Assembly: GCA_003211275.1 (NCBI GenBank)
Contig: QCTE01000014.1
Location: 1 to 36,274, forward strand
Source: Synechococcus sp. AG-673-A03
GTDB taxonomy: Bacteria > Cyanobacteriota > Cyanobacteriia > PCC-6307 > Cyanobiaceae
Reading direction: 5' to 3'
DNA length: 36,274 nt
The translations under genes and the position numbers were made by a program. Below, piece by piece: positions 1 through 36,274 of the stretch. How positions within the stretch are numbered: the stretch's first letter is position 1; every line of letters begins with the position of its first letter. Under the pieces are notes generated by a model. That model worked only from the letters and a program-made list of their open reading frames with translations, was not told the DNA's origin and made no database searches.

Positions 1-1245
1 GCCGTGGTGCATCGGCTGCGCATGATGGAGGCCGCCAACCCCGAGCTGAGCTGGGGGGATATGGCCTGCTTGTATCGCACCAATGCCCAGTCGCGGGCAC
101 TCGAAGAATCACTGGTGCGCTGGCGGATCCCCTACGTGGTGGTGGGTGGTCTGCGCTTCTACGACCGGCGTGAGATCAAGGATGTGCTCGGCTACCTGCG
201 CCTGATGATTAACCCGGCTGATACCGTCAGCCTGTTGCGGGTGATCAACGTGCCCAAGCGGGGCATCGGAAAGACCACGATCCAGAGACTTACCGATGCG
301 GCCAACCAACTGGGAATTCCGCTCTGGGATGTGGTGAGTGACCCTGAAGCGGTGCGCTCTTTGGGAGGACGTTCGGCCAAAGGGCTGTTGCAGTTCTGCG
401 AACTGATTAACGGTCTGCGTGAGCGCGTTCACAACATGGCGCCATCAGAACTGATTCAGCAGGTGATGGAGCAAAGCGGCTATGTGAGCGAGCTGATCAC
501 TGAGGGCACCGATGAAGCCGAAGAACGCCGGCGCAATTTGCAGGAGCTGGTCAATGCCGGTTTGCAGTATCAGGAAGAGAACGATGAAGGTGATCTCGAA
601 GGCTTCTTGGCATCGGCTGCCCTGGCCAGCGATGCCGACAGCAAAGACACCGCCGCAGACCGGGTCACGCTGATGACTCTGCACAGCAGCAAGGGCCTGG
701 AGTTTCCTGTGGTGTGTCTGGTGGGCATGGAGCAGGGACTTTTCCCGAGTTATCGATCGCTGGACGATCCAGCGTCGTTGGAGGAGGAACGACGACTTTG
801 TTATGTGGGCCTCACTCGAGCCAAGGAACGGCTGTTCCTGTCCCATGCCAGTGAGCGTCGCCTTTGGGGAGGGATGCGTGAACCGGCAGTGCCCAGTGTG
901 TTTCTGTCTGAATTGCCAGAAGGGCTGGTGCAGGGAGAAATCCCCCGTTCCGGAGGCGCAGCAATCCGCCGTGAACAGCGTTTGGATCGGCTCACTCGTG
1001 TTGATCGTGACAAGCCCAGCAGCAGCAGTGCTCCGGCCAACGCCGTGCGTCGCCGTCAGGCGGGGCCGGCACCCGGCAAAAGCTGGAGTGTGGGCGATCG
1101 GGTGATGCACAGCAGCTTCGGGGAAGGCGAAGTCACACATACCTTCGGTAGTGGCGAGAAGGTTTCGATCGCGGTGAAATTTGCCGGGATGGGGCCCAAG
1201 ATCCTCGATCCGCGGCTGGCACCGATTGAAGCTCTCGACAGCTGA
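1..1245 (+). CDS. uvrD: UvrD/PcrA-type DNA helicase, C-terminal part (5' end outside window)
   Basis: Superfamily 1A ATP-dependent 3'-5' DNA helicase acting in excision repair and replication-fork maintenance. The reading frame is open from base 1, so the N-terminal Walker A half lies upstream. About 414 residues are visible. They include the 2A-domain segment LRFYDRREIKDVLGYLRL, then TLHSSKGLEFPVVCLVGMEQ (motif V region), and EEERRLCYVGLTRAKERL (motif VI with the arginine finger). The C-terminal 50 residues (GDRVMHSSFGEGEV...) match the Tudor-like tail typical of PcrA/UvrD, so the 3' end is intact. It converges on selD with only 12 bases between stop codons and no visible hairpin. Family assignment is firm; choosing between the names uvrD and pcrA is a matter of convention. 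Confidence 0.95.
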   Translation, partial: AVVHRLRMMEAANPELSWGDMACLYRTNAQSRALEESLVRWRIPYVVVGGLRFYDRREIKDVLGYLRLMINPADTVSLLRVINVPKRGIGKTTIQRLTDAANQLGIPLWDVVSDPEAVRSLGGRSAKGLLQFCELINGLRERVHNMAPSELIQQVMEQSGYVSELITEGTDEAEERRRNLQELVNAGLQYQEENDEGDLEGFLASAALASDADSKDTAADRVTLMTLHSSKGLEFPVVCLVGMEQGLFPSYRSLDDPASLEEERRLCYVGLTRAKERLFLSHASERRLWGGMREPAVPSVFLSELPEGLVQGEIPRSGGAAIRREQRLDRLTRVDRDKPSSSSAPANAVRRRQAGPAPGKSWSVGDRVMHSSFGEGEVTHTFGSGEKVSIAVKFAGMGPKILDPRLAPIEALDS

Positions 1246-1257
1246 TGTCGTTTTGAC

Positions 1258-3396
1258 TCAGAGCTTTTCCACGCTGCCGATGTCTGTCCAGGGGCTTTGA
1301 GGCTGAGACGTCAGCTGATGAGCGATGTCGGCTTGCACGCTGATCAGCAGCGGTCCGCAGGTCTGGGGATCCACCAGCAGTTCAAGCAGGGCTTGATGTT
1401 GCTTGCTGCCTGGATCGATGCCTGCCAGCTGCAGATTCACTGAGCCGTTGTCCAGCCAGCCCCAGGCTCGGCGGTTGGCGGGGGCCAGGCTGCTCGCATA
1501 GCCCTTGGCCAGTAGCGAAAGAGCTCCGGTGAGTGCAGGGACCTCGGGGCCGTTGATCACCACGTTCAGGCTCGGATTGCGCAGCATTTCGCCCAGATGG
1601 CCCAGCAGCCCGAAGCCGGTGATGTCGGTCGCCGCATGAATGGCATTTGGATGCTCGGTTTGCAGCTCCAGAAGCCCTTCCAGCAAAACGTGTTGGCTGG
1701 TGCTCATCTGTTCAAGCGCTAAATCCAAATCTGGAGCTGGAGCAGCACCGGTCATGGCCGCGGCGAATAACACTCCGGTGCCGAGTGGCCGGCTGAGTAG
1801 CAGTCTGTCTCCAGCCTGAAGCCCTGCTTTGGGCCAGAATTTTTCATGGGCTTGGCCGCTGACGCTCAGCACGACCTGCACTGCCCGGCTGAGCGGCGGT
1901 TGGGTAAGGCCATCGCGAGCCTCCAAGGTGTGACCACCAATCAGCTGGGCGCCCTGGGGATTCAACGCTGAACGGATGCCCGCCAGGGTCTGGGCCAGCA
2001 GGGTTTCTTGAGTGGATTCAGTGGTTTGGGGCAGGGTGACCACGGCCTGGGCAGCCAGCACGCGCGCGCCGCAGGCCCAGAGGTCGGAGCATGCATGTAT
2101 GGCCGTGAGTCGTCCATTCAGCCAGGGGTCACTGACCAGGGCTGGAAAACCATCCACGCTTTGCAGCACCGCATTGGTGCCCGCGGCGGCATTCAACGGC
2201 AGCACTGCAGCATCCTCAGGATCTGTTCCCAGCGCTGCGATGCCGGCTTGCTGCAGAGCACCCTCCAGGGGGCCAGCAGGAAGCTTGGCGGCACAGCCCC
2301 TGCAGGCCATGGCTTTGGCGCTGTTCATGGATCCGCTGCGCTGGAACATGGCCATGAAGCGCGCATCAATCGCTCTTTTCCAGAGCCAGAGCAGGGGGTG
2401 AGGGCCAACCAGGCGTGATCCTCGTATTGCCCAAGCTGTGGGTTGACCGTTGTTGAAACCGCCGAGCAGTTGCAGTGCCTGGCGTTGGGGGCGCCAGCGT
2501 CGCAAAGGACGACCATTGCAGAAGCCTTCCAGGTTGCGGGCCAATGGTGCTGCGGCTCGCACGGCCCAGACGCCGGACGGGGCACGCGGGTGTGCCTCGA
2601 TCACAGCGCAATCACCTGCGGCGAAGAGCTGGGGCTGTCCAATTACCTGGAGGCTGGCTTCGGTGTGGACCCGACCGCTGTTGGGGCAGCAGGGAAGCCC
2701 GCTCTCTGCCAGCCATTGGGGTGCTCGGCTGCCGGTACAAATAAGGCCGGGAGTTGTCTTGAGCTCTCCTATTGGATCCAGCTCGCTTGTCTCAAGGATC
2801 TGGATAGAGGCTTCCCGGAGAGCCCTGATCAAGACTGGTTTCAGATGCCCGTGCCGGATCCGCAGCACAAGAGGTCGCCTGGGCCAGCGCTGCCTAAGAG
2901 CGAACACCGTCTCAACTGCGGCCAGGCCGCTACCGACCACCTGAAAAGGCGAGCTTGCATCAGCCTGCTTGCCAATATTTTCGTCTTGCTCTGCCAGAAA
3001 GGCCAGTGCTGGTTCCAGCGGTTTGATCGGCACTAGTCCAGGAGGTGGCGCTGGAGTGGCTGGAGTCACGGCGCCCAGATTGAGGCTGAGGTGCTCGTAA
3101 GGCAGTGCCGGGCGTTGATGCAGTTGCAGTTGCTTGTTTTGGAGATCCAGACCGGTGATCTCGGCCACCACCAGCGCCACGCCGGCCTGATCGGCCAAGT
3201 CGCGCAGGTCGACTGCCGCCTGGTCGCGTTGATAGACCCCTGCAATCAGCCCAGGCACCATCCCTGAATAAAGAGCGCTACTGGTTCGGCTCACCAGCGT
3301 GATCAGTTCGCTGGGGCGCTTGTTCGGTTGCATGGCCCAGCGGCGCAAGACCAGCGCGTGGCTGTGCCCGCCACCGGCCAGCACAAGACCAGTCAT
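1258..3396 (-). CDS. selD: Selenide, water dikinase fused to N-terminal NDH-II-like FAD/NAD(P) oxidoreductase
   Basis: SelD makes selenophosphate from selenide and ATP; in bacteria without selenocysteine it serves 2-selenouridine formation in tRNA. This 712-residue protein is twice the usual SelD length. Residues 1-355 form a pyridine-nucleotide-disulfide-oxidoreductase domain with a GGGHSH dinucleotide-binding start (8-13) and an FAD-binding AAGDCAV segment near 259-265. Residues 360-712 are SelD. Its ACRGCAAKLP motif places a cysteine at 368 and a lysine at 371, matching the catalytic Cys/Lys pair of E. coli SelD (Cys17/Lys20). The glycine-rich TDITGFGLLGHLGEML segment follows later. The start overlaps the galE stop by 4 bases (ATGA), which suggests translational coupling. 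The fusion is known in cyanobacteria and other groups. The flavoprotein substrate is not established; a role in supplying reduced selenium is inference. Confidence 0.93.
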   Translation of the reverse strand: MTGLVLAGGGHSHALVLRRWAMQPNKRPSELITLVSRTSSALYSGMVPGLIAGVYQRDQAAVDLRDLADQAGVALVVAEITGLDLQNKQLQLHQRPALPYEHLSLNLGAVTPATPAPPPGLVPIKPLEPALAFLAEQDENIGKQADASSPFQVVGSGLAAVETVFALRQRWPRRPLVLRIRHGHLKPVLIRALREASIQILETSELDPIGELKTTPGLICTGSRAPQWLAESGLPCCPNSGRVHTEASLQVIGQPQLFAAGDCAVIEAHPRAPSGVWAVRAAAPLARNLEGFCNGRPLRRWRPQRQALQLLGGFNNGQPTAWAIRGSRLVGPHPLLWLWKRAIDARFMAMFQRSGSMNSAKAMACRGCAAKLPAGPLEGALQQAGIAALGTDPEDAAVLPLNAAAGTNAVLQSVDGFPALVSDPWLNGRLTAIHACSDLWACGARVLAAQAVVTLPQTTESTQETLLAQTLAGIRSALNPQGAQLIGGHTLEARDGLTQPPLSRAVQVVLSVSGQAHEKFWPKAGLQAGDRLLLSRPLGTGVLFAAAMTGAAPAPDLDLALEQMSTSQHVLLEGLLELQTEHPNAIHAATDITGFGLLGHLGEMLRNPSLNVVINGPEVPALTGALSLLAKGYASSLAPANRRAWGWLDNGSVNLQLAGIDPGSKQHQALLELLVDPQTCGPLLISVQADIAHQLTSQPQSPWTDIGSVEKL

Positions 3397-4457
3397 CCGG
3401 GTTCGTCGTAGCCATCTGGATTGGCCGATTGCCAGGCCCAGCCGTCTCGGGAGATGTCGTCGAGGCCGCGTTGCGTTCGCCAGCCGAGCCGTTGAAGAGC
3501 CAGGGAAGGATCGGCAACCGTGATGGCGGCATCACCTGCTCGTCGAGCCACATGCTCGTAGGGCACTTGTCGACCGCTGGCGCGTTCGAAGGCATGCACC
3601 ACCTCCAGCACCGAAGCTCCCTGACCGCTGCCGAGATTGAGGGTGAGCAGTTGAGCGGGTTCAGCGAGTAAGCAGTCGAGGGCCGCGCGGTGGCCTTCCG
3701 CTAAGTCCATCACGTGGATGTAATCACGAACACCGGTGCCGTCATTGGTGGGCCAGTCGCCACCAAACACCTGGAGAGATTTGCGTCTGCCAACGGCCAC
3801 CTGACTCACGAAGGGGAACAGGTTGTTGGGGGTACCAAGAGGATCTTCTCCGATCTCGCCGCTGGGGTGGGCTCCCACTGGATTGAAGTAACGCAGGCAG
3901 GCAATGCGCCATTGATTGGGAGCACTGGCGGCCAGATCATGCAGGAGTTGTTCAACCGCTGCTTTGGAGTGGCCGTAGGGGTTGATTGGTTGGATGGGGG
4001 CTGTCTCTGGGATCGGTACGCATTCCGGGTACCCATAGAGCGTGGCGCTGCTACTGAACACCAGGGTGCGGCAGCCATGGGCGTCCATCGCAGCCAGTAG
4101 ACAGCGGCTGCCTGTCAGATTCACGTCCCAGTAACGCAGCGGTACACGCATCGATTCACCGACGGCCTTTAGCCCGGCGAAGTGGATCACAGCATCGATA
4201 GGAGCGCCCGCTGAAGCTGACTGGGCAAAAAGATTGTCAAGGCCGGCCGGATCGCGGATGTCTCCCCGTCGAACCTGCAGGCGGGCTTGGCAGGACTGGT
4301 TATCAAGCTGGGCGAGTGCAGACACCCGTTCCAGGGCGAGCGGGGTGCTGTTGCTGAAGTCGTCGAGCACCAGCAAGTCGTGACCTGCCTGCAAGAGCAC
4401 GACACAGGTGTGGCTACCAATAAATCCAGCCCCGCCTGTGATCAGCAGCCGTGCCAT
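3393..4457 (-). CDS. galE: UDP-glucose 4-epimerase
   Basis: Interconverts UDP-glucose and UDP-galactose in the cytoplasm, feeding galactolipid and surface polysaccharide synthesis. It is a 354-residue extended SDR of normal GalE length. The NAD-binding motif GGAGFIGSH is at 8-16, the SSSATLYG strand at 135-142 and the catalytic YGHSK at 161-165. RYFNPVGAHPSGEIGEDP and the C-terminal LGWRTQRGLDD are GalE-specific. The ATG at 4457 gives the canonical MARLLITGGAGFIG start. It is the first gene of a two-gene minus-strand operon with selD, divergent from the glycosyltransferase that starts 85 bases away. UDP-galactose could be a donor for that MGDG-synthase-like neighbour; this is inference from position. 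Confidence 0.95.
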   Translation of the reverse strand: MARLLITGGAGFIGSHTCVVLLQAGHDLLVLDDFSNSTPLALERVSALAQLDNQSCQARLQVRRGDIRDPAGLDNLFAQSASAGAPIDAVIHFAGLKAVGESMRVPLRYWDVNLTGSRCLLAAMDAHGCRTLVFSSSATLYGYPECVPIPETAPIQPINPYGHSKAAVEQLLHDLAASAPNQWRIACLRYFNPVGAHPSGEIGEDPLGTPNNLFPFVSQVAVGRRKSLQVFGGDWPTNDGTGVRDYIHVMDLAEGHRAALDCLLAEPAQLLTLNLGSGQGASVLEVVHAFERASGRQVPYEHVARRAGDAAITVADPSLALQRLGWRTQRGLDDISRDGWAWQSANPDGYDEPG

Positions 4458-4542
4458 TGATCATGCTCTACAACTAATCGAATCTATTGGCCACGGATGA
4501 CGGCCAGAGATTCAGAGACAACAGGCATGAGACTCTGATCGA

Positions 4543-5670
4543 ATGAGGGTTTTGATTTTCACGTCCAGCGGCGGCACGGCTCATGACGCTGCCGCCTATG
4601 CGTTGCAGGCCTGGCTCAAGCGCTGGGATCCAACCGGTGAAGTGTGGGTTGAGCATGTGCTGGAAAACGCCAGCATTTTTACCCGTGCAGGAGTTGCTCT
4701 CTACAACTGGATTCAGCGCCATGGGCCCTGGATGCATCAGATCTATTGGCGTGTTGTGGAGTGGGAAGACGTCACCAAGCCAGGAACGCTGCTCGCCGGA
4801 CGTTTTTATGTGATCCGTTTACTGCGGCGACTGCAGCCGGATCTGTTGATTTCCACGCACCCCCATATCAACCGCGGTCATTTCGATCTGGCTCGGAGGG
4901 TTCTTCCAGGTCTGCGCTGCATTAGTTGCTGTACGGAGTTGGAGGGTGGCTTCGGATTCAGTCGCAACTGGCTGACGCGACGGGCCGAAGCGTTCTGGAC
5001 CCTCTCCCAGGAAGTCAGCGATGACGTGCGCCGTCGTGGCTATCGCGCCTTGCCGACCCCGGCGCTGGGTCCTTTGTTCGATCCCGCGTTTGAGGAGGAG
5101 CTAGAGCGAGAGATTTCGGAGAGTGACGTCGAGCAGCTGCCACTCCTGGTGCTGGGAGCTGGGGCCAATGGTGCCAACAACCACATTCGTTTGCTGGAGA
5201 CCCTTCTGCCGTTGGCTGGGAAGATCAGGGTTGTCGCTCTATGCGGCCGTCGGCAGGCGGCATTTCGGCAGGTGCAGGTCTGGGCAGGGCAGCATCCTCA
5301 GCTGAACGTTGAGCCGTTGGCTTTTCAAGGCCCAGCAGCAATGGCATCGCTTTACAGAACAGCCTGGGCCATGGTGGCGCGGCCAGGGGCACGAACATCC
5401 ACTGAAGCTCTGGCCTCTGGTTGTGTGCTGATTTTCAATGGCTTTGGCACAACAATGCCTCAGGAATTGTTGGCTCGCCGCTATTTCCAGGCCCGCGACA
5501 TCGATCGCTGTATCCGTCAGCCCAAAGACCTTGTTGCCTTGTGTCGGAGCTGGCTAGAGCAGCCGCACCAGTATCAACAACTCAAGGCAAGAATGCAGCT
5601 TCACCGACTTAGCGCCGATCGAGAAGCGATTCGTCAGCTTCTCTTCCATGGTCCAAAGGCACTGGTCTGA
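4543..5670 (+). CDS. MGDG-synthase-like glycosyltransferase (GT28-type)
   Basis: A 375-residue protein with the layout of the monogalactosyldiacylglycerol synthase family. The N-terminal Rossmann half opens with FTSSGGTAHDAAAYALQAW, where the family has its glycine-rich GGGH loop. STHPHINRGHFDLARR and CISCCTELEG follow in the middle. The C-terminal half has LLVLGAGANGANNHIRLLE and a nucleotide-sugar-binding stretch MVARPGARTSTEALASGCVL. It has no signal peptide or clear transmembrane helix, which fits a monotopic membrane enzyme. It probably transfers a sugar to a lipid acceptor; donor and acceptor cannot be read from sequence. It starts the plus-strand block that runs to the P450 and lies 51 bases before the MFS gene, so an operon is likely. 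Whether it works with the polyketide synthase is inference. Confidence 0.75.
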   Translation: MRVLIFTSSGGTAHDAAAYALQAWLKRWDPTGEVWVEHVLENASIFTRAGVALYNWIQRHGPWMHQIYWRVVEWEDVTKPGTLLAGRFYVIRLLRRLQPDLLISTHPHINRGHFDLARRVLPGLRCISCCTELEGGFGFSRNWLTRRAEAFWTLSQEVSDDVRRRGYRALPTPALGPLFDPAFEEELEREISESDVEQLPLLVLGAGANGANNHIRLLETLLPLAGKIRVVALCGRRQAAFRQVQVWAGQHPQLNVEPLAFQGPAAMASLYRTAWAMVARPGARTSTEALASGCVLIFNGFGTTMPQELLARRYFQARDIDRCIRQPKDLVALCRSWLEQPHQYQQLKARMQLHRLSADREAIRQLLFHGPKALV

Positions 5671-5721
5671 TGGGGTTGCAGTCGTTTTCGTTGCTTTTCT
5701 AATTCTTCTTAGATCTGTCCA

Positions 5722-7044
5722 GTGGCCAAGAGATCCAGTCGCTTGTTTCGCTATCTCTGGGGCGGCCAGCTGATTTCCAATCTGGGAACTCAGACGAGTC
5801 TTTATGGAATCGGGCTTTGGTTGTTTGCGCAGTCGGGCCAACTCCTCGACTTTGGCTTGGTGGCCATGGTGGTTCAGGCGGCGCGTTTGCTGGCGTTGCC
5901 GCTTTTTTTGCGTGTTTTCCCGGCATGGCCTCCAGGCCGTTTGATGGTGCTCTGCCATGCCACAGGAGCGGTGTGCACGGCCTTATTGGCTGTTGTGTTG
6001 CTCGGCTCTTCAGCTGATGAGCCGCCTTGGTTGCTCGGCGTTTTAGCGATTCAAGCCTTGGCCGCTGTGGCTGAAGCCATGTTGGTGGTGCGTCTCTCCA
6101 GCCTGATTCCGCTGCTGATCTCCGATCAGGAGCGTTTACAGCGAGCTAATGGATTGTTCGCCACCGTGGACGGTTTAGTGATCACTATGGCTCCCTTCCT
6201 GGGGAGCTGGCTTGTCGCCAGCCAGGGCCTGGGAGGGGTCTTGCTGCTTGATGGCATCAGTTTTTTGTTTGCCCTGCTGAGCGTTGTGGTGGCTCCCTGG
6301 TCGCAATTCAGGCAGCAGCTCGATTGCGCAGCACCGGGCGAATTGAATCAGCTCATGGCTCCTCGCACGTGGAATCGATTGCGTGCGCTCTGGCAGCGTT
6401 CATGTCCAGCGCGCTCAGCTCTTGTTTTCACTGCGCTCACAGCCTTTGTCTACGCCTCATTGGAAGTGCTGTTCCCTGCTTGGGTGGCGCTGGCCTATGC
6501 GCCTGAACGGATGGGTTGGGTTCTGATCACTGGCTGCTTGGGGTATTTGATCGGGTTTGCTGGCTGGCGATGGCGGTTGGGGCAGCACTGGCGAATTGTT
6601 TTGCCCTTGAGCCTGATGATCCAGGCGTTGATCTTGATGGGTACTGGTTTGCAAGCCTTTGCGCATCGACACTTGGTTTGGTTTGGAGCTGTTTTGGTGT
6701 TCAGTTCAGCGTTGCCCGTTGTGATGGCAGCACTGCACCAAGCCTGGGTGACCCTGGCTCCTCGAGACGCACTGCCTCGCTACTTTTCACTGCGCTATGG
6801 CTGCGAATGGGCAACCCGGTTGTTTGCCTTTTTTGCTGTACCGCTGTTGGTTGACAACGGATTGAGTCCGGCACTCAGATGGCCCTTGTGGCCATCTTGG
6901 CTAACAGAGAGTCTTGGCACCGGGGAGGGACGTGTGATGGCCATTGCCATCGGGGCTCTGGGCTGGGTGATTGCCGCTGGCCTGTCTTGGAAACAGCTTT
7001 GTTTGGGTGCAAATCCATCCAATGTTCAGCCTGAAGGTCTCTGA
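5722..7044 (+). CDS. MFS transporter (EntS-like, 12-TM exporter)
   Basis: A 440-residue hydrophobic protein. It starts at GTG 5722, where the in-frame sequence gives MAKRSSRLFRYLWGGQLISN, the usual cytoplasmic tail plus first helix of MFS exporters. I see about twelve hydrophobic segments with a central hydrophilic loop around residues 195-230. It contains LWLFAQSGQLLDFGLVAMV after helix 1 and HQAWVTLAPRDALPRYFSLR in the C-terminal half, a pattern familiar from the MFS_3/enterobactin-exporter group. The substrate is unknown. Position between a lipid-type glycosyltransferase and a polyketide synthase suggests export of the product of this cluster, which is inference. The gene runs into a 339-base gap before the polyketide synthase. 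Confidence 0.85.
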   Translation: MAKRSSRLFRYLWGGQLISNLGTQTSLYGIGLWLFAQSGQLLDFGLVAMVVQAARLLALPLFLRVFPAWPPGRLMVLCHATGAVCTALLAVVLLGSSADEPPWLLGVLAIQALAAVAEAMLVVRLSSLIPLLISDQERLQRANGLFATVDGLVITMAPFLGSWLVASQGLGGVLLLDGISFLFALLSVVVAPWSQFRQQLDCAAPGELNQLMAPRTWNRLRALWQRSCPARSALVFTALTAFVYASLEVLFPAWVALAYAPERMGWVLITGCLGYLIGFAGWRWRLGQHWRIVLPLSLMIQALILMGTGLQAFAHRHLVWFGAVLVFSSALPVVMAALHQAWVTLAPRDALPRYFSLRYGCEWATRLFAFFAVPLLVDNGLSPALRWPLWPSWLTESLGTGEGRVMAIAIGALGWVIAAGLSWKQLCLGANPSNVQPEGL

Positions 7045-7102
7045 AGTTGATGCAGTATCTGCATCTGGCCTTGGGGCGGGTCAATGTTTGAGATCGTCAA
7101 AA

Positions 7103-7387
7103 GTGCACTTTCCATCAGCTGTTTTGCTTGCTGGTGACCTTCACTCGACCCAGCGCATTGACCAAAGGAGGGTCTGGCGGGAGCGTGCTGGTTTTCAATG
7201 GGGTTCGGATCGCTCGGCCCTAACAACGTTGGCTCTTCAGTCTTTGCCAGTCAGTGGGATCGTTTGCTGCATAGCCAATGTCGAAGAACTCCTGCTGCTC
7301 TCGCCTCGCTGGCTCGACCCACTGAATGGCGTTCGTGAAGGTGTTCGTGGCGTGCTCGTGCATGGAAAGGAAGTCGCCGGCGCATGA
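7103..7387 (+). CDS. Possible small ORF coupled to the PKS start (uncertain)
   Basis: The 339-base gap between the MFS stop and the PKS start holds one frame open throughout. A GTG at 7103 would give about 94 residues ending HGKEVAGA, with its stop overlapping the PKS start as ATGA. The same frame is open further back into the end of the MFS gene (from a TTG at 6971). The protein has a hydrophobic middle (LALQSLPVSGIVCCIANVEE) but no family I recognise. Open frames of this size occur by chance in GC-rich DNA. The 4-base stop/start overlap is the only positive sign. Otherwise the gap is best read as the PKS leader. Confidence 0.2.
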   Translation: MHFPSAVLLAGDLHSTQRIDQRRVWRERAGFQWGSDRSALTTLALQSLPVSGIVCCIANVEELLLLSPRWLDPLNGVREGVRGVLVHGKEVAGA

Positions 7388-10300
7388 ATCAGCAGATCCG
7401 TCCGGTTTCCTCAGTTCAAGAGCCCATCGCGGTTTTGGGGATGGGCTGCCGCCTCCCTGGCGGGGTCGAGAGTCCTGAACAGTTCTGGCAACTGCTGGCT
7501 GAGGGACGGGAGGCGATCGCTGAGATCCCCTCAGATCGCTGGGATCTTCAGCGTCACCATGACCCTGATCCGCGTACGCCGTTGCACCAGCATGTGCGCC
7601 GAGCGGGCTTGGTGGATGGGATCGACCAGTTCGATCCAGCCTTGTTTGGCATTAGCGGCAGGGAAGCCCAATGCATGGACCCTCAGCAGCGCTTGTTGCT
7701 TGAGGTGTGTTGGAGGGCCATGGAGGCGGGTGCTCAGCCCCTGGAGCAGTTGCGTGGACGCTCAGTGGGAGTGTTCATGGGCATTTCCAGCGCGGATTAC
7801 CGAGCTCTGCTTTGGGCCTCTGAAAATCGATACCTCACGCCTGACAACGAACCGTTCATTCTCACCGGCAACACCGGTTCCATTGCTGCCAACAGGATTT
7901 CTTACGCCTTTGATTTCAAAGGGCCCAGCTTCACAGTTGATACGGCTTGTTCTTCGTCGTTAGTGGCTTTGCATCTGGCTTGCGAGAGCTTGAGGCGTGG
8001 TGAATCGGAACTGGCCTTGGCTGGCGGTGCTCAGGCGTTGATTCACCCCGCCATTCAGATGAGTTTCTGCAAAGCCGGTTTGCTGTCGCCCGATGGGCGT
8101 TGCCGCAGCTTTGATGCAGCCGCTGATGGTTATGTGCGTTCTGAAGGGGCGGGGGCTGTGCTGCTCAAGCCGTTGGCGGCGGCGTTGCGTGATGGTGATC
8201 CGATTGAAGCTGTGATTCGTGGCACGGCGGTGAATTCCGATGGACGTAGTAAAGGCCTGGCCGCACCCAGCAAAAAAGCTCAGATCGCTTGTGTTCAGGC
8301 CGCCTATCAGGGCTCTGGCTTGTCCCCGGCTTCAGCGCAATTGGTTGAAGCTCACGGCACAGGGACTCGCCAGGGGGATCCCATTGAACTCAGGGCCCTT
8401 GGAGCGGTGCTGGGGCAGGAGCGGCCAAGCACTGACCCCTGTTTGCTTGGCTCGGTGAAAACCAATGTGGGTCATTCGGAAACGGCCGCAGGCATTACGG
8501 GTTTTATCAAAGCCGTGTTGTGCCTCAGGCAGCGCATGGTGCCTGCCAGCCTCCATTACTCGCGGCCTAATCCCAGTGTTGATCTTCCTGCTCTAGGCCT
8601 GAAGGTTTCGACACAGCTGCAACCTTTCCCAAAACCTGACCAGGAGCTGGTGGTCAGTGTCAGCTCGTTTGGATTCGGTGGCACCAATTCTCATGCGGTT
8701 TTGAGCAGTGCTCCTGTTCAGCCCTCACAGCCCTCGATTTCGTCGTTGTCAGCGCCTTCATTACACCTGCTGTGGTTGAGCGCGCGCAACGAGGAAGCTC
8801 TTGATCTGCTTCGTGCACAAACAGCGGATTGGCTTGAGGCTCATGCAGCGGTCAGCTTGCAGGACCTCTGCGCCAGCATTCAGCTGCGACGCTCCCAATG
8901 CCCCCATGCGCTGGGGTTGATTGCGAGCAGTGCTGAGCACCTGGTACGCCAGTTGCGCGGGCAAGACCCTGCGGCGTGGACCGGTGTCGTTGCCTCGCGT
9001 GGAGCTGGGGGTTTGCCAGAGACCTTGAAAGATCTGAAACAGCAGACTCTTGCTGAGGGTGCCGTTGGTTTTGAGCAGCTCCAGAAGCTTGTTCAGGCTT
9101 TGGCTCAAGGAGCCCCAATGGATTGGTTGGCATGGCATCAAGGTGCCTCCTGGCATCAGCTGCGGCCGCCAGGTCATCCCTTTCTGCGTTCACGTTTTTG
9201 GTGGACGCCACGGGATCAGGGTCGAGACCAAGTCAAAGCCAGCCTTTGGTTGGATCACGTCGGCTTTGGCAGCAGTGTCACCGCTGAGCAGTCAGGTCTG
9301 GCTTTGCAGAAGTTGGACCTTCCAGGAGCGGCAGAGCACTGGCAGACCGAGTTGGATCCGGCTGATGCTCGCGACCTTCCGGACCATGCGTTGTGCGGCT
9401 ATCCCCTGTTTGCGGCAGCGGGTTATCTCGCCCTTTTCCTGGATTGGTTGAACGATCAACAACAGCCACTTCAATGTGCCGATCTCAATCTCGATCGTCC
9501 GCTGTGGCTCAACGCCGGTTCGGTACAGCTGCAGGCTGTACGCGACGGTGATGCGTTCAGCTTCCATGCCCGCTCCCCGCAGGCCGAAGACGGCGGCAGC
9601 TGGCAGCTCCATGGCCAGCTGCGGCTAACAACAGCTGCTGAACAACCCATTCAGCCCCTGCAGGCTTTGGCGTTTGACGATGGCGCCGAACTTGATATCA
9701 CCAATTTTTATCGCTCTTTAAAGAGTCTTGGGCTGGATTACGGCAGCTGCTACCGGGCGCTGGTTGCTTTGCAAGCGAACGTCAAGGGCGCCGAAGCACT
9801 GCTGCAGCGTCCGGAGGCGGCCCCTGATCGCAGCCTGATCGATGGTTGTTTTCAACTGGTGGCTGCGGTTCTTGCCCAAACGCACGCCGATGGCCAATTG
9901 CTACTCCCTGTAGGAGTGGAGCAGATGCAGATGTTGCGATGGCCTTTGCCTGACCAGCTGCGTTGTCGCTTACAAGTTCGTCCTGAAGATCACAGCCAGG
10001 GAGCTGAGGGCAGTCGCGCGCATGTGACCGCTGACTTGGATGTTCTCGATCTCTCTGGGGACTTCCTGGGAGCGATCCGTGGCTTGCAGTTCCGGCGCCT
10101 GACGCGAACTCTGCTGGAGTTGATGCTGCCTGAGGACTCTTCCAGACCTGCCGCGCAACTGCTGGAGGAGATTTGGCAACCCCTTGCGGCACATGCACTC
10201 AGCGACTGGAGCCCAGGAGCGGCTGAGCCCATCACCCTGATCGCGATGGGGCCATTGCCAGATGCCGTGAGGGAATGGAGCGCGCAGCAGGCAATCACGC

Positions 10301-13300
10301 CTTTTGAACTGGATTCACAGGCGGATCCACAATCGGTGACCGCAGCGCTGGTGCAACAACTCCAGGCGCTTCCCCTCAGTCAGCCGCGCCAGGTGCTGTT
10401 GTGGATGCCGGCTTTGGCCTCACCTGCTGCAAATGCGGTCCAGGCGGCAGTGCGTTCCCTGGCCCAGGACTGTTCGGCATGGCGTTGCAGCACGATCACA
10501 GCTTCGCCTTCTGCTCTGGCCGGTGGGCTGTCATCCGCTGAGTGGCAACAGCTTTTGGCTACCACCGCCGGTGATGCGGAGGTCCGCTGGTGTGGTTCTG
10601 ATCGCATTGAAACTCGCAGTCTCCAGCCCATTGATCAAGAGCGGTTTCGCATGCTCTCCGATGGAACTGGTCGACTTGAGGGGCTGCTGAAGTCGCCCTT
10701 GCCGCTAGCGCGTCTTCTGCCAGGAGAGCTGGAGTTGGCGGTGGAGGCCACCGGGCTTAACTTTCGCGATGTTCTCAACGCTTTGGGGCTTCTGCAAAGT
10801 CACAATCAATCCCTCGGGCTGAGAGCCAATGCTCAATTGCCTTTCGGTGGCGAAGCCGTCGGGCGGGTGGTCGCTGTCGGTCCAGGGGTGGATTCCTCGT
10901 TGGTGGGCCAGCGGATGCTTGCCGCGCTCACCCTGGGAAGCCTGGCAAGCCATGTGACTTGCAGGGCAATGCTCTGCGTGCCCTGGCCAGAAGAGTTGGA
11001 TCCCGTGCTGGGGGCGAGCCTTTCAACGGCCTATCTCACGGCAGAGCATGGGCTCGAGCAGCTGGCCCGGCTTCAAGCTGGGGAAATGGTTTTGATTCAT
11101 GCGGCTGCCGGTGGCGTTGGGCAGGCAGCTGTGCAGGTGGCCTTGCGCTGCGGTGCTCGCATCCTGGCCACCGCCAGTGAGGGCAAACAGGCTGGATTGC
11201 TGGAACAAGGAGTGGAAGCGGTCTTCGATTCCCGCTCCACGGATTTCGCTGATCAGGTGCTTAAGCACACCGAAGGCCGCGGCGTTGATGTGGTTCTGAA
11301 CAGCCTGAAAGGTGAGTGGGTGGATGCCAGTTTCCACGCGCTTGCGTCTGGCGGGCGCTTTGTGGAGCTTGGCAAGCTGGAGATCTGGGGCGACCAGCAG
11401 GTGCGCGAACGACGGCCTGACGTGAGCTATTTCCGCTTTGACCTGCTGGAAGTGGCAGCTCGCGACCCACAACCCTTGAGGCAGCGATTGCTGCGATTGG
11501 TGGCGGCTGCCCAGGACCAAACCCTGCCCGCGTTGCCGGTCTCAGCCTTTGCTGTGGAGCAGTGCAAGGACGCCTTCCGGCGAATGGCGCAGGGCAAGCA
11601 TGTGGGCAAGTTGGTGATCACCCTGCCCAGTCATGCCCCTCCTTGTGCCATTCGCACTGATGGCACCTATCTGGTGGTGGGTGCTTTTGGTGGGATCGGG
11701 CAACGTTTGCAGTCCTGGTTGCTGGATCGGGGAGCCCGCTCGTTGTTGTTGGTTGGTCGACGTCTGCCCGCACCAGGCTCGGAAACGGCTGAGTGGTTAG
11801 ACCGCCTCCGTTCTCAGGGTGTGCAGGTTGAGCCGCTCTGCTGGGACGACCTCCCTCAAGCACTCGCTGAATTGCCTCAGGGCCTGCCGCTGCGTGGCGT
11901 CTTTCATGCTGCTGGAGCGCTGAAAGATCAGCGCGTTGGGGAGATTGAACTCACCAGTCTCAATGCGGTGTTTGAGGCCAAGTTTGGCCCCCAGCAGCAA
12001 CTGGACAAGCTTCAAAAGCTGCAGCCAGCAGCTTTTCAACACCTCGACTTCCAGGTGATGTTCTCGTCCATCGCCGCGGCACTGGGTTCACCTGGCCAGT
12101 TGGTCTATGGCGCTGCCAATGGGGCTGTTGAATCCAGCTGCCGCAATGCGGACTCTGAGGGGCCAGTTCAGCTGGCGATTCAGTGGGGGCCTTGGGCTGG
12201 TTCGGGCATGGCTGCAGGGTTGGAGCGGCGCTTTGAATCCGTCGGTCTTCATCTTCTGGCGGAAGACGAAGCGATGTCGTCTCTCGAGTTATTGCTGCAG
12301 CGAGGCCGTAGCGGAGTGGTGACGGTGATGGCAGCCGATTGGCCGCGGCTCGTCAGTCAGGCCTTGCCCCGCCAGGCGGCTTGGTTCCGGTCCTTGATTC
12401 ATGAACTTCCGGGCCGATCAGAAGCCCAGGTTCGCGCTCAGTTGGAGGCCTTAGCAGCGGATCAGCGCAGGCCATGGCTGCTGTCGACGCTTCAACAACT
12501 TCTGGTGGGAGTGATGGAAGAACCGGAAGCGCAGCTCGATGCGCAAGCCAGCCTGTTTGATTTAGGGCTCGATTCGTTGATGGCGGCAGAGTTTGCTGCC
12601 GAAGTGCAGCAAGCATTGGGCTGGCGCCTTGATCTGGCTGCGTTCAGCGACGCCCCCTGCCTGGATGATCTGGCCAGCATGGCTCTCGAGCGCTTGTTGC
12701 CAGACGGCTCGGCAGCGGCACCGGAGGAATTGGATCTTGATCAGGAGGCTCAGCTGGACGAGAGTTGGTCATTGCCGGAGGGCCCATCCGTTGAGGCGCC
12801 TGGAGAACGGGTTCTGCTGACTGGCGCAAGCGGTTTCCTGGGCGCCTATCTCCTGGCGGGGCAACTCCGCCAATGGCCGGATTTGCGGGTTCGCTGTTTG
12901 GTGCGGGCAGCCTCTGAGCAGCAAGGCATGGAGCGATTGGAGCAGAACCTGCGCCGCTATGGGCTTTGGCAGCAGACCTGGCAAGACCGATTGGAGGTGG
13001 TTCTTGGTGATCTGGCCCAGCCTCGGTTGGGCTTGGATGCCGATCAGTTTGCTGCGCTTGGCAGGGGCATTGGCGGCATCCTCCACAACGGTGCCCAGTT
13101 GAGTCAGATGGCGAGCTATGCCCAATTGGCGGCCACCAATGTGGGCGGAACGCGCGAGCTTCTGCGTCTAGCAGCTGCGGACACACCAAAACGCTTCGCC
13201 TTGATCTCCAGCGTGGCGGTGTTTGAGGCCGATGCCTGCAGGGATCAGTTGATTCAGGAAGAGGATCCGCTTGAGGATTGGCAAGGTATCCAGCTCGGCT

Positions 13301-13911
13301 ATTCCCAAACCAAATGGGTCACGGACCGGATGGTGCGCTGCGCTTCAGCAGCCGGACTGCCTGTTTCGATCTACCGGCCCCCCTTGATTGCAGGTCCATC
13401 CTGTGGAAGTGCCTGGCATCAGGGAGACTTGCTGCAGCGCCTGCTTCAGGGCTGTTTGGCGTTAGGGGCTTCGCCTGATTTGGCCTGGGAATTGGATGTG
13501 GTGCCTGTTGATTACGTTGCTGATGCGGTGTCGGCTCTGGCCTGGAGTGATGAGGCCAAAGGGCGTGCTTTCCATCTTCAGCATCCCGAACCACTCCTAC
13601 TCACAACTCTATTGAGGCAACTCACCGATGGCATGGACGGTTGGCGCGTGTTGCCGATGCAGGAATGGATCGCTGAGATTGAGCGGAGTTCCGGCAATCC
13701 TCTCCAGCCTTTGCTGCCCTTCCTTCAGCAGAGCTGGGGCGACGACGGGCTGACCTATCCCGAGCGCAATTGCGTGGGTCAGCGGGCTCGCCCGAGTTGT
13801 GTCTTCACGGCTCAGGTGTTGGAGGCCCATGGCGTGCGCTGCCCCCCCTGGCATCAGTTGATTGGGCCCTGGGCTTCAGTGCTGCTTCAGCAGGAACAAA
13901 TGGCTCGCTGA
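7384..13911 (+). CDS. AT-less iterative-type polyketide synthase, KS-DH-ER-KR-ACP-thioester reductase
   Basis: A 2175-residue type I polyketide synthase. Domains in order: KS (about 13-440) with Cys189 in VDTACSSSLVAL, His324 in VEAHGTGT and His364 in NVGHSE; KS-AT linker (about 461-535); a roughly 40-residue gap where an AT of about 300 residues is expected; post-AT linker (578-607, PMDWLAWHQG...HPFLRSRFWW). Next come DH with His668 and Asp820, a structural region (about 930-1090), ER (about 1095-1415) with HAAAGGVGQAA, and KR (about 1425-1610) with GAFGGIG, Ser1561/1562 and Tyr1575. ACP follows with Ser1731 in FDLGLDSLM, then a terminal SDR-type thioester reductase (about 1805-2175) with TGASGFLG and YSQTKW (1973-1978). 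It should build a fully reduced chain and release it as aldehyde or alcohol. Malonyl loading must come in trans. Its stop overlaps the GT2 start (TGATG). Iterative action is inferred from the single complete reductive module. Confidence 0.92.
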   Translation: MNQQIRPVSSVQEPIAVLGMGCRLPGGVESPEQFWQLLAEGREAIAEIPSDRWDLQRHHDPDPRTPLHQHVRRAGLVDGIDQFDPALFGISGREAQCMDPQQRLLLEVCWRAMEAGAQPLEQLRGRSVGVFMGISSADYRALLWASENRYLTPDNEPFILTGNTGSIAANRISYAFDFKGPSFTVDTACSSSLVALHLACESLRRGESELALAGGAQALIHPAIQMSFCKAGLLSPDGRCRSFDAAADGYVRSEGAGAVLLKPLAAALRDGDPIEAVIRGTAVNSDGRSKGLAAPSKKAQIACVQAAYQGSGLSPASAQLVEAHGTGTRQGDPIELRALGAVLGQERPSTDPCLLGSVKTNVGHSETAAGITGFIKAVLCLRQRMVPASLHYSRPNPSVDLPALGLKVSTQLQPFPKPDQELVVSVSSFGFGGTNSHAVLSSAPVQPSQPSISSLSAPSLHLLWLSARNEEALDLLRAQTADWLEAHAAVSLQDLCASIQLRRSQCPHALGLIASSAEHLVRQLRGQDPAAWTGVVASRGAGGLPETLKDLKQQTLAEGAVGFEQLQKLVQALAQGAPMDWLAWHQGASWHQLRPPGHPFLRSRFWWTPRDQGRDQVKASLWLDHVGFGSSVTAEQSGLALQKLDLPGAAEHWQTELDPADARDLPDHALCGYPLFAAAGYLALFLDWLNDQQQPLQCADLNLDRPLWLNAGSVQLQAVRDGDAFSFHARSPQAEDGGSWQLHGQLRLTTAAEQPIQPLQALAFDDGAELDITNFYRSLKSLGLDYGSCYRALVALQANVKGAEALLQRPEAAPDRSLIDGCFQLVAAVLAQTHADGQLLLPVGVEQMQMLRWPLPDQLRCRLQVRPEDHSQGAEGSRAHVTADLDVLDLSGDFLGAIRGLQFRRLTRTLLELMLPEDSSRPAAQLLEEIWQPLAAHALSDWSPGAAEPITLIAMGPLPDAVREWSAQQAITPFELDSQADPQSVTAALVQQLQALPLSQPRQVLLWMPALASPAANAVQAAVRSLAQDCSAWRCSTITASPSALAGGLSSAEWQQLLATTAGDAEVRWCGSDRIETRSLQPIDQERFRMLSDGTGRLEGLLKSPLPLARLLPGELELAVEATGLNFRDVLNALGLLQSHNQSLGLRANAQLPFGGEAVGRVVAVGPGVDSSLVGQRMLAALTLGSLASHVTCRAMLCVPWPEELDPVLGASLSTAYLTAEHGLEQLARLQAGEMVLIHAAAGGVGQAAVQVALRCGARILATASEGKQAGLLEQGVEAVFDSRSTDFADQVLKHTEGRGVDVVLNSLKGEWVDASFHALASGGRFVELGKLEIWGDQQVRERRPDVSYFRFDLLEVAARDPQPLRQRLLRLVAAAQDQTLPALPVSAFAVEQCKDAFRRMAQGKHVGKLVITLPSHAPPCAIRTDGTYLVVGAFGGIGQRLQSWLLDRGARSLLLVGRRLPAPGSETAEWLDRLRSQGVQVEPLCWDDLPQALAELPQGLPLRGVFHAAGALKDQRVGEIELTSLNAVFEAKFGPQQQLDKLQKLQPAAFQHLDFQVMFSSIAAALGSPGQLVYGAANGAVESSCRNADSEGPVQLAIQWGPWAGSGMAAGLERRFESVGLHLLAEDEAMSSLELLLQRGRSGVVTVMAADWPRLVSQALPRQAAWFRSLIHELPGRSEAQVRAQLEALAADQRRPWLLSTLQQLLVGVMEEPEAQLDAQASLFDLGLDSLMAAEFAAEVQQALGWRLDLAAFSDAPCLDDLASMALERLLPDGSAAAPEELDLDQEAQLDESWSLPEGPSVEAPGERVLLTGASGFLGAYLLAGQLRQWPDLRVRCLVRAASEQQGMERLEQNLRRYGLWQQTWQDRLEVVLGDLAQPRLGLDADQFAALGRGIGGILHNGAQLSQMASYAQLAATNVGGTRELLRLAAADTPKRFALISSVAVFEADACRDQLIQEEDPLEDWQGIQLGYSQTKWVTDRMVRCASAAGLPVSIYRPPLIAGPSCGSAWHQGDLLQRLLQGCLALGASPDLAWELDVVPVDYVADAVSALAWSDEAKGRAFHLQHPEPLLLTTLLRQLTDGMDGWRVLPMQEWIAEIERSSGNPLQPLLPFLQQSWGDDGLTYPERNCVGQRARPSCVFTAQVLEAHGVRCPPWHQLIGPWASVLLQQEQMAR

Positions 13912-15089
13912 TGCCAGCCTCGTTGTTGCTGTTGGCCCTATGGCTTGGGCAAGCCCTGCTTGTCTTTGCCTTCAGCAAACGTTTGCGGGTTTTGCGTAGC
14001 GCGTCCGATTCAGCGGCTTGTGCTGACGCTGCTTGTCCTGATTTGGAAGTGGTGTTGTGTTTGCGGGGTGCCGATGCCTGCCTGCCGCGGTTGCTGGAGG
14101 CATTGGCTGCTCAGACCTATCCAGCCCCCTGGCGGTTGCAGGTGGTGGTGGACAGCGATCAGGATCCTGCCTGGGCCATGCTGAAGCCCTGGCGAGCTCG
14201 TGAAGATGCGGCCTGGGCTGAGTTGCGCTGCTGCACCCTGCTTGACCGCCCAGTGCAGGGTTCGTTGAAATGTGCGGCACTACGCCAGGCGTTTTCTCAG
14301 CTGCATCCCAGCAGCGCTTTGGTTGTGCTTTTGGATGCCGATATTCGTTTCCCAGCCAAGGGCCTGGAACGTTGTGCGCGCTCTTGCCTGCAACCAGGGG
14401 TGGGTGCCATCTCTGGAAATCGTTGGTTTCGTCCCCCTTCACCCAGCTTTGGAGCTCTTCATTGGAGCAGCTGGACGCGAGCCGTCTGGAATGCCGGTGC
14501 CGTGGTGCTGATGACCTTATTGCAGATTCCCTGGGGCGGCACCCTTTGCGTTCGCCGTGAGCTGGTGGATGCCGGTGATTGGAGCGAGCTGTTAAGGCGT
14601 GGTTTGTGTGAAGACACGGGTTTGCTCGGGCCATTGCGGCAGTTGGGATTGAGCTACCGCTTCGAACCAAGCCTGCTGATGGTCGATCCCGATCCAGCAC
14701 AGCCCTTGCTGCCGTTGGGCCGCTGGATCACCCGTCAACTGCTCACAGCTCGCCTGCACCACCCCGCTTGGCCACTGGTGGCCTTTCATGGTCTTGGCAG
14801 CGTGCTGCTGTTGGCGTTTGCTCTGTTTCAAGGTGCCTGGTTGGCCGTGCTGATCTATGAGCTGGGATGTGTGTGCCTGCTCTGCTGGATCCAACATCTG
14901 CTGCGCCCTCAGGACCCTGGTCGGGTTTGGGGCTGGCTTGTGGGACTACTCCCCGGGCAATTGCTGGATGGACTGGCCACCTTGTCGGCCTTGTGCACGC
15001 GCCATGTTTCATGGCGTGGTGTCGACTACGCCGTGCAGTTCAGGCCCTCGCGCGTGGTGCTCCGCAGGGATCGGGGTGTTGAGGCTTAG
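13911..15089 (+). CDS. Membrane glycosyltransferase, GT2 family (ceramide-glucosyltransferase-like)
   Basis: A 392-residue protein starting at ATG 13911, inside the PKS stop (TGATG). A longer in-frame reading from 13770 would overlap the PKS and lacks support. An N-terminal hydrophobic helix (about 4-22) is followed by a GT-A domain. The acceptor segment QGSLKCAALRQA is at 116-127, the metal-binding DAD at 142-144, PWGGTLCVRREL at 207-218 and CEDTG with the probable catalytic acid at 233-237. RWITRQLLTARL (271-282) sits where processive and ceramide-type enzymes carry a (Q/R)xxRW motif, but it does not match exactly. Two or three C-terminal helices follow (about 290-360). The layout resembles GT21/GT2 enzymes that glycosylate membrane lipids. 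A lipid alcohol from the PKS is the obvious candidate acceptor, by inference from coupling. Confidence 0.8.
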   Translation: MPASLLLLALWLGQALLVFAFSKRLRVLRSASDSAACADAACPDLEVVLCLRGADACLPRLLEALAAQTYPAPWRLQVVVDSDQDPAWAMLKPWRAREDAAWAELRCCTLLDRPVQGSLKCAALRQAFSQLHPSSALVVLLDADIRFPAKGLERCARSCLQPGVGAISGNRWFRPPSPSFGALHWSSWTRAVWNAGAVVLMTLLQIPWGGTLCVRRELVDAGDWSELLRRGLCEDTGLLGPLRQLGLSYRFEPSLLMVDPDPAQPLLPLGRWITRQLLTARLHHPAWPLVAFHGLGSVLLLAFALFQGAWLAVLIYELGCVCLLCWIQHLLRPQDPGRVWGWLVGLLPGQLLDGLATLSALCTRHVSWRGVDYAVQFRPSRVVLRRDRGVEA

Positions 15090-15643
15090 TTGTTGGCCTG
15101 CATCAGCCCACTGAGGCGTTGCATCGATTCACGCAAGCTGTTGCGAGTGAGTTCAGCGAAGACCGGTTGCAGCATGCCTGGCAGCTCTGGAACCAGAGTG
15201 ATGGTGTGGCGCAGATGGGTTCCCGATGGTGTTGGCGTGATCGTCCAGCTGCCATTGAGCTTGCGAATGCGATCGCCTTGAAGCATCTGAAAATTGATGG
15301 CCGTTTTTGGGCTTTCTTTCACGGCCAGGGTTGCGCTGATCGTCAAGCCAAAGGTGTAAGGCGCTTGGTAGGTCTGGCGCATGCGAATCAGATTGCCTTG
15401 ACGACTCAGTAGCTGCACCTTGCTGATGTCAGGCATCGCCTCTCCTGTGGCGACATAGTTCGTGAGCACTGTCCAGGCAAGCGCTTGTGACACGGGCAGT
15501 GTCATCTCAGCCGTACGGGTGTTGCCTGACTGCTGGATTTGAATTGTCGTTGCTTGCGCAGCGTCCGCTGGCGTTGCTGGTAGATGTGTCAGAACGATCC
15601 CCAGCCCGAGCAATGTTGATCGCAGGTGAAGCTGGATAGACAT
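15086..15643 (-). CDS. Secreted SRPBCC-fold protein embedded antisense in the PKS block
   Basis: A 185-residue protein starting at the ATG complementary to 15641-15643. An upstream in-frame start would add 19 residues but would place the signal peptide internally. The N-terminus (MSIQLHLRSTLLGLGIVL...ATPADAAQ) is a Sec-type signal peptide with probable cleavage after ADAA. The mature part fits the START/Bet v1-like SRPBCC ligand-binding fold: LPVSQALAWTVLTNYVA early, MPDISKVQLLSRQGN, and a long C-terminal helix ELTRNSLRESMQRLSGLMQ. Such proteins bind hydrophobic ligands or act as cyclases and lipid carriers. A periplasmic lipid-binding role for the cluster product is inference. Its stop overlaps the GT2 stop (15086-15089) and its start overlaps the hydrolase start within a CATG palindrome. 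Confidence 0.8.
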   Translation of the reverse strand: MSIQLHLRSTLLGLGIVLTHLPATPADAAQATTIQIQQSGNTRTAEMTLPVSQALAWTVLTNYVATGEAMPDISKVQLLSRQGNLIRMRQTYQAPYTFGLTISATLAVKESPKTAINFQMLQGDRIRKLNGSWTITPTPSGTHLRHTITLVPELPGMLQPVFAELTRNSLRESMQRLSGLMQANN

Positions 15644-16754
15644 GGCAGTGAATCGAGAAGACGAGTTGAAGAAGACCGGATCATCGTGCAGGCGACGCAC
15701 CTACTTCCTCAGCGGGTTTGACCCCCGTGGCGTAGCGCATTATCAGCGTTTATTTGCGCGGCTGCTGAAACAGCGTGGTTGGCGTTTGGGGTCTCGCCAG
15801 GAGGGTGAAAGGATCACCCGCTGGCCCTTGTTTGATCCTGGGGTGGATCAACACTATGAGCTTGCTTTTTTGCATTGGGATGACATTGCTCGTGCGAACT
15901 GGCCAAAGCATCCCTGGCCGTTGCTGGCGCAGTTGCTTGGATTTGCGCGGGCCTATCTGCTGCAGGGGGGAGTCGTGCGTACGGCGCGGTTGTGCCCTGG
16001 TGTGGCGCTTTGTGGGCTTTACCCCGTCATGGTTTTGATTTTGGTCACGCTTGCAGCGATTGCGGCTGGAGTCTTGGCTGCCTTGCTCTGGCTTCCGTTG
16101 TTGCCGTTGGTGGTGGCTGTTGTGCTCTGGCAGGGCTGGCGGCTGGCGGATCGTTTGGGTGTGGTGTGGCTCTGCAGGTCAATCTTGTTCACCCATCGCC
16201 TTGGCAGCCTGAGAGACACGATGCTGCGAGAGCGGGTGCAGGAGTTGGTGGGGGCATTGCTGGCTTTGGAAGACAACAATCCCGCTGATGAAATCCTGTT
16301 AGTGGGTCACAGTTCCGGATCGTTTGTGCTGGGGATGGTGGCGGCTGAATTGCGACGCCACCCCAATTCGATGGCAATTACGTCCAGGCTGCGTTTGCTG
16401 AGCCTGGGGCAGAACCTGGCCAATCTGGGCTTGTACCCAGGTGCGGAGTCGTTTCGGGATGATCTCAAGACGTTGGCGATCGAACCCTGTTTGCCCTGGC
16501 TGGATGTCACCTCCTTCGATGACTTGTTGTGTTTTGCCGGCGTGAATCCTTATCAAGCCTGCGGTTTGCCTGTGCCAAGGAGAGACGGCAGTGACTACCC
16601 ACGGATGCAGCTGTTGAATCTGCGTCAAGCCAACGGTTTAGAGCGCAAGCGGCAATGGTTGGCTCAGCTGTTTGACCTCCATTTCGACTATTTGACCAAT
16701 CCCGCTGCTGGTTTGGATCTTTGCGGGCTGATGACTGGAGAAAGCACGATCTGA
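15642..16754 (+). CDS. Membrane-anchored alpha/beta-hydrolase-like protein
   Basis: A 370-residue protein of uncertain function. The N-terminus contains YFLSGFDPRGVAHYQRLF (21-38), an early strand-loop typical of an uncharacterised hydrolase-like family. A long hydrophobic stretch (about 118-164) could form two membrane helices. After it comes the nucleophile elbow VGHSSGSF, with GxSxG at 222-226 and Ser224 as candidate nucleophile. HFDYLTNP (346-353) could supply the catalytic histidine, and an acidic partner is not obvious. ATG at 15642 is preceded by AGGTGA about 12 bases upstream. The stop overlaps the P450 start (TGATG). It may act as a thioesterase, lipase or acyltransferase on the cluster lipid; the reaction cannot be told from sequence. 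Confidence 0.65.
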   Translation: MAVNREDELKKTGSSCRRRTYFLSGFDPRGVAHYQRLFARLLKQRGWRLGSRQEGERITRWPLFDPGVDQHYELAFLHWDDIARANWPKHPWPLLAQLLGFARAYLLQGGVVRTARLCPGVALCGLYPVMVLILVTLAAIAAGVLAALLWLPLLPLVVAVVLWQGWRLADRLGVVWLCRSILFTHRLGSLRDTMLRERVQELVGALLALEDNNPADEILLVGHSSGSFVLGMVAAELRRHPNSMAITSRLRLLSLGQNLANLGLYPGAESFRDDLKTLAIEPCLPWLDVTSFDDLLCFAGVNPYQACGLPVPRRDGSDYPRMQLLNLRQANGLERKRQWLAQLFDLHFDYLTNPAAGLDLCGLMTGESTI

Positions 16755-18196
16755 TGGCCATCACACCCCCCTGGCCAAAGCCCTTGCCCTACACCGCCAA
16801 TGTGCTGCGTCGCCTGAAGCGGGGATGGAGCAGTTGGTTTGGTTTGCTCAATGAATGGGATTTCCGCATCGCTTTAGGTGAGCTGAATCTGCTGGGCCTG
16901 AGAGTGTTTTTGGTGAACGATCGAACACTGTTGAGGCGAGTGCTCGTACAGGAGGTGGAGGTCTTCCCAAAGCACCCCTACACGCTTTGGATTCTTGAAC
17001 CTCTGATTGGCCGAGCGATTTTTTCTGTCAATGGAGACGAATGGGCACGCCAGAGGCGCTTGGTTGATCAGGCGTTTCAGGTGGCCCAGTTGGAGCAGGT
17101 GTTTCCTGCGATGGAGGCTGCAAAAGACTCCATGCTGGAGCGGCTTGTGCAGCAGCTCTCAGAGCAAGGCGATTGCAGCCAGCAAGGAGCTGAAATCGAT
17201 ATCGAAGCTGCGATGACCTGGGTCACCGCTGATGTGATCGTGCGCACGATCCTCAGCAGACCGGTGCAGGAGGGAGAGGCGCGAGAGGTGTTCGAGGCCT
17301 TTGGGCGTTATCAACGCAAGGCCGCCCGGGCACTGATTTTGCGCTTTGCGCGTTTGCCACGGCGTTGGGTGCAGCGCTCGCTGACGCGCGATGCGCTGGT
17401 GATTCGTCAGTGGATCCAAGGCGTGATCGAGGAACGGCTTGCGCAGCCTGAGGCTGGTGTGAAGGATCTGCTGGGTGCCCTGCTTGCCGCCGTGGATCCA
17501 CAAACTGGTAGTTCCTTCACTGCCGAGGAATTGGTGGATCAGATTTGCTTTCTGTTCCTGGCCGGCCATGAAACCTCAGCCAGTGCCTTGAGCAGTGCCT
17601 GTTGGCTGTTGGCCCTGGATCAAGAGGCTCAGGACCAGTTCCATGCCGAGGTGGCATCTCTCCCTGAGGTGGTGACGCACCAAAGCTTGAGGCAGCTGCG
17701 TTACGGGGCTGCGGTGTTTCAGGAAACCTTGCGCCTCTATCCGCCGGTGAGTTTCTTCATTCGTGAACGCGTTCACGAAGACACTGACCTGTCGGTTCCA
17801 TCGATGGAATGCCCGCAGCAAGCGCCAGCGATCAGTCGATGTCCGGTGGGATCGTTGTTGACCTTTTCGCCTTGGGTGATTCATCGCCATGACGACTACT
17901 GGCCGGAACCTCATCAATTCCGCCCGGAGCGATTCCTTGACAGCAGCGCGACGGATCAGGAGATCCTTTGCCGCAAAGAAGCTTGGCTCCCCTACGGGTT
18001 AGGTCCGCGCAAATGCCCCGGAGCTGCGTTTGCCCAGCAGGAAGCGTTGCTTGTCCTGGCTGCACTCATCAAGCACTATCAACTCTTCCCTGGGAGCAAT
18101 AACCCAGGCCCTGAATGGACCGGGCGTCTCACCTTGCGCAGTGCATCGGGTGTTGTGTTGAGGCTTGTCCCGAGATCATCAGTTAAAAACCGATGA
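16754..18196 (+). CDS. Cytochrome P450
   Basis: A 480-residue heme monooxygenase starting at ATG 16754, which overlaps the hydrolase stop (TGATG). An in-frame reading from 16721 would add 11 residues inside the hydrolase. The I-helix AGHETS is at 270-275, the K-helix ExxR is ETLR (324-327), PERF is at 391-394, and the heme-binding loop is YGLGPRKCPG with the ligand Cys421. Tyrosine replaces the usual phenylalanine at the first loop position. It has no membrane anchor of the eukaryotic type. Position as last gene of the plus-strand block suggests hydroxylation of the alkyl product. The redox partner is not in the window. The last 14 bases overlap the 3' end of the opposing minus-strand gene, leaving no room for a terminator. 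Confidence 0.92.
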   Translation: MAITPPWPKPLPYTANVLRRLKRGWSSWFGLLNEWDFRIALGELNLLGLRVFLVNDRTLLRRVLVQEVEVFPKHPYTLWILEPLIGRAIFSVNGDEWARQRRLVDQAFQVAQLEQVFPAMEAAKDSMLERLVQQLSEQGDCSQQGAEIDIEAAMTWVTADVIVRTILSRPVQEGEAREVFEAFGRYQRKAARALILRFARLPRRWVQRSLTRDALVIRQWIQGVIEERLAQPEAGVKDLLGALLAAVDPQTGSSFTAEELVDQICFLFLAGHETSASALSSACWLLALDQEAQDQFHAEVASLPEVVTHQSLRQLRYGAAVFQETLRLYPPVSFFIRERVHEDTDLSVPSMECPQQAPAISRCPVGSLLTFSPWVIHRHDDYWPEPHQFRPERFLDSSATDQEILCRKEAWLPYGLGPRKCPGAAFAQQEALLVLAALIKHYQLFPGSNNPGPEWTGRLTLRSASGVVLRLVPRSSVKNR

Positions 18197-20150
18197 GTAA
18201 TCGTCCGCCCCAGCGCACCTGTTCGGCGTTGATTAACTGACCAATATCCAGAAGTGAGGCGGCCGTGCTTCCGTAGGCCTCGAGCGCAATGCTGTCCGTG
18301 GCATGCCAACGAAGCCCCAGGGTGCCGTTGCTTTGGGACAGTTGATTGATCACGACATTGCCTTCGGGTACGAGCTCCCAGCCTGGGAAGAGTTGCAGAT
18401 TGGAACTGATCCCTAAGCCCCAGAGGTTGCCTGCTCCGCTCAAGGCCACTTTGGGGTTGATGTTGATCGCTAATCCCTCGGTGGCTTCCCAGGTCGCCAT
18501 GGTTTCTGCGAACACATAGCCCTGACCGGTGCTGCTGTTTGCATCGCTTCTACCCAGGGTGATCCGTCCACCTCCCCAGAACGGAGCGCCTCGGAGAGGA
18601 CTGAAGGCCACAGCTTTTCCGCCGATACGCCAGTTCCATGCGCCATCGTTGGCGTAGAGACGTGCTTGGGGCGTGGTTTGGGGCACGTTGTTGTAGAGCC
18701 CACCACTGAAGAGAGTCAGCTGAAAGATGTTGGAGAGCGAATAGCCAACGAAACCGTTGACGTTCCCGCCGCTATCGGCATTGATCCAAGCCTCTGTGTT
18801 GGTGTCTGGTGGCACCAGAGCGGTGTTGACCGTGAGCCCCCCTTTGGCGAGTGATCGCTGCCTTGGCGTGAGCGGCGCTTGTGGTGTGTCTGCAGTGCCT
18901 GGAGTGAACACGAAGCTGGCGGAATAGCCAAGCCGGTTATCGGAGGGCAAAGCGAGCAATGCCGTTGCCGGTGTAGCCCCGAAGCCATTGGTGATCAAGC
19001 CTTTGAGCCCTATTCGCGGATTGAGATCCCAGTTGATGCCTGCGGACAGAATGGGAACGCGAGAAAACACCAGATCTGCATCGAAGCTGTTGGTGCCGCT
19101 GCCGATCGGTTGGGCGATGCTGGCGGTAAAGCCCAGTTCCGGGAACGGTTGGAACAGAACTCCGCCGCTGACGTAGGGGTTGGTTCCATAGAACGTGCCA
19201 GCTCCACCCTGGCCAGAGCCTTGCGTTGAAGGCAGGAAGCTCACACCCGGAGCAAAGCTGAATTGCCACTGTTCGCTTGCTTGCCAGGTCGCCGGAATGC
19301 TGAGGGATCCAACGAAGTTACGAGTGAAGACTCGGCTGCCGGAGTCATTGAAAATGTTGGGGCTGGCGTTATCTCCTGAGTCGGAGAACGAATCGTCACC
19401 GCCACTGCCCACTTCCCATGCTTCCAGTGAGCCATTGATGGCTAGCTTCCAGTTGTTTTGGTTGAGAATTTGCCACTGGGCCGCGGCACCGTAGCTCTGC
19501 CAAAAATTGCCCGGTTGTACTGCGAAACCGGTGAGTGGAGCGTTGAGCGGATCATCAGCCTGACTAATAAAAAATGACAGCATCAGGCTGTCGTTGAAAC
19601 CAACGTCGAGGTTGACCGAATAATTCTGATTGCCTGTACCGCTTGCACTCTCAAAGGGCGAAATGGTCCCAAACGAGATGCGCCACTGATCAGCAGGCAA
19701 GTTTTCTGCTGTGGGCACGGAAGGTGAAAGCCGCAGCAGTGGTAAGTAATCGCTGGGTTTCAGAGGGATGGTGCTGAGCAGCGCTTCAGCTTCTTCCACG
19801 CTGGCGGGTGGATTCACCTCAGTTGTCGACGCAGTCTCCGGCGTTGGGAAATTGGTCACATCTTCAGCGTCAAGCAATTCCCAAGCCAAAACCCTCGAGG
19901 GTTGATCTTGTTCTTCTGATCTAGGCACAACCTGCCAAGAAACAGCCGTCATTGATGGATCTCGCTCGTCTGCGTTAATGACAGGCTCCCAGACCACGGG
20001 TGGGGGGGCGATGACAGGCGAGTCGATGGCCTCCCACACGATCTGCGCCTGTGTTGCTTGAGGCAGCCCGCCTCCCACTCCGATTGTCAAAAAGGAGCTG
20101 GAAATCAGAAGCCTGCGCACTCTGCTTTGGAAAGGTGGCGTGTACTTCAC
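18183..20150 (-). CDS. Probable outer-membrane beta-barrel protein of the polysaccharide export operon
   Basis: A 655-residue protein starting at GTG 20150, overlapping the Wzc-like stop by 4 bases. A signal peptide (about 1-36, ending QATQAQ) is followed by a proline-rich low-complexity region. That region holds four short tryptophan repeats: IVWEAI, VVWEPV, SWQVV and LAWELL (residues 37-92). From about 155 onward the sequence alternates short amphipathic strands with Gly/Asn/Ser-rich turns and ends in RWGGRLLIGF. A C-terminal phenylalanine after alternating residues is the usual outer-membrane barrel signal. I do not recognise a named family. Its place after wza- and wzc-like genes suggests a role in secretion or surface anchoring of a polysaccharide; a porin-like or assembly function is equally possible. 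Confidence 0.65.
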   Translation of the reverse strand: MKYTPPFQSRVRRLLISSSFLTIGVGGGLPQATQAQIVWEAIDSPVIAPPPVVWEPVINADERDPSMTAVSWQVVPRSEEQDQPSRVLAWELLDAEDVTNFPTPETASTTEVNPPASVEEAEALLSTIPLKPSDYLPLLRLSPSVPTAENLPADQWRISFGTISPFESASGTGNQNYSVNLDVGFNDSLMLSFFISQADDPLNAPLTGFAVQPGNFWQSYGAAAQWQILNQNNWKLAINGSLEAWEVGSGGDDSFSDSGDNASPNIFNDSGSRVFTRNFVGSLSIPATWQASEQWQFSFAPGVSFLPSTQGSGQGGAGTFYGTNPYVSGGVLFQPFPELGFTASIAQPIGSGTNSFDADLVFSRVPILSAGINWDLNPRIGLKGLITNGFGATPATALLALPSDNRLGYSASFVFTPGTADTPQAPLTPRQRSLAKGGLTVNTALVPPDTNTEAWINADSGGNVNGFVGYSLSNIFQLTLFSGGLYNNVPQTTPQARLYANDGAWNWRIGGKAVAFSPLRGAPFWGGGRITLGRSDANSSTGQGYVFAETMATWEATEGLAININPKVALSGAGNLWGLGISSNLQLFPGWELVPEGNVVINQLSQSNGTLGLRWHATDSIALEAYGSTAASLLDIGQLINAEQVRWGGRLLIGF

Positions 20151-21868
20151 CCCAGATCCAGTTCAGGATCAAGCAACACCCAACCGGCGAGAGGAGTGCC
20201 TTGAAGTGCCAGCTTTTGCTTCAGTTGAGATAGCTGCGTGCGAGTGGCAACGCCAGATGCGGTCAGCAGGAGTTGGGTAGCGCAGCGGCTGGTTTGACGT
20301 AAATCACTGCTCACGAGCAGCTCACGGCTGCCAAGAGCATTCTTGAGTTCGCTGCTGAACCGCTTCAGCTGATCGCTAGGGACATTGCCAACGGGAACGA
20401 GGGCAATCGGGCCTGGAGTGGACACGCTTAAAGGGCCGTTGGCCAAGAGATCGGCGGCATCATGCCAGCTGTTGGGGGCAAGGGCTGAGAGGTGCTTGAG
20501 CAAAGGGCAAGGCAGCAATCCCTTAAGTTCATCGCGGCTGAACACCAGTCCGGTGCGGCGGTCCACCACGAGGGCAGCACCACTTCCAGCCACTAAACCG
20601 GCTAGCAATCCCAGGGCCATGATCCGCTTTTTGTGCGGTGCGACCGGGTTGTCAAGCAACGTGGGTTGGGAGATCAGATCCCAGGGGTCTTGTTCGCGGG
20701 CCTTTTCAAGGGCAAGCACTTGGCGTTCCGCTTCTAGGCGAGTGAGCGTTGCTTCATCACGGGCTGCGGCGCGACGAAGTTCGCGGAATTTGATCAGCAC
20801 ACCTTTGGGCCGTTCAGCCGCTGCAAGACGAGCTTGAGCGGCGGTGCGCTTGGCGTAGAGATAGCCATAGGTTTGACGTTTAAACACATCAATCAGCAGG
20901 CGGCGTTTCTCTAAGAGCCGGCGGATTGAGTCGTCTTTATCGGTGAACTTGGAACGCAGTAATGCGAGCTGGGTGTCGATTTGGTCGAGGGTTTGGGGTA
21001 ACCCCTGGGAGGCTAGTTCGGGGATGTTGCGCCCCATATACATCAGTGTTTCGGGATTGTCGTTGAGTTGATTGAGTTGATTAAGTTGTTCGTTAAGGTT
21101 GCGAATCTGGTTAGCAGCCTGGACTCTGATCGCTTCAATACTTAGGGAGTTTTTGATTTCATCGTCGGCGGCTCCTTCACCTTCAAGAGCGGTGAGGTCT
21201 TGCTCGATGGCATATTGCTGCGCCGCCCGCAGCGAGGTGACGCTTTTCGTGGTGTAAAGGCCTATTTGTTCATTGAGATAGGCAATCGCTTGCGTTAAGC
21301 CTTGTTCTCGCTCACGTCCGGAATAGGCCTGATAAGCCTTGGAGATGCGGTCAATAACCGGGAGGATTAAGTCTTCCTGGGTGTCGCGATAGGCAATCTC
21401 GAGCACGGATGTGCCTTTGGCCAGCTCGATCGTGAGGTTGTCTTTGACCCAGTTGGGATATCGCCACTCGCTGACGTCCTTACCTGTTTTGGCTTTGCTG
21501 GCTTTCACGAAATCAAAAACCGGCTTGAGCACCGAGGGGCTTTCAAGGATTTTCACTTCGGTTTCCAGCTGACTTTCACCACCACCAGCTCCAATTAATC
21601 CGGCCAAGCCTGGATTGGTTTGCCGCAGGGCTGCTGCACCACTGGTGGGTTGTTCATTGTTTTGCAACACAATCTGAAATTGCCCTTCCCAGACAGGTTT
21701 TCGTGTGAAGGCGTAGAGGGTGGAGAGCAAAAGCGCCGACCCGGAAATAGCAGCGATTAGGCGCTTGTGGCGAAGCAGAGCACCACTAACTTGCTTAAGA
21801 TCAATTTCATGGTCGACTTGAGCATTTGAAACATTAACTGCTTGGTTTGAGGAAGGATTCTTTGTCAC
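20147..21868 (-). CDS. Wzc/Wzz-like polysaccharide co-polymerase lacking a kinase P-loop
   Basis: A 573-residue inner-membrane protein controlling chain length and export of polysaccharide. GTG start at 21868 overlaps the Wza stop (GTGA). Helix 1 is at about 36-54 (LIAAISGSALLLSTLYAF), followed by a Wzz-type FQIVLQNNEQPTSG segment and a long periplasmic coiled-coil-rich region. Helix 2 is at about 415-435 (RIMALGLLAGLVAGSGAALV). The cytoplasmic tail of about 138 residues resembles a BY-kinase in its ending (LALQGTPLAGWVLLDPE) but has no Walker A GK(S/T) motif. IALVPVGNVPSDQL stands at that position, and there is no tyrosine-rich tail. It is therefore probably a catalytically dead relic of a kinase domain. 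It forms an operon with Wza and the barrel protein. Confidence 0.87.
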   Translation of the reverse strand: MTKNPSSNQAVNVSNAQVDHEIDLKQVSGALLRHKRLIAAISGSALLLSTLYAFTRKPVWEGQFQIVLQNNEQPTSGAAALRQTNPGLAGLIGAGGGESQLETEVKILESPSVLKPVFDFVKASKAKTGKDVSEWRYPNWVKDNLTIELAKGTSVLEIAYRDTQEDLILPVIDRISKAYQAYSGREREQGLTQAIAYLNEQIGLYTTKSVTSLRAAQQYAIEQDLTALEGEGAADDEIKNSLSIEAIRVQAANQIRNLNEQLNQLNQLNDNPETLMYMGRNIPELASQGLPQTLDQIDTQLALLRSKFTDKDDSIRRLLEKRRLLIDVFKRQTYGYLYAKRTAAQARLAAAERPKGVLIKFRELRRAAARDEATLTRLEAERQVLALEKAREQDPWDLISQPTLLDNPVAPHKKRIMALGLLAGLVAGSGAALVVDRRTGLVFSRDELKGLLPCPLLKHLSALAPNSWHDAADLLANGPLSVSTPGPIALVPVGNVPSDQLKRFSSELKNALGSRELLVSSDLRQTSRCATQLLLTASGVATRTQLSQLKQKLALQGTPLAGWVLLDPELDLG

Positions 21869-23076
21869 TTGCCAACCTCATTGAAAAGAGAATAAACGGA
21901 GTAAAGGCCGACGAATGGACCGGTTAACTCATTCAACACACCGACGGTCCCGCTTAAGAGGGAATCCTGGACGCGAATCAGATCGCCAGCTGCCAAAACG
22001 GGATTGTTGGGGGCATCCGCAGCTGCACCTGGTTGATAAGCAAATATTCTTCTGTCGATCGTGCCTTCTCGGTTGAATCGCACAAATTCGACTTTACCCT
22101 TGATAATTTTCACCCCCCCTGCCAAGGAGATGGCCTGATTGAGAGAGCTGCCTTGAGGAACTTGTACACCACCAGGAATGTTGACGCGTCCAGTGACAAA
22201 AACTTCAAGGAACTGGGGGCTTAGATTGGATTGCCCAGCCTTTAAAAGCTGATCTTTTAGCACCACAGAACTCCTGCCGACGCTCAGCACATCCCCATCA
22301 AAGAGACGGATGTTTTGCGACTCGTTGCCTTCGGTGATCAAAGAAAGGAAATCGAGATTGGTGCGGATGTGACCACCTCCCAAGCCTTCAGCCCGTCTAC
22401 GTGTGACCTGCACCTCGGAGAGCTTTGAGTAGGGAGTAACGCCTTGGGCCGTGCGGATGGCATCAAAGACGGTGGGGAACAGTGCACCAAACGTGCTTAG
22501 ACCATTGGACCCAGGGTTCTGTGAAGCTCCGCCAGGTAACTGGCGTAGGACGCCGCGGGCGATCTCGGTTGGGTTGCCTCTCGCTAGAACGTTGGTTTCC
22601 GCCGATTCTGAGATGCGAGTGAGATCGTTTGCCCCACTAAGCGTGTAATAACCAGGTCGTCTCACTTCGCCGCCCACGTAGACGCGGATCGGCCGGTAGG
22701 TCACGGGGCGCACGTACACCTGGGGGTCTCGCACATACGTGCGGAACTGCTGAGTGAGGAAGTAGCGCAGTTCCTCGACGGAGAGTCCTTCGACGTAGAG
22801 GGCACGCAGGCGAGGTAAGTAAAGTGTCCCGTCGGGACCGATAGAAAATGTTCCGCTGAGTTTTGGCAGATCAAGCAACTCGATCTGAAGCCCATCACCT
22901 GGGCCCAGGATGTAGGCGTCGTAAGAGATTTGAGCGCGTTGCTCTAAAGGGAGGGGTTGCTCCTGCGTAGTCGTTGTCTCTTCGATTTCAAATATCTGCT
23001 GAGCTTTTACCGCGACAGGCGGAAGAGCTATGAGGGCCCCTACTGCGATTGCTGATAAGAAACGGGTTTTCAGCAA
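21865..23076 (-). CDS. Wza-like polysaccharide export protein (Poly_export/SLBB)
   Basis: A 403-residue outer-membrane/periplasmic export protein. It starts at TTG 23076, giving a clean signal peptide (LSAIAVGALIALPPVAVKAQ). No lipobox cysteine is visible, unlike E. coli Wza. The Poly_export domain (about 52-140) carries YILGPGDGLQIELLDLP and a DGTLYLPRL strand. It is followed by VYVGGEVRRPGYYTLSG, the start of a first SLBB domain, and a second SLBB-like part near VFVTGRVNIPGGVQVPQG. First gene of a three-gene minus-strand operon with 4-base overlaps throughout. It diverges from hisS across 137 bases (23077-23213), which must hold both promoters; I could not fix them with confidence. Confidence 0.9.
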   Translation of the reverse strand: MLKTRFLSAIAVGALIALPPVAVKAQQIFEIEETTTTQEQPLPLEQRAQISYDAYILGPGDGLQIELLDLPKLSGTFSIGPDGTLYLPRLRALYVEGLSVEELRYFLTQQFRTYVRDPQVYVRPVTYRPIRVYVGGEVRRPGYYTLSGANDLTRISESAETNVLARGNPTEIARGVLRQLPGGASQNPGSNGLSTFGALFPTVFDAIRTAQGVTPYSKLSEVQVTRRRAEGLGGGHIRTNLDFLSLITEGNESQNIRLFDGDVLSVGRSSVVLKDQLLKAGQSNLSPQFLEVFVTGRVNIPGGVQVPQGSSLNQAISLAGGVKIIKGKVEFVRFNREGTIDRRIFAYQPGAAADAPNNPVLAAGDLIRVQDSLLSGTVGVLNELTGPFVGLYSVYSLFNEVGK

Positions 23077-23213
23077 TGCTGATTAGATCAGATTCACGGG
23101 AACTTATGGCATTCCGCTCCTAGATGAAAGCGGTTTGTAGCCAGGATTGGAACTGGGTTGAGTGAAGGTGGTTAGGCGGCCCGGCAAAATGGTTTCACCG
23201 AAGAAACCAAGGT

Positions 23214-24503
23214 GTGAGTCAACTCCAGAGCCTTCGAGGCATGGTCGATCTTCTGCCCGATCAGACTCGCCGCTGGCAAGCGGTGGAGGCTGTGGCCCGT
23301 GCACATTTCCTGCGCTCTGGGGTCAGGGAGATTCGTACGCCTTTGCTTGAGGTGACAGACCTCTTCGCTCGTGGGATTGGAGAAGCCACTGACGTAGTGG
23401 GTAAGGAGATGTACTCCTTCATGGACCGTAGTGAACGCTCTTGCACGCTGCGTCCTGAGGGCACCGCCTCGGTTGTGCGCGCAGCAGTGCAACATGGCCT
23501 ACTAAGTCAGGGGGTGCAGAAGCTTTGGTACTCAGGGCCAATGTTTCGCTACGAGCGCCCTCAAGCCGGTCGCCAGCGTCAGTTTCATCAGATCGGCGTT
23601 GAATTTCTTGGAGTGAGTAGCGCTCGCAGTGATGTTGAGGTGATCGCCTTGGCTTGGGATTTGCTTCGTGAACTGGGTGTATCCGGGCTGGAACTCCAGA
23701 TCAACAGCCTTGGCACCCTTGAGGATCGTCAGAACTATCGCCAGCAGTTGGTGAACTGGCTAGAAGCTCGATTCGAATGGTTGGATGCCGATTCCCAGCA
23801 GCGATTGACCACCAATCCTTTGCGTATCCTCGACAGCAAAAATCAATCGACTCAGACACTGCTCGCAGATGCCCCCGCATTTTTGGATGCTCTCAGCGAA
23901 GAAAGTTCACAGCGTTTTGATGCTGTACAGGGTTTGCTGAATCAGCTCGAAATTCCTTTTCAGCTCAACACCCGGCTTGTGCGAGGGCTCGATTACTACG
24001 GCCACACTGCTTTCGAGATCATCAGTGATCAGCTCGGTGGTCAGGCCACAGTGTGTGGAGGTGGTCGTTATGACGGATTGGTCCAACAACTTGGCGGTCC
24101 TCCCTCGCCTGCAGTGGGTTGGGCCCTCGGGATGGAAAGGCTGATGCTGGTGTTGGAAGCATCAGCAGATTCGCAGGAATCAGCTTCCAGGGGCATGTCT
24201 GAAAAAGCTCCGGATCTTTATCTTGTGAATCGCGGCGAGCACGCTGAGGCTGTCGCTCTGAGGCTGGCCAGGAAGTTGCGTGCTGCTGGAGTCTCCGTCG
24301 AGCTTGATGGATCTGGTGCTGCATTTGGGAAGCAGTTCAAGCGCGCCGATCGCAGTGGCGCTGCTTGGGCTTTGGTGATTGGCGAGGAGGAAGTCGAATC
24401 TGGTCAGATACTTCTCACGCCTCTGCTTGTGAAGGGTGAAGAGCACCGCGTAGCGCTTGATGACCCTGCTCAGATCTTGGCCTTATTGCGGACAGCCCAT
24501 TAG
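23214..24503 (+). CDS. hisS: Histidyl-tRNA synthetase
   Basis: Charges tRNA-His; cytoplasmic and essential. It is 429 residues, the normal bacterial length. The start is GTG 23214, giving [15 protein letters not shown]; no upstream ATG is in frame with a family-like N-terminus. Class II motifs are present: motif 2 as [20 protein letters not shown] (111-130), the histidine-specific [15 protein letters not shown], and motif 3 around [11 protein letters not shown]-terminal anticodon-binding domain begins near [20 protein letters not shown]. All parts look intact, so this is the working copy. Bases 23223-23630 are repeated without change at 25882-26289. Confidence 0.97.
23223..23630 (+). repeat. 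408-bp perfect direct repeat, copy 1 (inside hisS)
   Basis: Codons 4-139 of hisS. I compared it base by base with 25882-26289 and found no difference. The offset is 2659 bases, same strand. Just outside the repeat the two copies differ at once on the left (A versus C). On the right they part at GCAGT, where copy 2 jumps to sequence matching hisS 251 bases further on. Confidence 0.95.
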
Positions 24504-24676
24504 TACTATTTCACTGATTACTCTGTACGGGTTTAAGTGAAAGTATAGGGTTTCGAAATATTAGGCTTTTCAAATAGCTGAATCAAAGGCCATTGGCGCT
24601 GGAACACGCTCTGTGGAATGTTGAGAAGTTAAGGCAACGGCTGCTTGCTGGGATCTCGTGACATCTTGCGAAAAAA

Positions 24677-24706
24677 TTCCCTCCTTTAGTTGACTCAAGG
24701 AGGGAA
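24677..24706 (-). terminator. Intrinsic terminator reading leftward
   Basis: A perfect 10-bp stem (TTCCCTCCTT pairing with AAGGAGGGAA) encloses a 10-base loop. On the minus strand the stem is followed directly by six T residues (the A run at 24671-24676). It lies about 90 bases past the minus-strand nucleotidyltransferase remnant, so it probably ended that operon. On the plus strand no T run follows, so it is a poor hisS terminator. Confidence 0.7.
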
Positions 24707-24794
24707 GTATTAAATATTGATGATTCAAGACTACGATCTGACTATCTTCGCTTACGAACAAGGATGCTATCGACGCCAAGTTTGGGAGGATTGA

Positions 24795-25129
24795 TCAAAG
24801 GGTTTGCTCAGCTTTTCTTGCGAATGGAGACCTTTCATAAAGCGATTGTCTGGCTCGCTCGATATCGACCAAAAGTCCGTTTTGGGTACTCAGGTCATCT
24901 AGCTGGAGATCGATAGGCCATGGCAAGAGCCAGTCTTCGAGGGTTGTTCCGAGTTCGAATAACTCCCCGAGATCCATTGTGGAGCCTTGAGGTATAGATC
25001 AATGTCGGATCCAGCTTGCTGTCGCCCTGGCGCCCGCGAGCCAAAAAGCGCTTTCTTTTGCACATGGGATTGGGTGCGTATCATTTCCAGTATTAATTTG
25101 TTGTCGGCTTGGGGAATTCCAGGGATCAT
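24795..25129 (-). pseudogene. Frameshifted MNT-family nucleotidyltransferase (MntA/HI0073-like)
   Basis: The first part (25129 down to about 24978) encodes an intact minimal-nucleotidyltransferase core, KKALFGSRAPGRQQAGSDID, with the GSx(10)DxD pattern followed by LYLKAP. The frame then runs into nonfamily sequence. The continuation appears one base away as MDLGELFELGTTLEDWLLPW and IDLQLDDL, ending at 24795. The split falls near 24975-24982 at CCACAATGG, so a single-base indel explains it. Joined, the protein would be about 110 residues, normal for MNT proteins paired with HEPN or HI0074-type partners. The start ATG overlaps the upstream partner's stop by 4 bases. It is a broken toxin-antitoxin or substrate-modifying pair, unless the shift is a sequencing error. 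Confidence 0.75.
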
Positions 25130-25362
25130 CGGTTTTGCTCGGCTCGGAAGTGCAGCTCTTGCTGCAGGCTTTTTAGTGCTTTCCCGTGTTGCCTAGCAAT
25201 TAGGTGTGAGATTTCTTCTGTTCGTGCAGGGTTGTAGGTATGGCTGGTCAGGTTGAGACTGCGGATCGTCGCCATCCATGTGATTTCAGTGCTAGTTGGC
25301 AGAAGCTCTTCCACCACAGCTTGGTGAAATAGATCCCTGGAACCACTGATGCCTTGGACGTC
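25126..25362 (-). pseudogene. 5'-truncated HEPN/HI0074-type nucleotidyltransferase partner
   Basis: An open minus-strand frame of 78 codons, closed upstream by an in-frame TGA at 25363-25365. It encodes GISGSRDLFHQAVVEELLP, then WMATIRSLNLTSHTYNPART, and ends LHFRAEQNR. The (R/S)NLTSHTYN motif is the hallmark of the HI0074 group of HEPN-like proteins, normally about 130-145 residues. Roughly the N-terminal 60 residues are missing or scrambled. A further in-frame stop lies just upstream. Together with the frameshifted MNT gene this is a dead HEPN/MNT pair. Confidence 0.7.
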
Positions 25363-25881
25363 TCATAAATTATTGAGTAAAGGGCACCTGAGCTATTGGA
25401 TGTTCTTGAGCGCCTGGATCAATTCTTCGTTTGAATTAATCCTTGTTGCTCCAGCTTGCTGAGGGGGGGCTTACAGCGAGAGTGAGCTCTCGTTCAGGTT
25501 ATCTAACCAATGAATTTCAGTGGTACTGAAGTACTTGCTCAGGGAGGCAGGGTTCATCGGCCCTGTGCTGTGCCATTATTGACTTGAGACTGAGAAAGTT
25601 GAGCTTCGCTCCTTTCCATTTCAGAACGTAGAAATGTTATCTCTTATTGGCTTCTGCTGTGCTCTTAGGCTGTAGCGAGAGTTTGACGCGGATATTTTGT
25701 ATTTCGAAAATTGCAATTCGAGATTATTCGATGACAGATAATGGAGGGTAAAGGTTTAGCTGTCAGCTTGAGTTTATCATTTTTGTCTTTTAATGTATCT
25801 AGAATCTCTTGAGGGCTAAAAGCTAAAACTTTAGATTGATCAAGAATATTTCTTCTTAGGTTGCTGTTTCTCAATTGTGAC
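25363..25881. other. Degraded non-coding stretch with possible minus-strand gene scraps
   Basis: No intact gene. On the minus strand short readable pieces remain: RINSNEELIQALKNIQ near 25390-25450 behind a 7-C run, a piece beginning MNPASLSKYFSTTEI near 25475-25560, and an open stretch at 25665-25880 with LAFSPQEILDTLKDKNDKLK. That last frame continues into the antisense of the hisS copy, so its true 5' end is lost. I recognise none of them. They look like remains of genes cut by rearrangement. Confidence 0.4.
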
Positions 25882-26289
25882 CTCCAGAGCCTTCGAGGCA
25901 TGGTCGATCTTCTGCCCGATCAGACTCGCCGCTGGCAAGCGGTGGAGGCTGTGGCCCGTGCACATTTCCTGCGCTCTGGGGTCAGGGAGATTCGTACGCC
26001 TTTGCTTGAGGTGACAGACCTCTTCGCTCGTGGGATTGGAGAAGCCACTGACGTAGTGGGTAAGGAGATGTACTCCTTCATGGACCGTAGTGAACGCTCT
26101 TGCACGCTGCGTCCTGAGGGCACCGCCTCGGTTGTGCGCGCAGCAGTGCAACATGGCCTACTAAGTCAGGGGGTGCAGAAGCTTTGGTACTCAGGGCCAA
26201 TGTTTCGCTACGAGCGCCCTCAAGCCGGTCGCCAGCGTCAGTTTCATCAGATCGGCGTTGAATTTCTTGGAGTGAGTAGCGCTCGCAGT
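25882..26289 (+). repeat. 408-bp perfect direct repeat, copy 2
   Basis: Identical to 23223-23630 within hisS. It lacks the hisS start codon and its first two sense codons. Upstream, a chance TTG at 25861 keeps the frame open (LLFLNCD before LQSLRG). Confidence 0.95.
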
Positions 26290-26355
26290 TTTGGATGCTC
26301 TCAGCGAAAAAAGTTCATAGCGTTTTGATGGTGTCCAGAGTGTGTTGAGTCAGCT
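25882..26355 (+). pseudogene. Truncated, internally deleted hisS copy
   Basis: A perfect copy of hisS codons 4-139 is joined at 26289/26290 to a stretch matching hisS 23882-23947. The intervening 251 bases are missing, and the joined tail differs at 8 of 66 positions. Because 251 is not a multiple of three, the frame shifts after the junction and stops at 26328. The product, if made, would be a 155-residue fragment with motif 1 and motif 2 but no motif 3 or anticodon domain. It cannot charge tRNA. It sits at the left edge of the AT-rich polysaccharide island. Confidence 0.9.
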
Positions 26356-26531
26356 TAAGAATGAAAGGTTAATATTACTGTAAGGCTCAAGTCCATAAAG
26401 GCTTTTGCTTATTATTTTGTGAGCCACGGCTAGCAAGCTGCGTATGTCCCTTCGAGTTCGGTCAGACAATTACTAGCTAATAAAGTAAGTTGTTATCAAA
26501 TCAAACAGAATTTGTTTTGCTTTATCAAGCA

Positions 26532-26561
26532 GCCTAATCGATCTAGCCATATCGATTAGGC
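26532..26561 (+). terminator. Perfect 11-bp hairpin, possible terminator
   Basis: GCCTAATCGAT pairs exactly with ATCGATTAGGC around an 8-base loop. A T-rich run (TTTTTATTTATT) starts about 9 bases after the stem, further than ideal for an intrinsic terminator. It may instead be a protein-binding inverted repeat, since the stem contains ATCGAT twice. Confidence 0.4.
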
Positions 26562-26954
26562 ATGGGCAGTTTTTATTTATTATTAGGAAGTCGATACCGG
26601 TGAACTATTCATGAGGTGTCTGCCTGTGAGGAGCAAAAAGCTCGGAGTGAGTTGCTTTTGAAGTTTTGTTTCTAATAGTGACCTTCTTGAAAGTGCCACT
26701 ACGTTTAAGTTAACGGATTATCCGGTGCTAGTTTTATTTTAATAATTACTCTGAGATGGTGATGTGTCTATGTCAAGACGAACTTAGTCGTGTCGCTAGT
26801 TGAATCAAAAAATCTGGACTATTTCAGCAACGCTTAATCTCTTTTTTTAGTTGCCGCTTTTGCCATTAAACTCATTAAGGTGTTTCGCTTTGTGGTAACT
26901 CCAATTAGTGTCGTTAAGAGGTGATAATAAGCTTTGTCAGCGGCAATTGCTGCA

Positions 26955-26983
26955 TTGGCTTAGTATTTGGTTTGGGTTACAAT
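26955..26983 (+). promoter_or_regulatory. Candidate sigma70-type promoter for the epimerase operon
   Basis: TTGGCT at 26955-26960 and TACAAT at 26978-26983 are separated by exactly 17 bases and lie 21 bases before the ATG at 27005. The -35 box matches four of six consensus bases, the -10 box five of six. A leader of about 15 bases is implied. Confidence 0.4.
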
Positions 26984-27004
26984 CGCTAAATAATTTACGC
27001 TTGT

Positions 27005-28027
27005 ATGACCGTACTCATTACCGGTGCCGCCGGATTCATTGGTTTTCACCTAAGCAAACGTCTGCTGGAGTCCGGCACACCAGTTGTTGGCTTTGACAAT
27101 GTGAATCCCTATTACGATCCTTCCTTAAAGCGAGCGCGAATTGCCCAGTTGAAGGTCGCTGCTCAGCTTGCAGGAACATCTTTCCAGTTAATTGAAGCCA
27201 ATCTAGAGGATTCTCAGGCAGTCAAGGCTGCGTTTGCAACTCATAAGCCTGAGAAAGTAGTCAATTTAGCCGCGCAAGCAGGTGTTCGCTATTCAATTGA
27301 GAATCCAGTAGCTTATATAAAGAGCAATTTAAATGGTTTTGGTCATATTCTTGAAGGATGCCGTCATTACGATGTAAAGCATTTGGTCTATGCCTCAAGT
27401 AGCTCAGTTTACGGAGGTAACACCAGCCTGCCTTTTTCTGAAGGCCAAGGAGTTGACCATCCAGTGAGTCTTTATGCAGCAAGTAAAAAGGCAAATGAAT
27501 TAATGGCTCATACTTATAGCCATCTATATGGTCTTCCTGCAACAGGACTTAGATTTTTTACTGTATATGGACCGTGGGGACGACCTGATATGGCTTTGTT
27601 TCTGTTTACAAAAGCGATCTTAGCTGGTGATCCGATACAGGTCTTCAATAATGGCGAAATGGTCAGAGACTTTACGTACATCGATGATATTGTTGAAAGC
27701 CTAATTAGAGTGTTGGATAAACCAGCAACTCCTGATCTAAACTTCAATTCTTCTCACCCAGATCCTTCGACCAGCTGGGCCCCATATCGTGTTTTCAATA
27801 TCGGGAATTCAAGACCTACTCCTCTAATGAACTATATAGAGGCTGTTGAAAATGCCTTGGAAATACAAGCTGTGAAGAATTTTCTCCCGATGCAACCTGG
27901 TGATGTGCCCGCTACGGCATCAGACACTTCAGCACTAGAATCTTGGATCAATTTTAAGCCAAGTACGTCGATAAATGAGGGAGTTTCTAAATTTGTGTCC
28001 TGGTACCGTAAATTTTACAATGTTTGA
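27005..28027 (+). CDS. UDP-glucuronate 4-epimerase-like NAD-dependent epimerase
   Basis: A 340-residue extended SDR, probably converting UDP-glucuronate to UDP-galacturonate for surface polysaccharide. The NAD-binding TGAAGFIGFH is at 6-15. DNVNPYYDPSLKRARI, just after it, is characteristic of the CapI/LspL type of glucuronate epimerase. SSSSVYG is at 131-137 and the catalytic YAASK at 157-161. FFTVYGPWGRPDMALF and MQPGDVPAT in the C-terminal half are also of this group. It is first in a run with a nucleotide-sugar dehydrogenase that could supply its substrate. Base composition is clearly lower in GC than in the genes left of hisS. Confidence 0.87.
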   Translation: MTVLITGAAGFIGFHLSKRLLESGTPVVGFDNVNPYYDPSLKRARIAQLKVAAQLAGTSFQLIEANLEDSQAVKAAFATHKPEKVVNLAAQAGVRYSIENPVAYIKSNLNGFGHILEGCRHYDVKHLVYASSSSVYGGNTSLPFSEGQGVDHPVSLYAASKKANELMAHTYSHLYGLPATGLRFFTVYGPWGRPDMALFLFTKAILAGDPIQVFNNGEMVRDFTYIDDIVESLIRVLDKPATPDLNFNSSHPDPSTSWAPYRVFNIGNSRPTPLMNYIEAVENALEIQAVKNFLPMQPGDVPATASDTSALESWINFKPSTSINEGVSKFVSWYRKFYNV

Positions 28028-28066
28028 TAATCCTTGCATGGTTGTAGACCCCTTTCGGAGTTTGAT

Positions 28067-29407
28067 TTGAAAGCTAACTTTCCATCTCACAGTAATTGCA
28101 CTGTAGCAATAATTGGCATGGGCTACGTCGGTCTGCCGCTGGCAGTTGAATTTGCCAAAGTTCAGTCATGCAGAAGCACGTCTGTTCCTCTGCATCGCCG
28201 CGTTATTGGCTTTGATGTAAATAATTCTCGCTTAGAAGAATTGAAGCAGGGGATCGACCGTACAAATGAAATAAGCAATCAAGAGCTTCAGTCTGCTCAT
28301 TTGTTGGACTTCACTGATGATCCAGCTCAGCTTGCTCAAGCAGATGTTTTTATAGTAACTGTGCCTACGCCTATAGATAGCGCTAAGCAGCCAGATTTAA
28401 GACCACTTAAGAAGGCCAGCATAACGGTGGGTCGTGCTTTAAAACTTCGAGTATCGAATACTACGCCAATTGTTGTCTTCGAAAGTACTGTGTATCCCGG
28501 TGCTACAGAAGAAATTTGTGTCCCGATTTTAGAGAGCGAGTCAAACCTTGGCTTTAATGATGGTTTTTGCTGTGGTTACAGCCCAGAAAGAATCAACCCC
28601 GGAGACACTAGGCATAGGCTTACCAATATAATTAAGGTAACAAGTGGCAGTACAACCGAAGCATCAGTATGGATCGACAATTTTTATGCATCCATAATTG
28701 AAGCTGGAACTCATAAAGCTCCAAGCTTAAAAATTGCTGAGGCCGCTAAAGTAATTGAAAATACACAACGCGATCTGAATATCGCTCTAGTTAACGAGCT
28801 GGCCATAATTTTTCATCAAATGGGAATAGACACGCTTGATGTTTTAGAGGCAGCAGGCACTAAGTGGAATTTTCTACCTTTTAGACCTGGCTTAGTAGGT
28901 GGTCATTGTATTGGAGTTGATCCTTATTATCTCACTCACAAGGCTGAGCAGCTTGGATATCATCCAGAGGTCGTTTTAGCAGGGCGTCGTATAAATGACG
29001 GCATGGGTCGTTGGGTGGTAGAGCAGCTGGTGCTTGAGATGGCTCGCAGAGGGAAAATTATCGCAGGAGCTCAAGTTCTTGTTTTGGGTTTAAGTTTTAA
29101 GGAGAATTGCCCCGACTTGCGCAATACGAGAGTTGTTGAATTAGTTGCTTCACTTAAAAACTACGGGATCAAACCACTTGTTGTAGATCCGTGGGTGGAT
29201 GCATTTGATGCTAGTCAAGAATTTGGTCTAAACGTGGAAAAATCTATTCCTACTGAGCAACGCTTTGCAGCTGTTATCGCCGCTGTCGCACACCGACAGT
29301 TTGTGACTATCCCAGAGCAACGATGGTTTGAGCTACTTGAAGTGGACGGTGTATTACTGGATCTCAAGGGTGTGGTTCCGCGCGGTCTTAAACCTTGGCG
29401 ACTGTGA
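28067..29407 (+). CDS. Nucleotide-sugar dehydrogenase (UDP-Glc/UDP-GlcNAc/GalNAc dehydrogenase family, TviB/WbpA-like)
   Basis: NAD-dependent four-electron oxidation of a UDP-hexose or UDP-HexNAc to the uronate. About 446 residues. The NAD-binding GMGYVGLP is at 17-24, Lys228 lies in AEAAKVIENTQRDLNIA, and the catalytic Cys281 in GLVGGHCIGVDPYY. GFDVNNSRLEELKQGIDRTN and the SFKENCPDLRNTRV segment favour the TviB/WbpA side over plain UDP-glucose dehydrogenase. Substrate choice remains open, and the adjacent CapI-like epimerase would favour a glucuronate product. There is no ATG near the conserved start. I chose TTG 28067 because CGGAG lies 6 bases before it; TTG 28034 would add 11 residues. 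Confidence 0.85.
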   Translation: MKANFPSHSNCTVAIIGMGYVGLPLAVEFAKVQSCRSTSVPLHRRVIGFDVNNSRLEELKQGIDRTNEISNQELQSAHLLDFTDDPAQLAQADVFIVTVPTPIDSAKQPDLRPLKKASITVGRALKLRVSNTTPIVVFESTVYPGATEEICVPILESESNLGFNDGFCCGYSPERINPGDTRHRLTNIIKVTSGSTTEASVWIDNFYASIIEAGTHKAPSLKIAEAAKVIENTQRDLNIALVNELAIIFHQMGIDTLDVLEAAGTKWNFLPFRPGLVGGHCIGVDPYYLTHKAEQLGYHPEVVLAGRRINDGMGRWVVEQLVLEMARRGKIIAGAQVLVLGLSFKENCPDLRNTRVVELVASLKNYGIKPLVVDPWVDAFDASQEFGLNVEKSIPTEQRFAAVIAAVAHRQFVTIPEQRWFELLEVDGVLLDLKGVVPRGLKPWRL

Positions 29408-29439
29408 TTACTACGATCAATTCAATTCATTTTTGAGCA

Positions 29440-31215
29440 TTGCCTTCTAAATCTACAAGTAATTCAGCATCAACAAGATCTTTGCTATTTGGCATTTGGC
29501 GACACTTGAGTCGCCGACGTCGATTGCAGTTGGGACTAATCTTTTTAGTAATGCTAGCCAGCGGATTAGCAGAGTTAGTCTCTCTTGGAGCTGTTCTTCC
29601 ATTTCTGGGAGTTTTAAGTGACCCTGAACTTCTGTGGCAGCAACCTTTTATCAAAGAGTATGCTATCCAAATTGGATTAACCAATCCAAGTCAATTGTTG
29701 TTACCAGTTACATTCGTTTTTACGCTTGTGGTTGTGTTTGGGGCTTTTATTCGGCTAACTAATCTGTGGTTAAATGGACGTTTGGCCGCTGCTATTGGTT
29801 CCGATCTGAGCTGCGAGGCTTATCGACGCACGCTTTATCAACCTTATGAGGTGCATTTACAGCTGAATAGTGCGGCCGTTATAACTAGCATCACTACTCA
29901 TATCAATAGAACTATTGCTGCGATATCTGCATTTCTGCAGATGATCACTGCTTTGGTTGTTTCGCTGGGTCTTTTAACAGGTCTTTTGCTTATCGATTGG
30001 ACCATTGCGCTTTCAGTATCAGTACTTTTTGGTAGTGTCTATTACCTCTTGGCTGTGACAGCGCGTAGAGAACTACGTATTAATAGTCAGCTTATTTCTG
30101 AAACAGCTAAGCAGCAAATTAAAGCTTTGCAGGAGGGGCTTGGTGCGATTCGCGATGTGTTGCTTGATGGCAATCAAGGTTTGTATGTTGATATTTACCG
30201 TGAAGCGGACGTACCACAGCGGAAGAAACAGGTCAGGAACCAGTTTTTAGGGATTTTCCCCCGTTATGCAGTCGAGGCATTAGGTCTTGTTTCTATTGCC
30301 TTGCTGGGCGGACTTTTGGTTTACCAGCAGGGTTCTGATGCTGCCGTTATTCCCTTGCTGGGTGCTATTGCTCTAGGCGCTCAAAGGCTTTTGCCAGCAT
30401 TACAGCAGGTTTATAGCGGTTGGTCGAGGCTTAAGAGCTTCAATGCTGACTTAGCAGGTGTTCTTGCTTTACTTAACCAGCCACTTCCGCCCTCTGAGGT
30501 CGCATCCGAAGCACTTCAATTTTTTGATTCGATTCGTTTCGATTCTGTTTACTTCGGCTATGGACCTGGCCAAAAGGACGTAATTGGGGGGGGTGATCTT
30601 GAGATTCGATGCGGTGAGCGTATTGCTTTAATTGGAAGTACTGGTAGCGGAAAAAGCACAACAGTTGATTTATTAATGGGGTTGTTGAAACCCAATGCAG
30701 GTCGTATTTTAATTGATGGGAATGACCTTCACGATCCTTCTCATCCTGAACGGTTGTCTGCGTGGCGCTTATCGATCGCTCATGTCCCTCAAAGCATTTA
30801 TTTAGCTGATAGTACGATTGCAGAAAATATTGCTTTTGGCTTGCCACATCATATGATTGATATGGAGTTATTGAAGATAGCTGCAGAACAAGCTCAGATT
30901 GCTCGTTTTATAGAAAGTATGCCAAGTGGATATTCCAGTTTTGTCGGAGAACGGGGTATTCGTCTCAGTGGAGGACAGCGTCAAAGGATTGGGATAGCAC
31001 GGGCTCTTTATAAGCAAGCAAAGGTAGTTGTTCTTGATGAGGCAACCAGCGCTCTCGATATCAGTACCGAAGATGCTGTGATTAAAGCGGTTGAATCCCT
31101 TAGCCGCGACCTTACGATTATTATGATCGCACATCGCTTAAGTACAATTGAGCATTGCGATCGTGTAATTCGATTGGAACGAGGGGTTCTTAATGAGCCA
31201 TCTCAAAGAAAATAA
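29440..31215 (+). CDS. ABC transporter, fused permease-ATPase (MsbA/flippase type)
   Basis: A 591-residue half-transporter with six membrane helices in the first 330 residues and one ATPase domain. Walker A GSTGSGKST is at 399-407, the Q-loop VPQSIYLADSTIAENI near 449-464, the signature LSGGQRQRIGIARAL at 509-523, and Walker B VVVLDEATSALD at 529-540. The H-loop AHRLST follows. As a homodimer it probably flips a lipid-linked glycan or exports a surface polysaccharide, as PglK/MsbA-like proteins do. Starts with TTG 29440, 32 bases after the dehydrogenase stop; no better start is in frame before the first helix. Membership of the sugar island supports a glycan substrate. Confidence 0.85.
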   Translation: MPSKSTSNSASTRSLLFGIWRHLSRRRRLQLGLIFLVMLASGLAELVSLGAVLPFLGVLSDPELLWQQPFIKEYAIQIGLTNPSQLLLPVTFVFTLVVVFGAFIRLTNLWLNGRLAAAIGSDLSCEAYRRTLYQPYEVHLQLNSAAVITSITTHINRTIAAISAFLQMITALVVSLGLLTGLLLIDWTIALSVSVLFGSVYYLLAVTARRELRINSQLISETAKQQIKALQEGLGAIRDVLLDGNQGLYVDIYREADVPQRKKQVRNQFLGIFPRYAVEALGLVSIALLGGLLVYQQGSDAAVIPLLGAIALGAQRLLPALQQVYSGWSRLKSFNADLAGVLALLNQPLPPSEVASEALQFFDSIRFDSVYFGYGPGQKDVIGGGDLEIRCGERIALIGSTGSGKSTTVDLLMGLLKPNAGRILIDGNDLHDPSHPERLSAWRLSIAHVPQSIYLADSTIAENIAFGLPHHMIDMELLKIAAEQAQIARFIESMPSGYSSFVGERGIRLSGGQRQRIGIARALYKQAKVVVLDEATSALDISTEDAVIKAVESLSRDLTIIMIAHRLSTIEHCDRVIRLERGVLNEPSQRK

Positions 31216-31493
31216 TTACAAAATTTATAGAACATGTCAATAAGTCAATTATTGCTGAAATTCGTAGATAATCCTGCATGAAAAGTATTTTCATTTACTT
31301 TCTATAGCACTGTAATGCAATATCCGTGAACCTTAAGTCAATTGTTTTCTTCAGGGGTTTCCATGATAAGAATTATGTGATTCTAAGTAAGAGTTGATTG
31401 TTCATCTATTGCAAAAACTTTTTAGCAATTACACAGTAGCCTGATGCGTCAGCTAGGTTAGGGAGGTAAACTGCTATTGTTGCTCTGCTTTAA
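31216..31493. other. Intergenic region upstream of the FdtA/FdtB operon
   Basis: 278 bases without a gene. A short AT-rich hairpin (ATGAAAA/TTTTCAT around GTA, 31278-31294) could be a weak terminator for the ABC gene. The promoter of the downstream operon should lie here, but I see no box pair strong enough to call. Confidence 0.35.
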
Positions 31494-32168
31494 ATGAATT
31501 CCTCTGAGTTAATAATCGTCGGTACCGGAGAAACCGCCAGATTAGCATATAATTATTTTATGCAAACTAACAAATATTCTGTGGTGGCTTTTGCAGTAAG
31601 TCAAGAATACTTGAAAAGTGATTCATTTTTAGGCTTACCGGTCTGCCCATTAGAAAATATCAATAATCTTTTTCCACCTTCAACGTTTGTTGTTTTTGTC
31701 GCTGTTGGGTCCAACCGTTTAAATCAAGACAGGATGAATCTTTTTTGTGATCTAAAATCTAAAGGTTATTCTTTTGCAAGTTATGTTAGTCCCGACGTCT
31801 CTTTTCTTTCTGACGATGTTAAAATTGGTGAGAACTGCTTTATCCTTGAGGGGAATGTCTTGCAGTCTGGCGTTACTATCGGTGATAATGTGACATTATG
31901 GAGTGGTAATCACGTGGGCCATTGCTCTATGATAAGTGACCATTGTTTTATATCGTCTCATTGTGTCATATCCGGTTTTGTGAAGATTGGGTCACGTTCA
32001 TTTTTAGGTGTTAATTCTACAATTGAGGACAATGCTTCTATCGGTGTTGATAATTTTATTGGTGCATCCGTTTTAATTAGAGGTAAAACTCCTGATAATA
32101 GTGTCTACCAAACTCCTTTGATTGAGCCTTCAAAAGTTTCTGCCAAACGTTTATTTAAGGTAAAATAA
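31494..32168 (+). CDS. NeuD-like sugar O-/N-acyltransferase (left-handed beta-helix)
   Basis: A 224-residue acyltransferase of the sialic-acid O-acetyltransferase/PglD type. The N-terminal Rossmann-like part (IIVGTGETARLAYNYF, 7-22) binds the nucleotide-sugar. The C-terminal half is a run of hexapeptide repeats (VKIGENCFILEGNV, VTIGDNVTLWSGNH, VKIGSRSFLGVNS and so on) ending IEPSKVSAKRLFKVK. It may acylate the amino sugar made by the FdtA/FdtB-like pair. Its stop overlaps the next start by 1 base (TAATG), so it opens a compact operon. Strongly AT-rich codon use. Confidence 0.85.
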   Translation: MNSSELIIVGTGETARLAYNYFMQTNKYSVVAFAVSQEYLKSDSFLGLPVCPLENINNLFPPSTFVVFVAVGSNRLNQDRMNLFCDLKSKGYSFASYVSPDVSFLSDDVKIGENCFILEGNVLQSGVTIGDNVTLWSGNHVGHCSMISDHCFISSHCVISGFVKIGSRSFLGVNSTIEDNASIGVDNFIGASVLIRGKTPDNSVYQTPLIEPSKVSAKRLFKVK

Positions 32169-33079
32169 TGCAGCTTACTTATCTTGGCAATATATACACC
32201 CCTCCATTTGATAGGTCTTGGAAGGATAACTCCGCATTAACCCCAACTCCTTTTTTATTAAATGATTCTACAATTAGAATCTTTTGTTCATTTCGAGACC
32301 TTGAAGGTATTGGTCGAATTGGATACGTAGATGTTTCCTCCAATGATCCGAGGGAAATATTAAGTGTATCTAAGAATCCTGTATTAGACTTAGGTTTGCC
32401 TGGTTATTTCGATGACAATGGGCTCATTCTAGGAGATATTATCAGGTACAAATCTGAAGTTAGACTTTATTACGTAGGTTTTCAGATACCAAGAAAGTGT
32501 AAGTTTTTAGCATTCTCCGGTTTGGCCCTAAGTCATGATAATGGAGATAATTTTATTAAACGTTCAACAGTCCCAATTGTTGACAGAATGACCGGATGTG
32601 AAACCATAAATGCTATTCATACAGTTTTATATGATAACAATAAATTTCGCGTTTGGTGCGGTTCAGGTAACAGTTGGGTTATTCATAATGGTGTTCAATA
32701 TCCATCCTATCAAGTGTCTTATCTAGAAAGTCGTGATGGTGTTGATTTTTCGGGGCAACTTTCATCAATCCATATTCCACTTCAGCCTAATGAATATCGA
32801 TTAGGCCGGCCTAGGGTATATAAATTAGATAACAAATATCTTATGCTCTTTACATATGCAAAAATTGGCGAAAGTTATCAAGTTGGAAGTGCTTGGTCTT
32901 CCGATGGATTCTCATGGTTAAGAGACAGTTCTCCAGCTCTGAAACTTGACAAAGATGCAATTGCTGATTGCGGAGTATTGTCTTATCCAACCTATCTTAA
33001 AACTAAGACTAATGAGTATATCTTTTTTAATGGCTCAAATATGGGTCAAAATGGTATTTATTGTGCAAGAGTGTGCTAA
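32168..33079 (+). CDS. Unknown protein, possible beta-propeller (GH43/GH32-like)
   Basis: A 303-residue protein with no signal peptide. The sequence has repeated blade-like units: TPTPFLLNDSTIRIFCSFRD, GLPGYFDDNGLILGDIIRY, HTVLYDNNKFRVWCGSG, RPRVYKLDNKYLMLFTYAK and SYPTYLKTKTNEYIFFNGS. Alternating D/N-turns and aromatic strands resemble five-bladed propellers of the arabinanase/levansucrase type. The canonical catalytic acids cannot be assigned with confidence. Lacking a signal peptide, it is probably cytoplasmic. Its place in an amino-sugar operon suggests it handles the sugar nucleotide or lipid-linked glycan. Function unknown. Confidence 0.6.
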   Translation: MQLTYLGNIYTPPFDRSWKDNSALTPTPFLLNDSTIRIFCSFRDLEGIGRIGYVDVSSNDPREILSVSKNPVLDLGLPGYFDDNGLILGDIIRYKSEVRLYYVGFQIPRKCKFLAFSGLALSHDNGDNFIKRSTVPIVDRMTGCETINAIHTVLYDNNKFRVWCGSGNSWVIHNGVQYPSYQVSYLESRDGVDFSGQLSSIHIPLQPNEYRLGRPRVYKLDNKYLMLFTYAKIGESYQVGSAWSSDGFSWLRDSSPALKLDKDAIADCGVLSYPTYLKTKTNEYIFFNGSNMGQNGIYCARVC

Positions 33080-33082
33080 GTC

Positions 33083-34048
33083 ATGAATATTAAAAATCAC
33101 TTCATTCATGTTGCAGCATTTTCGCCTGATAAAGCGAAAATTTGGGACACATTCTTGGGTCAATCAATTAATTCTCATTTTTTTTATTCAAGAGACTTCT
33201 TAAAATATCACGAAGGAAAACTTGTTGATAGATCATTAATGCTATATCTAAATGAAAAGTTAATTGGCATTCTTCCTGCTTGTGAATGTCCGGTTGATAG
33301 GTATCAAATTTCTTCTCATTACGGGTTATCTTTTGCGGGCTTAGTTCTCTCGAAGCGATTTGGCCAAGGTTTTGTAAATAGTTGTCTTGATGCTATTTGT
33401 TTATACCTCAAGGACTGTGGATACAAAACCTTCCATTATAAACCATCGCCGTTTATATATCACTCTAAACCTTGCCAAGCAGACTTATATTGGCTGTGGA
33501 AAAATAATGCTCAACTAGTCAGAAGAGATTCTGGATCAGTGATTTTTTTAAAATCTCCGCTGCAATATTCGAAGGGAAGAAAGTCATCGGTAAAGAAAGC
33601 ATTCAAATCTAATATTAGAGTTGAACTTAATAATAGTAAAATAGACGAATTTTGGAACGTTCTCACTTCAAATCTTCAGCAAAAATACGATGCGTTACCG
33701 ACTCACGATTTATCTCAAATAAAGAATCTTACAGCAAACTTCCCGGACAACATTAAACTATATGCCGCATTATTGAATGACAGAGTAGTTTCAGGAGCTC
33801 TTCTTTTCGTAAATCCTGGCGTCGTACACACTCAATATCTTTCTTCTTCTCAACTAGGTAAGGATTTATGTGCTTTAGATCTTGTCATAGACACAATTGT
33901 ATCTAATTATTCATCGAAGTGTTCATACTTGAGTTTTGGCATATCAACTTTTCATAATGGCAAGCAATATAATTCTAGCTTAGGATCATACAAAGAATCT
34001 TTTGATTCTGGACCTATGTTATTCGAACATTACTCTCTCACATTATGA
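33083..34048 (+). CDS. FemAB/GNAT-like acyltransferase
   Basis: A 321-residue protein resembling the GNAT-fold FemAB-like group (Acetyltransf_6). The N-terminal half has HFFYSRDFLKYHEGK and LMLYLNEKLIGILPACEC, a usual GNAT-like strand pair. The C-terminal half has KLYAALLNDRVVSGALLFVN and a GKDLCALDLVIDTIV helix, followed by SYLSFGISTFHNGKQYN. This group transfers acetyl or aminoacyl groups, and in sugar operons is often thought to N-acylate an amino sugar. It overlaps the FdtA-like start by 4 bases (ATGA). Two possible acyltransferases in one operon is notable; which acts on the FdtB-type product is open. Confidence 0.65.
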   Translation: MNIKNHFIHVAAFSPDKAKIWDTFLGQSINSHFFYSRDFLKYHEGKLVDRSLMLYLNEKLIGILPACECPVDRYQISSHYGLSFAGLVLSKRFGQGFVNSCLDAICLYLKDCGYKTFHYKPSPFIYHSKPCQADLYWLWKNNAQLVRRDSGSVIFLKSPLQYSKGRKSSVKKAFKSNIRVELNNSKIDEFWNVLTSNLQQKYDALPTHDLSQIKNLTANFPDNIKLYAALLNDRVVSGALLFVNPGVVHTQYLSSSQLGKDLCALDLVIDTIVSNYSSKCSYLSFGISTFHNGKQYNSSLGSYKESFDSGPMLFEHYSLTL

Positions 34049-34470
34049 ATAAACAAACTTATTCAATAAATAACTGCAAATTATTGACACTTTCATCTAT
34101 TATTGATTCTAGAGGAAGTTTGTGTGTTTTGGAAGGGAATACCGTTCTCCCTTTTCCCATACAAAGGGTTTATTATTTATACGGCTGCTCTCTCGAGCAT
34201 CTGAGAGGTGGTCATGCGCATATTAATCTAAAACAAGTATTTATTGCTCTAAATGGCACTATAAATATTAAACTTGATGATGGAAAAAACAGCAAGGATA
34301 TTTTGCTCGATAAGCCCAACTTAGCTCTGTATGTTTCTCCGCATATTTGGAGGGACATTCGTTTTTTATCTAAAGATGCTGTACTTCTTGTTCTTGCGTC
34401 TGATTTGTATTATGAAGCTGATTATATTCGCTCCTATAATGACTTTAAACTTTTTACATCCTCAAAGTGA
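34045..34470 (+). CDS. FdtA/QdtA-like dTDP-4-keto-6-deoxyhexose 3,4-ketoisomerase
   Basis: A 141-residue cupin of the WxcM-C/FdtA family, normal length. The motif RGGHAHINLKQ (54-64) holds the two histidines at positions matching the FdtA active site. GTINIKLDDGKNSKDILLD is the cupin core and ASDLYYEADYIRSYNDF the typical C-terminus. It moves the keto group of dTDP-4-keto-6-deoxyglucose from C4 to C3, making the substrate for a 3-aminotransferase. FdtA (galacto product) and QdtA (gluco product) cannot be separated by eye. RmlA and RmlB, which make the precursor, are not in the window. Overlaps both neighbours by 4 bases. Confidence 0.88.
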   Translation: MNKQTYSINNCKLLTLSSIIDSRGSLCVLEGNTVLPFPIQRVYYLYGCSLEHLRGGHAHINLKQVFIALNGTINIKLDDGKNSKDILLDKPNLALYVSPHIWRDIRFLSKDAVLLVLASDLYYEADYIRSYNDFKLFTSSK

Positions 34471-35582
34471 TTCCATTTCTAGACCTAAAAAAAATTAATT
34501 GTGATATCAAATCTCAATTAATTCAAGCTGCTTCTGACGAGATTCAGAGTGGATATTATATAGGTGGTCCATCTTTGTCGAACTTCGAAGAAAAATGGGC
34601 TGAATATTGTAATTCTAGTTTTTGCGTCGGTGTAGGCAATGGTCTTGATGCATTAAAATTGTCGTTGCTAGCACTTGGCATTGGAGAAGATGATGAGGTG
34701 ATTGTGCCAGGACATACATTTATAGCAACATGGTTGGCTGTTTCTCAATGTGGGGCTACTCCTGTTCCTGTTGACATTAGATTGGATACTTTTAATTTAG
34801 ATCCAGACCAAATATTATCTTCAATTACATCTAGAACAAAAGCTGTTATTCCTGTACATCTTTATGGGCTTCCGTGCGATATGGACAAAATAAATAATAT
34901 TGCTTTGGCTTTTAATTTATACGTCATTGCGGATAGCGCTCAAGCTCACGGTGCTTTATATAAAAACTCATCAATAGACAATTTTTCTTATGCTTCAGCT
35001 TGGAGCTTTTACCCAGGCAAAAATTTAGGCTGTCTTGGAGATGGTGGCGCAATTACAACTAATGATGGAGACTTTGCAAGTAAGTTAAAAAGTTTGGGTA
35101 ATTATGGAAGTCTAAAAAAATATGTTCATATAGATTTAGGCTGCAACTCACGATTAGACCCTATCCAAGCAGCGTTTCTTGCTTGTAAATTGCAATACTT
35201 GAACGCACACTTGCGGATAAGAAATTCAGTTGCACGCGAGTATTCCAAGACCCTTAAAACTTTGAATATTCCTATCCAGCTAATTCCTCCTAACTGCAAG
35301 CACGCTTATCATTTATTTGTTTGCTTGGTTAATGACCGAGATAAGGCTCTAAACCTTTTGCTTCAGAATAGAATTCAATGCTTAGTTCATTATCCAATTT
35401 TGCCCTCCAAGCAAAAGATATACAGAAACGAATACTCCCAATATTTCTTACCCAATGCTGAATATGTGTCTAAGCACTGTCTGAGTCTTCCTATTGGACC
35501 ACATTTGAATTCAATCCAAGTTGCACACATCTGTGATACGATACTCAGGCTTAACTTACTTCCTCCTGATCCACTAAGCTAG
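34467..35582 (+). CDS. DegT/DnrJ/EryC1-family sugar aminotransferase (FdtB/QdtB-like)
   Basis: A 371-residue PLP-dependent aminotransferase. It starts at GTG 34467, overlapping the FdtA-like stop (GTGA) and giving MIPFLDLKKINCDIK, the standard family start. VGVGNGLDALKLSLLALGIG, IVPGHTFIATWLAV and ADSAQAHGA (Asp156 contacts the pyridine nitrogen) lead to SFYPGKNLGCLGDGGAI with the PLP lysine at 185. With the ketoisomerase it should make a dTDP-3-amino-3,6-dideoxyhexose (Fuc3N or Qui3N). The next gene starts one base after its stop. Confidence 0.92.
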   Translation: MIPFLDLKKINCDIKSQLIQAASDEIQSGYYIGGPSLSNFEEKWAEYCNSSFCVGVGNGLDALKLSLLALGIGEDDEVIVPGHTFIATWLAVSQCGATPVPVDIRLDTFNLDPDQILSSITSRTKAVIPVHLYGLPCDMDKINNIALAFNLYVIADSAQAHGALYKNSSIDNFSYASAWSFYPGKNLGCLGDGGAITTNDGDFASKLKSLGNYGSLKKYVHIDLGCNSRLDPIQAAFLACKLQYLNAHLRIRNSVAREYSKTLKTLNIPIQLIPPNCKHAYHLFVCLVNDRDKALNLLLQNRIQCLVHYPILPSKQKIYRNEYSQYFLPNAEYVSKHCLSLPIGPHLNSIQVAHICDTILRLNLLPPDPLS

Positions 35583-35583
35583 G

Positions 35584-36274
35584 ATGATAGAACCCATTGT
35601 CAATCTTGATAGCTGTGAATATTCTTATAAACTTAATTCTAGCTTAATAACAGGTACCGCTGAAGAGAACATCAATATTTCTAAAATTCCTAAGCTTATT
35701 AGAGATAAAGGTTACATTAAGAGCAATATCCTAAATTCTCTAGATTTTGATTTGTTGCGTAATGATGTTCTTAGAATTATTTCAGATCTTTCTGGATATG
35801 ATTTCGTTTCTACATGTGACCGTCGTCAGAATATGATTTTTCTATATCATGACGTCATTGATAATGATCTTCATTACAATATTTGCTCTAAAATTTCACG
35901 CTTAAGAAGATTTGATTTTCAAACACAAGATCTGTTTGATTCAATACTTAAAACTGTTCAATCACTTCTTGGCGTTGATTTATCTCATTACAATAAATTT
36001 TTAAATCGTGATCATATTCAATTAAGAATTAATAGACCCTTTAGTATTGATGTAAACCCTCCACATCGTGATTCTTATGTTGAAGCGTGGAAAGATTCTA
36101 TAAATATATGGATTCCCTTAATTGGTTGTGGTTCCAAAAGTAATCTTCCTATTGTCTCTGGTAGTCATTTGTTTGACGATACTTCTATTCTGAGGACGAA
36201 TGTAGGTAAAGCTGTTATGAATGGTTTGTCTTTTAATGTCCCAGCAATTGTTAAATATGAAAATTCTCCCCTTT
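35584..36274 (+). CDS. PhyH-like Fe(II)/2-oxoglutarate dioxygenase, partial (3' end outside window)
   Basis: An open frame from ATG 35584, one base after the aminotransferase stop, runs to the window end (230 codons). Residues 150-200 resemble the phytanoyl-CoA dioxygenase family. NPPHRDSYVEAWKDSINIW gives the HxD metal motif at His161/Asp163, and then come WIPLIGCG and LPIVSGSHLF, where the family has its conserved PGSH turn. The distal histidine and the 2-oxoglutarate arginine would lie beyond the end or are not visible. Possible roles are hydroxylation of a sugar or lipid intermediate. No signal peptide. The same low-GC codon use as the rest of the operon. Confidence 0.7.
   Translation, partial: MIEPIVNLDSCEYSYKLNSSLITGTAEENINISKIPKLIRDKGYIKSNILNSLDFDLLRNDVLRIISDLSGYDFVSTCDRRQNMIFLYHDVIDNDLHYNICSKISRLRRFDFQTQDLFDSILKTVQSLLGVDLSHYNKFLNRDHIQLRINRPFSIDVNPPHRDSYVEAWKDSINIWIPLIGCGSKSNLPIVSGSHLFDDTSILRTNVGKAVMNGLSFNVPAIVKYENSPL

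Follow-up and report, generated by a model that had tools for sequence, protein, structure and literature searches.

The window, that is, the whole stretch of 36,274 nucleotides analyzed here, encodes a single-module type I polyketide synthase (PKS) that has no acyltransferase (AT) domain. From its sequence and those of its relatives, it would be a fully reducing enzyme of cis-AT descent in which the AT was lost in place, whose acyl carrier protein (ACP) would be loaded by FabD, and which probably works iteratively to provide a glycolipid precursor, a fatty aldehyde or alcohol; the probability of this reading as a whole is estimated at about 0.7. The synthase, its domains, and its neighbors are located as follows.

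4543..5670, + strand: GT28 glycosyltransferase, MGDG or diglucosyl-diacylglycerol synthase-like; beside the PKS in 10/10 AT-less and 3/6 AT-bearing loci
5722..7044, + strand: MFS transporter; nearby in 9/10 AT-less loci
7384..13911, + strand: AT-less single-module PKS, KS-DH-ER-KR-ACP-TR, 2175 aa (open reading frame and Pfam)
7420..8703, + strand: ketosynthase (KS), residues 13-440; catalytic Cys and both His present (Pfam, residue count)
8758..8967, + strand: KS-AT linker subdomain, residues 459-528, corresponding to CurL 490-559 (Pfam, CurL alignment)
8968..9048, + strand: 27 residues (529-555) at the position of the AT of CurL, about 320 residues long (CurL alignment)
9049..9204, + strand: post-AT linker, residues 556-607; the match to CurL 884-935 is weak alone, and the whole linker also aligns with AT-less KS structures
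9220..10173, + strand: dehydratase (DH) region, residues 613-930; His and Asp kept, motif Pro replaced by Ala (Pfam, residue count)
10720..11619, + strand: enoylreductase (ER), residues 1113-1412 (Pfam, residue count)
11662..12198, + strand: ketoreductase (KR), residues 1427-1605 (Pfam, residue count)
12487..12678, + strand: ACP, residues 1702-1765, LGLDSL intact (Pfam, residue count)
12817..13875, + strand: thioester reductase (TR; reductive release), to residue 2164 (Pfam; NCBIfam TIGR01746 above cut-off)
13908..15089, + strand: GT2/GT21-like glycosyltransferase, weakly HpnI-like (below cut-off), start codon uncertain
15086..15700, - strand: polyketide-cyclase or lipid-transport (START-like) protein
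15642..16754, + strand: conserved 370-aa protein without clear family
16721..18196, + strand: cytochrome P450
18183..20150, - strand: conserved 655-aa protein without clear family, in 10/10 AT-less loci

The synthase occupies a single open frame in which a Pfam search finds, in this order, KS (residues 13-392), a KS C-terminal extension, a CurL-like linker (461-524), DH, ER, KR (1427-1605), ACP (1702-1765), and TR (1812-2049). No PF00698 (AT) domain is found in the 2175 residues by this search, in agreement with a preliminary description of this DNA according to which the AT is excised and no AT GHSxG motif occurs anywhere in the protein, and the missing AT is confirmed. The KS-AT protein CurL matches the linker region (residues 441-623) in two pieces that flank its own AT, with an E-value of 1.1e-7 for the whole match. 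The first piece aligns residues 459-528 with CurL 490-559 (i-Evalue 0.007) and the second, weak alone, aligns residues 556-606 with CurL 884-935 (i-Evalue 0.78). The KS-AT and post-AT linkers are recognizable on both sides of the gap, as had been proposed, and the positions first given for them were right to a few bases (LLWLSARN starts at residue 462, nucleotide 8767, and HPFLRSRFWW ends at nucleotide 9204). That the gap is short also holds, but its size was given as about 40 residues in place of about 300, and against CurL it is about 27 in place of about 320.

The same linker region is matched over most of its length by AT-less KS structures (4qyr, 4wky, 5erf, and others), whose post-KS linker subdomain is present by sequence in the window PKS. 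An AlphaFold model of residues 1-640, of middling quality, has a mean pLDDT of 63, with block means of 70-93 for 461-590, and it fits KS-AT and AT-less KS structures alike, being not specific for either. When residues 401-640 are aligned pairwise with each of 57 relatives, AT-bearing or with a dead AT, no consistent excision point emerges, the inserts having 21-217 residues and the commonest break points being scattered over 524-575. Among 41 AT-less rows, the segment 500-612 measures 108-114 residues in 38. The other three (P0009, P0014, and L019 from G026) have a linker shorter still by about 32 residues, with 80-81 residues compared with about 113.

Matches to P0001 at E ≤ 1e-120 are present in 49 of 400 family genomes sampled evenly from a larger group, and an AT-less synthase is present in at least 18 of the 400 (G000, G016, G020, G023, G024, G026, G067, G079, G084, G092, G104, G125, G138, G151, G159, G172, G218, and G301). 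Eighteen is a lower bound because several of the other 31 matching genomes hold PKS fragments only. Five AT-less genomes consist of a single contig (G016, G020, G023, G084, and G104), and in G138 the synthase is cut by the contig end. Each AT-less genome has one PKS match at this threshold, in two pieces in G026, and the lone module lies outside any multimodular assembly line, as initially stated. Six of 31 genomes in the window's own genus, that of the window among them, give strong matches, a patchy distribution. Among the 120 of 7982 database proteins listed, P0002-P0023 and P0068 are AT-less, at 44-87% identity, and two of the AT-less rows are named Prochlorococcus sp. MIT 1341 and MIT 1307; in P0024-P0081, except P0068 and P0073, PF00698 is present in addition to these domains. 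A plasmid search gave 1725 matching records, none of them covering 80% of the query. One further relative of the window's genus, G013, holds only a KS piece of 143 residues (L030, G013:C1:2314994-2315422), 80% identical and within an open frame of 158 codons, a possible remnant of a lost synthase.

The window genome is an assembly of 1.87 Mb in 93 contigs, 70% complete, and from this state an assembly deletion or a pseudogene could be suspected behind the AT-less form. Nonetheless, the same gap recurs in the 18 genomes, five of them single-contig, so it is not a deletion in one genome only, and the frame is open, with a dN/dS of 0.14-0.17 for the whole protein and its catalytic residues kept. 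On these grounds, artefact and pseudogene are ruled out for all practical purposes, in line with the earlier view of a working synthase rather than a decaying gene. The dN/dS values, computed on four pairs of G000, G016, G024, and G023, are 0.07-0.11 for the KS, which is among the most constrained domains, and 0.08-0.15 for the ACP, with 0.12-0.32 for residues 546-612 and 0.14-0.34 for the linker subdomain 441-545, among the least constrained parts. All 41 AT-less rows, of which 29 are distinct at 98.5% identity, keep the ER motif and the catalytic residues of KS, KR, and DH (His, Asp, and Gln), and 40 keep the ACP Ser and the TR Tyr and Lys, the remaining row being cut by a contig end. The claim that all other catalytic residues are intact needs one correction, since the Pro of the DH motif HxxxGxxxxP is Ala in the window protein. 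This Pro is kept in 29 of the 41 rows, and the 12 with Ala constitute the window's clade.

For the phylogeny, 131 of 137 sequences (under 2800 residues) were kept, and 118 of these 131 (identity under 98.5%) served as tree rows; another KS tree was built on 181 KS domains, and a quick KS tree under a mixture model on 70 rows chosen from 198. In the 70-row tree, the AT-less rows form one group (SH-aLRT 96) within the picocyanobacterial family (100). The closest outgroups are the KSs L022 and L021 of other cyanobacteria, both with a cis-AT; the outgroup labels rest on one AT query at 1e-8, with which divergent ATs can be missed. Other KS trees also recover the AT-less rows as one group, with supports of 0.998 and 0.986. 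In a tree of KS plus post-AT regions rooted at the midpoint, the AT-less row of G138 falls across the root; unrooted, the AT-less rows make up one side of a branch (0.966, AT-bearing side). The branch joining the AT-bearing rows has an SH-aLRT of 36 in the 70-row tree and a support of 0.965-0.966 in FastTree runs. Both a sister and a nested placement of the AT-less group are compatible with these trees; a loss on the stem would be the parsimonious solution with two outgroups.

Given the placement of the KS in a cyanobacterial lineage of cis-AT enzymes, loss of the AT in place is probable. The reverse order, in which the AT-less form is ancestral and an AT was inserted in the sister group, would agree with AT-less rows that are sister to, and not clearly nested in, the AT-bearing ones. 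However, the cis-AT of the nearest outgroup KSs, the dead ATs that show decay among relatives, and a two-piece CurL match that fits removal make it distinctly unlikely. As to classical trans-AT systems, the window PKS has a module without AT as they do, and the post-KS linker of the KSs from the isomigrastatin, oxazolomycin, and bacillaene trans-AT synthases aligns over most of its length. It differs from them in having another KS lineage, no dedicated discrete AT found, and one module. Its KS does not group with trans-AT KSs: a topology that unites the AT-less rows with 12 outgroup KSs treated as trans-AT (8 in which no AT was detected and 4 cut short, with 8 of the 70 rows dropped) is rejected in the quick tree, with an lnL lower by 121 and a p-AU of 6e-6. 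This topology test and the PF00698 counts given below rule out classical trans-AT membership. The enzyme belongs instead to a picocyanobacterial KS-(AT)-DH-ER-KR-ACP-TR family, some members of which are named Cyanobium, sharing with its AT-bearing synthases the KS clade, all domains but the AT and, in three loci, the gene neighborhood.

The locus comprises the MFS and GT28 genes, the PKS, and then the genes for the GT2 (GT21-like) enzyme, the START-like protein, the 370-aa protein, the P450, and the 655-aa protein. The comparison of neighbors covered 10 of the 17 other AT-less genomes, together with six AT-bearing loci. GT28, GT2, the START-like protein, and the 655-aa protein are found in all 10 AT-less loci, the MFS transporter in nine (on the opposite side in G020), and the P450 and the 370-aa protein in eight. 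Among the six AT-bearing loci, three (G175, G071, and G168, the last with a dead AT) have the full set of MFS, GT28, GT2, START-like, 370-aa, and P450 genes; no 655-aa protein was seen in them, although two of these stretches end at the P450. By this common neighborhood, the synthases with and without an AT are orthologs that occupy one locus. The neighbor set is not shown by the three remaining loci, G114 and G313 (a two-gene type) and G127 (a short contig). In G114 (L091:3402-8372) and G313 (L095:2331-7283), the gene immediately upstream of one for a KS-AT-DH-ER-KR-ACP protein encodes a protein of 1650 residues with the order KS-(no AT)-KR-ACP-TR. The KS of this 1650-aa protein, a second AT-less KS, falls outside the family clade and is possibly served by the AT of the neighbor.

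A search for PF00698 over the assembly of the window genome gives one match, a 298-aa protein on another contig that passes the FabD equivalog model TIGR00128, so that no AT gene was found in the window, as first described. Exactly one PF00698 protein is present in 17 of the 18 AT-less genomes, with no dedicated discrete AT found beside it; in G138, an assembly of 380 contigs, PF00698 was not found. In the 10 other AT-less genomes compared, the sole PF00698 protein is 64-93% identical to the FabD of the window genome, making it FabD by similarity in 11 of 11 genomes, the window's included. The single-contig genomes G016, G020, G023, G084, and G104 have one such protein each and no other AT, and FabD is therefore the only loader of known kind left. 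This is in keeping with the earlier suggestion that FabD or an unlinked AT may load the synthase. All 15 AT-bearing comparator genomes give at least two PF00698 matches. In a second set of 16 genomes, 12 give at least two, a FabD-sized one is the only match in G147, G201, and G272 (fragmentary PKSs), and the one in the PKS is the only match in G268. Moreover, the ACP is more acidic in AT-less synthases (-15.4 per 100 residues) than in those with an active AT (-12.2), with -13.3 for dead-AT synthases, and KS, DH, ER, KR, and TR show no acidic shift in the AT-less synthases. The shift fits what would be expected for recognition by FabD, one clade counting as one event.

A dedicated discrete AT of a family other than PF00698 could also load the ACP, the search having been confined to PF00698 and two conserved proteins of the cluster being without clear family. 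However, PKS-loading ATs are, to our knowledge, members of PF00698, and the search detected a protein in 17 of the 18 AT-less genomes and matched in 10 of 14 control genomes, which makes such a loader very unlikely. Alternatively, the synthase might add no malonyl units and only process and reductively release acyl chains taken from type II fatty acid synthesis, with the AT unneeded. The absence of the AT in one clade, its death in several lineages, and the presence of a TR would suit this possibility, and chain extension by this module is itself deduced. Nonetheless, the Cys and the two His of the KS do not vary among the 41 AT-less rows, the KS is under the strong constraint given above, and KS, DH, ER, and KR would hardly be kept for release alone; we therefore consider it unlikely, although less so than a loader from another family. 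Loading by FabD thus stays preferred, and it has a precedent in the AT-less PipC, whose ACP is malonylated by FabD in vitro according to the accessible text of PMC12828459, and in BrnF, for which that of PMC13096860 indicates FabD as the loader.

Among the AT-bearing relatives, the state of the AT was judged from two residues, the catalytic Ser and the final His of HxFH, the latter taken as the catalytic His. This rule replaces an earlier one that called 14 rows decayed; under it P0046 and P0048 count as active, and P0104 is left out. P0048 keeps both residues but has GDSAG for GHSxG, and its AT may be impaired. By this rule, 54 of 67 AT-bearing rows, five of the 67 being from TR-less relatives, keep Ser and His, and the AT is dead, with one or both residues gone, in the other 13. 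These are 11 clusters (P0036, P0040, P0042, P0044, P0050, P0051, P0061, P0063, P0069, P0070, and P0073) and two draft genomes, G168 and G120, near-copies of P0040 and P0044. The sequences come mostly from metagenome assemblies; the clusters hold 36 members for P0044, 18 for P0050, 12 for P0040 (six contigs), 12 for P0042, and 5 for P0070, and the six others are single-member. In 12 of the 13 dead ATs, the Ser is Gly, and the His-bearing stretch is missing in 10. None of the 14 rows that the earlier rule called decayed, the 11 dead clusters among them, has lost its KS, DH, ER, KR, or ACP residues. On a tree of 72 chosen rows with near-copies (two genome rows identical and three nearly identical to P rows), the AT changes between active and dead at least eight times, eight changes being forced by the starred branches and either direction counted; these would be eight separate deaths only if no dead AT was ever restored. 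Also, the median AT divergence relative to the KS is larger for active-dead than for active-active pairs (3.93 versus 2.68 and 2.73 versus 2.05 in two clades, the pairs not being independent). In G168 and G120, the sole other PF00698 protein has 309 residues and is FabD-sized. Some inactive ATs are known from colibactin synthases.

A passage within one orthologous picocyanobacterial locus, from a cis-AT enzyme to an iterative AT-less one dependent on FabD, is somewhat favored by these data. It would lead from a working AT through the loss of Ser and His and the deletion of the His part to a synthase with the AT gone, the catalytic residues decaying first, then the part that holds the His, and finally the whole domain. 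As part of the same passage, purifying selection would maintain the AT-less form in Prochlorococcus as well as in the genus of the window. We propose that the AT is dispensable, and hence decaying, because FabD can load the ACP. In the resulting enzyme, FabD would malonylate the ACP from malonyl-CoA and an acyl chain, probably supplied by acyl-AcpP, would prime the KS. The module would then condense and fully reduce the chain via KR-DH-ER, probably in several rounds, the TR would release a fatty aldehyde or alcohol, and the P450 and the two glycosyltransferases would convert it to a glycolipid. The interpretation of the preliminary description is supported; beyond its sight were the loss common to the whole clade, the AT-bearing orthologs at the same locus, and the dead ATs in other lineages.

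The heterocyst glycolipid synthase HglE is a single-module PKS/FAS with reductive release or a lipid-like product and has a cis-AT. SwfA of sponge symbionts is, in the accessible text of PMC3908369, alike a single-module PKS/FAS with reductive release or a lipid-like product and, unlike the window PKS, has a cis-AT. FabD-loaded modules without AT are already known: PipC (pseudotetraivprolide, Pseudomonas) and BrnF (barnesin, Sulfurospirillum) are likewise without an integrated AT or, in the portions available of PMC12828459 and PMC13096860, a reported dedicated trans-AT, FabD being the loader. As described there, both belong to NRPS-PKS hybrids with a TE, whereas the window PKS is a stand-alone, fully reducing enzyme with reductive release and with AT-bearing and dead-AT orthologs at its locus. 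What seems new is a stand-alone reducing AT-less module of cis-AT descent with orthologs at its locus in successive states of AT loss. For the trans-AT PKSs of algae, too, the available part of Shelest et al. 2015 (PMC4661987) proposes an origin in which a cis-AT was displaced, but these PKSs are mostly large and multimodular, compared with one module here. That same part regards an iterative single-module trans-AT PKS as a necessary intermediate with little convincing evidence.

The origin of AT-less PKSs is debated, and here one locus presents intact, dead, truncated, and absent ATs. With FabD as the only candidate loader in five single-contig genomes, the transition could be tested with small proteins (FabD and ACP). 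If true, the window PKS would represent the iterative trans-AT intermediate of Shelest et al., with a lipid pathway tied directly to the FabD of fatty acid synthesis. No title on this synthase appears among the literature matches listed, drawn largely from outside the subscription literature, and the word "polyketide" is absent from the main text of a paper on Prochlorococcus LLVII isolates (PMC11559063), as far as this text is available. The locus points to a lipid or glycolipid pathway, absent from those literature matches, in picocyanobacteria including Prochlorococcus LLVII isolates.

Beyond the PKS cluster, positions 20147-31215 of the window carry genes for polysaccharide export and synthesis (Wzz, Poly_export, an epimerase, a UDP-sugar dehydrogenase, and an ABC transporter), with a histidyl-tRNA-synthetase-like gene among them at 23214-24503.
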